From: Phaeospirillum sp.
Lineage (GTDB): Bacteria; Pseudomonadota; Alphaproteobacteria; Rhodospirillales; Magnetospirillaceae
Assembly (NCBI GenBank): GCA_030824585.1
Contig: JAVBXM010000008.1
Span: 1 to 64,000 of the forward strand
Direction: 5' to 3'
DNA length: 64,000 bases
The position numbers and the translations under genes are program-made. Within the stretch, counting starts at the first letter, position 1; the number at the start of each line of letters is the position of its first letter. Under the pieces are notes generated by a model that did not search any database, was not told the origin of the DNA, and saw only the letters and a program-made list of their open reading frames with translations. This document shows, in pieces, positions 1-64,000 of the stretch.

Positions 1-216
1 GTGGCGGCCTGCATGGGGCGGGCGCGGCCTGAACCGGTTCCGGCCTGCGTTTGTCCCACTTTACCCGCCCTTTACGATGAGCGGGGTATTCTCGCGGCGC
101 CGTACCTCGGCTATAACCGGGTTGGTGCCGCTCGGGTACTGGTTGGTCTGCGCCCCGCGCCGACCCATGTTCTGACCGTTTCCGCTTGTGCCGGCGGGAA
201 ACGGCATTATCTGTAG
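1..216 (+). CDS. tilS: tRNA(Ile)-lysidine synthase, C-terminal fragment (5' truncated by window)
   Basis: C-terminal motif [18 protein letters not shown] resembles TilS C-terminus; sits directly upstream of ftsH. Confidence 0.55.
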
Positions 217-259
217 ACGACACGTACCGGACAGAGCACTAGACGGGAAGGACGCTACC

Positions 260-2171
<1,912 letters not shown>

Positions 2172-2179
<8 letters not shown>

Positions 2180-3323
2180 GGCCGCCGTCTCTTCCGCCTT
2201 TACCCGAAGCCCCGCTCTCCCGCGGGGCTTCGATGTCTCGGGGGGCGGTCTCTATCTGCTGCCCGCCGGTCTGGTGTGGGGCGAGCAGGCCGCCGCCGCG
2301 GTGATCGCCGGCAACGGCTGGCCGCTGGCCGACGGCTGGGCGGCCTTCACCGCGCTCGGCGTGGTCACCCGCCGGGCGGGAGGCGGGGCCGATCTGGCCG
2401 TCGCGTCCTTCGCCGAGGTGGTGGACTGGGCCGAGGGCGAGGACCCCGCCTTGGCCCGCCTGGTGGCCGAGGCCATCCACCGCATGGGCGCCGGGCGCGG
2501 GAAATGGGGCGGGCTGGACATGGACCGGCCGCGTATCATGGGCATCGTCAACGTCACGCCCGACAGTTTTTCTGATGGCGGTCTGGCGTTCGAGACCGGG
2601 GCCGCCATCGCGCGCGGCCTCGCCCTGGCCGAGGCCGGGGCCGAGATCATCGACGTGGGCGGCGAATCCACCCGGCCCGGCGCCGATCCGGTCAGCCCGG
2701 AGGAGGAGGCGCGCCGCGTTCTTCCCGTGGTGCGCGCCCTGGCGGAAAAAGGCCTGTGCGTCTCCATCGACACCCGCCACGCCAGCGTCATGGGGGCGGC
2801 GGTGGAAGCGGGGGCCAGGATCATCAACGACGTCACCGCCCTGCTGGGCGACGCGGATTCGCCTCGGGTGGCGGCCGAAAGCGGCGCCGATCTCTGCCTG
2901 ATGCACATGCAGGGCGACGATCCCCGCACCATGCAGGCGGCTCCCGTCTATGCCTGCGCTCCCCTGGACGTCCTCGACCATCTGGCCGGGCGGGTGCGCG
3001 AGTGCGAAGCGGCCGGTATCGCCCGCGACAGGATCTGCCTCGACCCCGGCATCGGTTTCGGCAAGACGCCGGAACACTGCGCCCAGGTGATGGGGGCCCT
3101 CGCCCTGCTGCACGGGTTGGGCCTGCCGCTGCTGCTGGGCGTCAGCCGCAAGAGCTTCGTGGCCCGGCTCAGCAAGGGCGAGGCGCCCGACGGCCGCCTG
3201 CCCGGCACCCTGGCCGCCAATCTGGCGGGGCTGGATGCCGGCTATCAGGTGCTGCGCGTCCACGATGTGGCGCAGACTGCCCAGGCCCTGGCCATCTGGC
3301 GGGCCATGCGGGCGGGAGCCTAG
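2172..3323 (+). CDS. folP: dihydropteroate synthase (GTG start overlapping ftsH stop)
   Basis: [16 protein letters not shown] and [11 protein letters not shown] motifs. Confidence 0.93.
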
Positions 3324-3841
3324 TCCAGCGGCCTCGGCTGCGGTTGCGGTGGCAGGACGATGGTGAACAGCTCGCCCGGCTGGCTGTGATGGAACGAGGC
3401 CAGGACGGCGAGGCTGTCGTCGGGGGTGGCGTTAATGCCCCGCTGTTTCAGGCGGGCCAGCACCTGCTCGGTGGTGCTGCCGATCACCGGTGCCAGTTGG
3501 GCAATGGGCGCCCGTTCCGCCGCCCGTGCCAGGCGGATCAGGGGATTGCCCGGCGGCTTGGGCGGCGCCAGGGTGGCGAAGGCCGCGACGCCCAGGGTGG
3601 TGGCCCCCGCCAACACCTGCATGTGCCGCTGGCGCAGCATCTGGGCAAAGGAACCGCGATGGCGGGCCACGTGCAGGATGGCCAGGGCGGCGAAGGCCAT
3701 GCCCAGCCATTCATGGATGGCCTCTACCGGCCCCTTGGCCAGATGGAAGAACAGGATCACCCCGGTGACCCCGACCACCACCGACAGAACGGCGGTGCCG
3801 GGGGTGGCGTAGCGGCGCAGCGCGCCGTCCAAACATTTCAT
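3320..3841 (-). CDS. membrane protein, DUF4405/cytochrome b-like
   Basis: Hydrophobic helices with spaced His (HEWLGMAFAALAILHVARH). Confidence 0.6.
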   Translation of the reverse strand: MKCLDGALRRYATPGTAVLSVVVGVTGVILFFHLAKGPVEAIHEWLGMAFAALAILHVARHRGSFAQMLRQRHMQVLAGATTLGVAAFATLAPPKPPGNPLIRLARAAERAPIAQLAPVIGSTTEQVLARLKQRGINATPDDSLAVLASFHHSQPGELFTIVLPPQPQPRPLD

Positions 3842-4050
3842 GATGCCCTCTCGGTCGATAATTGACCGGCGCAGGCTAGGCCAGGGCGGTAACGCCGTTA
3901 TGTCGGGTTTGTGGCGGGACGGTAATAAAGTGTTTCAGGCCTCGGGCGCCGCCATGCTCCCGTGGCTACGGCGGCGATCGGATGCCGCGTGGTGGCGAGG
4001 CATCCGATCCCCCGTTCCGACGGTGGTGATCTGGTGGGGGACGGGCGCCG

Positions 4051-4254
4051 TTACTTGCGCCCGATGACCACCACCCTGCCGGTCTGGATTTCCGAGACCG
4101 TGCCGCCTGCGACGAAGGTCTGTCCGTCGTAGGAGAACGTGGCGACGGAGTCGGTGGTGATGTTGGCTTCCGCGAAGCCGCTCCGCTTCAGGAACTCCTT
4201 TGCCGCAAGGGCGGAGTCCGAGGAATCGCAAACGATGACGACCATGGCAGTCAT
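4051..4254 (-). CDS. hypothetical small protein
   Basis: Intact 67-aa ORF at the end of a minus-strand cluster. Confidence 0.5.
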   Translation of the reverse strand: MTAMVVIVCDSSDSALAAKEFLKRSGFAEANITTDSVATFSYDGQTFVAGGTVSEIQTGRVVVIGRK

Positions 4255-4266
4255 GGGGACCTCGCT

Positions 4267-5214
4267 CTATTGAGAGGTTGCCGCGGCCAGGGCTGCGGCG
4301 GTGGGGGGGCTGAGAGACAGCAGGCCGAGAACCTCGGCGACCGTGTTGCATCCGTTCAGGGACGCGATGGTCTGGGGGGGCAATGCGGCGGACGCCTTGG
4401 CGGTGAGGGCGGTCAGCTTGCCCTTGTCGAGCGATCCGTCGGCCGCGACGATGGCGGCCTTGACGGTGTCCGACTCGGTCTTGACCTTGGCGACCAGCGC
4501 GGTGGCCTGTTCCGAAGCCTTGGTGACGGCGGTGGACTGGGACAGCACCTTGAACGCATCGCGGATGGCCGGATTGATCGCCAACTGGTCGGCGGCGGTG
4601 CCGGTGGCGAAGAATTGCCGCGAGTCGAGGCCGGTCGTGGTGATGAGACTCATATCGGACGCGGTGTCGATCGATGCCAGTACCGAGGCGTAGGTATCGA
4701 CCTGCTGGTTGGGAGGACAGGTCGGGTCCGTGCTGTTCGCCCCGCATGTGATCGTTCCGACGGGAATGATCGACGCCTCCTTGCGCTTGAACCCGAACGT
4801 CACGCTGTCCGGATGCCCGGTAGGGGCGAAGCCGACCTTGAAGCCGAGCGTGGTGGCGGTCCCGAAGAACATTATCTTCTTTCCGCCGCCGAGCGGCTGG
4901 TCTTGGATGGCTCGGGCATTTGCCGACGTCGCCAGCTTGGCCGCCGACCCGGTGGCATAGACCTGCCGGATCTTCGGGTTGAACACCGTTCCGCCGGTTT
5001 CCAGGGAGGCGACCACCGGCGGCACCGCGCCGTTGTCGTAACGTGGGGCGATATAGCCCTCCATCCGGTCATAGGCGATGGCGGCGATGGGCGGCGTGCC
5101 GCCCACGTCGATGCCGATGGAGGTATTGGTGACGAACACCACCGAATCGGGATTGGCGCAGCCGCAGACGAGTGCGACGGCGGCCAATGGGGCGAAGCGG
5201 ATTGCTGAGGTCAT
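4267..5214 (-). CDS. hypothetical lipoprotein
   Basis: Lipobox-like VALVCGCA near N-terminus. Confidence 0.7.
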   Translation of the reverse strand: MTSAIRFAPLAAVALVCGCANPDSVVFVTNTSIGIDVGGTPPIAAIAYDRMEGYIAPRYDNGAVPPVVASLETGGTVFNPKIRQVYATGSAAKLATSANARAIQDQPLGGGKKIMFFGTATTLGFKVGFAPTGHPDSVTFGFKRKEASIIPVGTITCGANSTDPTCPPNQQVDTYASVLASIDTASDMSLITTTGLDSRQFFATGTAADQLAINPAIRDAFKVLSQSTAVTKASEQATALVAKVKTESDTVKAAIVAADGSLDKGKLTALTAKASAALPPQTIASLNGCNTVAEVLGLLSLSPPTAAALAAATSQ

Positions 5215-5561
5215 GGAGTGTCCTTTCCCCGGTCTGGAACGGCTCCGGTCCCCAATGCGCAGGGCCCCGGCAGATTGAGATCGATGCAGGCTTGGTCGGA
5301 GACGGTGACGAAGATCGTCCGGCTGTAGCCGAGGACCACCCCTCCACCATCCGCGTCGTCGGAATAGGCCGAGAGGCCCAGCCCGGTTACCTGGACGGCA
5401 CTGGCTCCCTGGTTCCGCTGGACCGCGACGTCGACGAATCCGATGACATGGCGGACGTTGTCGGAATCCACATAGCTGACCGATACGCAGCCGCTTTGGC
5501 CGATTGCCGCCAGTGCGGCAATGGCCAGCAAGGGACGCCTGGGCGAATGTGGGCCGGTCAT
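5211..5561 (-). CDS. hypothetical lipoprotein
   Basis: N-terminal signal with GQSGC; overlaps downstream ORF by 4 nt. Confidence 0.6.
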   Translation of the reverse strand: MTGPHSPRRPLLAIAALAAIGQSGCVSVSYVDSDNVRHVIGFVDVAVQRNQGASAVQVTGLGLSAYSDDADGGGVVLGYSRTIFVTVSDQACIDLNLPGPCALGTGAVPDRGKDTP

Positions 5562-5861
5562 GGGCAGGCTCGGGCTGTGTGTGGGAAAGCCTTATTATGT
5601 TTGAGTGTATTATGCCTGGTCATACTCGTTCAATGGATAATATGTATCATGTTTATAATCCATTGGTAGATTTTGCCGTGGGATAACGATGTATGGGGGA
5701 AATTTTCCGGCCTCCGCCGGTTCCCGAAGGCGTTGCCGCACGGGTCGTGGCGCGGGGCGGCGGGCGTGGTCCTTCCTTTCTCCTTCCCTTCGCTTCCCCG
5801 GCTTGCTATCCAATCCCTCTTTTGGGCCAATCCCTCTTTCGGGCAAAGGAAACGCAACGGG

Positions 5862-7217
5862 ATGACGCGCAAGCTGTTCGGCACCGACGGGATCAGGGGC
5901 ACCGCCAATACCGACCCCATGACGGCCGAAACGGCCATGAAGCTGGGCATGGCGGCGGGCAGGCACTTCACGCGCGGCGACCATCGCCATGTGGTGGTGA
6001 TCGGCAAGGATACCCGCCTGTCGGGCTATCTGCTGGAACCGGCGCTGACGGCGGGCTTCATCTCGGTGGGCATGGACGTGGTGCTGCTGGGGCCGTTGCC
6101 CACTCCCGCTGTGGCCATGCTGACCCGCTCCATGCGCGCCGATCTGGGCGTGATGATCTCGGCGTCGCACAATCCCTATCAGGACAACGGCATCAAGCTG
6201 TTCGGCCCCGACGGCTTCAAGCTGTCCGACGAGGACGAGTTGACCATCGAAGCCTCCATGTTCAACGGCCTGGAATCCTATCGGGTCGGCTCGGACCATC
6301 TGGGCCGCGCCAAGCGCCTGGACGACGCGGTGGGCCGCTACATCGAATACGCCAAGTACACCTTCCCGCGCGGCCTGCGCCTGGACGGCCTGAAGATCGT
6401 GGTCGATTGCGCCAACGGTGCCGCCTACAAGGTGGCCCCCACCGTGCTGTGGGAACTGGGTGCCGAGGTGATCCCCGTGGCGGTCACTCCCGACGGCTTC
6501 AACATCAACAAGGGCTGCGGCTCGCTCTATACCGAGACCATGCGCGAGCAGGTGGTGGCCCATGGCGCCCATCTGGGCATCGCGCTGGACGGCGACGCCG
6601 ACCGGGTGGTGCTGTGCGACGAGCAGGGCCACATGATCGACGGCGACCAGCTCATGGCGCTGATCGGCGATCTGTGGCACCGCTCGGGCCAGTTGAAGGG
6701 CGGTGGCATCGTCGCCACCGTGATGTCCAACCTGGGGTTAGAGCGCTTTTTAGGGCAGCGTGGGCTGAAGACCGTCCGCACGGCGGTGGGCGACCGCTAT
6801 GTGCTCGAGCACATGCGCCGCGAGGGCTTCAATGTCGGCGGCGAGCAGTCGGGCCATATCATCCTGTCCGACCATTCCACCACCGGCGACGGGCTGGTGG
6901 CCGGGCTGCAGGTGCTGGCGGCGCTGGTCCAGTCGGGCAAGCCGGCCAGCGAGATGCTGCGGCTGTTCACGCCGCTGCCCCAGGTGCTGAAGAATGTGCG
7001 GGTCGCCAAGGGCTCGGTGGCCGAGGTGTTGGCCGCGCCGGCCGTGGCGGCGGCCATCAAGGACGCCGAGGCCAGACTGGACGGCAAGGGCCGCCTGCTG
7101 ATCAGGAAGTCGGGGACCGAGCCGCTGATCCGGGTGATGGCCGAAGGCGAGGACGAGACCCTGGTCGAGGCCACCGTCGACGGCATCGTGGAAACCATCC
7201 GCCGCACGGCGGGCTGA
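5862..7217 (+). CDS. glmM: phosphoglucosamine mutase
   Basis: [14 protein letters not shown] start, [14 protein letters not shown] active-site serine loop. Confidence 0.96.
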
Positions 7218-7225
7218 GGATACGA

Positions 7226-7247
7226 AAAAGGGGGCTTCTGCCCCCTT
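7226..7247 (-). terminator. intrinsic terminator between converging genes
   Basis: AAGGGGGCttctGCCCCCTT hairpin; on the minus strand followed by TTTTT. Confidence 0.6.
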
Positions 7248-7262
7248 GCCGGTCCATAGGTC

Positions 7263-7454
7263 CTAGGCCGCGGCCGTTGCGGCCTCGGGAGCGAAGCGCT
7301 CCACCACCCGGCTCATGGTCCGGGCGATGTCTGGACACAGCCGGGTCAGGCGTTCGGCCAGATCGCGGGCGCGATCGGTGTCCACCGGGTGGCCGGCGGC
7401 TTCCGCTTCAAGAATCTCGGCAAGCTGATCGATTTCTTCCCATCTGTATTGCAT
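7263..7454 (-). CDS. hypothetical small protein
   Basis: ORF MQYRWEEIDQLAEILEAEAAG..., between glmM and thiD. Confidence 0.5.
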   Translation of the reverse strand: MQYRWEEIDQLAEILEAEAAGHPVDTDRARDLAERLTRLCPDIARTMSRVVERFAPEAATAAA

Positions 7455-7644
7455 GACGTTCCTCGTGGGATGTGTAACCATGCTTTCGTATAGGCGAATA
7501 TACGCACCCGTATTGCGGCGCACAAGAGGGTGAACACCTGATTTTGCCTGCCAACATAAGATGTCATCCGGATGCAGCATATGGGTGGCGGTTTTAAGAA
7601 TGGGTCAAAAGCATTAAATCCATCGATTGAATTGGAGGTCTGCC

Positions 7645-8457
7645 ATGCGAGGAAGGGTTCTGATCATCGCCGGATCGGATTCGGGCGGGGGCGCCGGCAT
7701 CCAGGCCGACATCAAGGCGGTGACCTGCCTGGGGGGGTTCGCCGCCACGGCGGTGACGGCGCTGACCGCCCAGAACACCCATGGGGTGAGCGGCATCCAC
7801 GAGGTACCGCCCGACTTCGTGCGGGCGCAGATGGAAGCGGTGCTGAGCGACATCGGCGCCGATTGCATCAAGACCGGCATGCTGGCCTCGGCGGCCATCG
7901 TCGAGGCGGTGGCCGAGGGGCTGGCGGCGCTGGCTCCGGAAGTGCCGCTGGTGCTCGATCCGGTGATGGTCGCCAAGGGCGGCGCCGCCCTGCTGGCCGA
8001 CAGCGCCGCCGGGGCTCTGGTGTCGCTGCTGGTGCCGCGCGCCCGTCTGCTGACCCCCAACATTCCCGAGGCCGAGGCGCTGCTGGGCCGTTCCATCGGC
8101 GGCGTGGCCGACATGGAGCGGGCGGCGCGCGACCTGCTGGCCCTGGGGCCCCGGGCGGTGCTGCTCAAGGGCGGGCATCTCGACGGCGATGATCTGGTGG
8201 ACGTCCTGGCCGAGACCGGCGGCGGCCTTTGCCGCTATGTGGGGCGGCGCATCGTCACCCGCTCGACCCATGGCACCGGCTGCACCCTGGCGTCGTCCAT
8301 CGCCGCCGGGCTGGCCCAGGGCCTGGGGCTGGGCGACGCGGTGGAGCGGGCGAGGGCCTATCTGGTCAAGGCCATCGAGACGGCGCCCGGCCTAGGCGGC
8401 GGCCACGGCCCCCTCAACCATGGGCATCCGCTGGCGGCACCCCGAGGGTGCGGATGA
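7645..8457 (+). CDS. thiD: bifunctional hydroxymethylpyrimidine kinase/phosphomethylpyrimidine kinase
   Basis: IIAGSDSGGGAGIQADIKA and STHGTGCTLASSIAAGLA. Confidence 0.94.
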   Translation: MRGRVLIIAGSDSGGGAGIQADIKAVTCLGGFAATAVTALTAQNTHGVSGIHEVPPDFVRAQMEAVLSDIGADCIKTGMLASAAIVEAVAEGLAALAPEVPLVLDPVMVAKGGAALLADSAAGALVSLLVPRARLLTPNIPEAEALLGRSIGGVADMERAARDLLALGPRAVLLKGGHLDGDDLVDVLAETGGGLCRYVGRRIVTRSTHGTGCTLASSIAAGLAQGLGLGDAVERARAYLVKAIETAPGLGGGHGPLNHGHPLAAPRGCG

Positions 8458-10219
8458 TGGAGCGGGTCAGCAACTGAAAATCCACCGGCTTGACCAACTG
8501 GTCGTTCATGCCGGCGGCGATGCACATTTCGCGGGCCGAGGCGAAGGCGTGGGCGGTCAGGCCGATGATCGGCAATTCGTCGCGGCTCAGGTGGGCGCGG
8601 ATGGCCCGCGTGGCGTCCAGGCCGCTCATCTGGGGCATTTCCATGTCCATGAGGATCAGGTCGGGGCGCCGGACGGGGTCCAGCGCGCGGGGCACCACCT
8701 GGGCGCCGTTGTCCACCCGGATGACCTCGATGCCGTTCATGCCGAGGAATTCGGAATAGATTTCCGCCAGTTGCGGATTGTCCTCGGCCAGCAGCACGCG
8801 GCGCCCGGCCAGGGTCTTGAAGTCCGGAGACAGGATGGCCTCGGCGCCTTCGGCTTCCGCCAGGGCCTCCATGGCGGGGGCGATGCCCAGCAGGGCGGAA
8901 AAGCGGAAGACGCTGCCCTGGCCCGGCCGGGATTCCACGGTGATCTCGCCGCCCATCATCTCCACCAGGGTGCGGCATACCGACAATCCCAGGCCGGTGC
9001 CGCCGTAGCGCCGGGTGGTGGTGCCGTCGCCCTGGGTAAAGGGCTCGAAGATGGCCTCCAGCCGGTCGGCGGGAATGCCGATGCCTGAATCCGCCACCTC
9101 GCATTCCAGCAGCAGGCTGATCTCGTCGATGGGCAGGGTGCGGACATTGACGCGGATGGTGCCCCGGCCGGTGAACTTGACGGCGTTGCCCACCAGGTTG
9201 ATGAGGATCTGTCCCAGCCGCAGGGCGTCCCCCACCAGATGGATGGGCGAACCCTCGGCCCGGCGGATGGACAGGGCCACGCCCTTTTCCTCGGCCAGGG
9301 GACGGGTCAGGTCCTCCACATGGCCCAGCACCTCGTCCAGGTCGAAGGGCGCGAGGTCGAGGGCGTACTTGCCCGCCTCGATGCGCGAGATGTCCAAGAT
9401 GTCGTCGACGATGGACAGCAGGTGGCGGGCGGCCCGCCCCACCTTGGGCAGCATGGCCCGGGCCCGGGCCAGGGTGGGGGCCATGTCGGTCAACTGGACG
9501 AAGCCGAGGATGGAGGCGATGGGAGTGCGCAGCTCGTGGCTCATTACCGCCAGGAAGTCCGACTTGGCGCGATTGGCGCTTTCGGCCTCGGCCGTGGCCT
9601 GGCGTAAATCCTTGATCAGGCGTTCGTTCTCGAAGCGCAGGCGGATGGACTGGACCAGCACCCGCTCCGCCGCCCGGCACGACAGGGTCACCACCACCAG
9701 GAAGACGGCGGCCATCACCGCCAGGATCACCATCATCCGTTCGCCCGACATGGCGACGGGAATGATGAAGCCGGAAATGGTCGGCAGGGCGAAGGCCATC
9801 TGGCCGGGGAAATAGGCCGACAGGCTGGCCAGGGAGGCCGCCGTCAGCCCGGTCAGGATGACGGCGATGAACAGGGCGTGGCTGGAATCGTGGGCGGCAA
9901 AGGCCGCCAGCCCGAAAATCAGCCACATGCCGCCCGACAGCGCCAGGTTGAAGGCCATGTAGGGCCCCCAGAAGTCCGGTCGCTTGTCGCGGTCGGCGAC
10001 CTTCCAGTAGAAGCGCACCATGCCCAGCCGGAGCGCGGCCACCGCCACGAAAGCCCCGGCCCACCACCAGACCATCTCGCCGGCCACCGGCGCGGCGCCC
10101 AGGGCGGCCAGCAGGGCGATGGCGGTGCCGGTCAGCGCGGTGAAGGGCAGGTTGCGGGCCAGCACACGGATCTGTTCGGCCCGCACCCTGATGTCGATGG
10201 AGGCCGCCTCAGCGTCCAT
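8414..10219 (-). CDS. hybrid sensor histidine kinase/response regulator
   Basis: MSHELRTPIASILGF H-box, HATPase GGTGLGLSVC, receiver DLILMDMEMPQMSG. Confidence 0.93.
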   Translation of the reverse strand: MDAEAASIDIRVRAEQIRVLARNLPFTALTGTAIALLAALGAAPVAGEMVWWWAGAFVAVAALRLGMVRFYWKVADRDKRPDFWGPYMAFNLALSGGMWLIFGLAAFAAHDSSHALFIAVILTGLTAASLASLSAYFPGQMAFALPTISGFIIPVAMSGERMMVILAVMAAVFLVVVTLSCRAAERVLVQSIRLRFENERLIKDLRQATAEAESANRAKSDFLAVMSHELRTPIASILGFVQLTDMAPTLARARAMLPKVGRAARHLLSIVDDILDISRIEAGKYALDLAPFDLDEVLGHVEDLTRPLAEEKGVALSIRRAEGSPIHLVGDALRLGQILINLVGNAVKFTGRGTIRVNVRTLPIDEISLLLECEVADSGIGIPADRLEAIFEPFTQGDGTTTRRYGGTGLGLSVCRTLVEMMGGEITVESRPGQGSVFRFSALLGIAPAMEALAEAEGAEAILSPDFKTLAGRRVLLAEDNPQLAEIYSEFLGMNGIEVIRVDNGAQVVPRALDPVRRPDLILMDMEMPQMSGLDATRAIRAHLSRDELPIIGLTAHAFASAREMCIAAGMNDQLVKPVDFQLLTRSIIRTLGVPPADAHG

Positions 10220-11000
10220 GGCCCCTGGCCTTCCTGTCCTTGCCGCCGCCCGGCCTTTGCACCGGCGGGAACCAGTCGTGCAGGCGGGCCTCGGCGGGGA
10301 AGACCTGGTCGCCCCGCCACCAGGCCTGCACCGCGTCCGACCGGTCGATGACCGCCTTCAAGGCCGGAATGAAATCCACGCCGGGGCAGTCGCGGCCGGC
10401 CATGTGCAGGGGATGGGCCAGGCCGAACACCGCGCCGTCGAACACGTCCTTGGGCGCGAGCTGGAATTCGGGGCTGGGGGCGGGGCCGAACAGCGGCGCG
10501 TCCAGCTTGGCGAAGGTCGACATGCACCAGCGGACATCCACCTGATAGACGCCCCGGCACTTCATGGGCCGGAGGTCGTAGATGGAGCAGGCGTTGTCCA
10601 CCAGGAAGACGCAGGGCCGTCCGCCGTTCCACGACTTCAGGCGCTCGACCAGTGGCGCCGCGCCGGGTCGGCTGCGCAGGGCTTGGGCGATATACAGCAC
10701 CTCGGTCGCCGTGGCTCCCACCCGCTGGTGGCAGCACCAGCCGCACCCTTTGCCGCAGGCGGCCTTTGGCGTGCCGAGAGCGAAGGCCGGAGTGGCGCGG
10801 ACCTGGGTCCACAGGCGCTCGACCTGGGCCTGGGCTTCGCCCACCGCCGCGATGACGGCCTCCGGCCCCTTGGACAGGGTGGCGCCGACCAGGGTCCGCA
10901 CCGCCTCGAACGAGGCGTCGCGGATGGGGGAGGTTCCGCCTTCCGATGCGGTCGAGGTCATGGAGCGAAGCGCGGCGGCGGCGTCGAAAGGAGTATTCAT
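10209..11000 (-). CDS. YkgJ-family cysteine cluster protein
   Basis: CGKGCGWCCHQ...CSIYDLRPMKCRGVYQ. Confidence 0.8.
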   Translation of the reverse strand: MNTPFDAAAALRSMTSTASEGGTSPIRDASFEAVRTLVGATLSKGPEAVIAAVGEAQAQVERLWTQVRATPAFALGTPKAACGKGCGWCCHQRVGATATEVLYIAQALRSRPGAAPLVERLKSWNGGRPCVFLVDNACSIYDLRPMKCRGVYQVDVRWCMSTFAKLDAPLFGPAPSPEFQLAPKDVFDGAVFGLAHPLHMAGRDCPGVDFIPALKAVIDRSDAVQAWWRGDQVFPAEARLHDWFPPVQRPGGGKDRKARGHGR

Positions 11001-11164
11001 CGGCGCGAGGATAACAAGGCCTCGCGGGGGGCGCCATACACCGGCAAGGAATATGCGCGCCGGATAAATGCTTCGTTGCGAATCCCCCTTCGCCCTCATA
11101 CACTCCGCCCGGGCCACGGTCCCCCAACGGGCCGCGTCCCTTCTGCGAGGGAGGGTTACATCTT

Positions 11165-12343
<1,179 letters not shown>

Positions 12344-12361
12344 CCCGATAATACCGTGAAC

Positions 12362-12393
12362 CGGGCGCCGCTTTTTCCAAAAGGCGGCGCCCG
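12362..12393 (+). promoter_or_regulatory. hairpin in serC-serA intergenic region
   Basis: CGGGCGCCGC...GGCGGCGCCCG dyad with one-nt bulge; role not established. Confidence 0.45.
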
Positions 12394-12431
12394 AACTCCA
12401 TGTGAGCCCTTTTCCACTCGAGGAACTCCAG

Positions 12432-14012
12432 ATGCCCAAGGTTCTCATCAGCGACAAGTTGAGCCCCGCCGCCGTTCAGATCTTCAAGGATCGCGGCATT
12501 GAAACCGACGTGAAGACCGGCCTCGCCCCCGACGAGCTGAAGGCCATCATCGGCCAGTACGACGGTCTGGCCATCCGCTCCAACACCAAGGTCACCACCG
12601 AGATCCTGGCCGCCGCCACCAACCTCAAGGTTGTCGGCCGCGCCGGTATCGGCGTCGACAACGTGGACGTGCCCGCCGCCACCGGGCGCGGCATCGTGGT
12701 GATGAACACCCCCTTCGGCAATTCCATCACCACCGCCGAGCACGCCATCGCCATGATGTTCGCCCTGGCCCGCGAAATCCCCGAGGCCAATGCCAGCACC
12801 CACGCCGGCAAGTGGGAGAAGAACCGCTTCATGGGCGTCGAGCTGACCGGCAAGGTGCTGGGCATCGTCGGCTGCGGCAATATCGGCGCCATCGTCGCCG
12901 ACCGCGCCCAGGGGCTGCGCATGCGGGTCATCGCCTATGATCCCTTCCTGTCCGTCGAGCGCGCCAAGGAGCTGAACGTCGAGAAGGTGGAGCTGGACGA
13001 GCTGTTCCCCCGCGCCGACTTCATCACGCTGCACACGCCCTTGACCGACGCCACCCGTAACATCATCGACGCCAAGGCCATGGCCAGGATGAAGAAGGGC
13101 GTGCGCATCATCAATTGCGCCCGTGGCGGCCTGGTGGTCGAGGAAGACCTGCTGGCGGCGCTCGAATCCGGCCAGGTGGCCGGCGCCGCGCTCGACGTGT
13201 TCAAGACCGAGCCGGCCAAGGAAAACGCCCTGTTCGGCAACCCCAAGGTGGTCTGCACCCCGCACCTGGGCGCGTCGACCTCGGAAGCGCAGGAGAACGT
13301 CGCCCTGCAGGTGGCCGAGCAGATGGCCGACTACCTGCTGACCGGCGCCGTGACCAACGCTCTCAACATCCCGTCGGTGTCGGCCGAGGACGCGCCCAAG
13401 CTGCGTCCCTACATGACGCTGGCCAACCAGATCGGCAGCTTCGCCGGCCAGTTGACCGAGACCGGCATCAAGGACGTCAAGATCGAGTATCTCGGCCATG
13501 TGGCCACGCTGAACACCAAGCCGCTGACCGCCATGGTCCTCGAAGGGCTGCTCAAGCCCATGAACGAGGCGGTTAACATGGTCAACGCCCCCGTGGTGGC
13601 CAAGGAGCGCAACATCAAGGTGTCCGAGGTCAAGTCGGAGAGCGAGGGCGACTACCACACCCTGGTCCGCCTGACCGTCACCACCGACAAGCGCGAGCGC
13701 TCGGTGGCCGGCACCCTGTTCGGCGGCGACAAGGCCCGCGTGGTGGAGATCAAGGGCATCTCCATCGAGGCCGAGCTGGGTAGTCACATGCTCTACGTCA
13801 CCAACCAGGACAAGCCGGGCTTCATCGGCGCGCTCGGCACGCTGCTGGGCGCCAACGGCGTCAACATCGCCACCTTCCACCTCGGCCGGTCCGAGGCGGG
13901 CGGCGACGCCATCCTGCTGACCCAGGTGGACCAGCCGGTCTCCAACGAGCTGCTGGAGAAGGTCCGGGCCCTGCCGCAGGTGGTGCAGGCCAAGTTCCTG
14001 ACCTTCGCCTGA
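12432..14012 (+). CDS. serA: D-3-phosphoglycerate dehydrogenase
   Basis: 2-hydroxyacid dehydrogenase fold plus C-terminal ACT region (DKPGFIGALGTLLGANGVNIATFHLGR). Confidence 0.96.
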   Translation: MPKVLISDKLSPAAVQIFKDRGIETDVKTGLAPDELKAIIGQYDGLAIRSNTKVTTEILAAATNLKVVGRAGIGVDNVDVPAATGRGIVVMNTPFGNSITTAEHAIAMMFALAREIPEANASTHAGKWEKNRFMGVELTGKVLGIVGCGNIGAIVADRAQGLRMRVIAYDPFLSVERAKELNVEKVELDELFPRADFITLHTPLTDATRNIIDAKAMARMKKGVRIINCARGGLVVEEDLLAALESGQVAGAALDVFKTEPAKENALFGNPKVVCTPHLGASTSEAQENVALQVAEQMADYLLTGAVTNALNIPSVSAEDAPKLRPYMTLANQIGSFAGQLTETGIKDVKIEYLGHVATLNTKPLTAMVLEGLLKPMNEAVNMVNAPVVAKERNIKVSEVKSESEGDYHTLVRLTVTTDKRERSVAGTLFGGDKARVVEIKGISIEAELGSHMLYVTNQDKPGFIGALGTLLGANGVNIATFHLGRSEAGGDAILLTQVDQPVSNELLEKVRALPQVVQAKFLTFA

Positions 14013-14030
14013 TCCCAGGCCCAGGGCATA

Positions 14031-14068
14031 AAGAGGAGCGGTGGTCCGCGGCCCGCCGCTCCTTTTTC
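14031..14068 (+). terminator. intrinsic terminator after serA
   Basis: GGAGCGG...CCGCTCC stem followed by TTTTT. Confidence 0.7.
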
Positions 14069-14208
14069 CTGTCCGGCATGGAAACCTTTGCTGTTGGCCG
14101 CAATTATGTTTGCCCCTGGGGGCCAAACGCGATACATCGGCAGATGCCAGATAACCGGGCGAGCATCCTTCGGGCGCCCTTCCCTTGTTCCAGGTTGCGA
14201 CATCACAG

Positions 14209-15354
14209 ATGACCGAGTCCGCCAATCGGGCCCTGCTGCCCGCCGGCCTGCGCGACATGCTGCCCCCCGACGCGGAGTTCGAAGCTTCCGTCGTCCACAG
14301 TCTGATGAGTCACTTCGCCCGTCAGGGCTATGACCGGGTCAAGCCGCCGCTGATCGAGTTCGAGGAAAGCCTGCTGGATGGTGCCGGCGGCGGAACCTCG
14401 TCCCAGACCTTCCGGGTCATGGACCCCATGAGCCAGAAGATGATGGGTCTGCGCGCCGACATGACGCCGCAGGTGGCCCGCATCGCCGCGACCCGTCTGG
14501 GCGCCCAACCCCGGCCGCTGCGCCTGTCCTATGCCGGGCAGGTGCTGCGGGTGAAGGGCAGCCAATTGCGCCCCGAACGCCAGTTCGGCCAGGCCGGCAT
14601 CGAGCTGATCGGCTCGGCCGACGCCACCGCCGACGCCGAGGTGCTGGTGATGACCGCCGAGGCCCTGGCCGACCTCGGGGTATCCGGCGTGTCCGCCGAT
14701 CTGGCCCTGCCCACCCTGGTGCCGGCGGTATTCGCCGCCTTTGGCATCGGCGGCGAGGCGGCCGAGCGCTTGCGCGCCGCCCTCGACCACAAGGACACCG
14801 CCATGGTGGCCGCGCTGGGCGGAGCCGCCGCGCCGCTGCTGCAGGCGCTGATCGCCGCCGCCGGCCCGGCCGAGCGCGCCCTGTCCGCCCTGACCGCCAT
14901 CGACCTGCCGCCCGCCGCCGCCGCCGAGCGCGAGCGCCTTGCCCGGGTGGTGGAACTGGCCGCCGCCGATCTGCCCAGCCTGACGCTGACCGTCGATCCG
15001 GTGGAGAACCGCGGTTTCGAGTATCATACCGGCCTCAGCTTCACCCTGTTCGCCCGCAATATCGGCGCCGAGCTGGGGCGCGGCGGGCGTTATCAGGGCG
15101 GAGGAGGCGAGCCGGCCACCGGCGCCACGCTGTTCATGGATTCGGTCCTGGCCGCCCTTCCCGGGCCGCGCCAGACCAAGCGGCTGTTCGTGCCGGCGGG
15201 GACGCCCCGGACCTGGGCCCAGGCGTTCCGCGCCCAGGGCTGGGTGACGGTGTCGGGGCTGGACCCCGCCGCCGATCCGCTGGTGGAAGCAAAACGTCAG
15301 GGCTGCGGGCATCGCCTCGGCCCCGACGGTATCGTTGACGTGGAATTAGGTTAG
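14209..15354 (+). CDS. hisZ: ATP phosphoribosyltransferase regulatory subunit
   Basis: HisRS-like paralog upstream of purA ([25 protein letters not shown]). Confidence 0.88.
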
Positions 15355-15364
15355 GGGACGAGTA

Positions 15365-16654
<1,290 letters not shown>

Positions 16655-16745
16655 TTTCGCAGGGACTTGATTGTAGGACGGCCTTTCCGCCTTTAGACTG
16701 AGAAACAGTCCGGCCCACCATGGGGCCGGCCCATGGAAGGGGCAA

Positions 16746-18830
16746 ATGTCGGAAATCGACGAGGCCGAGGTCGATATCGATCCGGCCGAGGACGGTGATG
16801 GCGATGACGTCAAGGTGGAGGTGGTCAAGCAGACCGGCCCACCCGGGGTGCTGCGCGACCGCTACACCATCCGCTCCAACCAGCCCCTGCCCGAATTGTC
16901 GACGCCGTCGGCCGACGCCTTCGTCGCCGAGGATAAGCGCGATCCCAGCCGCGCCCTGTTCGGCCTGATCTGCAAGCCGGAGCTGCCGCCCCGCGTCAAC
17001 GCCATGCGGGCGCTGAAGGGCGTATCCACGCCGGGCCTGATGCAATTGGTGGAGTGGGGGCCCATGAACTGGCCGCCGGCCGGCCGCCAGTGCATGACCG
17101 TGGTCTACGAGCGTCCGGGCGGCAACCGGGTGATGACCAATCCGCGCTCGGACGTGCCGCGCATCGACGAGTACCAGATCACCAAGCGGGTGATCGAGCC
17201 GCTGACCGCCGCGCTGAAGGAAATGGACTCGCGCGGTGTTCCCCACCGCTCCATCCGGCCGACCAACCTGTTCTACGCCGACAGCAACGGCGAGCGCCTG
17301 GCCTTTGGCGATTGCGTCTCCACTCCGCCGGCCTTCGACCAGCCGGTGCTGTTCGAGACCGTGGAATCGGGCATGTGCACCCCCATCGCCCGGGGCAGCG
17401 GCAATCATACCGAGGATTTCTATTCCCTGGGCGTCACCGTCGCCTTCCTGATCCTGGGGCGCAATCCGGTGGCGGGGCTTTCCGACGACGCCATCCTGGG
17501 CATGAAGATCCAGCAGGGCAGCTACAACATGCTGATCGGCGACGAGCGGCTGCCCCTGCCGATGATCGAGTTGCTGCGCGGCCTGCTGTGCGATGACGGC
17601 GACCAGCGCTGGGATGCCGAGGATCTGGACCTGTGGCTGTCGGGCCGGCGCATGTCGCCGCTGCAGCCCAGGGGCGAAAAGCGCGCGGCGCGCGGCTTTC
17701 CCTTCATGGGCAAGGAGTACTTCAACGGCCGTGAGCTGTCCCAGGCCATGGCCAAGAACTGGGACCAGGCCATCCCGCCGGTGGTCGAGGGCAAGCTGGA
17801 ACTGTGGCTGCGCCGCGCCGTCGAGGACAAGGACAAGGCCAACGTGGTGGCCGAGGTGGTGCGCATGGCGCTCAACTCGACCACCGACAAGAAAAGCTCC
17901 ACCGATCTGATGCTGTGCAAGGTCCTGATCCTGTTGGATCAGGCCGCCCCCATCCGCTACAAGGGCTTCAACGCCATGCCCGACGGCTTCGGCTCGGCCT
18001 TGGCGGCGGTGATGGCCAGCCGGGGCGACACGAGGCTGCTGACCGAGATCATCCTGCGCGAGGTGCCGCGCCTGTGGTTCGAGATGCGCGGCGAGTACCA
18101 GCCCGACAACTCGCTGATGGAATCCAATTTCAAGGAATTGCGCTCCTACCTGTCCCAGACCGGCATGGGATACGGGCTGGAGCGCTGCCTGTACGAACTG
18201 AACGATGCGCTTCCCTGCCAGAGCCTGTTGCTGGGCGAGGAATACGTGGTCGAGGTCAAGGAACTGCTGCCGGCGCTCAACGTCGCCGCCTCCAAGCGCG
18301 CCGACGGCAAGCAGATCCCCGTCGACCGCCACATCGCCGCCTTCCTCGGCGCCCGCATGCGCTCGGATATCGACCGCAACCTCACGGCGCTGAGCGATTC
18401 CAACCCGAGCGTCGCCATGATGGGGGCGCTCAATCTGTTCGCCGTGCTGCAATACCGCCTAGGACCGGAATCCCTGCCGGGGTTGGCGGCCTGGGTCGGC
18501 GTGATGATCGCTCCCATCGTCCAGGGTTTCCACGGCCGGGAAAAGCGCCGGGAGCTGGAAAAGGAAGTCCCTCGCATGGTGCGCAAGGGGTCGGTGGTGG
18601 AAATCTACAATCTGCTGGAAAACTCCGAGGAGCGGGTGCGGGACGAGCAGGAGTTCGCCTTCGCCCAGGCCCAGTACTCGGCGGCCGAGGAAGAGATCAA
18701 GCACATCATCACCGAGACCGAGGAGCGTTCCGTCGAGGCCGACAAGATCGGCCGCCAGACCGCGGCGGTGACCGGCATCATCGTCGCCATGATCACCGCT
18801 TCCATCGTGGTGATTTCGGCGGTTTTCTAG
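16746..18830 (+). CDS. protein kinase-like (probable pseudokinase) with C-terminal TM helix
   Basis: Kinase-fold remnants PHRSIRPTNLFY and EDFYSLGVTVAFLILG; hydrophobic C-terminus. Confidence 0.65.
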   Translation: MSEIDEAEVDIDPAEDGDGDDVKVEVVKQTGPPGVLRDRYTIRSNQPLPELSTPSADAFVAEDKRDPSRALFGLICKPELPPRVNAMRALKGVSTPGLMQLVEWGPMNWPPAGRQCMTVVYERPGGNRVMTNPRSDVPRIDEYQITKRVIEPLTAALKEMDSRGVPHRSIRPTNLFYADSNGERLAFGDCVSTPPAFDQPVLFETVESGMCTPIARGSGNHTEDFYSLGVTVAFLILGRNPVAGLSDDAILGMKIQQGSYNMLIGDERLPLPMIELLRGLLCDDGDQRWDAEDLDLWLSGRRMSPLQPRGEKRAARGFPFMGKEYFNGRELSQAMAKNWDQAIPPVVEGKLELWLRRAVEDKDKANVVAEVVRMALNSTTDKKSSTDLMLCKVLILLDQAAPIRYKGFNAMPDGFGSALAAVMASRGDTRLLTEIILREVPRLWFEMRGEYQPDNSLMESNFKELRSYLSQTGMGYGLERCLYELNDALPCQSLLLGEEYVVEVKELLPALNVAASKRADGKQIPVDRHIAAFLGARMRSDIDRNLTALSDSNPSVAMMGALNLFAVLQYRLGPESLPGLAAWVGVMIAPIVQGFHGREKRRELEKEVPRMVRKGSVVEIYNLLENSEERVRDEQEFAFAQAQYSAAEEEIKHIITETEERSVEADKIGRQTAAVTGIIVAMITASIVVISAVF

Positions 18831-18898
18831 CGGGCTCGGCCTGATCCCGGGTACCTGCCGCATTGCCATCGGCGGGCGGTGATGCCATGCTTCGGCCC

Positions 18899-19396
18899 AT
18901 GGCGAAGAAAATATCGGCAGTGGATCGGGCGCGGGCCGCGGCGGCGGCCAAGAAAGGCGGCAGCGCACCGGCGGGCATCAACCGGGGCGTGGTCCTGATG
19001 GTCCTGGCCGCCCTGGTGCCGTTTTCCCTGCCCACCGTGGTGCTGGTGGGGTTCGGCATGTTGCCCACCCTGGCGTCGTGGGCCACCGAGAAAGGGCCCA
19101 ACAAGTATGCCTTCCTGTGCGTCGGCGGCCTCAATTTCGCCGGCGTGTTCCCCTATCTGTTCAGCCTGTGGTTCGGCGTCCATACCCTGGATGACGCCTT
19201 CCGCATGCTGACCGATCCCATCATGCTGATGACCGCCTATGGCTGTTCGGCCATCGGCTGGGGCATCTATGCCGGCATGCCGCCCATGGTGGCCAGCTAT
19301 CTGGCCGCCAGCAGCCAGCGCCGCGTCAACAACCTCAAGGCGGCGCAAAAGAAGCTGATCGAGGATTGGGGCGACGAGGTCTCCAAGAAGGGCTGA
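18899..19396 (+). CDS. hypothetical membrane protein
   Basis: Several hydrophobic segments, intact ORF (MAKKISAVDRA...). Confidence 0.6.
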   Translation: MAKKISAVDRARAAAAAKKGGSAPAGINRGVVLMVLAALVPFSLPTVVLVGFGMLPTLASWATEKGPNKYAFLCVGGLNFAGVFPYLFSLWFGVHTLDDAFRMLTDPIMLMTAYGCSAIGWGIYAGMPPMVASYLAASSQRRVNNLKAAQKKLIEDWGDEVSKKG

Positions 19397-19419
19397 GGCG
19401 GCGGCCCGGCCCGAGAGGA

Positions 19420-19502
19420 TTCACCGCGAAGGCGCGAAGGATCACGAAGGGAGAAGGCTTTCCTTCTCTTGTCCTTCCTCTTCGTCGCGCCTTCGTGGTG
19501 AA
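19420..19502. repeat. inverted-repeat (REP/MITE-like) element
   Basis: TTCACCGCGAAGGCGCGAAGGAT... and reverse complement of TTCACCACGAAGGCGCGACGAAGAGGA... Confidence 0.6.
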
Positions 19503-19522
19503 TTCGTCCGTTCCGCGCGGGA

Positions 19523-19556
19523 AACAACCCCCGACCATGGGCCGGGGGCTGTTTCT
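19523..19556 (-). terminator. intrinsic terminator of rpoH
   Basis: AGCCCCCGGCccatGGTCGGGGGTTGTTT on the minus strand. Confidence 0.65.
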
Positions 19557-19564
19557 AAAGGGGC

Positions 19565-20455
19565 TTACGCCCGGTTCTGGGACTCGGCCTGGGCCGAGGC
19601 GGTCTTCACCGATTTCTGCAGCTTCTCGAAGGCGCGCACCTCGATCTGGCGCACACGCTCGCGCGAGATGCCGTAGCGCTGGGACAGGTCCTCCAAGGTG
19701 GCCGGGTCCTCGGTCAGGCGGCGCTGGATCAGGATGGCCCGTTCGCGGTCGTTCAACGCGGACAGGGCGCTGGTCAGCATCTGCCGGCGCTGGCCCAGTT
19801 CCTCGCGCTCGCCCAGTTCGGTTTCCTGGTCCTCGTGGTCGTCCACCAGCCAGTCCTGCCATTCCCCCTCGCCCTCGGCGCGCACCGGCGCGTTCAGCGA
19901 ATGGTCGGGGCTGGACAGCCGCCGGTTCATGGTGATCACCTCGTCCTCGGTGACGTCCAGCTTGGTGGCGATCTTGGCCACGTTCTCGGCGGACATGTCG
20001 CCTTCCTCGATGGCCTGCATCTGGCCCTTGAGCTTGCGCAGGTTGAAGAACAGCTTCTTCTGGGCGGCGGTGGTGCCCATCTTGACCAGCGACCACGAGT
20101 GCAGGATGTATTCCTGGATGGCGGCGCGGATCCACCACATGGCGTAGGTGGCCAGCCGGAAACCCCGTTCGGGATCGAAGCGGCGCACCGCCTGCATCAT
20201 GCCGACATTGCCTTCGCTGATCAGCTCGCCCAGGGGCAGGCCGTAGCCGCGATAGCCCATGGCGATCTTGGCCACCAGCCGCAGATGGCTGGTCACCAGC
20301 CGGTTGGCCGAACTCAGGTCGCCATGCTCGCGGAAGCGCTTGGCCAGGAGGTATTCCTCCTCGGGCGGCAGCATGGGGAACTTGCGGATGTCTTGCAGAT
20401 AGCGCGTCAGATTGCCTTCGGGCGCGAGCGACAGACTGGAAGCGATTGCCGTCAT
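19565..20455 (-). CDS. rpoH: RNA polymerase sigma-32 factor
   Basis: VTSHLRLVAKIAMGYRGYGLPLGELISEGNVGMMQAVRRFDPERGFRLATYAMWWIRAAIQEYIL. Confidence 0.95.
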   Translation of the reverse strand: MTAIASSLSLAPEGNLTRYLQDIRKFPMLPPEEEYLLAKRFREHGDLSSANRLVTSHLRLVAKIAMGYRGYGLPLGELISEGNVGMMQAVRRFDPERGFRLATYAMWWIRAAIQEYILHSWSLVKMGTTAAQKKLFFNLRKLKGQMQAIEEGDMSAENVAKIATKLDVTEDEVITMNRRLSSPDHSLNAPVRAEGEGEWQDWLVDDHEDQETELGEREELGQRRQMLTSALSALNDRERAILIQRRLTEDPATLEDLSQRYGISRERVRQIEVRAFEKLQKSVKTASAQAESQNRA

Positions 20456-20582
20456 GTCTCATCTCCTCTTACGGCGCGGAGGGTTTTCCCTCGTTTTCGG
20501 ACCAACCCGTCAAGGGGGATCCGCCGTGCACCGGCTGATGAGACGATAATGTCATAGCTCCGAGCTCAAGTATAGGCGATTT

Positions 20583-21566
20583 TTATAGAACCTCTAAAAT
20601 CTGGATCAATGCATTGATATCAGGTGGCATACAGCTTTCGAATCGGACATCATATCCTTTAGTAGGGTGGGAAAAACCAAGTAGGTAGGCGTGAAGGGCC
20701 TGGCGGGGGAAGGCGCCGAGGGCCTCCCGCGCCCCAGGTGGTAGGACCACCCGCTTGCTACTGCGAATGCGCCCATAGACGGGGTCGCCGATCAGGGGGT
20801 GGCCCTGATTGGTCATGTGGACGCGAATCTGGTGGGTGCGGCCGGTGGCCAGGCGGCATTCCACCAGGCTGACGGCGCCGCCGGCAAAACTTTTCAGCAC
20901 CCGGTAGCGGGTGAGCGCCGGCTTGCCGCCGCCTTTGACCACCGCCATCTTCTTGCGGTCGTTGGGGTTGCGGCCGATATTGCCCTCGATCTCGCCCTGG
21001 CGGGGCGTCGGTGTGCCCCAGACCAGGGCCCAGTAGGCGCGCTCCAGGGTATGCTCGGCGAACTGGGCCGCCAGCCCGCGATGGGCGGCATCGGTCTTGG
21101 CGGCGACCAGCAGGCCGCTGGTATCCTTGTCGATGCGATGCACGATACCGGGGCGCCGGACGCCGCCGATGCCGGCCAGGGACTCGCCGCAATGGGCCAG
21201 CAGGGCGTTGACCAGGGTCTCGTCGGGATTGCCGGGGGCGGGGTGGACCACCATGCCGGCCGGCTTGTCGATGACGATGAGGTCTTCGTCCTCGTAGACC
21301 ACATTCAGGGCGATGTCCTGGGCCTCGGGCTCGGCCGGGGCGTCGGGGGGCACCTCCACCACGAAACACTGGCCGGGTTTGACCCTCAGCGAGGCGTCGG
21401 ATATGGTCGTCCCGTCCTGGCTGACCCGGCCGTCCTCGATCAGCGCCTTGATGCGGGTGCGCGAGAGTTCGGGCAGGCGGACCGCCAGCCAGCGGTCCAG
21501 CCGGGTGCCGGCCTCCTCGGCCTCGACGGTGGGCGGGGTCAGGCGTTGGGACACGGATACGTCCAT
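20583..21566 (-). CDS. rluD: RluA/RluD-family 23S rRNA pseudouridine synthase
   Basis: HRIDKDTSGLLVAAKT active site, N-terminal S4-like domain. Confidence 0.9.
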   Translation of the reverse strand: MDVSVSQRLTPPTVEAEEAGTRLDRWLAVRLPELSRTRIKALIEDGRVSQDGTTISDASLRVKPGQCFVVEVPPDAPAEPEAQDIALNVVYEDEDLIVIDKPAGMVVHPAPGNPDETLVNALLAHCGESLAGIGGVRRPGIVHRIDKDTSGLLVAAKTDAAHRGLAAQFAEHTLERAYWALVWGTPTPRQGEIEGNIGRNPNDRKKMAVVKGGGKPALTRYRVLKSFAGGAVSLVECRLATGRTHQIRVHMTNQGHPLIGDPVYGRIRSSKRVVLPPGAREALGAFPRQALHAYLLGFSHPTKGYDVRFESCMPPDINALIQILEVL

Positions 21567-21593
21567 CCACGAACAGGGATTGAAGCTGGGACC

Positions 21594-21911
21594 ATGAGAG
21601 CGATCAAGGGATTGGTGGTGTTCCTGGGGGTGTTGCTGCTGGCCGGTCTCGGCCTCCTCGGCTATGGGCTTTACAGCAAAGCGCCGGTGAAGGGAACGCC
21701 CTCGGCGGCGTCGGTCGCCCCGGTGGCCGATTTCGGCCAGTTGGCGGTGCCGGTTCCCGCCGGTTCCCGGATCGAGCAGATGATGGTGGCCGGCGAACGG
21801 GTGGTGCTGCGCCTGTCCGGCGGTGGGCCCGAGCGCATCCTGGTGCTCGATCCCGGCCAGGGCAAGGTGGCGGGCGGTTTCGTCCTGACCCCCGAGCCGG
21901 CCATCCGCTAG
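21594..21911 (+). CDS. hypothetical single-TM protein
   Basis: MRAIKGLVVFLGVLLLAGLGLLGYGLY N-terminal TM. Confidence 0.6.
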   Translation: MRAIKGLVVFLGVLLLAGLGLLGYGLYSKAPVKGTPSAASVAPVADFGQLAVPVPAGSRIEQMMVAGERVVLRLSGGGPERILVLDPGQGKVAGGFVLTPEPAIR

Positions 21912-21928
21912 GGGCGGGGAGGGGCGCC

Positions 21929-22399
21929 ATGCTGGTCCTCTCGGCGCGGCAAATGGCCTCCATCGCCAGCGCCGCCGAGGCCGCCTGGCCGGCCGAGGGC
22001 TGCGGCCTGCTGATCGGCAGGGGGCGGCGGGTCGTCACCGTCACCCGAGTCATGGACGCCGACAATCTCCTCAAGGCCGAGGGCAACGACCGCTTCGAGC
22101 TGGACCCGGCGGTCCGCTTCGCCGCCGAGCGATCGGTGCGCGGCACCGGCGAGCGGGTGATCGGCCACTGGCATTCCCATCCCGACGGCAGCGCCAAGCC
22201 GTCCGCCACCGATCTTGCCCAAGCCTGGGAGCCCGATCTGATCTGGCTGATCATCGGAATCGCCGCCGATGGCGAGGGCCGCCCCCAGGCCGTCCAGATG
22301 CTGGCTCACCGCCTGGACCGCGAGGCGGGCAAGGTGATTCCGGTCCGCATGGAAACGGCGGAAAAAAGAGCTTGCCAGGGCGCCGTCTTTCCGACATAA
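21929..22399 (+). CDS. JAB/MPN-domain (M67-type) metallopeptidase-like protein
   Basis: GHWHSHPDGSAKPSATDLAQA JAMM motif. Confidence 0.88.
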   Translation: MLVLSARQMASIASAAEAAWPAEGCGLLIGRGRRVVTVTRVMDADNLLKAEGNDRFELDPAVRFAAERSVRGTGERVIGHWHSHPDGSAKPSATDLAQAWEPDLIWLIIGIAADGEGRPQAVQMLAHRLDREAGKVIPVRMETAEKRACQGAVFPT

Positions 22400-22419
22400 A
22401 GCGGGCCTCGCGCCTCGAC

Positions 22420-22495
22420 GTCCCCATCGTCTAGAGGCCTAGGACACCGCCCTCTCACGGCGGTAACCGGGGTTCGAATCCCCGTGGGGACGCCA
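22420..22495 (+). tRNA. tRNA-Glu (anticodon CTC)
   Basis: GTCCCCA/TGGGGAC acceptor stem, CTC anticodon, GGTTCGAATCC T-loop, CCA encoded. Confidence 0.95.
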
Positions 22496-22496
22496 A
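22450..22496 (+). repeat. attL: 47-bp direct repeat, copy 1 (tRNA-Glu 3' part)
   Basis: Identical to 59475..59521 by base-by-base reading. Confidence 0.95.
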
Positions 22497-22855
22497 TATT
22501 TTCAAGCGCTTAGCTTGGCCCTTAAGCGCATTTCCCACAGATTTCCCACAAAGTCGCCCGCGAACGAAGGCGGATTTCGGCGGCTGTCACCGTCCTTCGG
22601 AGTGGGAATAATCGGTGGTGGCCCATTGGCGACGATTTCCAAGGCTGCCGGAATTCGCCAGCCGACCGTATGAGGACGCGGAACAAGCTGTCGCATCCCT
22701 TCTCAAGGTGGTGAAGGATGATCTGCGCAAGGATGATGCCTGTGTCCACGGAGGCGGGGCCAAGCACGCCCCCCCCCAAAATAGCGTTGGGCCGAAAATG
22801 ACGAAAATCCGAACGCGATCCGGATTCCGATTGAAAACAAGGATTTATAACAGAA

Positions 22856-22895
22856 CGGGCCATTCGGGATGGTACTCTCCATCCCGAATGGCCCG
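22856..22895 (-). terminator. 17-bp-arm hairpin, probable terminator of the RepA-like operon
   Basis: CGGGCCATTCGGGATGG tactct CCATCCCGAATGGCCCG. Confidence 0.5.
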
Positions 22896-22911
22896 CTATG
22901 CCCCCGAATGC

Positions 22912-24528
22912 CTATGCAGTGGGGATTTCCTCTGCCTTCCGGTGCGCGATTAGCCGCTCCAGTTCTGCCTCAAAGGCGGCTTTTTCAGTGCCAATGAGTT
23001 TTTCTGCCGCCTTGTGGTAATCATGAGCCGTGCTGGGAGAAATGCTATAATTGTCTTTGATCTCCTCGAAGGTGAGGCCCGCATGGTTCCTGGCAAATAC
23101 AACTTGAGCGATCCGCCGTACTCGCTCTGATGCGACGGGTGGAGGGGGAGCTTGGTCATCCAGGACACGGAGAACGAAGCTATCCTTGGTAAAAGTCTTT
23201 TTTAGCTGAAAGGGCTTAGCATCGTCGCCATAGAGTCGTCGGGCAACCGGGAACTCCACCTGAATACGACCGTCTTCCTTGGCCTCGTCATCGGGGTAGC
23301 GAATGGCAATACTCAGATTTGCCAGCCGTTCCTTGGTGATGCTGCCCTGAAGGTCGCCATCGCGGTTTGTGTGGTCGATAGCCAACACCGCGATACGGTC
23401 ATTCATCAGGTCCATGAACAAAGGACGGAGCGAGGTGATCACATTCACCCGGTTGTCGGTAAGGGACTGGATGTTGTCGAAGATCACAAGCTTCTTACCC
23501 TTCGCGGCCTTTTTGATGTGGTCCTGCCAGATAGGCTCAGCGATATCAATCACACCCTCAGGTTGACTGCGAGCGCAGATAATGTCGAAGGGAGCATGGC
23601 CTGGGGCGCGTCCCGCCCCAGCCATGACCATGCGAATTGATTGTGCAAGCTCATCTGGCAGATTTTCCCCGTCCACGAGGAGCACATCGCATGGTTCCGA
23701 CGACTTCCACCGCGCGAGCGTGGAATTCCCCGTCGCGACGGCATCGGCGATGGACCAAGCCATCCACGACTTGCCCGACTTGGGCTCGCCGTACAGCCAG
23801 ATCAGGTAACCTTCGCGGATGATCGGATCGAGTAGCATCCGGCGCAGGTCATTGCCGCCGAGCAGGGCTTGACCTGCTGAGGCGACGACAACGGAGGAGC
23901 CGCCCACCGCCGTGTCATTGGTGGGAGTTAGCAGAAGATCAATTCCAAGCTCTGCCGCTGTCTTTTCCAGAGTCTCGAACGACACGGGCGTGTCGTTGTA
24001 GTCTGAAATGAAGGATGCTGTGGCAACCCTTGCATTGAGCAGGGCATGATGGATTCTTCCGCTCCATGGGAGCGTTTCCACCCCCAGGACGACCACCACA
24101 TTTCGGTCACGCAACGCCGCAAGATCGGCCAGGGCCAGATTTGCAAGACCATCGGGAACTGTGCTGTATATTCGCTCTCTGTCTGTCCCTGCCCAGGCCT
24201 GCGCCTCGGTCTCGACGAGGACCACAGGATCGCGAGGATAGCGGTGCAAAAAATGTAAATTGAACAATGGGTATGGGGCTTGCGGGAAAATCTCGGCCCA
24301 CTGATTTGCATGCCCGCGACGATGGCGTTGCAGCGTCCGATATATGCGAACAAGATGCCCACCGGGTCTTGGGTATAAAAATGACTCCAGAAAAGGATGT
24401 CCGGAATTACTAAGGTATGAATATACGTCACAGCTTGATGGGTAGCACGGAGGTATTTGCGGCAATTGTTTGGAGTTGAGGGGATTTCGATCCTCAACCC
24501 ATTGCATGGTGTATTTAGAATATTTCAT
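22912..24528 (-). CDS. RepA-like AAA ATPase/helicase, mobile-element replication
   Basis: LYGEPKSGKSWMA Walker A, DVLLVDGENL Walker B-like, C-terminal HTH region. Confidence 0.7.
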   Translation of the reverse strand: MKYSKYTMQWVEDRNPLNSKQLPQIPPCYPSSCDVYSYLSNSGHPFLESFLYPRPGGHLVRIYRTLQRHRRGHANQWAEIFPQAPYPLFNLHFLHRYPRDPVVLVETEAQAWAGTDRERIYSTVPDGLANLALADLAALRDRNVVVVLGVETLPWSGRIHHALLNARVATASFISDYNDTPVSFETLEKTAAELGIDLLLTPTNDTAVGGSSVVVASAGQALLGGNDLRRMLLDPIIREGYLIWLYGEPKSGKSWMAWSIADAVATGNSTLARWKSSEPCDVLLVDGENLPDELAQSIRMVMAGAGRAPGHAPFDIICARSQPEGVIDIAEPIWQDHIKKAAKGKKLVIFDNIQSLTDNRVNVITSLRPLFMDLMNDRIAVLAIDHTNRDGDLQGSITKERLANLSIAIRYPDDEAKEDGRIQVEFPVARRLYGDDAKPFQLKKTFTKDSFVLRVLDDQAPPPPVASERVRRIAQVVFARNHAGLTFEEIKDNYSISPSTAHDYHKAAEKLIGTEKAAFEAELERLIAHRKAEEIPTA

Positions 24529-24931
24529 TGGTTGTCGCCAGTCCTGCCTCTCCGGCTATAGCTTGAATTCCCTTAACATACGACGTGTCATGTACCTGGG
24601 CATAAAGTTCTACGAGGTTCTCGCCGTAGACCTCCGTCCTCAAGCAAGCCCACCCTCCTCGGTCTAGCGTCCGACCAATCTCCTTTACGTATTCTCGATT
24701 CAAGGCAACGATATAGAAGCCATCCCGGAATAGGCGGCCTTCCCTCTTGCCCCCGTCCAGGATTTTTTCCGCAACACGAGATACCTCGGTCAGGCAATAG
24801 CGATGCACGTTTGACCATAGATTCCGCTCGAAGATGGAGTTCGGTGGTTGGTAACACAGGGCAGGGCGCATGCGGGAGAGACGTATATATTCGTCCAGGA
24901 TGCCTTCATGGAGACGGAAATGGCGGCCCAT
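24515..24931 (-). CDS. hypothetical protein of the replication module
   Basis: ATG overlaps upstream stop (taATG); 3' end overlaps the RepA-like start. Confidence 0.55.
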   Translation of the reverse strand: MGRHFRLHEGILDEYIRLSRMRPALCYQPPNSIFERNLWSNVHRYCLTEVSRVAEKILDGGKREGRLFRDGFYIVALNREYVKEIGRTLDRGGWACLRTEVYGENLVELYAQVHDTSYVKGIQAIAGEAGLATTNEIF

Positions 24932-25215
24932 TACAGATTTCCCTGCTGGAGTTGCCAGAGGAACGCCGCGACATCCTGAGCCAAGAATATAGTGCGGCGG
25001 CCGCATTTTGTTTTTTGCAGCTTGCCGTCACGAATCAGCTCGAAAATTTTGGTCCGTTTTAGCGGGATCAGCGATAGAAGTTCATCGAAGTCGTAGATGG
25101 GTTTGGTCAGGCCATAGGTTTGGGGAGATGGCGCTTCTGGCGTCCTCGTCCAAGGTTGCGGCATCAAAGGCAATTGATCGTGATCAACGAAACGATTATT
25201 TGGGCAAAGTTCCAT
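24931..25215 (-). CDS. AlpA/excisionase-like HTH DNA-binding protein
   Basis: DFDELLSLIPLKRTKIFELIRDGKLQKTKCGRRTIFLAQDVAAFL. Confidence 0.75.
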   Translation of the reverse strand: MELCPNNRFVDHDQLPLMPQPWTRTPEAPSPQTYGLTKPIYDFDELLSLIPLKRTKIFELIRDGKLQKTKCGRRTIFLAQDVAAFLWQLQQGNL

Positions 25216-25279
25216 TACTTTTCTCCGTTTCTGTCTGTGGGTGGGAAACCCGAAATGGAGAATACAGGGGCACGGACAC

Positions 25280-25798
25280 TGATGAAAAAGCGCATATCAG
25301 CATGAACTTTGCGCAGTTGCTGCCCGCCATGCACCGCGTCGAAGATGTCGTCGAGGTCCAGTGTGATCCGTTTGGGCACCTGGCGGAACGAGTCGCAGTA
25401 AATATCGACCATGGCCCGGCCCAGGCGCAGCGACGTCCGAACGCCGGGCAGATTTTCCAGCCGCGAGATGGTCGATTGTGAGCACGGTGCCCGGCCCTAT
25501 TCCGGCAATTGGTCGAGCGTCATCTTGAGGCCGGTGGCGTCTTTGCCGTCCTCGTATCCGGCGGCGATCATCAGTAGGCGGAAGCGGATGATCTCGGGAG
25601 CAGATGCACCACCCGATCCGGGGCGCGCGGATCGTCCAGGCAAGTGGCCAGCCGATCCGCAACACCAAGCCGCGACTCGATCTCGCGCAGGGCCAGCACC
25701 CCGGCATCCGAGGACACTTCGCCGCCGTCGAACCGGGCCACGACGGCCCAGCCTTCAATGGGTGACAGCCACGGCAGCGGCAGAGTAGGCTCAATCAT
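25280..25798 (-). pseudogene. IS1380-family transposase remnant (frameshifted, 3' truncated)
   Basis: GEVSSDAGVLALREIESRLGVADRLATCLDDPRAPDRVVH in one frame, VDIYCDSFRQVPKRITLDLDDIFDAVHGGQQLR in another. Confidence 0.8.
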
Positions 25799-25967
25799 GG
25801 CGGGCGTGACCTCCGGAAATGGCGGGGATCGGCCTATACAACAAAATCCCATGCCAAATCAGCAGGTTAATCTACATCCGCCAACCCCGATGAATTTTCC
25901 GGGCTAGTGTTTTTGGTAGGGTTTGGGTAAATTTTCAGAATTACTCGCATAATGCTGAGGGTGGGTT

Positions 25968-26765
25968 ATGCGCAGAGAAAAAATGGAAGAATTTTACAGA
26001 ATAGTTGACGCTTCTTACGAGGAATTCGCGGCCATAATTGATCGCGCACTAGATGATGATCTTTCAAGTAACATTTTTAATATATCTAGCTACTTTGCAG
26101 ATTGCAACGGCGACAAGGTGAAAAATGCAAGGACGGTGTTTGGATTAATGCTTTGCGCCAGAGTATTGGCGGACTTTATTGATCTCCAAATACCAGAATT
26201 AATTAAGAATTTTTCCGAAGGAACGGTATACGGAGACGGTACATGGAGGCATCTTCCACCAGAGATAAAGCGCAACATTCTTGAGCAATATCTTCGCACG
26301 ATTGGTGATTGGAGAGATTACTTTGTGAATGATGGAGCCGGAAGTAAGTTCTCGGGCTTTTTTGAACTTGCAGAAGCGCTTCAGGCGCTTCGCCACGGAG
26401 AAACTCAGCTGCTGCTTGAAGCAAAAACCACAGGGAATCAAGGAGAATCTTATTCGCTCTGGAACTTAAGAAAAGATGCGGTAAGATACGTGATCTACAA
26501 AAATGAACGGCACCCTAAAAAAAGGGGAAAAGAAAAAGCCAGAGCTGATGTGGCTGAATTATTCGGAGTCAGCTCAAGAACTGTCCGCTCATGGGAGGAA
26601 AGACTCCCTAATTTTCTTGGTGAAAAGAATTATAAAATTTTCATAGAAAGCGTGAAGGATTTTACTTTAAATACAAGTTTTTTTGATAGACGCTTCACAA
26701 AAGAAGAGCTAGAAAAAGTATCAATCAAATACAAAATCCACCAACGCAACGGCTATCGTGGGTGA
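25968..26765 (+). CDS. hypothetical protein with C-terminal HTH; AT-rich gene
   Basis: ARADVAELFGVSSRTVRSWEERL HTH-like; composition strongly different from flanks. Confidence 0.65.
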   Translation: MRREKMEEFYRIVDASYEEFAAIIDRALDDDLSSNIFNISSYFADCNGDKVKNARTVFGLMLCARVLADFIDLQIPELIKNFSEGTVYGDGTWRHLPPEIKRNILEQYLRTIGDWRDYFVNDGAGSKFSGFFELAEALQALRHGETQLLLEAKTTGNQGESYSLWNLRKDAVRYVIYKNERHPKKRGKEKARADVAELFGVSSRTVRSWEERLPNFLGEKNYKIFIESVKDFTLNTSFFDRRFTKEELEKVSIKYKIHQRNGYRG

Positions 26766-27308
26766 GAAAGTAAAATGATTGATGATTTTTAGACTCTAAT
26801 CTCGTAGAAAGCATATTCCGACAAACTGATGCCCTGTGCTGTCCTGAATCTCCAAGTCGGAACCACCGCTGCGGCAGAGCGTCTGGTAAGGGCATCAACA
26901 AGTTGGCCCGAAGCCTTGGGGCAAGCCATCCCCTGACAGCAGTAGCCCAGATGCAACATGCCGTTTGCGCTGCGGGGAAGGATTGCCCCGGTCAATGCCG
27001 ACACGAAGGCACCTCCCTGACGATGGCGGGCCAGATCTCGGTTCAACCGGATGAATGGGGCGCGCCGGGGATGTTGCGGATAGCAATGCAGCGCTGGTTT
27101 CCGGCATCGGCATCTCGCTACCGGGTACGTTGCTCGGACACCGGCACGCGGGGCAGCTTGACGATGCTGCATTCGATAGGAGCAATCAACTGTAAGTTGC
27201 TGAATGTTCAGGGATTTGAGGGCATTATTGGCCTTGCGGGTTCCCTCCAGCATCGGCTTGCTCCTGGGCGGGACTTGCGGTGTAGGGTCGCCATCTCACA
27301 GCGATGCG

Positions 27309-27342
27309 CATATCGGGGAGGTCATGTGACCTCCCCGATATG
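27309..27342. repeat. perfect 16-bp-arm palindrome
   Basis: CATATCGGGGAGGTCA tg TGACCTCCCCGATATG. Confidence 0.9.
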
Positions 27343-27426
27343 GCCTTATTATCGCATTGATTTCGGGTCTGCCAGGATGCTGGATGGGATCTCATTTTCC
27401 AGATTGCCGACAGGTAGGCCGACGCA

Positions 27427-27863
27427 CTAGATGCTGATTGGTTTCTTCCCGCGCCGTTCCACGTCGATGCCGGCATCTTCGCCACGCTGTCCAACGTAAT
27501 CGTGGACGATATCGCGTGTGTCTCCTTTGGTGAAGGCGATATACGCCGCCACCGCCGGAGAATGAAGTCGTGCCCCTGACCATACCTTCCCGAGATGCGG
27601 GATTTTCCGGCAGCACGATATCGGGAGTGCTGCCCGACTTTCCGGAGCGATACTGGACGGCCCCGGATGCATCAGTTTAACAAATCGAAACCATCTTCTT
27701 GCCGGTGCTGCACGAGAAGATGACCTTCTCCGTGCCAGAGCACAGCTTTTCCTTCACGACGCCTTGAGGCTTGGTCTCGACACTTCCAGCCAAGGCAAGG
27801 GGGGATTATCGCTGCCATGACAGCCGCGACAATAAGTGTCTTACGAATGGTGTACGGGCTCAT
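27427..27863 (-). pseudogene. degraded secreted hypothetical protein
   Basis: MSPYTIRKTLIVAAVMA... signal; frameshift to SVETKPQGVVKEKLCSGTEKVIFSCSTGKKMVSIC, in-frame TAA, then TDASGAVQYRSGKSGSTPDIVLPE...RGKKPISI. Confidence 0.65.
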
Positions 27864-27917
27864 TTTCGGACCCGTTCTGATCATCCCCCCTCCTGATCTG
27901 TGGCATCATCATCGCTC

Positions 27918-28736
27918 TCAGGCAGGAAATCTGCATTTTGGCATTCTCTTCGCCGCATCCCGCCAAAACTCCACCCACCCGTCATCGTGACTGGTACCGC
28001 CGACGTGGATCATCGCCGCGCAGCGGGTGTCGCCCATGGCGTGCAGATAGCTGGCGCTGACCAAGGGCGGCACCACCTTGTCACGATCCCCGACGTAGTG
28101 AAACTGCGGCAGCCCCACCAACTGTTGCGCCACATCCCTGGGATTGAGCGATCCCACCATGGGGCTGACATCGTGATAAAGGCTCAAGGCGTCATGATCC
28201 AGGTTGCCCGCCACGGTGCGTAGGCTCAGCACGTCGGCTCGACGGGCCGCGATCATTGTCGCCACCGCGCCACCACCCGAATACCCCACCAGATGGATGC
28301 GCTGCCCAGGCCGGATCAATGCGTCGATGGCGGCGGACATTGATCGAATAACGTCCTCGGCAAATCGCCGATCCGTCCAATATGTCACGTCACAAGCTGC
28401 GACTCGCACGTACTGGCACGGTCGGGCCAGATAAATGACGTTGGGTCCATGGTCTTCCGCCGCCAGCCGCAGCCCGACAGGATTGCGTGGCGTCGGGTCC
28501 AGGGATGGCTGAGAGCGGGAAATCCACGCCAGCCCATCGCCCTCGATGTAGATGACGACGGGGTTGCTCGGGTCGGAATTGCGGACATATGCCGCCAAGG
28601 TGAACGGCGGCGCGGTGACCGAGATCGCCCGCAGATCGGCACGCTGAGCAATCTCGTTCGCCGTCTGAAGGCGAGCTTCAGGACTGGCGCATCCCGTCAT
28701 CACCAGTGCCAGCACCATGGCAAAGACCAACCGCAT
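27918..28736 (-). CDS. alpha/beta-hydrolase-like lipoprotein
   Basis: Lipobox LVMTGCAS; GYSGGGAVA nucleophile elbow. Confidence 0.75.
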   Translation of the reverse strand: MRLVFAMVLALVMTGCASPEARLQTANEIAQRADLRAISVTAPPFTLAAYVRNSDPSNPVVIYIEGDGLAWISRSQPSLDPTPRNPVGLRLAAEDHGPNVIYLARPCQYVRVAACDVTYWTDRRFAEDVIRSMSAAIDALIRPGQRIHLVGYSGGGAVATMIAARRADVLSLRTVAGNLDHDALSLYHDVSPMVGSLNPRDVAQQLVGLPQFHYVGDRDKVVPPLVSASYLHAMGDTRCAAMIHVGGTSHDDGWVEFWRDAAKRMPKCRFPA

Positions 28737-28751
28737 GCTTCCCCCCCAAAC

Positions 28752-28777
28752 AAAAAGGGTCGCCCGAAGGCGACCCC
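28752..28777 (-). terminator. intrinsic terminator of the autotransporter gene
   Basis: GGGTCGCCttcgGGCGACCC followed by TTTTTG on the minus strand. Confidence 0.8.
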
Positions 28778-28800
28778 ATGCTGCACGAACCAATGCCGGA

Positions 28801-31770
28801 TCAGAAGTCCAGACGCACCTGAAGCGTACCATTGTGCCCCACATAGCCGTCCTTGAGTTCGGCATCGTAATTGGCGGACACGCTGACCTGATCGGCGGTG
28901 GCGATGGTCAGGCCGGTGCCCAGCACGGCGCTGTCCTGTGCGGGCTTCACCCCGGTGTTGGTGAAGGCCGAGCCGCCGGCCGAGAACCGGGCGGTCTGGC
29001 TGGGGGCGTTGTCGCGGAATTCGTGGAACCACGTCGCCCGCAATTCGGGAACCAGACGGGAGGTCCCGTTGCTGAACGACTTTGCGGCCTTCACCCCCAG
29101 GCCGCCGCGCAGCGAAATGGCGGTCTGCTCCTCCACCGACAGATTGGCCCCCGGCGCCCCGGTTTCCTCGTAGGCCTCCTGCCGCAGCAGGCTGTAGGCC
29201 AATGAGGCATTGGGGGTGATCAGCGTGTTGGCGATCAGCAGCGGATAGCCGCCTGCCATCTGGGCAGTGTACTGGTTGCCGTAATAGCTGCCCTTGGCCT
29301 CGGTTCCCAGGAAGTTGATGGCGCGGGTGCTGTCGTAGTGGTGACGGCCATAGACCAGGGTGGCGTCCACATACCAGGGCGCGCCGGTGTAGTTGGCGTA
29401 GAGCGTGCCCTGATAGCTGTCGATGTCGGAGCCGCTACCCGAGGAACCGCCCTTGGCGTCCACCTTGGTGCGGGCATAGGAGAACGCCGCGCCGAGACGC
29501 AGCGGACCGGCGACCTGGACATCGCCGCCGACAGCCAGGCCGCCGGTGGTGGCGTCGAAGCCGTCCTGTCCCTTGCGGCTATCCTGGCTGCCGGTGAAGC
29601 CGAGCCCTTGCATCCACAGTCCCAGGCCGCGCAGGCTTTCACCGCTGGCGATACCCGTCACGCCGCCCGCCTGGGCGGTACGCACATTGGCGGCGCGGGT
29701 GGTGACGGTGTTGACGTTGGCGGTGGTGGCCGCCGTCGATCCCGAGGTGGTGGCGGCGGCGACGCTGGTGTTGGGCGCCAATTGCTTGACCGCCTTGTCC
29801 ACTTCGGCCTGCGAGGACAGGTTGGAAATGATGTTCACAATCCGCTGCACGCCCGCATTGCTGGAAGAGGCGATGGAGGTCAGGGCGCTCGCTGCCCCTT
29901 GCGCTCCGGAACTGCTGACCAGCGAGGTCAGTTCCTTCTTGCTGGCGACCAGATAGACGTCGCTAATGTCCTGGCCCAGGCTGGCATCGTCGCCGCGCAG
30001 CACCGACCACGACACCAGGGCGCTGTTGGTCGCCGTCACGGTGCCCACGCTCGCCGTTCCGGTGCCGTCCACCAGGATGTAGCGGGCGCCGTTGGAAATG
30101 GTCAGCGCGTTGACCGTCGGCGTCACGGTGGTGCCATTGCCCAGCGTTGCCACGCCGGCCGCCGTGATATGGGTGATGTTGCTGGTATTGCCCGCACCCG
30201 AGGTGTTGCCGTCGCCGCCGATGGCGAGCTTGATCACGCTGCCGGAAGTGGTGGTGAACGCTCCGGTCGAACTGTTGGAACCGGCGGCCAGGGTAGTGGT
30301 GCCGCCGCCGTTGATGAGGTTCAGCGTACCGCCGTTCAGAACCAGATCGCCGTGCAGGGTGTCGCCCGACGAGCAGCCGTTGGCGCTGCACAGGCCCAGG
30401 GTTGCGCTGCTGTTCACCGTGGTGGTGCCGACATAATAGCTGCTGTTGTCCAGATCGACCGAGCCGCCGTTGAGGATGACGGCTTTCAGGCTTTTGCCAT
30501 TCTGCCCCATGTCGGCATAGATGTTGGTGCTGCCGTCGAAGGCCACGGTGCCCTGCCCATTGGTGTTGGCGGTGACGGCGCCGTAGATGGTCTTGCCGCT
30601 ACCCATGGTCAGGGTGTGGTCGCCGCCGAACGTCACCGGAATATTGATGGCGGTCGTGCCGATGGTGCCGTTGACGGTGGAGTTTCCGCCGACCGCCACC
30701 GCTGTACTGCCGCTCTGGCCGGTGACGTTGCCGGCGATGGTGCCGCCGTTGACATTGAGGGTATCGCCGCTGCCCAGCTTGACGTTGCCGCTGATGGTGC
30801 CGGTATTGGTGACGGTGATGTGGTTGGTGGCCGAGGTGTTGCCGGTCAGGTCGATGGCGCCGCCGCCGCTGCCGGCGGTGATGGTGCCGGCATTGGTGAT
30901 GGTGCTGGCCCCACCGACATTGCCGACCACCATGATGGCGGTGCCACCAGCCCCCAAGGCTTCAATGGTGCTGCCCGCATTGTTCGTAACCTGAAAAGTC
31001 GGGGCAAAGGCCGGTTCGTCAGAGTGGCCGATCTGAATGGCGTTCCTACTTAGCCCCGTGATCCTGCTCGCCGTGGTGCCGTTGCCGTTCGTGACGGTGA
31101 TGGCACCGTTTGTGGCAAGGGCAACGCCGTAACCACCCTGCAGCACCCCGTTCACGTTGTTGATGGTAACATCACCCGTGGCGTGGGAGAGGACGGCGGC
31201 AGAATCGCCGTTTGCCACCAGGATCTGCCCGGTCGATGTGGCCGATCCCTGATTAAGAACAAGGCCGCCAGCGGTTGCGGAACCACCATCAATCCCGATT
31301 CGGATGCCGGTGCTGGATGTGCCAAGCGCCTGGATGGTGGCGTTGCCTATGGTGCCATTGTTGATGGTCGTCACGCTCGATCCAGCGAGGTTGATGACCG
31401 CATTGGAGCTGTGGCCGTTCGCGATGATGCCCTGATTGTTGATCGTGCCGATATTGGTGCCGCCGGGGGCCGAATAAACAGCGACCCCCAGGGGGGCATC
31501 ACTGCCTGCATCACGGTTCACGATACCCGCCCCGTGATTTACGGTCAGGGTACCGCCGTTTCCAACGATTTGGTTGACCGCCGTGGCGGGCGAGGTTGCC
31601 GAGTCGGCAACCGATTGATTGATGTCGCCCGTGCCGCCCGTCACATCGACGGTGCAGTCTTGGCCTGCCGCCATTGCTCCTGGGGTACAGATCGCATAAG
31701 CGGGAGCCGTAGCCAGCAGCGCAAGCGCCGACGATCCACCAAGCAGAATTTTTCTGAACATTTGCCCCAT
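28801..31770 (-). CDS. autotransporter with repetitive beta-helix-like passenger and C-terminal beta-barrel
   Basis: Signal peptide ALALLATAPAYA, repetitive G/N/T-rich passenger, barrel domain ending QVRLDF. Confidence 0.87.
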   Translation of the reverse strand: MGQMFRKILLGGSSALALLATAPAYAICTPGAMAAGQDCTVDVTGGTGDINQSVADSATSPATAVNQIVGNGGTLTVNHGAGIVNRDAGSDAPLGVAVYSAPGGTNIGTINNQGIIANGHSSNAVINLAGSSVTTINNGTIGNATIQALGTSSTGIRIGIDGGSATAGGLVLNQGSATSTGQILVANGDSAAVLSHATGDVTINNVNGVLQGGYGVALATNGAITVTNGNGTTASRITGLSRNAIQIGHSDEPAFAPTFQVTNNAGSTIEALGAGGTAIMVVGNVGGASTITNAGTITAGSGGGAIDLTGNTSATNHITVTNTGTISGNVKLGSGDTLNVNGGTIAGNVTGQSGSTAVAVGGNSTVNGTIGTTAINIPVTFGGDHTLTMGSGKTIYGAVTANTNGQGTVAFDGSTNIYADMGQNGKSLKAVILNGGSVDLDNSSYYVGTTTVNSSATLGLCSANGCSSGDTLHGDLVLNGGTLNLINGGGTTTLAAGSNSSTGAFTTTSGSVIKLAIGGDGNTSGAGNTSNITHITAAGVATLGNGTTVTPTVNALTISNGARYILVDGTGTASVGTVTATNSALVSWSVLRGDDASLGQDISDVYLVASKKELTSLVSSSGAQGAASALTSIASSSNAGVQRIVNIISNLSSQAEVDKAVKQLAPNTSVAAATTSGSTAATTANVNTVTTRAANVRTAQAGGVTGIASGESLRGLGLWMQGLGFTGSQDSRKGQDGFDATTGGLAVGGDVQVAGPLRLGAAFSYARTKVDAKGGSSGSGSDIDSYQGTLYANYTGAPWYVDATLVYGRHHYDSTRAINFLGTEAKGSYYGNQYTAQMAGGYPLLIANTLITPNASLAYSLLRQEAYEETGAPGANLSVEEQTAISLRGGLGVKAAKSFSNGTSRLVPELRATWFHEFRDNAPSQTARFSAGGSAFTNTGVKPAQDSAVLGTGLTIATADQVSVSANYDAELKDGYVGHNGTLQVRLDF

Positions 31771-31926
31771 CTTCCTCTGTTTCTATGCGTGTGGGCGACC
31801 ACCACCCACCCGAAAGCTACCGCCCCATCCCCCCCAGATTTCGGCGGGCCTTAGAGGTCTTTGGGCCTGCAACGCTCGCAATCGGCGGTTTTAATGCCGG
31901 GATGCTATCAGCAAACTCGCATAACA

Positions 31927-31940
31927 GAAAATATATTTTC
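31927..31940. promoter_or_regulatory. candidate operator palindrome upstream of XRE regulator
   Basis: GAAAATATATTTTC perfect 14-bp palindrome 36 bp before the GTG start. Confidence 0.45.
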
Positions 31941-31975
31941 TCGTCAGGCGACGTTGATGCTCCTCAGATTTCGAT

Positions 31976-32257
31976 GTGAACGCTCAGCAACATTTCGGAA
32001 CGGCGCTGCGACGCCTGCGCACCGACCGCGACCTGACCCAAGAGGAGGTCGCGTTTCGGGCCGGTATCTCAGTCCCCTATCTGCGGGGATTGGAGGCGGG
32101 GCGGTATAACCCCACGCTCAACGTGATTTTCGATCTTGGCAGGGCGCTGGATATTCATCCGTCAGCGCTATTGGAAGGCATCCCGAAGGACGCCCCCACC
32201 CGAGACCCTGACCGCAAACGGCCAGGACCGCCTGAGGGAACGGTGCGGAAATCCTAA
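31976..32257 (+). CDS. XRE-family HTH transcriptional regulator (GTG start)
   Basis: LRRLRTDRDLTQEEVAFRAGISVPYLRGLEAGRYNPTL. Confidence 0.88.
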   Translation: MNAQQHFGTALRRLRTDRDLTQEEVAFRAGISVPYLRGLEAGRYNPTLNVIFDLGRALDIHPSALLEGIPKDAPTRDPDRKRPGPPEGTVRKS

Positions 32258-32307
32258 TGGTCAGGCGCAAATGTCTGTCCCAAGGATTGGCCCTTTGCGC
32301 ACCATCG

Positions 32308-32919
32308 CTACCTGAGTTGTGAATACCCATACTCCCGCACCCGGTACGGGGCATTACCCTTGGTGTGGGTCTTCGCCAGATAGGATGCGCGGGACAACAC
32401 ATAGGCGCGAGAGTTGTCAAACTCCTGACTTTGTTCGTCAAATTCTTGGCCGGAAGCCTTGTCCCTCGGTCGGAGGAGCATGATGCCGTTGTAAGCCGCA
32501 ATCCCGTTGTGGTCATGGTTGCAATGGTCAATCAGTCCCCTTGCACTGACACCAATGATGTTCCCCCAGAGCCGCTCGGCTGCGCTGAAAATCCTGTATG
32601 GGCTCGTCACTTCGTGTCCATCCACGAATACCATGAGGTGATAGTGTGGATTTTCCGATGTCTTCTGCTCCCGTGTCCATATGTACTGAACTTCAATGCC
32701 GTGGAAGCCTAAGCCTTCCCTTAGTCTCTTGGTCATATCCCCGATTTCTCTATTCAATCCGTCATGGGGGTAGTCAGCAGGAAACCTAACGTCTATCCGA
32801 ACACAAAGAACTCTGGAAAATCGCTCAGTCATCCTATCGCAGGTATTTTCGATGACATCCATGATGTCTCGCCTTATTCTCCGATCAATCATTGGCTTAA
32901 CTCCCTTGCTAGTTTTCAT
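32308..32919 (-). CDS. inovirus Gp2/YagK-YfjJ-like protein (possible HUH replication initiator relative)
   Basis: NPHYHLMVFVDGHEV and YVLSRASYLAKTHTKG motifs. Confidence 0.7.
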   Translation of the reverse strand: MKTSKGVKPMIDRRIRRDIMDVIENTCDRMTERFSRVLCVRIDVRFPADYPHDGLNREIGDMTKRLREGLGFHGIEVQYIWTREQKTSENPHYHLMVFVDGHEVTSPYRIFSAAERLWGNIIGVSARGLIDHCNHDHNGIAAYNGIMLLRPRDKASGQEFDEQSQEFDNSRAYVLSRASYLAKTHTKGNAPYRVREYGYSQLR

Positions 32920-33128
32920 AGTATGAGGGAGGTTATCACCAGTAACTCTGAGCTCGTTTCTTGATGTTATTGATGGCTATTACAAATAACCCCTCACAGT
33001 CACAAGCGTCATGGGCGGCAAAAGTCGGCTGGAATCAGCAATCCAGCGCGATTTTTGGGCTATAAATGCGCGTTTTATCGCGTTTTGCGGATGTGCGGAT
33101 GTCCGCGACTTAACTCTTCGACTCCCCC

Positions 33129-33161
33129 CAAAAAAAGACGGCCTGGGCTCTCCCCAAGCCG
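33129..33161 (-). terminator. intrinsic terminator after VWA gene
   Basis: CGGCTTGGGgagaGCCCAGGCCG stem then TCTTTTTTT on the minus strand. Confidence 0.7.
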
Positions 33162-33166
33162 CCCCC

Positions 33167-34654
33167 TTACACGAGCGTTTGCTCCAACATGGAAAAGACC
33201 GCCCTCGGCAATTCGCCGATGGTCGCGATCACCCGGCTGCGACCGGGCAGCAGGGTGGTGATGTGAGAAGACTCGATGCCGAGGCCATAGACCTCGACGC
33301 CCTGGGCCGCTGCTGCTTTGATGGCGGCCCGAACATTGGCGGCGCCATCGGGGCTGCCATCGGTGATGATCAACACCATGCGGCGTTGTTCCGGCAGGAT
33401 GGACAGTCGCTGCAGCACCCACCACAGGGCTTCGCCCATGGGAGTCATGCCCCTGGCTCCCACATCCTGGTATTGGCCCGGACGCTCCCCGTGTCGAAGC
33501 AGAGGAACCACCGTGCCGGGTTCGCCGCCGGGAAAGGCGGTGATCCCCACCGACACGCCAATCAGGGCCATGGCCTGGGCCACAGCGCGGCAGCACTGGT
33601 TGGCAAGGCCGATCCGTTCCCGCATGGAGCCGGAAGTGTCCAGCAGCACATGCAGAGCGGTGTTGATGGCGGGGCGAGCCTGATGGGTGGCGAATACCCG
33701 TGGATTTCCCACGGCCACACCATGGAGACGGCGGGTGTCGATTTTCCCGGCTCTGGCGGGTTTGTGCCTGACCATCCGGGATGATTGCACCAATCCATGC
33801 AGGCGTGCCCGCAGGCCCGCAATGGCATGGTCGATTGCGGCACGATCCTTGGCGTCGGTGGGCAGACGAGGTTTGTTTCCCACAATGGCGACGGTGAGGC
33901 GATTGATCTCCGTCGCGTTCCGCCCCAGAGATTTCCTCAGCACTTGCCCGAAATCGTCGGGGAGATCGTTTTCCCCGGCGGAAATCAGGCTTTGAATATC
34001 GGTACTGATCGCCAAATCCGGGGATGGATTTTGCCCAGGAGACGGAGCTGAATCCTTCAGGCAGCGGATGATCTGGCGGGCATAGTCCAGGCAGGCCAGG
34101 CTATCGGGACAGTGACCGCGCATCCGGTCCAGGACCACTTCCACATCCGGACGCAAGCCCGGCCACTGGCGGTCGATCACGGCAACGGCCTCCCGGCACC
34201 GGGTTGCCAATTCCGGCACGCTCCAGGAGCGAACCGTCAGCAGCAGCCAATCCAGAACCACGGCCACCCCCGAAGGGAGCGTTGACGCCCCCTCCAGGAA
34301 CAGGTGGCGGATCAGCCAGGTAAAATTTTGTCGGCAGCCGGGATAATATGCCGCCAGCTTGGCTTCGACCCGCCAATCCTCGAAGATGTTCCAGATGTGC
34401 CGCTCCAGCGGGGTGGTGTCGGCCTGGGAAATGGCCCGGAACTCGGTGAAGCGGACATGCGCCGCCTCGTGGTCGATATAGCCGCGCACCAAACCCAGGA
34501 AGGCGGCATCGGCTTCAGCGGGAAGGCCGGGAAGGCGGATGACCTTGCCCGTCGTGTAGGCGTCGGTGCCGCCGATCTCGACGGCAACGCCATAAGCCCG
34601 CCCCAGGGCATCGGCCAGCAGGGGCAGGCTTTGCAGGATGGCTGAATTGTGCAT
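33167..34654 (-). CDS. CobT-like VWA-domain protein
   Basis: VLLDTSGSM MIDAS motif; IDHEAAHVRFTEF N-terminal segment. Confidence 0.85.
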   Translation of the reverse strand: MHNSAILQSLPLLADALGRAYGVAVEIGGTDAYTTGKVIRLPGLPAEADAAFLGLVRGYIDHEAAHVRFTEFRAISQADTTPLERHIWNIFEDWRVEAKLAAYYPGCRQNFTWLIRHLFLEGASTLPSGVAVVLDWLLLTVRSWSVPELATRCREAVAVIDRQWPGLRPDVEVVLDRMRGHCPDSLACLDYARQIIRCLKDSAPSPGQNPSPDLAISTDIQSLISAGENDLPDDFGQVLRKSLGRNATEINRLTVAIVGNKPRLPTDAKDRAAIDHAIAGLRARLHGLVQSSRMVRHKPARAGKIDTRRLHGVAVGNPRVFATHQARPAINTALHVLLDTSGSMRERIGLANQCCRAVAQAMALIGVSVGITAFPGGEPGTVVPLLRHGERPGQYQDVGARGMTPMGEALWWVLQRLSILPEQRRMVLIITDGSPDGAANVRAAIKAAAAQGVEVYGLGIESSHITTLLPGRSRVIATIGELPRAVFSMLEQTLV

Positions 34655-34669
34655 GGGAGTTTGAAGCCC

Positions 34670-35665
34670 TTACCATAGGCCGAGGGAGTCCAGCGTGGAG
34701 GCGGGTTCCATCGGCAGATCAGAGGGAAGGTCGTCGTCGTTGAAATCGGGAAAGCGATCGGCGTCCATGTCCGGAGTCTGATCCGCAGCCGGCAGGGCCA
34801 CCAGCCCGAGCAAGGCACCGTTGGGATTCTGGCCTTCGATGATCCGTTGACCGTGTTCGACCATGGCGGCGGGATCGCGGAGCAGGCAGACCAGCCCCTG
34901 AAGCCCCACCAAGGCGGTGCCGGTGATCGGCCCCTTATGGGGCACAGCCGCCAAGGCCGCGTCGATCACATCCACCAGGGGCGTCACCCGAGGCTCGACG
35001 AAGGACAGCCCGGCCAACTTGTGCCGCAGGTTTTTGATGGGAGACAGAGCCTTGGCCGTGACCTCGGCTTTCCCGGCGAAGCTCTTGTGCCACGCCTCAT
35101 CGGCCACCTTGGCGACTTCCCCGAACAGCGAACCGCCGAGGGCATTGACCGCCTCGGTCAGAGTCTGCCCGGCCTGGCCTTTGGGTGGCACGACCTTGAA
35201 CATCTGCCATGCGAAGCCCAGCCGTGCCCGCACGGTGTCGATACCCACCAGCGAGTGGGCGATCAGCGATTCCCAGCCGGGATTGTTGCCGACCCATTCC
35301 TGGATGGCCTGATCGTAGCGGGCGAGGAAGGAGTCCTTGGCGGCGGCGAAATCGGTTGCGATGACTTTCAGTCCCTCGCTCACCGGCTTGACGGCGTTTT
35401 CGGGAATCGCCCAACCGCCGAGGAACCGCATGCCGTGGCGGTCCAACAGCGCAATGGCGCGGGCCTTGAGGGTGGAGAACACCCGCAAATCCTCGGGATT
35501 GCAGACCTTCTTGCTCCCCAGCGAGGCCAGTTTTTCCGGGGGCAAATCCAGGGTGCCGAAATCGGCGGGGGTCAGTTTCTTCCTGGCGGACCAGATATTG
35601 ACATCCAGCCGCAGGGCGATGAGCTGCTTCAAAACGGTGATGTCGGTGGAGATGGCATTGGTCAT
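34670..35665 (-). CDS. DUF3150-like protein
   Basis: Family resemblance plus position between VWA and MoxR-type genes. Confidence 0.65.
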   Translation of the reverse strand: MTNAISTDITVLKQLIALRLDVNIWSARKKLTPADFGTLDLPPEKLASLGSKKVCNPEDLRVFSTLKARAIALLDRHGMRFLGGWAIPENAVKPVSEGLKVIATDFAAAKDSFLARYDQAIQEWVGNNPGWESLIAHSLVGIDTVRARLGFAWQMFKVVPPKGQAGQTLTEAVNALGGSLFGEVAKVADEAWHKSFAGKAEVTAKALSPIKNLRHKLAGLSFVEPRVTPLVDVIDAALAAVPHKGPITGTALVGLQGLVCLLRDPAAMVEHGQRIIEGQNPNGALLGLVALPAADQTPDMDADRFPDFNDDDLPSDLPMEPASTLDSLGLW

Positions 35666-35686
35666 GGCATTTTTCCTTTAGCAGGG

Positions 35687-35879
35687 TGCGGAAAAACTCC
35701 GCTTCGCGGTCGGGCGACTGCCCGAACCCGTTCGGAGGCGCAGCCTCCGAGCCTCCAGTTTGTTTAAAATCAATAATTTAAAAGCTGGAGGGTTGGGGAG
35801 GCTGCGCCTCCCGATTGGGGGATCGGGGGCAAAAGCCCCCGAATTTTGAGTTTTTCCGCAGCTTGTTACGAAGCGGAGG
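35687..35879. repeat. MITE-like imperfect palindrome
   Basis: Arms share TGCGGAAAAACTC, TCGG(G)AGGCGCAGCCTCC and CCTCCAG in inverted orientation around an AT-rich centre. Confidence 0.65.
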
Positions 35880-36852
35880 GAAACAGCCGCTGCCCCAGCT
35901 CGTGGAGCAAAGCGCGGGTGGGCGGAGAGGCGCGAAACCCCAGCGCCCGGTCGAGGGCATAGGTCACGGGCTGGATGCCCGCGCGGGCCAAGGGCTGGAA
36001 CCGCTGGGTCAGATCGGCCCAGCGGATCAAGGTGCGGGTGGAAAAGGTGACTTCGATGCTTTGGTGCCGGCCGTCGCTGTCGCCGATGAACAGGCGGCGA
36101 ACCTCGTTGGCGAATTCGACCATGGTGGAACGCAGATCGGCAGGCAGAGCCGGAGCCCGGCGTTCGAGAATCTGGAGTTCCGCCGTGGAGTCTGGGTAGG
36201 CCACCTCGCACAGCCAGAACCGATCCATGAAGGCGAGGTTCTGGCGAAGCGTGCCCTGGTAAAGCCCGGTCCCATCGGACCCGCCATTGGTGTTGGCGGT
36301 GGCGACGAAGCGGAACATCGGATGGGGCGGAATCACCTCGCCGCCGTTTTCCGGGATGCAGAGCGGCGCACCATCCAACACCCCGTTGAGCCCGGCTGCG
36401 GTGGCCGGGTCCAACAGGTCGATCTCGTTGAGCAGAAACAGCCCGCCGTGCTTCATCGCCAGGGCCAGCGGCCCGTGCTCGAAGCGCATGGAGCCGTTGT
36501 CCACGGTCAGGTGCCCGGCCAGGTCCGGGAACTCCAGCCGTCCGTGGCCGGTGACATCGAACACCGGGTAATTCAGCCGCGCCGCCACTTGGCGGACCAA
36601 GCTGGTCTTGCCGCTGCCGGTGGGACCGAAGAGGTAGAGGGGATCGCTCCCGCTCATGAACCACACCACCAAATCCCGCATGATCGCGGGGAACAGGTAG
36701 TCGGGATCAACGGCGGGAGTGTGCCGGCAGGGAGAAGCGTAGCCCTTGATTTTGCGGCCCGAAGGCTGGCCGCTGAACAAGGCTCCGGCATCGAAATCGG
36801 CAGCCGAAAGGCTGCCGATCTCCGCGAGGGGATCGGTCATGGAATACTCCAT
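35866..36852 (-). CDS. MoxR/CobS-like AAA+ ATPase
   Basis: LFGPTGSGKTSLVRQVAARL Walker A, GGLFLLNEIDLLDPA Walker B, FRFVATANTN sensor 1. Confidence 0.88.
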   Translation of the reverse strand: MEYSMTDPLAEIGSLSAADFDAGALFSGQPSGRKIKGYASPCRHTPAVDPDYLFPAIMRDLVVWFMSGSDPLYLFGPTGSGKTSLVRQVAARLNYPVFDVTGHGRLEFPDLAGHLTVDNGSMRFEHGPLALAMKHGGLFLLNEIDLLDPATAAGLNGVLDGAPLCIPENGGEVIPPHPMFRFVATANTNGGSDGTGLYQGTLRQNLAFMDRFWLCEVAYPDSTAELQILERRAPALPADLRSTMVEFANEVRRLFIGDSDGRHQSIEVTFSTRTLIRWADLTQRFQPLARAGIQPVTYALDRALGFRASPPTRALLHELGQRLFPSAS

Positions 36853-36916
36853 TGAGAAGATGTGGAAATGGGGCAAACCATTGCCCCTCTTGGCATTACC
36901 GTCCGGCCTGCCTAAA

Positions 36917-37306
36917 ATGACCCCGACCAATGCACCCGAGGGATTCATGGGATCGGCATTGAACGCCAAAGGCGTCGGCACAGCCAACGCCGAAACGGTT
37001 AATGATCGTGCCAAGCTGCTGATGCACCGCTTGATCGCGCGTCGCATCCGCTCGCGCCCAGACCTCATCGAATCTGCGAAGATACGGATTGCCCAGAAAC
37101 GGCAGGCCGGGCCGTTGTTCGATTACATTCCGGAGTGGGAAAGCTTGCTGTCCCAGGACGCCGAAACCCTGTGCCGCTCCATTACCAGCCGGGGAGAAGC
37201 GATGGTGCGCTTGCGCCTTAGCTCTCCTCTGGTCGATGTCGTGGACTTCCGCGATCCTCAACTGCGTCGGCGTATCTGGCGCAAGGCCAAGCAGGGTTTG
37301 CGCTGA
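36917..37306 (+). CDS. hypothetical, possible antitoxin partner
   Basis: ORF ends 1 nt before the start of the nucleotidyltransferase-like gene. Confidence 0.55.
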   Translation: MTPTNAPEGFMGSALNAKGVGTANAETVNDRAKLLMHRLIARRIRSRPDLIESAKIRIAQKRQAGPLFDYIPEWESLLSQDAETLCRSITSRGEAMVRLRLSSPLVDVVDFRDPQLRRRIWRKAKQGLR

Positions 37307-37307
37307 C

Positions 37308-37874
37308 ATGTCGGGGCAGAGGACGGCTGATGATCTTTACCGGGCGGTCCGGGCGCTATCGTACCATTTCAAAACGGATACCGTGATCGTGGTCGGCAGC
37401 CAGGCGGTTCTTGTCGGCTGGCCCGAGGCCCCGGCGCTTCTTCGGATGTCCGAGGAAATCGACGCCTATCCGAACAATTACCGTGACTGGGAGCGTGACC
37501 ATCCCGGCGAAGAAGCGTCCGAGGAGATCAACGCCCTCTTCGGGTGGGGATCGCAGTTTCACGACACCCATGGCTTTTATATCGACGGCGTGAACGACGG
37601 GACGGCCAAGCTGCCGGAAGGGTGGATTTACCGCGCCGTGCGTGTCCAGGTCCGGGATGGGGACCATACCGTTTTCGCCGTGGCTCCCTGTCCCGAGGAC
37701 CTGACCGTCTCCAAGCTGTTCCGTATGGCGGAAAAGGACGAGGCGTATATCCGGGCTTGGCATGAAATCCGCCCCTTGGATGTCGAGACGGTTCTTTACC
37801 GCTTCCTCTCCATGTCCCCCGACCCGGCGATTGAAGCGCGGGCTGTCCGGTTTCTAAAAACCATTCCAACCTGA
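37308..37874 (+). CDS. DUF6036-like nucleotidyltransferase
   Basis: VIVVGSQAVLVG...MSEEIDAYP NTase-type GS...E.D signature. Confidence 0.65.
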   Translation: MSGQRTADDLYRAVRALSYHFKTDTVIVVGSQAVLVGWPEAPALLRMSEEIDAYPNNYRDWERDHPGEEASEEINALFGWGSQFHDTHGFYIDGVNDGTAKLPEGWIYRAVRVQVRDGDHTVFAVAPCPEDLTVSKLFRMAEKDEAYIRAWHEIRPLDVETVLYRFLSMSPDPAIEARAVRFLKTIPT

Positions 37875-37936
37875 CCGCTACAGCGTGATGCCGTTGCTGC
37901 GGGCCAGTACGGATATGATGGTCTGGGCCATTGTCG

Positions 37937-38794
37937 TCACCACCAGCCGCTGAAGATGCTGCCGATCTTACCGGCAACCCAATCGACCGCTTTGGCAAGC
38001 GCCGTTCCGGCGACCTCGACGATCACGTCGAGAATCCCCTTTTCCGCATCCCTCTTTGCTTTTTTCGAACGGTATTCCTTCTGTACCTCGCGCAACACGC
38101 CGACCCGCTTTTCGGCAGGCAGGGCGTGAACGATGCCGTCCACCAGTTCCACCAGACCGTATTTCTCTGCGGCGGAAGCGGCCAGAACCTGACCGGGAGG
38201 CAGGCCGAAGAACCCCGCCACCACGCGGCATTTTTCCTCGATATTGGCCGCTTGGCGGGAGCCGGGTTGATGCGCCTTTTCGTCCCATTCCCGGAACGGT
38301 TCGATCTTGTCCACTTGGCTGAGGACCACGAAGAAGGGCTTGCCCACATCCAGATACGGCCTGACCAGCCGTTTGAAGAAATCCTGGTCCACGGCCAGGG
38401 CGCGATCATCGGCCTTGACGATCCACAGCACCAGATCGAGCTTGGGCAGCCATTGCCGATAGAGCGCGTCATATTCGGCGTCACGATCTTCGCTCTCACC
38501 CACGCCGGGAACGTCGAGCAGGGTCATGCCCCTGCCCACAAGGTTGAGCCTGACCTGTTGGGGCGTGCGGGTGCAGGCGGCAATGTCGCTGATCGGGCAT
38601 ATGTCCCTGCCGAACAGGGCATTGCACAGGCTGGACTTGCCCGCCCCGGTCTTGCCGAAGACCCCGACCATCGGTTCGTACTGGATGATGTCGTTGAGCC
38701 GCGACGATATTTGGGTCCGGTATTCCGCAGGGATGTCGATGCCCTGGCGAGCCAGGGCATCGAGGAAGGATTCCACATTGTTCACGTCGATCAT
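37937..38794 (-). CDS. YfjP/YkfA-like GTPase
   Basis: GVFGKTGAGKSSLCNALFG P-loop, LLDVPGVGE G3, VLSQVDKIE G4-like. Confidence 0.82.
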   Translation of the reverse strand: MIDVNNVESFLDALARQGIDIPAEYRTQISSRLNDIIQYEPMVGVFGKTGAGKSSLCNALFGRDICPISDIAACTRTPQQVRLNLVGRGMTLLDVPGVGESEDRDAEYDALYRQWLPKLDLVLWIVKADDRALAVDQDFFKRLVRPYLDVGKPFFVVLSQVDKIEPFREWDEKAHQPGSRQAANIEEKCRVVAGFFGLPPGQVLAASAAEKYGLVELVDGIVHALPAEKRVGVLREVQKEYRSKKAKRDAEKGILDVIVEVAGTALAKAVDWVAGKIGSIFSGWW

Positions 38795-39111
38795 GGTCGT
38801 TCCTGTCTTATGTGAGGGGGGAGTTCGCCCATTTCGGGCGAGGACAGAATCCCTCCTGTCATCATCGTTCCCTCCAAAAGTGAGACGCCCTGCATCCGTC
38901 AGGAAGGCAGGGCGTCGGTTGCTATCGGAGAGGTAATATGTGTCTGAAATTATTTGGAATATTTTGGAAATAACTACCGAACACATCCTAACGCCGACGG
39001 GCGCCAGTTGGAGATTTGATGTCGGCTTTGCGCCCTTGGCGGCTGCTCTGAGGGTTGGCGTCAGTCCCCGGCAGCGGACACTGCAATTTAATGCACTGTC
39101 ACCATAATTTC

Positions 39112-39231
39112 CAAGGTGATCGCCCCGCCCGCGACTGGGCTGTACCCGGTCGGCGTGGCCATCACCGCCGCCGACAATGGCACCGCCATGGTGCGGGTGC
39201 GTTTGGACGGTGTGGCTACCGCTGCCGAGTA
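39112..39231 (+). pseudogene. C-terminal remnant of a phage capsid cement (DUF2190-like) gene
   Basis: KVIAPPATGLYPVGVAITAADNGTAMVRVRLDGVATAAE* with no upstream ORF. Confidence 0.5.
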
Positions 39232-40541
39232 AGCGACCCAGCTCCCCAATCGAAATCCAGATCAAAGACGAGATAGTCGTCATCCTCATCCGTTCCGCCG
39301 GTCTCGAAACGGGCTGCCTGGATCGTGTGCCCCCGGGTCAGCTCGTTATCGAACATATTCGGATGGTCTCCGAAGGCATGACGCTTGAATTCATCGAGCT
39401 GCAGACGCCCGGCCAGATACTCCTGGACCAACCGTGACGAAATTTTGATGGTCATCTGCCCTCCCCCCGTCGTAACAACCGTAGCAAGGTACCATCCACG
39501 TTTCTCGGGGCCAAAGGCGCCTTGACGGTGAAGGTCTCTGGCCTGGTACCCCTCAAACCGCGGCGGTGGCAACTGAGCGGCGAGGGCCGTCAGCCGTTCA
39601 TATTCGCCCGTCGGCACGCTCTCCCTCCGATCGAAGCAACTCACCTTCCAGAAGATGCGGGATTCAGGGACGAGCCACATCTGCCGCTCCCGGTACGGCG
39701 AAAACACGCAAACCACGTCGATGCTGCTGTGCTTGCGCAGCCAGTGGCGGATAATTTCTTCCCCGCCGACCTCCTGGCCGGCTGAACTGATGGGACGCAT
39801 TCGGCGCAGCAGGTCGCAGCCAGCATCCACCAGGAAAACGCATTTCAGCGTACCGGCTCCCGCATCTCGGACCTGGCTGGCCTTCTGCTTCAGTGCCTTG
39901 TAAATCGGGTTGTCTTCAAGATCGTATGCGACAGGCGGCATACGGCAGAAGACTCGAAAATGCGGGGATGGCGCGTCCCGACGGCTCACGACGACATCAG
40001 TCTTTCCCTCGACGATGCGGATGGACTCTGCGCCCGCCCCACCATTCGGTGCAAACCACCAATCAATGGCCTTCTGTACTGCCGGGGTCAGTTTGAAGCC
40101 CGGATCAACGCATCGCTCACGATGAAACCGTCGGTCCCAGTAACTTCGCTCCATGAACTCGAAGTACAGCCGCCGTCCAGCCCCCTTGCTCACCCGATCC
40201 GCATAATTCGCAATGATGTTTGCCGTCCGGTCCATGGCCTCCTTGCCGGAGAAGCTGTCATCGGACAGGGCGCGAACCTCGACAATAGCGGGGGCCGATG
40301 CAAAGAGGTTTTCCGAAAAGGCATCAGGGCGACGCGCAGTGCTGGACAGATCCGGTTCGACGGTCACATCGGCAACGCGCGAAACAGCCCAGAGCATTGC
40401 CAGTTCGGCCTCTGCACCGAGAGCTGCGTCGGTGTTCCTGTTCTCCAGACGCCCCAACAGGTCATGGACCTTGCGCGCATCAAGTGATGCGGACAGGTCG
40501 TCAAGCATGGATCGTAGTCGGCGTCGGGCAAAAATCGGCAT
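39216..40541 (-). CDS. hypothetical, possible PD-(D/E)XK-like nuclease
   Basis: AEAELAML...VEPDLSSTARRPDAF...PAIVEVRAL pattern. Confidence 0.6.
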   Translation of the reverse strand: MPIFARRRLRSMLDDLSASLDARKVHDLLGRLENRNTDAALGAEAELAMLWAVSRVADVTVEPDLSSTARRPDAFSENLFASAPAIVEVRALSDDSFSGKEAMDRTANIIANYADRVSKGAGRRLYFEFMERSYWDRRFHRERCVDPGFKLTPAVQKAIDWWFAPNGGAGAESIRIVEGKTDVVVSRRDAPSPHFRVFCRMPPVAYDLEDNPIYKALKQKASQVRDAGAGTLKCVFLVDAGCDLLRRMRPISSAGQEVGGEEIIRHWLRKHSSIDVVCVFSPYRERQMWLVPESRIFWKVSCFDRRESVPTGEYERLTALAAQLPPPRFEGYQARDLHRQGAFGPEKRGWYLATVVTTGGGQMTIKISSRLVQEYLAGRLQLDEFKRHAFGDHPNMFDNELTRGHTIQAARFETGGTDEDDDYLVFDLDFDWGAGSLTRQR

Positions 40542-40876
40542 GCCGTGATGATGCCACAGTTTTCTGCACGCGGCACGCGCAGGCAGGGGTTACGGTGACA
40601 GTGCACTCAATTCAAAGTCTGCTTTACCGCTCCCGTCTCCGAAACCGGACTGTCCCCTCCCGGCCCACAGTTTCCGTTCCGCTTCGCGCCCATGTTAGAC
40701 ATTCGGTGAGACTCGACCGTTGCTTGATAGCGGACTGGCCGCTGCCGAATATGACCGCGATTGAGTGGAAAATGCTCTAGCGCTATTGAGAGTGTCGCGG
40801 CTTGCTTGTAGCATCAACGCGTGCGGCCGGGCGCATTGCGGCACATTGCATTGACTAAACACCGGGGGGGGGCATC

Positions 40877-43408
40877 TTGGACTTTGATGACATCGACTTC
40901 TCTGGAGAGGTCGCTCGACCGACCAACCCCATCGAAATTTTCGAAGCTCTGCCAAGGTTGCCGGACACGCCAAATGACCTATGGCGAGGCCAAGCGCGAG
41001 CGCTAGAGGAGTGGCATTCGGCGCGCGCTAAGCGCGACGTCCTGGTGTCTCTAAACACCGGTGCGGGAAAGACGCTCGTTGGATTGCTAATCGCACAAAG
41101 CCTGGTTCATGAGGGCATTGAGAACGTCGTTTATGCCTGCGCGACGATAGACTTGGTGGAGCAGACAAAGAGAGAAGCAGAGCGTATTGGGATCTCCTGC
41201 ACCACCCGTGTTCGACAAGGGTTTGACAATGACCTATTCGAGACCGGAAGGGCGTTCTGCATTACAACTTATCAGGCGCTATTTAATGGCCATAGTGCTA
41301 TTGTTAGTCGATATTTCCCTGGAGCGGTCATCCTGGATGACGCGCACGTTGCTGAGTCGGTTATGCGAAGTGCGTACACCTTGCGTCTCCAAGGTGAGCA
41401 GACTGCAGCACTTCAGAAGGCTATTGTAGAACTCTTTGAGCCCGACTTTGCGGCACTCGAAAAGCGGGGCGAATTTCAGGATGCCGTGGCTGGCCGGTAC
41501 GGCAAGATAGTCCTTGCCCCTGCGCGCTCAGTCCGAGAACGCAGCGCTCGACTGCGAGCTCTTCTCGAAGAACATGGTGTGCAAGACGGGGATTTGTCCT
41601 ATCCCTTCGCACACCTTCGGGACAAAATAGACAGGTGCGCGGTTCTTTTTGGCTACGGCTGTGTAGAAGTAACGCCACCATTCCTTCCCGCGCTGGCCCA
41701 TCCGATTTTTGAGCGGAAAATCAGGCGTATCTACCTCTCTGCGACTTTAAAATATAAGGCGGACTTGGCTCGAGCGTTTGGTCGGTTGCCTCAACATACG
41801 GTGGAGCCAGACAGTGACGCAGGTAATGGCGAGCGTTTAATATTGCAGTCGCGGTTGCTGGACGCTTCGAAGAAGGAAAAGAAGTTCGGCAAGGAGTTAA
41901 TTAAGCAACTGGCAACCACGCGGAAGGTGGTAGTGGCCGTTCCGACTTATACTGACGCAGAGGAATGGGCTGAAGTAGGAAATCCGCCAACTCCTGACCA
42001 ATTCTCGGCAGAGCTTGAGAAATTCCGCAAGGATCCAGCTGGTTCATTCATTCTCGTTAACCGCGTGGACGGCATCGATCTGCCCCACGACACCTGCCGC
42101 ATCATGATAGCAGAGGGGTTACCAAAGGGCGGTTCGCTCCTAGAGCGCTTCCAGTGGGAATTTTTGCGCATGCGGCACTTCCAAGCGGCACGCATAGCCA
42201 ATCGGGTCGTCCAGCTCTTTGGTCGCATCAACCGCGGTCGTAGCGACTTCGGTACGGTCTTAGTCAGCGGCGAAGAGTTTAATTCGTGGCTAGCGACCGA
42301 GCGAAATTTGGCGCTGCTTCCTGATCTCCTGCGCAAGCAGATCCAGCTTGGCGCAATAGTGCAGGAGCGGATGGAGATTAAGAATGACGCTAAAGTCACC
42401 GATATAGTCGATCGGGTAATTAACCGGGATAAGGGTTGGCTTGATCTGTACGCTCGCTTCTTCGGGCAGGTTAAAGTAGCTGAACGACATGTGGAGCGCA
42501 CGGAGATCGCGGAGAATGGTCTCGCAAATGCTGCGTTGGCCGAGGCGGAGTTCGCCCAATTGTGTTGGGACGGGGATTGGGGCGCGGCAAGGAACGTGTT
42601 TGAGGAAACTATTGAGAGTACTGTGCAGGCTGATGAGTACTTGGCGGGGTGGCACGAATTTTGGCTTGCGGCATGTCATGATCAAGAGGGGGACCCTGAA
42701 GGAGCTCTTGTCGCCTACCGTAAGGCCCGACATAGACTTGGTTCTAATTTGTATATACCGCGAGGAGGAATAGGAGGGCAGGATGAGAATGCCGTAGCTC
42801 TGACGCCTTTTGCGCAAGCTTTGGACAGAGTTGTTTCTCTTACCGCCCATAAGCAGTTTGAGAAGGTTTTCGAGAAACTGCGCGCTGCAATGACCCACTT
42901 GGATGGGGGTACGCCAGGCCAAATGGAGGCTGCTTACCGAGCTCTTGGCGAAGCTCTTGGCTTCATATCTACGCGTCCTGATAACGACGCCGGAACTGGT
43001 CCAGATGTACTTTGGGATTCCCCGGATAATCAATGTTGTCTTGCTATTGAGCTTAAAACGGATAAGAAAACACCCGCCCGGTACACAAAGGACGACATCG
43101 GGCAAGGGCACAACCACCTAGAATGGGTAGCCGCCAACTTTCCTGATAGGAAATGCTTGGGGCTCATTTACGTTGGGCCGGAGGGCGTATGCACCGAAGA
43201 GGCCAGCCCTTCGAAAATGATGTTTCAGGGGACGCCCAGCAACGCCGTTGTCGTCCGGGATCGCCTTTTTGCCTTGATTTCTGACCTCCGGAAACTGCTT
43301 CCGCTCGAGCGCCCCAATGCCATGAAGGAGGCTGCTTCACTAAACCAATGGTCTCTAGCTGCGCTCGTCAGCGAACTGGGCCCGCATGACCTAAAAAATG
43401 GCGCATGA
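40877..43408 (+). CDS. SF2 helicase fused to C-terminal PD-(D/E)XK-like nuclease domain
   Basis: VSLNTGAGKTLVGLL motif I, ILDDAH motif II; C-terminal GTGPDVLW...CLAIELKTDKKTPARYTKDDIGQGHNH. Confidence 0.82.
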   Translation: MDFDDIDFSGEVARPTNPIEIFEALPRLPDTPNDLWRGQARALEEWHSARAKRDVLVSLNTGAGKTLVGLLIAQSLVHEGIENVVYACATIDLVEQTKREAERIGISCTTRVRQGFDNDLFETGRAFCITTYQALFNGHSAIVSRYFPGAVILDDAHVAESVMRSAYTLRLQGEQTAALQKAIVELFEPDFAALEKRGEFQDAVAGRYGKIVLAPARSVRERSARLRALLEEHGVQDGDLSYPFAHLRDKIDRCAVLFGYGCVEVTPPFLPALAHPIFERKIRRIYLSATLKYKADLARAFGRLPQHTVEPDSDAGNGERLILQSRLLDASKKEKKFGKELIKQLATTRKVVVAVPTYTDAEEWAEVGNPPTPDQFSAELEKFRKDPAGSFILVNRVDGIDLPHDTCRIMIAEGLPKGGSLLERFQWEFLRMRHFQAARIANRVVQLFGRINRGRSDFGTVLVSGEEFNSWLATERNLALLPDLLRKQIQLGAIVQERMEIKNDAKVTDIVDRVINRDKGWLDLYARFFGQVKVAERHVERTEIAENGLANAALAEAEFAQLCWDGDWGAARNVFEETIESTVQADEYLAGWHEFWLAACHDQEGDPEGALVAYRKARHRLGSNLYIPRGGIGGQDENAVALTPFAQALDRVVSLTAHKQFEKVFEKLRAAMTHLDGGTPGQMEAAYRALGEALGFISTRPDNDAGTGPDVLWDSPDNQCCLAIELKTDKKTPARYTKDDIGQGHNHLEWVAANFPDRKCLGLIYVGPEGVCTEEASPSKMMFQGTPSNAVVVRDRLFALISDLRKLLPLERPNAMKEAASLNQWSLAALVSELGPHDLKNGA

Positions 43409-43504
43409 GACGCTCTGTATTCGGTTGGGAACCCCTGAGCGACACCACTCAGGGGCCTCCAGATGTTTGATCAAAGGGCCGGCGCGGCTCCAGGAATGCA
43501 TTAG

Positions 43505-44452
43505 ATGACCATTCTCCCGTCGATTTTCGCCGCCTTTCTCGAGCCGATTAAGCTCGTCTACGTGGGGGCATGTACAGACCTTGGCACTGATCCCACTGAG
43601 ATTGGGTTAGCAGTGGAGGATCTGTCCTTCAACAAGGGGGGGTACGAAGGCGAGTTTGCGGCTGTCGAACAACCACCGCAGGTGCGAATTACGTGGAACG
43701 GGCTCGCGAGCCTCTGGGCTTTCAGCCAGGCGGCTGCTCGAGTAGCGCGAGCGATGTTCGAGGCGCAGCGAGCTGCCGATCCAGAAGGACCTCCGCCCGA
43801 GTTGCCAATCGAAGGCGATCTGAAGATGGGTGTTGACATGTTTGAACTGTCAGTTCGTCTCGCTCGGCATCGTTTCGATTCTTGGGTTGATTGGGCGCCT
43901 AAGCCCGACGCCCTGGCAAAAAGTGGCGGAGACGCTGAAGGCAACCAGCTATTCCTCGGGGCGCTGGGTTGGATAATCCGCCATGAGCTCGCCCACCACG
44001 TACTCAGGCATCATGCGCGCCGATCGATTATTCCGGACGAAAATAAAGCACAGGAACTCGAAGCTGACGACCAGGCCACCCGCCAGATGAAAGGGAGCTA
44101 TAAGGCTGATCAAGGACGGGCATACGGCGTCAGGCCCTCTCCGAATGAGATGGAACTCGAACGCCGTGCTCTGGCGATGTTTGTCGGGATGATTTGGGTG
44201 GTGCAGTTCGAACTCGGACCGCATGGCGAGAGCGCAACGCACCCCGATTCTGCCCGACGACTGCGTGGATTAGTTGATAGTCTCGCCCTTTCTCCGGACA
44301 GCTTCGCGGCCGAGATCCTCTCATACCTCGTCAAGGTTCTGATCGACCCTGAAGGCGATTGGCCCGCGGACACAGAGGAAGCAACATCGGGCGACGCAGC
44401 GATTAACGCAATGGTCATGATAACCCGCCACATTAACGCGCAAACGTGGTGA
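43505..44452 (+). CDS. Lit-like (U49-type) zinc metallopeptidase
   Basis: WIIRHELAHHVLRHH HExxH followed by ELEADDQATRQ. Confidence 0.65.
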   Translation: MTILPSIFAAFLEPIKLVYVGACTDLGTDPTEIGLAVEDLSFNKGGYEGEFAAVEQPPQVRITWNGLASLWAFSQAAARVARAMFEAQRAADPEGPPPELPIEGDLKMGVDMFELSVRLARHRFDSWVDWAPKPDALAKSGGDAEGNQLFLGALGWIIRHELAHHVLRHHARRSIIPDENKAQELEADDQATRQMKGSYKADQGRAYGVRPSPNEMELERRALAMFVGMIWVVQFELGPHGESATHPDSARRLRGLVDSLALSPDSFAAEILSYLVKVLIDPEGDWPADTEEATSGDAAINAMVMITRHINAQTW

Positions 44453-44771
44453 TGCAGCAGCAGTTGGATCAACGTTTTTTCGGAAGCGGTTCTTACCGAC
44501 TGGGAAACAGCCCCACGCCAGATCCGCGGGGTGATTGTGGATGGCACTGCGGGACGGCATTAACAATGCCACGCTGATTTTCTGTCAGTGAGAAGGCTAC
44601 TGACCTGCATTGGGAAAATTCCTCCAGTTTGAAGTAGAGTCCGGCCCCTCAGAGGACGGACGACATGAAGCGCAGCAGGTTTATCTAATTCAAAAGCGGA
44701 CCGCACATATTGCGTCGCCCCCGGCGACATGCGTCTATGTTCGTTCGTCGGACTGTGTAGAAGTAAGCACC

Positions 44772-47390
44772 ATGGGGATGTTCGAAGATACCGGAATTTG
44801 GACCCGTTCGATGGATAGGGGAACCGCGCGGGATGACGCTGCGAGGGAGAGACTCCGAGTCGCGTACCGCACCTTTTGGGATAACGCGGTTGTTTTATCG
44901 CGCGAAATTCAGCGCGATATTTCGAATCTCACGCTCCACGACGAAGCCCATTTCGAGGCCCTTTGGAGCAGAGCTGACCAGATTGCGGGACCTAGCCTGT
45001 CGCTCACTCCACTTGAGGCGTTTGTGCTGGGAGGAGCGATCCTGCTGCACGACAACGCCAACTCGCTCGCGGCGTTCGAGGGCGGGCTGGAAGCGCTGAA
45101 GGTTACGCCAGAATGGCGAGATGCGGCGGCCGAATGGCTCGAGCGGGCAGTTGACGAGGCCAAACCTCCGGCGGTTCCGCCGGAGGCAGTCCCACAGGTG
45201 TTGTTTGATGTACTACGTGGCTTGCATGCTGAGAGGGCGCGCACGCTTGCCAGTATGACCGTCAACGCAGGTGGAAAGACATTTCACCTCCTGCCCGATG
45301 ACCAATTGAGAATCCATCTGGGCGATCTCATCGGTGAAATCGCGGCCAGTCACCATTGGGATATTTCGACCCTCCCGGACCGCCTCCCACCGCTTGTAGG
45401 AACCTTAGCTGGAATGCCGGCAATGTGGACGATCCGTCCCGTGCTTCTCGCATGCCTGCTTCGCTGTGCGGACGCCGTTCAACTCGACCAACAGCGCGCT
45501 CCCGACTTTTTGTATGCGATGCTGCGGCTGAGGGGCGTGTCCGAACTGCACTGGCGTGCGCAGAACAGGCTGGCGACGCCGGTTGTGGCGCCAGACGACC
45601 CCTCGGCCCTGATCTTCAGCTCAACGATGCCCTTTAGAGCGGATGATGCGGAAGCATGGTGGGTTGCCCATGACGCCATTCAGGTTGCAAACCGCGAGCT
45701 TCAGGCCTCGAACTCTCTTTTGCGAGACCTCCGACTGCCCCCTTTCGCGGTGAACAGGGTGGAAGGTGCGCGCTCCCCCGCGGCTCTCGCGCAGCACATG
45801 CGCGTTGTCGGCTGGAGGCCGGTCCAAGCTGAGGTGAAGATCACGCAAGTCGACAAAGTTGTGGAGATGTTTGGCGGCGCCGAGCTGTACGGGCAGGATC
45901 TTTCGGCTGCCCTACGTGAACTCATTCAAAACGCCGCTGATGCCATCCGCTTCAGACGTGAACTAGAGCCACCGACTGCCGATTACAATGGGAGCATTAT
46001 CCTTCGAATGGGACCTTGCTCTGGCCAAGGTGGGGATGTCTGGCTGGAGGTAGAGGACGACGGCTTGGGCATGTCCGAGGCGGTGCTCACGGGACCACTA
46101 ATCGACTTCGGCTCAAGTTACGTCTCATCAGCCCTTGTGAAATCCGAGCGCCCAGGGCTGCTGTCCAAGGGACGGAAAAGGATCGGAAAATTCGGCATTG
46201 GCTTCTTCTCGAGCTTCATGCTCGGGGACGAGGTGATCGTTACGTCCCGACCATTCGATGCCGGATTTGACCAAATACGCACTCTTCATTTCCGCCAAGG
46301 TATAGGCCATCGTCCTCTGCTGCTTGACGATCGTCCGTCTGATCTTGGGTGCAACACCTCGACGCGCGTACGACTTCGGTTGACGCCGGAACGATGCGAA
46401 GAGTTACTGAGGATGCCGGGAGGTTTTGGGGAGAAATTACCGCTTACCCTAACTGACCTAGTGGGAATGCTCTGCCCGATGCTGGATGCCGACATCTATG
46501 TCGAAGTCGGGGGCATGCGGCGTATGGTCCACTCCCGCCGCTGGATGGACGAGGATCGCCTCTCATGGCTTCGGCGGATCACTGGGGCCGATGCCCGCAA
46601 CGAAACGCATCTCGACGAAAATCTCATTGCGGCCGCTCCTCTCCTTACTTTTCTCGATCCGAACGATCCGAACGCTGGCCTTGCCTGCATTACGGGATCA
46701 CCCGGTGCGGGTGTTATAGCGGTGGGGACTTTGAGGGCGAGTATGGTCTTCAATCGCTTCTCGGATGACTTCGTTGGAGCGATAGACCACCTGCCGGACA
46801 ACCCGCGGCGTAGTCACGGAAAGCCAAGATTGGATGCGCATCTGGCAGAATGGGCCTCGGATCAGGCCCTCCGTAACCACGATATAGGTACTCCCGTCCC
46901 CCGCCGCATTTACGCTGCCGAGCGCGTTGCTCAATTCGGCGGCGACGCAACACCGATCGCGATGGTCCGGCTGAACCGTGAGTGGGTCGATCTCCAAACA
47001 GTACTCGACCAGCTAGCTGCGTCAGGACCGATCTATGCGCCATTGAAGCTTTCCGGCCATGAAAAACGATTGATGATGACCGTCGTGCGCGAGCGACACA
47101 CTGGATTCCTCGACAACTATCTTCCCGGTGAATTGGAATATTTGATCCCAACGATTGAGACGAGCTCCGATGATAAAGCGCTTTATGCAGTACCAACCGA
47201 GGAAGATTCGGCCGAGAACGGCATCTGCATGCTTCTTACGAGGCTTGCGCTTTCTCGTGGACTAACTGTCAAAGGTGAGATTCAGCAACGTGTTGACTTC
47301 GCGCGCTATGTTGGACCGGCTTCCCCCCGGGAGGGTTTGGAACCCGGGAAGCTTATCGGTTGCAGCGGCCTCCGCTTATGGGTTGAATGA
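44772..47390 (+). CDS. HD-like domain fused to HSP90-type (GHKL) ATPase
   Basis: LRELIQNAADAI N-box, EVEDDGLGMS G1, GKFGIGFFSSFMLGDEV G2; N-terminal LHDEAH...LLHDN. Confidence 0.82.
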   Translation: MGMFEDTGIWTRSMDRGTARDDAARERLRVAYRTFWDNAVVLSREIQRDISNLTLHDEAHFEALWSRADQIAGPSLSLTPLEAFVLGGAILLHDNANSLAAFEGGLEALKVTPEWRDAAAEWLERAVDEAKPPAVPPEAVPQVLFDVLRGLHAERARTLASMTVNAGGKTFHLLPDDQLRIHLGDLIGEIAASHHWDISTLPDRLPPLVGTLAGMPAMWTIRPVLLACLLRCADAVQLDQQRAPDFLYAMLRLRGVSELHWRAQNRLATPVVAPDDPSALIFSSTMPFRADDAEAWWVAHDAIQVANRELQASNSLLRDLRLPPFAVNRVEGARSPAALAQHMRVVGWRPVQAEVKITQVDKVVEMFGGAELYGQDLSAALRELIQNAADAIRFRRELEPPTADYNGSIILRMGPCSGQGGDVWLEVEDDGLGMSEAVLTGPLIDFGSSYVSSALVKSERPGLLSKGRKRIGKFGIGFFSSFMLGDEVIVTSRPFDAGFDQIRTLHFRQGIGHRPLLLDDRPSDLGCNTSTRVRLRLTPERCEELLRMPGGFGEKLPLTLTDLVGMLCPMLDADIYVEVGGMRRMVHSRRWMDEDRLSWLRRITGADARNETHLDENLIAAAPLLTFLDPNDPNAGLACITGSPGAGVIAVGTLRASMVFNRFSDDFVGAIDHLPDNPRRSHGKPRLDAHLAEWASDQALRNHDIGTPVPRRIYAAERVAQFGGDATPIAMVRLNREWVDLQTVLDQLAASGPIYAPLKLSGHEKRLMMTVVRERHTGFLDNYLPGELEYLIPTIETSSDDKALYAVPTEEDSAENGICMLLTRLALSRGLTVKGEIQQRVDFARYVGPASPREGLEPGKLIGCSGLRLWVE

Positions 47391-47808
47391 CTTCAAAGCG
47401 CCCCTTGATGCGCCCCCAAGAAGATGACCGCTTTCCATGACCCAGTTCACCTAAACAGACCTGCCCATTTCGGCCCATTGATGACGGCTCCGCGCCCATC
47501 TCGGTCATTCAACTCGTCCGGACTATTCTTCCAAAGCGGACCTCTGACTGAATCGCAGATACGGCTGCTGGCTGACTGGCCCACCATCATCTCGCCACAA
47601 TCGATCTTTCAAATAACGTTGTTCAGAAAGATTGATTTGTGGAGGCAGGCATGCATTCGGGCAGCCAGGACCATCCGGAAAGCCGCTGGAACACTAAGGA
47701 AAGGGTATGGGCTGAAGCAGCCCCTGCCCACACTCCGCCAACTCGGCCACCAGATTTGATCCACCCCTGTCGGACTTTCGTCACGTCCCGGCGGTAGCGG
47801 AGGGTGCC

Positions 47809-48405
47809 ATGTGGCTGGAATTTATGACGAAATGGCTGGGAGGTCGGGCCGCAAGGCGCATGGGCACGGGCGTCCTCATCGTTTCGATGGCGATGGCGAC
47901 CGGTGCAGCATCTGCGAAGGTCATCGTCTGCCCTCCATCGATAGCCCCTCAACCGAATATTCAAGCTCGCGTCATGGCCTTGGAGGACATTCAGGCGCTG
48001 CCGAACAAGCCCGACCCGAAGGTTGAGGGGCTGGTCGTCGTGACCGAGGGATACCTCATCCGCGCGATTTCCATCCGCCCGACGGTATCGCGATGCGGAG
48101 CCCGGGTTGAGCGCAGCTACCGTCTCCGCTTGCTGCCCAAGAAGCCGTCCTCTCTGAAGGGGCGTTTCAGTTTTCGTCACGCTGTCGTGGCGACCGTGCC
48201 AGCCAGATTGGTGGAGGGCCGCGTGGACGCCAACGGGGCGCCCATCGCCCTGGTGGGCAAGCGGGTTCGCCTTTCCGGCATGCTGACCTTCGCCGCGACG
48301 AGCAAGGAGAAGCTGAACAAAACCCAAGGCACCCTGTGGGAGTTGGTTGCCGTCTCCCATATCACTTCCTGCCCCACGGGCGCTTGCCCCGCTACAGGTC
48401 CATAG
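47809..48405 (+). CDS. hypothetical secreted protein
   Basis: Signal peptide ending MATGAASA; immediately upstream of otsA. Confidence 0.55.
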   Translation: MWLEFMTKWLGGRAARRMGTGVLIVSMAMATGAASAKVIVCPPSIAPQPNIQARVMALEDIQALPNKPDPKVEGLVVVTEGYLIRAISIRPTVSRCGARVERSYRLRLLPKKPSSLKGRFSFRHAVVATVPARLVEGRVDANGAPIALVGKRVRLSGMLTFAATSKEKLNKTQGTLWELVAVSHITSCPTGACPATGP

Positions 48406-48417
48406 AGGAGAACATCC

Positions 48418-50658
48418 ATGCGAATGGCAATCCGGTTCGTCCTCCCCCTTCTCCTCGTGCTCGGCGGCATCGCCTGGGGCGGAGCGCCGCTGGTCGGCTC
48501 GCTGGTGGAGCGTTGGTTCCGCGCCGACGTGGAGATGCGCTCGCAGCTGGTGTTCAACTCGGTCCAGGAATCGGTGACCGGGCTGGTCCTGGCCAAGGCC
48601 GACCGCAAGATCGACGCCCTGTTCAAGCACATCACCCAGGACGAGCGCCTGCTCGCCCTGGGCCTGTGCACGCCCGATGGGCAGTTGGCCCAGAGGTCCA
48701 CGGCATGGCCGAAAGCCCTGGCCTGTCCCCCGGCACCCGTCCTGAACCATGCCTTCGCCGTCCAGCACATCGACGGCGGGCCGGTCCTGGTCGCAACCTT
48801 CGCCCTGGCCGCTGACAACACCTATCTCGGCCGCCTGGTCATTCTCCACGATTTGCGCTTCATCGAACGGCGCAGCGACAGCGCCGAGCTTTATCTCGCG
48901 GGCTTTCTCGCCCTGCTGGGATTGGGGGCGGCGGGCGTGACCGTGGTGGTCGCCCGGCTGACGCTTCGCGGCTGGATCAAGGCGGTGCGCAAGGGATTGG
49001 CGGGGAACAGCGACGGCAAGGACGATTCCGCCCTTTCGTCAGATGTGGAGCCGCTGGTGCGCGAGATGCGCAAGATCCTGCGCGATCTCGACACGCCGCG
49101 CGTCCTGACCGAAGCCATCCGGGTGGATTGGAGCCCTGACAGCCTGCGCAGCGTGTTGCGCGACGAGTTGCCCGGGGCCGAGGTGATGGTCATCTCCAAC
49201 CGCGAGCCCTACATCCACAATCTCGAGGACGGCAAGGTGGTGCTGCAACGCCCGGCCAGCGGTCTGGTGACGGCGCTGGAACCCATCATGCGGGCCTGCG
49301 GCGGCACCTGGATCGCCCATGGCAGCGGCTCGGCCGACCCGTCCATGGTCGACGAGAACGATCATCTTCAGGTGCCGCCGGACGCGCCCGCCTATACCCT
49401 TCGCCGCCTGTGGCTGTCGGACGAGGAACAGGACGGCTATTACTACGGCTTCGCCAATGAGGGCATGTGGCCGCTCTGTCATATCGCCTTCGTGCGGCCC
49501 AGCTTCCGCGCGGCGGACTGGGAGCAATACGTGGCGGTCAACCGCAAGTTCGCCGATGCCGTGGTGGCCGAGGCCAAAACGCCCAATCCGGTGGTCCTGG
49601 TCCAGGATTACCACTTCGCCCTGCTGCCCAGGATGGTGCGGGAACGCCTGCCCGAGGCGACCATCATCACCTTCTGGCACATTCCCTGGCCCAATCCCGA
49701 GGTCTTCGGCATCTGTCCATGGAAGGAGGAGATTCTGTCGGGACTGTTGGGCTCGTCCATCCTGGGCTTCCACACCCAGTTCCACTGCATCAATTTCCTG
49801 GATTCGGTGGACCGCTTCCTGGAAAGCCATATCGACCGTGAACACAGCACGGTGCGGGCCGGAAACAGCACTACCCTGGTGCGCCCCTATCCCATATCCA
49901 TCGAATGGCCGCCCAGCGCCCTGGCCAGCCAGCCGCCCGCCGAAAAGTGCCGCGAGAGCGTGCGGCACAAATACGGCATCGCTCCCGAGACCAAATTGGC
50001 GGTGGGCGTCGAACGGTTCGATTACACCAAAGGCATTGCCGACCGCTTCCATGCGGTGGGCAGCCTGCTGGCCGCCCATCCCGAATGGATCGGCCGCTTC
50101 ACTCTGCTGCAGATCGCCGCGCCGACGCGCTCGCGCCTTGCCGCCTATCGCGACACCCAGGTCGAGGCGGAAAGGGCTGTCGCCGATGTCAATGCATGCT
50201 TCGGCCGCAACGGCTGGGTGCCGATCATCCTGGTGCCCAAACATCATGAGCCCGAGGACGTGTTCACCCTGTTCCGCGCCGCCGATGTCTGTCTGGTGTC
50301 CAGCCTGCACGACGGCATGAATCTGGTGGCCAAGGAATTCGTCGCCGCCCGGGACGACGAGGACGGCGTGCTGGTGCTGTCCACCTTTGCCGGGGCGTCG
50401 CGCGAATTGCTGGAGGCGCTGATCGTCAATCCCTATGACGTCCAGGCCATGGGCGAGGCGCTGCATACGGGCCTGTCCATGCCCGCCGTGCAGCGCCGCG
50501 AACGCATGCGGCTGATGCGCGAGATGGTGGGAGAGAACAACATCTACTTCTGGGCGGGCCGGATGCTGCTGGATGCCGCCCGCATGCGCAAGCGCCGTCA
50601 TATCGAATATCGCATCGAAGCGGTGACCCAGGGCGCCATCATGGTGGGGAACACATGA
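48418..50658 (+). CDS. otsA: membrane-anchored trehalose-6-phosphate synthase (GT20)
   Basis: Two N-terminal TM helices flanking an extracytoplasmic region, then GT20: [60 protein letters not shown]. Confidence 0.92.
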
Positions 50659-51416
50659 TGGGTGGCCTTCCTCTCTCGGCGGACCAGGCCGGGTGGGCCT
50701 TGTTCCTGGATATCGACGGGACCTTGCTTGACCTGGCGCCCACTCCCGACGGGGTGGTCATTCCCGAAGGGTTGCCGCAAGTGCTTGACTCCCTGGCCCG
50801 CGCCTTGGGGGGCGCCTTTGCCCTGGTCAGCGGCCGGTCTCTCGACAGTATCGACAGTCTCTTTCCCGGCCCATGGGATGCGGTGGGCTGTCACGGCGCG
50901 GAATGGCGCCTGGGCGGCCAGAGGTTCACTCCGCCGCCGCCCTGGCCCGACGGCCTTGTCGCAGGGATCGAGGCCGCCCGGCGCAGGCTTCCCGGCGTCA
51001 TGATGGAGCGCAAAAGCCAGTCCCTGGCGCTCCATTTCCGCGCCGCTCCCGAGCAGAAAGCCGCCGTCCGTACCCTGGCCGCAGCCGCCGTCGCAACGGA
51101 TGCGCATGGCCTCGACCTGCTGGAGGGAAAATCGGTGATGGAGATCATTCCCGCCGGAAACAGCAAGGGCCTGGCCATCGAGCGCTTCATGCGACTACCC
51201 CCCTATGCCGGTCGGCGGCCGGTCTTCGCCGGCGATGATGTGACCGATGAAAGCGGTTTTATCACCGTCAACGCCATGGGCGGACTGTCCATTCATGTGG
51301 GTGACAGCCCAACGACCCAGGCGCTGTTCCGCTTTCCCGATCCCCGGGCCATGCGCCATTGGCTGAACGGACTCGATACCGCAATAGGAGGACACCAAGA
51401 CCATGAGCACCCTTGA
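50655..51416 (+). CDS. otsB: trehalose-6-phosphate phosphatase
   Basis: LFLDIDGTLLDLAPTP HAD motif, FAGDDVTDE. Confidence 0.93.
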   Translation: MMGGLPLSADQAGWALFLDIDGTLLDLAPTPDGVVIPEGLPQVLDSLARALGGAFALVSGRSLDSIDSLFPGPWDAVGCHGAEWRLGGQRFTPPPPWPDGLVAGIEAARRRLPGVMMERKSQSLALHFRAAPEQKAAVRTLAAAAVATDAHGLDLLEGKSVMEIIPAGNSKGLAIERFMRLPPYAGRRPVFAGDDVTDESGFITVNAMGGLSIHVGDSPTTQALFRFPDPRAMRHWLNGLDTAIGGHQDHEHP

Positions 51417-53181
51417 TCTCGGCGTCATCGGCAATTGCAACATTGCAGCCCTGGTGGACGCGCAAGCCACCATCGTCTGGGGGTGTTTCCCCCGCATGGA
51501 CGGTGACGCGGTGTTTCATGCCCTACTTAACGAAGGAAAGGGCGATGGAATGTTCTCCATCGAACTGGTCGACCAGCTTCATTCGGAACAGGCTTACCTT
51601 CCAAATTCGGCCATCCTGCGCACGACGCTTTATGACCATCATGGCGGTATTGCCGAGGTGGTGGATTTCGCGCCTCGCTTCGCCTTGTACGAGCGCATCT
51701 TCCGCCCGCCCATGATCGTCCGGCGGATCAGGGCGATCCAGGGGCGGCCGCGGGTGCTGGTGCGGCTGCGGCCCGGTTTCGAGAATGGCGGGCTGAAGCC
51801 CCAGCTCACCCGGGGCAGCAATCATCTGCGCTATGTGTCGCCCGCCCAGACGCTGCGCCTGACCACCAATGCGCCGGTCTCCTACATCACTGAGGAACGG
51901 CCCTTCGTCCTTGACCGGCCCATCGACATGCTGCTGGGCAGTGACGAAAGCCTTCAGGCCGGGGTGGAGACCACGGCCCGCGACCTGTTCGAGCGGACGC
52001 TGGACCATTGGCGCAGTTGGGTCCGCTCGCTGTCCATTCCCTTCGAGTGGCAGGACGCGGTGATCCGTGCGGCCATCACCCTGAAGCTGTGCAATTTCGA
52101 GGAAACCGGCGCCATCGTCGCGGCGCTCACCACCTCCATCCCGGAAGCGCCCGAGACCCAGCGTAACTGGGATTACCGCTTCTGCTGGCTGCGCGACGCC
52201 TATTTCGTCATCCATGCCCTGAACCGTCTCGGCGTCACCCGGACCATGGAGGACTACCTGCGCTTCATCAACGACATCGTCGAGGAAGCCCAGGACGGGG
52301 AGTTGCGGCCGGTCTACGGCATCACCCGCGACACCTCCATCGACGAGATCACCATTCCCCATCTGGCCGGGTATCGGGACTTCGGGCCGGTGCGGGTGGG
52401 CAATCAGGCCCATATCCAGATCCAGAACGACGTCTATGGCAGCGTGGTGCTGGCCTCGACCCATGCCTTCTTCGACCAGCGCCTTGCCCATCCGGGCAAT
52501 GCCGCCCTGTTCGAGCAGTTGGAGCGCCTGGGCAATCGCGCCGTCGCGGTGTTCGACAAGCCCGACGCGGGGCCGTGGGAGTTGCGCACCATCGCCTCGG
52601 TCCACACCTTCTCGTCCGTGATGTGCTGGGCCGCCTGCGATCGCCTGGCCAAGATCGCGCGCCATATCGGCCAGACCGACCGCGCCATCTACTGGCGCCG
52701 CGAGGCCGACCGCCTGCACGCCATCATCTGCCAGCGGGCCTGGAATGCTGAAAAGGGCTGCTTCGCCTCCACCTTCGACGGCGACGAGTTAGACGCTACC
52801 CTTCTTCTGCTCCACGAAGTGGATTTCCTGGCCGCCGACGACCCGCGCTTCGCCGCCACGGTGGATGCCGTCGCCGGCACCTTGCGCACCGGCGACTTCC
52901 TTTATCGCTATGTGGCCGAGGACGATTTCGGCCGCCCTTCGACCGCCTTCCTCATCTGCGTCTTCTGGTATATCGACGCTCTGGCCGCCCTGGGGCGGCA
53001 CGACGAGGCCCGCGCCCTGTTCGAGACGGTGCTGGCGCGTCGTAATCCGCTGGGGCTGCTATCCGAGGATATCGACCCACGCAGCGGTGAATTGTGGGGT
53101 AATTTCCCCCAGACCTATTCCATGGTCGGGCTGATCAACTGCGCCATGCGGCTGTCCAGGAATTGGGAGGACGCTTTCTGA
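51403..53181 (+). CDS. glycoside hydrolase family 15 protein
   Basis: NWDYRFCWLRDAYFVIHAL and GH15 (glucoamylase/trehalase) architecture. Confidence 0.9.
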   Translation: MSTLDLGVIGNCNIAALVDAQATIVWGCFPRMDGDAVFHALLNEGKGDGMFSIELVDQLHSEQAYLPNSAILRTTLYDHHGGIAEVVDFAPRFALYERIFRPPMIVRRIRAIQGRPRVLVRLRPGFENGGLKPQLTRGSNHLRYVSPAQTLRLTTNAPVSYITEERPFVLDRPIDMLLGSDESLQAGVETTARDLFERTLDHWRSWVRSLSIPFEWQDAVIRAAITLKLCNFEETGAIVAALTTSIPEAPETQRNWDYRFCWLRDAYFVIHALNRLGVTRTMEDYLRFINDIVEEAQDGELRPVYGITRDTSIDEITIPHLAGYRDFGPVRVGNQAHIQIQNDVYGSVVLASTHAFFDQRLAHPGNAALFEQLERLGNRAVAVFDKPDAGPWELRTIASVHTFSSVMCWAACDRLAKIARHIGQTDRAIYWRREADRLHAIICQRAWNAEKGCFASTFDGDELDATLLLLHEVDFLAADDPRFAATVDAVAGTLRTGDFLYRYVAEDDFGRPSTAFLICVFWYIDALAALGRHDEARALFETVLARRNPLGLLSEDIDPRSGELWGNFPQTYSMVGLINCAMRLSRNWEDAF

Positions 53182-54020
53182 TGCCGCCGGCCGGGCTGGA
53201 ATACCTCTATGCCAGCCTGATCGTGGCCGTCGCCCTGGCCGCCTTTGTGGTATCGGTGCGGCTGATGGTATGCACGGCGCGGTGCCGGGCCCGCAATGGC
53301 CGCCTGCTGATGATGCTGGGCGGTATCGCGACTCTGCTGGCCCTTGGCCTCGCCAATCTGTTCGACGCCTTCGACAATGTGGTTTGGCACCGGGAGGTGC
53401 CGATCATCCCTTCGGCCTGGCTGTCGGGCATTGCCGGCGCGGTCATCGTCCTGTGGTTCGAGGTCTTCGGCCGTTATGCCGTGGAGCGTGCCGAATTCGA
53501 ACGCCAGCTGGAAATTCTGGCGACCACCGATCCCTTGACCGGTATTCTCAACCGCCGCGCCTGCCTGGAGCGCGGCAAGGCTCTGACGGAATCCGCCAAG
53601 CGCTATGGCCACCCCATGACCGTGATGATGTTGGATATCGACCACTTCAAGCGGATCAATGACCGCCACGGCCACGACACGGGAGACGAAGTTCTGCGTC
53701 TATTCGTCGCTGTGGTCGCCAAGTGCCTGCGGCAGGTGGACGTCTTTGGCCGCATGGGGGGCGAAGAATTCGCGGTGCTGATGCCGGAAACGGCGCAAAA
53801 AGGTGCCCAGATCGCCGCGGAACGCATCCGCCAGGCGGTGGAGAAGGGAAAACTGAACCAGGGCGGGCAAGAATTGTCCGTGACTGTCAGCGTGGGCGCC
53901 GTGGTCGGCACCCACAGTGTGGACGACGCACTGAAACTGGCCGACGAGGCCCTTTACCGTGCCAAGCGTGAAGGCCGCAACCGGGTGGTCATGACCGAGG
54001 CCCAAGGAGAAAATATTTGA
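53181..54020 (+). CDS. diguanylate cyclase with N-terminal TM helices
   Basis: TTDPLTGILNRRA, MLDIDHFKRINDRHGHDTGDEVL, MGGEEFAVLMPE. Confidence 0.93.
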   Translation: MPPAGLEYLYASLIVAVALAAFVVSVRLMVCTARCRARNGRLLMMLGGIATLLALGLANLFDAFDNVVWHREVPIIPSAWLSGIAGAVIVLWFEVFGRYAVERAEFERQLEILATTDPLTGILNRRACLERGKALTESAKRYGHPMTVMMLDIDHFKRINDRHGHDTGDEVLRLFVAVVAKCLRQVDVFGRMGGEEFAVLMPETAQKGAQIAAERIRQAVEKGKLNQGGQELSVTVSVGAVVGTHSVDDALKLADEALYRAKREGRNRVVMTEAQGENI

Positions 54021-55330
54021 CCGAACACCTGCCCGATCTGACCGGCCATTGGGTCGGACTTGCCGCCGTGGCGGTGTTCGTCTTCGCCTATGCCTTGGTG
54101 ATCACCGAGGAAACCACCCATCTGCGCAAATCCATTCCGGTGGTGGTGGCGGCAGGGATCCTGTGGGTGATGATCGCTCTGGCCTTCAACGCCCAGGGCC
54201 TTCCACACGCACTGGAGGTGCCGATACGCCACGTCTTCCTGGAATATGCCGAGCTGATGCTGTTCCTGCTGGCAGCCATGACCTATGTGAACTCGCTGGA
54301 GGAACGCCGCGTGTTCGACGCGCTCAGGGCCTGGCTGGTCCGCTCGGGCTTTGGCTACCGCGCCCTGTTCTGGCTGACGGGCACCCTGGCTTTCTTCATC
54401 TCGCCCGTGGCCGACAATCTGACCACCGCCCTGGTCATGTGCGCCGTGGTGCTGGCGGTGGGCAAGGATTCACCCCGCTTCGTCGCCATGGGCTGCGTCA
54501 ATATTGTGGTCGCCGCCAATGCCGGTGGCGCCTTCAGCCCCTTCGGCGACATCACCACCCTGATGGTCTGGCAAAAGGGTGTGGTTCAGTTCAACGAGTT
54601 CTTTCTCTTGTTCCTGCCGTCGGTGGTCAACTTCGTGGTGCCCGCCGCCCTGATGCATCTGGCACTGCCCGGCGGCCGGCCGGAGGCCAGTGACGATGTG
54701 GTGAAGCTGAAGCCCGGCGCTTGGGGCGTCCCGGTCCTGTTCGCCCTGACCATCATCACCGCCATCTGCTTCCATAACTATCTGCATTTGCCGCCGGTGA
54801 TCGGCATGATGACCGGGTTGGGCTATCTGTTGCTGCTGGGCTATTACCTGCAAAAGACCCATGGCCGCCGGGGAGCCTCCACCGAGAACCCCTTCGACGT
54901 GTTCCGCAAGATCGCCCGCGTGGAGTGGGACACGCTGCTGTTCTTTTACGGTGTGATGATGTGTGTCGGTGCGCTGGGCGTGCTGGGCTATCTGTCGGTG
55001 ATGTCCAACCTGCTCTACGGCCAGCTGGGCGCCACGGCGGCCAACGTCATCATCGGCCTTCTGTCGGCCATCCTGGACAATATCCCGCTGATGTTCGCGG
55101 TCCTGACCATGCAGCCCGACATGCCGCTCGGGCAGTGGCTGCTGATCACCCTGACCGCCGGTGTAGGCGGCTCGCTCCTGTCCATCGGCTCCGCCGCCGG
55201 GGTGGCGCTGATGGGCCAGGCGCGGGGCGTCTATACCTTCGGCTCACACCTGAAATGGAGCTGGGCGGTGGCGGCGGGCTATGTGGCCAGTATCGTCACC
55301 CATCGGCTGATCAACACGGGCACGTTCTAG
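54017..55330 (+). CDS. nhaD: NhaD-type Na+/H+ antiporter
   Basis: Multi-TM; VADNLTTALVMCAVVLAVGKDSPRFV and NAGGAFSPFGDITTLMVWQKG; TTG start overlaps upstream stop. Confidence 0.87.
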   Translation: MTEHLPDLTGHWVGLAAVAVFVFAYALVITEETTHLRKSIPVVVAAGILWVMIALAFNAQGLPHALEVPIRHVFLEYAELMLFLLAAMTYVNSLEERRVFDALRAWLVRSGFGYRALFWLTGTLAFFISPVADNLTTALVMCAVVLAVGKDSPRFVAMGCVNIVVAANAGGAFSPFGDITTLMVWQKGVVQFNEFFLLFLPSVVNFVVPAALMHLALPGGRPEASDDVVKLKPGAWGVPVLFALTIITAICFHNYLHLPPVIGMMTGLGYLLLLGYYLQKTHGRRGASTENPFDVFRKIARVEWDTLLFFYGVMMCVGALGVLGYLSVMSNLLYGQLGATAANVIIGLLSAILDNIPLMFAVLTMQPDMPLGQWLLITLTAGVGGSLLSIGSAAGVALMGQARGVYTFGSHLKWSWAVAAGYVASIVTHRLINTGTF

Positions 55331-55458
55331 CCAACAGTATAGATCTTTAATTTATGATGCTCTAATGTGGTTACAAAATAGTAATTCACATGGCGGCGTC
55401 ATGTCATCTCGGCTTCGTATAGTGGTCCGCTCTCTTCTATCGAGGAAAGATCACAATC

Positions 55459-55959
55459 ATGAGAATCTCTGGTTACATCGGTACTGTTGGCATCGTCGGT
55501 ATGATCCTGGCGAATTCCGCCTTCGCCAATGACAGGGGCGTAGTCAACCCGAGCTGCAAGCCGGAACCGGAGAACCAGTGCGCCTTCGGTGAGCTTCGCA
55601 AGGCAAGTCTTGCCGGCAAAGACCTTCACAGCGGCAATTACGATACCGCCCGCATGGATGAAGCGAATTTGGCCGGTGCCGACCTCAGCGATTCCTCCAT
55701 GCAGATCGTCAATCTGACCCGCGCCAATCTGGCCAAGGCCAACCTGAAGCGCGTTCATCTGCATGCGGCGAATCTGAGCAATGCCAATCTGGCGGAAGCG
55801 AATTTGAGCGGCGCCACCTTGACCAAGGCATCCCTTCGTGGGGCCAATCTGAGCGGCGCCAATCTGTTGAAGGCCTCGCTTCAGGGCGCGGACCTCTCCG
55901 GTGCCACCTGGATCAACGGCCGCGTCTGCGCCGAGGGCTCCATCGGCGGGTGCAAATAG
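55459..55959 (+). CDS. pentapeptide repeat protein, secreted
   Basis: Tandem A(N/D)LxxA repeats after a signal peptide. Confidence 0.9.
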   Translation: MRISGYIGTVGIVGMILANSAFANDRGVVNPSCKPEPENQCAFGELRKASLAGKDLHSGNYDTARMDEANLAGADLSDSSMQIVNLTRANLAKANLKRVHLHAANLSNANLAEANLSGATLTKASLRGANLSGANLLKASLQGADLSGATWINGRVCAEGSIGGCK

Positions 55960-56028
55960 GCGATCGGGGGGAGGATCGAGCCACTCCTGGAAGGTTGGAC
56001 CGGCTCCGGCGCCGTTTAAAGCGAATGG

Positions 56029-57336
56029 CTAGACCCTGTCCATTCGGGGCTCGCGTCGGATTCCCCGCTCGATGAACGCCTCGGCCAGGGTGCGATACAT
56101 GGGATTGGGGCAAACCAGCCGCGACACGCCGTAGGCGATCACCGCCGCCGCCATCAGGGGCAGGGTCAGCGACTGGCTGCTGGTCATCTCCATGACGATG
56201 ACCACGGCGGTGATGGGCGCCTGTACCACGCCGGTGAAGTACCCAACCATCCCCAGAATCGCCAGGGCGCCGATGGGAGCGCCCGGGAGCCACGGCACCA
56301 GATTGGCGCCGAGGCCCGCTCCGACCGCCAGCGATGGGGCGAAGACGCCGCCAGGAATGCCGCTGACATAAGACAGCATGGTGGCGGCCAGCTTCATCAG
56401 GCCAAAGCTGGCGCTCAACTCACTCTTGCCCTCGATCAGCCCCTTGGCCTCCTCGTAGCCGGTGCCGTAGATGCTGTTGCCGGAGCTCATGCCCAGAACG
56501 GCCATGCCCAGGCCGCAGAGGGAGGCGAAGACAAAGGGATGGTCCTTGACCCATTGGCCTGCCCGACCGGGCAGCCCCAGCGTGACGGCGATCAAGATGC
56601 GGGCGAACAGGCCGCCCAGCAATCCGCCGCAGATGCCGCAGATCAACACCGGCCGCCAGGCCGCCGCCAAATCCAAGACCGCATCGGTACGGCCGAAATA
56701 CGTGTAGTTGCCTACCACCGCCATGGCGGTAACGCCGGAGACGATAACAGTGGTCAGCACTGTGCCGCTGGTGCGCTCCTCGAATGAGCGCGACAACTCC
56801 TCGATGGCGAAGACGATTCCGGCCAAAGGGGTGTTGAAGGCGGCGGCAATTCCGGCGGCGCCGCCGGCCAGAATCAGGGTACGGTCGATCTCTTGGATTG
56901 GCAGCCGGATCCAGCGCCCCAGGGCATGCATGATGGCGGCGCCGATCTGGACCGTCGGGCCTTCACGGCCCACCGAAGCCCCGACACAAAGGCCAAGGCT
57001 GGTCAGCAGCACCTTGCCGGCCGCCAAGCGTAGAGACAGCACGGAGTTGCGATCGGCCAGGACCGGAAGCTTCATGGCGGCGATGGTCTGGGGGATGCCG
57101 CTGCCTTGGGCACCGGGAAACACCCGCCGGGTCAACCACAACACCCCGACAAGCCCCAGGGGCGTGATGACAAAGGCCAGAGCCGGATGAATGGCGATGG
57201 CTTGGCTGAACAGGTGATTGCCCAGGGTGCTGGTGCGTTCGAACAGCATGGCGGCCAGGGCCACAAGCACCGCTCCGCCCCAGAACAGCATGCGGTGCAG
57301 CCAGATCTTGAGCGAGAATTTGGGGTAGCGGATCAA
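56029..57336 (-). CDS. ClC-family chloride channel/transporter
   Basis: AQGSGIPQTIAAMK, GREGPTVQIGAA, GIPGGVFAPSLAVGAGLG motifs. Confidence 0.93.
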   Translation of the reverse strand: MIRYPKFSLKIWLHRMLFWGGAVLVALAAMLFERTSTLGNHLFSQAIAIHPALAFVITPLGLVGVLWLTRRVFPGAQGSGIPQTIAAMKLPVLADRNSVLSLRLAAGKVLLTSLGLCVGASVGREGPTVQIGAAIMHALGRWIRLPIQEIDRTLILAGGAAGIAAAFNTPLAGIVFAIEELSRSFEERTSGTVLTTVIVSGVTAMAVVGNYTYFGRTDAVLDLAAAWRPVLICGICGGLLGGLFARILIAVTLGLPGRAGQWVKDHPFVFASLCGLGMAVLGMSSGNSIYGTGYEEAKGLIEGKSELSASFGLMKLAATMLSYVSGIPGGVFAPSLAVGAGLGANLVPWLPGAPIGALAILGMVGYFTGVVQAPITAVVIVMEMTSSQSLTLPLMAAAVIAYGVSRLVCPNPMYRTLAEAFIERGIRREPRMDRV

Positions 57337-57463
57337 GCGGCGCAGGCGGTGGGTTATTTTGGCAATCCTCTGACTGGCTGGCCGTCTCCACGCTTACAGG
57401 ATCTGGTCTTCGCACCGAGTGCCTTGAAATCAACCCTTCCGTTTACATGACAACTCCGCGCCC

Positions 57464-57840
57464 GTGGTGGTTACCCGGCCTGAAGCGGCTTGCCATTCCA
57501 CCGCCCGATCCTCTACCACCTGGGGCAGCGACAACCTCCATTTGCCGACCCGCTTGGGCCATCGCTCCAGGGCCACAATCGTCGCTTCCGTCTGGCGAAG
57601 CTGCTCAAGCTGCCGCGCTGGTTCAAGATCGACACCCCCATCGGCCAGTACAATCCCGATTGGGCCTTTGTCACCGAACGGGATGAACGCCTCTATTTCG
57701 TGCGGGAAACCAAGAGTACGCTCGACAGCGAGGAGCGTCGCACCAAGGAAAACCAGAAAATCCATTGTGGACGCCGCCACTTCGAAGTGATCGGCGCCAA
57801 TTTCGACGTGGTCACGTCCTTGGCCGAGGTGGGATTCTGA
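57464..57840 (+). pseudogene. C-terminal remnant of type III restriction enzyme R subunit
   Basis: LPRWFKIDTPIGQYNPDWAFVTERDERLYFVRETKSTLDSEERRTKENQKIHCGRRHFEVIGANFDVVTSLAEV. Confidence 0.75.
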
Positions 57841-58053
57841 TGACTGATTACGACGTCGAGGAGAAAACCGTTTCCGAGGGAGATTATGAGCCTGCCGATG
57901 CGGGCGCCTCCGTAGGCTAAATCTTGCATTTCAATTCGCCAGAAAGAGCAATAAGCCCTCACCGCTCCCTCGTCACAAACCCCGCAACCACTTCCTCCTG
58001 ACTGATGAACCCGTGATGCGACTGCCCTTCACCGGAAAGGAAAAGCGCACTTC

Positions 58054-59340
58054 CTATGCCCGCTTCAGCGCCACCACCGTTCGGGGTTGAACGATCCCCA
58101 ACTTCGGTAGAGCTGCCCGGATGGCCGTGGCGATGTGGGACGGAGCCAGATGGGCATAGTGCTTTTCGGTCATCCGGGTGTCGGCATGCCCCAGGTTGGC
58201 GGCAATAACCGAGAGGTGGGCTCCGGCCTGGACCAGATGGCTGGCATAGGTGTGGCGCAGGATGTGAAAATTGGCGGGAGGCACGATATTGGCGGCTTCG
58301 CAGGCGTCGGCCAATGGGCGGAACTGATGTGACTTCCCCCAGGCCGTCCCATCTGGCCGGGCGAAGACCAAAGCGTTGCTGGCGCGTCCAACAATGTGAT
58401 CGGTAAAGAACGCAGCGCCGTCGTCACCGAGAACGACATGCCGGGGCTTACCTCCTTTGCTGGCACGAATGGCAATGGTCTGGGCGGTTTCGTCAAAGTC
58501 GGAGCAGCGCAGAGCCGTCAATTCCCCATAGCGGCACCCAGTCAGTAATGCGGCCTGGACGAGGGGGCGGAAGGATTCACCGCAGGCATTGACCAAGCGG
58601 ACGCATTCATCGGGCTTCAGATAGCGGATTTTTGCCGAATCGGCCTCTCGAAACGGCTTGACCCGACGCCACGCGATATCGGACTGGATTTTCCCTTCAT
58701 GAAAAGCGTAATTCAGCGCCGCCTTTAGGGCGGTCAGCGTGCGGTTGGCGGTGGCTTGCCGACGCCGAAGGGCGTCATGATCCTCGGAGGTGTCTCGGTA
58801 TTTCTGGTCATCCCCCTTTCTCGTGCGAAGGCGAGGCGGTGTGGCAGCGACCTCGGCGTGCCAATCGCGCAGGCGCTTTGTCGTCAGCTTTTCGAGCGTC
58901 ACATCCCCCAATTTGGGGAGGATGAAGGCATTGATCCGACTTTCCAACTCCTTCAGGGATTTGCCGCCCTTTCTTTTGTATTCGGAAACATAATCCTGCA
59001 TCACCACCGTGATCGTGGCCTTGCCGGGTGTCATGGTCCTCTCGCCGACGGCCTCCATGGCCGACGAGGAAAACCATTCACGCGCTTTGGTTTGGGCATG
59101 GACATAGTCGAGAGCGGTGAGGCCATCGGCGTCCATCACATCATCAGCGGGGCCGAGCGAGACCTCGCGGCGAAAGCCCTCCTTCACGAACTTTGCGATC
59201 CACATCCCGCCCTTTGCCCCCTTGCGATAGCCGAGGGCGCAACCGGGGGCGATCGTGGTCCAATGGATGGTCTTCCCTGTCGGCAGTTTGGAGCGGGCGG
59301 AGCGAGTGTCAATCTTGGCGTTGCGGACGGTACGGGCCAT
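58054..59340 (-). CDS. tyrosine recombinase/integrase of the island
   Basis: C-terminal ALLTGCRYGELTALR, HILRHTYASHLVQAGAHLSVIAANLGHADTRMTEKHYAHL. Confidence 0.95.
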   Translation of the reverse strand: MARTVRNAKIDTRSARSKLPTGKTIHWTTIAPGCALGYRKGAKGGMWIAKFVKEGFRREVSLGPADDVMDADGLTALDYVHAQTKAREWFSSSAMEAVGERTMTPGKATITVVMQDYVSEYKRKGGKSLKELESRINAFILPKLGDVTLEKLTTKRLRDWHAEVAATPPRLRTRKGDDQKYRDTSEDHDALRRRQATANRTLTALKAALNYAFHEGKIQSDIAWRRVKPFREADSAKIRYLKPDECVRLVNACGESFRPLVQAALLTGCRYGELTALRCSDFDETAQTIAIRASKGGKPRHVVLGDDGAAFFTDHIVGRASNALVFARPDGTAWGKSHQFRPLADACEAANIVPPANFHILRHTYASHLVQAGAHLSVIAANLGHADTRMTEKHYAHLAPSHIATAIRAALPKLGIVQPRTVVALKRA

Positions 59341-59474
59341 TGCGAGCTTCCCACAAATTTCCCACAATTATGTACCCGAACGGTGCCGATCTCACAAGGA
59401 CAAATATACACTAACTCATTGATTTTAAATTATTCGCTAGCGTTCGCCGGCGTCCGGAAAGTCACGTTTAGTCC

Positions 59475-59521
59475 CCCTCTCACGGCGGTAACCGGGGTTC
59501 GAATCCCCGTGGGGACGCCAA
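59475..59521 (+). repeat. attR: 47-bp direct repeat, copy 2
   Basis: Identical to 22450..22496. Confidence 0.95.
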
Positions 59522-59780
59522 GCGATTTTTCCAATAAAATCGATCAGGTAACCGCTAGTGAAAACGGCGTTGCGAGTGCATTTGTGAGCGTCTTCGGTGA
59601 CGCCCTCGGTTGCTCTTGAACGTCGGTTTACGGCGCTCCAGTACTGCCGGCGTGGGTAATTGTGCTCCAAGTGGAGCGGTCCGGCCAAGCCTGAGACCCA
59701 GCCAGAGCGGCGCCGCAGACCAATAGGCTGGCGCCCGGCAACGCGCCCATGGCCTGGAACAAGGTTTTCCCCAGGGATCG

Positions 59781-60356
59781 TCAGCGTAGGGTGAACATCT
59801 TGTTCAGGGTTCCGTGCCCGGCGAACTGGTGGAGTATCCCGAGCAGCGGATGGACGATCAGGTAGGTCCACATCACCGGCGCCATGGCTTCGTGCACCTC
59901 CTTCACGGCCCGCAGGGCCGGGGACAGGCCGCCGTCGGGAGCCATGCCGATAGCCAGGGCAGTGCCGGTCGCCGCCATGCCCAGCGCCAGCAGCAATCCG
60001 GCTCCCTGCACCGCGGCGGGCAGGGGCCTGGGCCCGTCACCGGCGGGCAGGCGTCCGCGAAGCGCCTGGCGGGCGGTTTCCCCGACGTCGCGGCCAAGGT
60101 CGGCCCGCCGGGCCTTGGAGAACCACGGGAACAGCATCATCGCCTCGCCCCGGGCCAAGCTGCGGCCCAGAGCCCACAGCCAGTGGACGGACACGATCCC
60201 CAACAGCCCGATACCCAGCCCTTCGTGGACTTCATACCATTGGTTGGGTAGGCGTCCGGGCTTGGGGTAGATCATCACAAGGCTGGTGATCATCTGCAGC
60301 GAAACGCCAAGGGCGACGCACAGGTGAAGAATTCGGGTCAACGGGTCGTATTTCAT
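59781..60356 (-). CDS. cytochrome b561-family protein
   Basis: Spaced His in four hydrophobic helices (RILHLCVALG, YEVHEGLGIGLLGIVSVHWLWALG, EVHEAMAPVMWTYLIVHPLLGILHQ). Confidence 0.8.
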   Translation of the reverse strand: MKYDPLTRILHLCVALGVSLQMITSLVMIYPKPGRLPNQWYEVHEGLGIGLLGIVSVHWLWALGRSLARGEAMMLFPWFSKARRADLGRDVGETARQALRGRLPAGDGPRPLPAAVQGAGLLLALGMAATGTALAIGMAPDGGLSPALRAVKEVHEAMAPVMWTYLIVHPLLGILHQFAGHGTLNKMFTLR

Positions 60357-60626
60357 GGGGACCTCCAGATCAGGGGCGGGGCTTGGCCGTCCAGGCGGTC
60401 ACCCGCCATCCGGCCGATTCCGGGCCCGATTACGAGCGGCCCGGACCGTCGCCAATATCCTGCTGTCCTCCAGGCTAGGGCATTCCACCTGAATGGATCG
60501 GGACTCGGCCGTTCATGCTGGAGTCATGTTCGGCCGGCCTTCCCGTTTGGGGCATACGTATGTTTACCTGATGGACCTAGTCAAAAAGTGATAAGAAAAA
60601 TTCCAGTTTGATGAACCCAGAAAACC

Positions 60627-63479
60627 ATGGCGATGCCGGCATTTTTTCAGAACCTTGATCTCAAGACCAAAATCGTCGCCGCCAGCATCGGCATGTTCGT
60701 GGCGGCCATCTGGCTGCTGGCCCATGACGTGGTGGAGGAGGTGCGCGACGACGTCAAGGCGGTGGTCGCCGCCGAGCAGACCGCCCTGGTCGAGCACATC
60801 ACCGACAGTCTCGAGGAAGAGGCCAAGCTCCGCATCAACACCCTGAAGGACGTGGCGTCGCTGATCTCCCCGGAGCTCATGGCGAATCCGGAACGCCTGG
60901 GCACCAGGCTCGGGGAGCTCAAATACATCGGGCGGCTATTCAATCTGGGCGTGTCGGTGATTTCCCCCGAAGGAACCGGCCTGGTGGATTTTCCCGTGCT
61001 GAAGGGGCGGAGCGGATCGGATTTCTCCCAACTGGACTATTTCCAGGGCATCGTGGCCGGCGAGGAGGTGGCGGTCAGCCGTCCGCGCCTGGGACGGTTC
61101 AGCAAGCAGCCGGTGGTCCTGATCGCCGTTCCCATCCGCAATGCGGACGGCCGGATCATCGGCGTTCTGGCCGGGGCCAATTCGGTTTCGGACAGCGACT
61201 TCTTCACCGAAATCATTCCGCGCCAAAGCCGTCTGGACGGGGAGTTCCACATCGTCTCTCCCCGCGATCGTCTTTTTGTCGCCTCCACCCGCAAGGACCG
61301 CCTCCTGCAGCCCCTTCCGGCGGCGGGCGTCAACCGCATGCTCGACCGCTACGCCCAGGGATACGAGGGGTCCGGGGTCTCGCTCAATGCCGAGGGTGTC
61401 GAAACCCTCAGCTCGTCCAAGCGCATCGAGAGCACCGGCTGGGCGGTCATCGCCACCATGCCGACCGCCACCGCCTTTGCTCCCATCCGGCGGCTGGAAT
61501 TCGAGATCTACAAGGATGCCGCGCTGGCCTCGGCCTTCATCGGCGTGTTGCTCTGGCTGTTCGTCCGGCGCCAATTGCTGCCGCTGGAGCATTCGGCCGA
61601 GATGCTCAACGCCATGGCGACCGGCGGCCGCCCCCTCAGCCCGCTGCCGGTGGAGGGCGGGCCGGAAATCCGCCAGTTGTTGGACAGTTTCAACAAGCTC
61701 CACGAACGCATCGGCGCCCAGAAGCAATCCCTTCAGGACAATGCCGAGCAGTTGAGACTGGCGGCATCGGTGTTCGACGGCACCAGCGAGGCCATCGCCA
61801 TCACCGATTCCGACGGCCGGATCATCAGCGTCAATAAGCCGTTCTGCCGCCTGACCGGCTACGAGCCCGGGGAACTGGTCGGCCAGAATCCCAGCCTCCT
61901 GAAGTCGGGTCGCCACGACGCCGCCTTCTACGCCGAGATGTGGCGCTCGCTCACCGCCACCGGCAATTGGTCGGGCGAAGTGTGGAACCGCCGCAAGACC
62001 GGCGAGATCTATCCCGAACGCCTGACCATCTCCACCATCTACGATGCCCAGGGGCAGGTGCAGCGCCGTGTGGCCATCGCCTCGGACATCACCGCGCAGA
62101 AGCAGGCCGAGGACATCATCTGGCATCAGGCCAACCACGACCTGCTGACCGGCCTGCCCAACCGGCGGCGGTTCCTGGAACTGCTGGAGGGGGAGCTGAC
62201 CCGGGCGGACAGCCTGGACATGGTGGTGGGCGTTCTTCTCGTCGATCTCGACCGCTTCAAGGAGGTCAACGATACCCTGGGCCACGCCATCGGCGACCGG
62301 CTGCTGCTGGAGGCCGTGCGGCGGATCGCCACCTGCCTTTCCGAGGGCGACGTCATGGGCCATCTGGGGGCCGACGAATTCATCATCTCGCTGCTGGACG
62401 GCCAGGATACCGCCCGGCTCGAGGCGGCGGTGGCCGCCATCCGCATGGTCATCGCCCAGCCGTTCCGTTCGGATGCGGATACCATCCACCTCACCGCCAG
62501 CATCGGCATCACCGTCTATCCCACCGACGGCAGCGACATCGAGGAACTGCTCCGCAACGTGGACCAAGCCCTGCGCGAGGCCAAGGACGGTGGCCGCGAC
62601 CGCTCGAGCTGCTTCACCGAATCCATGCGGGAGGCGGGGCAAACCCGGCTGCAACTGGCCAACGACCTGCGCGGGGCGCTGGCCGCCGGGCAATTCGAGG
62701 TCTACTACCAGCCCATCATCCACATGGAGACGCGGGCCATCGTCAAGGCCGAGGCCCTGCTGCGCTGGCGCCACCCCGAGCGCGGCTTCGTCAGCCCCGC
62801 CCTGTTCATTCCCATCGCCGAGGAAACCGGCCTGATCTGCGACATCGGCAATTGGGTGTTCCGCCAGGCCTCGGCCGTGGCCAGGCGGCTGTGCGACCGC
62901 TGCGGCTACATGCTTGACGACGCCTGCCGCCGGGAATTGCTGGCCAGCCCCTCGGCGCCCTGTCCGTTCCAGATCGCCGTCAACAAGTCGCCCCGCCAGT
63001 TCTTTTCCGGGTTCAGCCATCTGGAATGGCCCGAGCACCTGCGCGACCTGAACATCTCGCCCCGATGCATCTCCATCGAGGTCACCGAAGGGCTGCTGCT
63101 GGGCCAGCACGCCGAGGTGACCGAGCGGCTGACCAAATTCCGCGAGGCCGGCATGCAGGTGGCCCTGGACGATTTCGGCACCGGCTATTCCGCCATGTCC
63201 TACCTAAAGCGCTTCGACATCGACTACATCAAGATCGACCAGTCCTTCGTGCGCGACATGACCACCGATTCCAGCGATCGCGCCATTGCCGAGGCGATCA
63301 TCGTCATGGCCCACCGCCTGGGCATGAAGGTGGTGGCCGAAGGCATCGAGACCGAGGAGCAATACGCCCTGCTGGCCGCCGCCGGCTGCGATTTCGGCCA
63401 GGGCTACCTGTTCGCCCGGCCCATGCCGGCCGAGGAATTCGAACCCCTGATCGGCGCCCTCGGCCCGCGGGAGGCCTGA
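60627..63479 (+). CDS. PAS/GGDEF/EAL protein with N-terminal periplasmic sensor
   Basis: PAS region, GGDEF-position LGADEF, EAL-position EALLRWRHPERG and DDFGTGYSAMSYLKRFDIDYIKID. Confidence 0.92.
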   Translation: MAMPAFFQNLDLKTKIVAASIGMFVAAIWLLAHDVVEEVRDDVKAVVAAEQTALVEHITDSLEEEAKLRINTLKDVASLISPELMANPERLGTRLGELKYIGRLFNLGVSVISPEGTGLVDFPVLKGRSGSDFSQLDYFQGIVAGEEVAVSRPRLGRFSKQPVVLIAVPIRNADGRIIGVLAGANSVSDSDFFTEIIPRQSRLDGEFHIVSPRDRLFVASTRKDRLLQPLPAAGVNRMLDRYAQGYEGSGVSLNAEGVETLSSSKRIESTGWAVIATMPTATAFAPIRRLEFEIYKDAALASAFIGVLLWLFVRRQLLPLEHSAEMLNAMATGGRPLSPLPVEGGPEIRQLLDSFNKLHERIGAQKQSLQDNAEQLRLAASVFDGTSEAIAITDSDGRIISVNKPFCRLTGYEPGELVGQNPSLLKSGRHDAAFYAEMWRSLTATGNWSGEVWNRRKTGEIYPERLTISTIYDAQGQVQRRVAIASDITAQKQAEDIIWHQANHDLLTGLPNRRRFLELLEGELTRADSLDMVVGVLLVDLDRFKEVNDTLGHAIGDRLLLEAVRRIATCLSEGDVMGHLGADEFIISLLDGQDTARLEAAVAAIRMVIAQPFRSDADTIHLTASIGITVYPTDGSDIEELLRNVDQALREAKDGGRDRSSCFTESMREAGQTRLQLANDLRGALAAGQFEVYYQPIIHMETRAIVKAEALLRWRHPERGFVSPALFIPIAEETGLICDIGNWVFRQASAVARRLCDRCGYMLDDACRRELLASPSAPCPFQIAVNKSPRQFFSGFSHLEWPEHLRDLNISPRCISIEVTEGLLLGQHAEVTERLTKFREAGMQVALDDFGTGYSAMSYLKRFDIDYIKIDQSFVRDMTTDSSDRAIAEAIIVMAHRLGMKVVAEGIETEEQYALLAAAGCDFGQGYLFARPMPAEEFEPLIGALGPREA

Positions 63480-63482
63480 GGC

Positions 63483-64000
63483 TCAGGCGCCGACCCGGAC
63501 CCGGGCGCCGAATTCGGCGATGGTCCGCCGCAGGGTATCGGACTGGCTGGACAGCGCGTGGGCCGACGACAGGACCTTGTCGGCGATGGCGCCCACGTCC
63601 TCGGTCTCGCGCGTCACGGCGCCGATATTGGCGGCGACCTCCTGGGTGCCCCTGGCCGCCTGCTCGGCGCTGCCGGCGATCTCGCCGGTGGCGGCGCGCT
63701 GCTGTTCCATGGCCCGCGCGATATCGGTGGAAATCTGGTTGATCTCCCCGATGATGGTGACGATGCCCTGGATGGCGTCCGCCGCCTGGGAGGTGGCGGC
63801 GCGCACCGACACCACCTGACGGCCGATATCCTCGGTGGCCTGGGCGGTCTGGCTGGCCAGATGCTTGACCTCGCCCGCCACCACGGCAAAGCCTTTTCCC
63901 GCCTCTCCCGCCCGGGCCGCCTCGATGGTGGCGTTGAGCGCCAGCAGGTTGGTCTGCCCGGCAATGGCGTTGATCATGCCCACCACCTCGTCGATATGGG
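63483..64000 (-). CDS. methyl-accepting chemotaxis protein, C-terminal part (truncated by window end)
   Basis: [47 protein letters not shown]. Confidence 0.95.

Follow-up and report, generated by a model that had tools for sequence, protein, structure and literature searches.

Adjacent hna, Lit-like and HD-CE/HSP90 genes on a tRNA-Glu integrative element of Phaeospirillum are best read as separate defence-type modules

Introduction

Do three neighbouring genes of Phaeospirillum sp. act together as one undescribed anti-phage system, or do they lie side by side as independent modules? The question arises from a 64,000-nt stretch of contig JAVBXM010000008.1 (assembly GCA_030824585.1), referred to here as the window. 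An earlier note, made from the sequence alone, had described within it three co-oriented island genes, encoding an SF2 helicase with a C-terminal PD-(D/E)XK-like domain, a Lit-like zincin and a GHKL/HSP90-type ATPase with an HD-like N-terminus, and had proposed them as a candidate undescribed defence cluster. All three open reading frames are present on the plus strand where that note had placed them and, with the start of gene 3 revised as described below, span 40877-43408 (gene 1), 43505-44452 (gene 2) and 44772-47390 (gene 3). From the identity of each product, the distribution of the genes and their neighbourhoods elsewhere, we conclude, with a probability of roughly 0.87, that the hna, Lit-like and HD-CE/HSP90 genes are not one system but separate single-gene defence-type modules, adjacent to one another within a 37-kb element integrated at tRNA-Glu.

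Results

The window contains a tRNA-Glu gene at 22420-22495, and its 3′ end forms one copy of a perfect 47-bp repeat (attL, 22450-22496, plus strand), the other copy of which lies at 59475-59521 (attR, plus strand). A tyrosine integrase gene adjoins attR on the minus strand (58054-59367; Phage_integrase, 8.3e-25). In relatives, the DNA that follows tRNA-Glu corresponds to window positions 59475-59590, so that the bases following attR continue what is elsewhere found downstream of the tRNA gene; we therefore take 22497-59521 (37.0 kb) to be an inserted element. In one relative, G144, the end of the tRNA recurs as a 48-bp copy approximately 24 kb from the tRNA-Glu gene, which suggests that the site there is occupied by a different insert. 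The hna, Lit-like and HD-CE/HSP90 genes are cargo of the tRNA-Glu element.

The element has other contents as well. Genes for trehalose synthase/phosphatase occupy 48418-53181 together with a GH15-family gene; genus mates have related DNA (~76-88% identity) on other contigs, where the trio is absent. A run of genes on the minus strand (32308-40541) is divergent from the trio; it encodes a 441-aa protein with no Pfam match (39216-40541), a dynamin-like GTPase (37937-39289; PADLOC LeoA, 43.5 bits), a CbbQ/MoxR-type AAA protein, a DUF3150 protein, a CobT/VWA protein and a YagK/YfjJ-like protein, and is possibly another conflict module or a plasmid-type operon. Outside the element, 59780-63449 is homologous to genus-mate DNA that sits far from tRNA-Glu (83% in G144), and the DNA beyond attR has therefore been rearranged between genomes.

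Gene 1 encodes 843 aa with the domains originally assigned to it, a helicase portion (ResIII/DEAD, 1e-12, Pfam) and a C-terminal PD-(D/E)XK nuclease whose core (E684-GPD710-E725xK727; 42926-43105, plus strand) is invariant in nine homologues. The same is true of the SF2 motifs GxGKT, DDAH and QxxGRxxR, which are also common to Hna, and of the Walker A region (GAGKT, K65; 41045-41074, plus strand). A search of PDB sequences with gene 1 gave one match, 10UJ/9YKJ/9YHN, over residues 9-759 (E=1.1e-53, phmmer), and according to the depositing paper 10UJ and 9YKJ are Hna of Sinorhizobium meliloti (PMC13381803). The two proteins share 29% identity across 710 aligned residues. K65 of gene 1 aligns with K72 of Hna, and P709, D710, E725 and K727 align with P712, D713, E727 and K729, the last of which is required for nuclease activity in that the K729A mutant of S. 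meliloti Hna is nuclease-dead (PMC13381803); all tested helicase and nuclease motif residues are kept between the two proteins except Q743/K741. Gene 1 also scores 1044 bits against PDC-S28, an unpublished single-gene candidate in PADLOC. S. meliloti Hna (residues 10-762) itself matches PDC-S28 at 945 bits, from which it follows that PDC-S28 and Hna are one family; each of the two proteins matches both PADLOC PDC-S28 models. As judged from its sequence, then, gene 1 is an Hna protein.

Gene 2 encodes 315 aa that match Peptidase_U49 (PF10463) with 44 bits against a cut-off of 23.9 (E=2.6e-11), in line with the initial view of it as a Lit-like zincin, and the PADLOC Lit model also recognizes it. 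The HELAH zinc motif spans residues 160-164 (43982-43996, plus strand). H160, E161 and H164 of this motif, together with E184, D188 and A191, are invariant across nine homologues, and E184, which lies downstream in the sequence ELEADDQA, is likely to be the third zinc ligand. This layout of invariant residues resembles that of M48-type metallopeptidases. The AlphaFold model of the protein is confident (pLDDT 87), with HExxH on a confident helix; it had no match among solved structures in the PDB, and a search of the PDB for a U49 sequence found none. Against the NCBIfam Lit equivalog (NF007238) gene 2 reaches 68.9 bits, below the cut-off of 274, and for this reason we regard it as a divergent family member rather than an orthologous Lit. 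Its sequence places it as a divergent Lit-family (Peptidase_U49) metallopeptidase.

The start of gene 3 required separate consideration. An 83-bp segment upstream of it (44600-44682, plus strand) is a remnant of an IS end, comprising one inverted-repeat side and the first transposase codons, and shares ~90% identity with the end of an IS3-type element that the same genome carries on another contig (C59). The start codon first listed for the gene, TTG 44610, lies inside this remnant and was rejected. The alignment with homologues begins at residues 54-60, which makes ATG 44772 (or 44778) the most probable start, the former giving a protein of 872 aa. This protein contains an HD-CE domain (44925-45704, plus strand; 167 bits against a gathering score of 27, E=7.6e-49, most of the Pfam model covered), followed by an HSP90-type ATPase domain (45906-46250, plus strand; E437/N441, DDGLGM, GKFGIGFFS) that matches HATPase_c_3 at 1.2e-6; the original call of a GHKL/HSP90-type ATPase with an HD-like N-terminus is upheld by these matches. 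HSP90 structures in the PDB match at 2.5e-9, in the ATP-binding domain only. Both predicted active sites are conserved: in eight homologues with varied neighbours, the HD residues D111, H114, D148, H248 and D288 are invariant, as are the ATP-site residues E437, N441, D444, D483, G485, G487, M488 and GxxGIGFFS, and the homologues that carry these residues stand alone. Gene 3 accordingly encodes one protein that joins HD-CE to an HSP90-type ATPase and has kept its HD and ATPase residues. Comparison with PADLOC, which placed genes 1 and 2 in the named families PDC-S28 and Lit, matched no family to gene 3, and the literature searched yielded nothing relevant on HD-CE or HSP90-HD defence. Of the three genes, only gene 3 is without a named system.

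The distribution of the genes was surveyed at several levels. Among 318 genomes of the same order, Lit-like and Hna genes were each found once, in both cases in the present genome, and HD-CE genes five times; among 327 genomes of the same class there were four HD-CE genes over the cut-off, five Hna and one U49/Lit, with overlap only in the present genome. This is therefore the only genome in either survey to hold more than one of the three. A scan of an 85,462-species collection gave 13 Lit-like loci. Neighbourhoods were compared at loci from elsewhere that, after merging of duplicates, numbered ~15 for Hna, 15 for Lit-like and 9 for HD-CE, with flanks of a few kb to 10 kb. Each of these ~39 distinct loci holds one of the three genes and none holds two, a count that describes sampled loci and genomes rather than an exhaustive set.

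These results bear directly on the proposal of one multi-gene defence system in which the helicase-nuclease, the protease and the HSP90/HD ATPase act together. The genes are indeed consecutive, co-oriented and confined to one island, as such a system would have them. However, their neighbours elsewhere are distinct, with no two of the three found together at any of the homologous loci, and hna on its own restores phage resistance to S. meliloti that lacks its plasmid (PMC12445080). Within the window, the genes are separated by 96 bp (genes 1 and 2) and 319 bp (genes 2 and 3), and the IS remnant sits in the latter gap. A possible terminator stem-loop in the gap between gene 1 and gene 2 did not exceed chance expectation, and a second check likewise placed it below chance. 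On the co-occurrence data (318 and 327 genomes and the ~39 loci) we reject a single three-gene system, which we consider extremely improbable. The anti-phage flavour given to the trio at the outset survives; its status as an undescribed three-gene system does not, since the genes do not co-occur elsewhere and gene 1 alone is the named, structurally solved Hna.

One set of neighbourhoods points in a different direction. At two loci on plasmids of Agrobacterium pusense and S. meliloti (L009, 3793-5553, and L011, 3771-5531), a protein with HATPase_c_3 and Shedu SduA_C domains adjoins the Hna homologue in divergent orientation. A GHKL ATPase thus lies next to Hna in two related rhizobial plasmids, so that some Hna-GHKL link is possible, perhaps a loose functional pair in which gene 3 would regulate gene 1 or supplement it. 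This GHKL-SduA_C ATPase is the sole hint of such a link, yet it differs from gene 3 in having no HD-CE domain, and L009 and L011 are closely related to each other. Moreover, annotated Hna loci of Janthinobacterium, Swingsia, Exiguobacterium, Nitrosomonas, Paenibacillus, Terribacillus, Streptomyces and a Ti plasmid show no neighbour named as such an ATPase. The neighbours of hna vary, and Hna loci elsewhere have no Lit-like or HD-CE partner, which is consistent with the single-gene mode of action of Hna (PMC12445080; PMC13381803). We therefore regard a pairing of genes 1 and 3 as very unlikely and retain the reading of three separate modules.

That reading must also be weighed against the idea that gene 2, gene 3 or both have no defensive role and are on the element by chance: gene 2 could be a metallopeptidase of housekeeping type, and gene 3 an enzyme that resembles a chaperone or serves nucleotide metabolism. 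The score of gene 2 far under the Lit equivalog cut-off would fit this, as would the lack of a PADLOC family for gene 3, and neither gene was found among phage records. In contrast, both genes are sporadic in the order and class surveys and keep their catalytic residues, and their relatives are located on plasmids and adjoin known or candidate defence genes. In Zymomonas, for example, a TIR-NLR gene lies near the HD-CE gene, and at an Agrobacterium locus (L010, 4413-5851) the Lit-like gene is directly downstream of the PADLOC candidate PDC-M21B/C genes. We judge a non-defence role for these genes to be unlikely and favour their interpretation as defence-type modules.

Discussion

The trio region is best read as an ordinary defence island whose modules are independent of one another: Hna is a known system, the Lit-like protein belongs to a known family, and the HD-CE/HSP90 gene is a putative defence gene. 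The supposed new system of three genes is thereby removed as a false lead, and the published Hna system proves to be the same family as PADLOC's unpublished candidate PDC-S28. The HD-CE/HSP90 gene remains of interest in its own right, being mobile and sporadic, with intact catalytic residues and no description found in the literature searched.

If the modules are independent, each should have its own mode of action. S. meliloti Hna is an inhibited dimer held by ATP, from which a phage ssDNA-binding protein releases a 3′-5′ ssDNA exonuclease, leading to abortive infection (PMC13381803). By homology, the gene 1 product would likewise form a self-inhibited dimer held by ATP; a phage single-stranded-DNA-binding protein would break this dimer, and the 3′-5′ ssDNA exonuclease so freed would bring about abortive infection. 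In E. coli, the Gol peptide of the T4 capsid protein activates Lit, which then cleaves EF-Tu (PMC9712102). The gene 2 product, a predicted zinc peptidase, may, like Lit, stay inactive until a phage protein prompts it to cleave a protein of the host. For gene 3, acting as a stand-alone effector, the most likely mechanism is that ATP-driven clamping of the HSP90-type module would control the HD-domain phosphohydrolase. It is tempting, although rather doubtful at present, to speculate that gene 3 could be the founding example of a putative class of anti-phage effectors that work as single genes, with an HD-domain phosphohydrolase under the control of an HSP90-type ATPase clamp.

The resemblance to known systems differs from gene to gene. 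Hna and gene 1 have nearly the same size (845 versus 843 aa), the same arrangement of SF2 helicase and C-terminal PD-(D/E)XK nuclease and the same motif residues, the catalytic lysine among them; they differ in sequence, as the modest identity given above indicates, and in their best PADLOC model, which is PDLC04987 for gene 1 and PDLC04986 for S. meliloti Hna. Lit and gene 2 have in common an HExxH peptidase domain, a similar length and the PADLOC Lit match (4.8e-20), whereas gene 2 falls below the NCBIfam cut-off for equivalogs of Lit. The HD-CE family (PF24391), for which the literature searched gave no experimental function and which is absent from PADLOC, includes proteins with an HSP90-type ATPase, and gene 3 shares their order of HD-CE followed by an HSP90-like ATP-binding domain. 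With the HtpG/HSP90 chaperones gene 3 shares the ATP-binding motifs of their N-terminus, but the likeness spans only ~120 residues, the score against the HtpG equivalog (41.4 bits) lies below its cut-off of 371, and in gene 3 the ATPase is preceded by the HD-CE domain.
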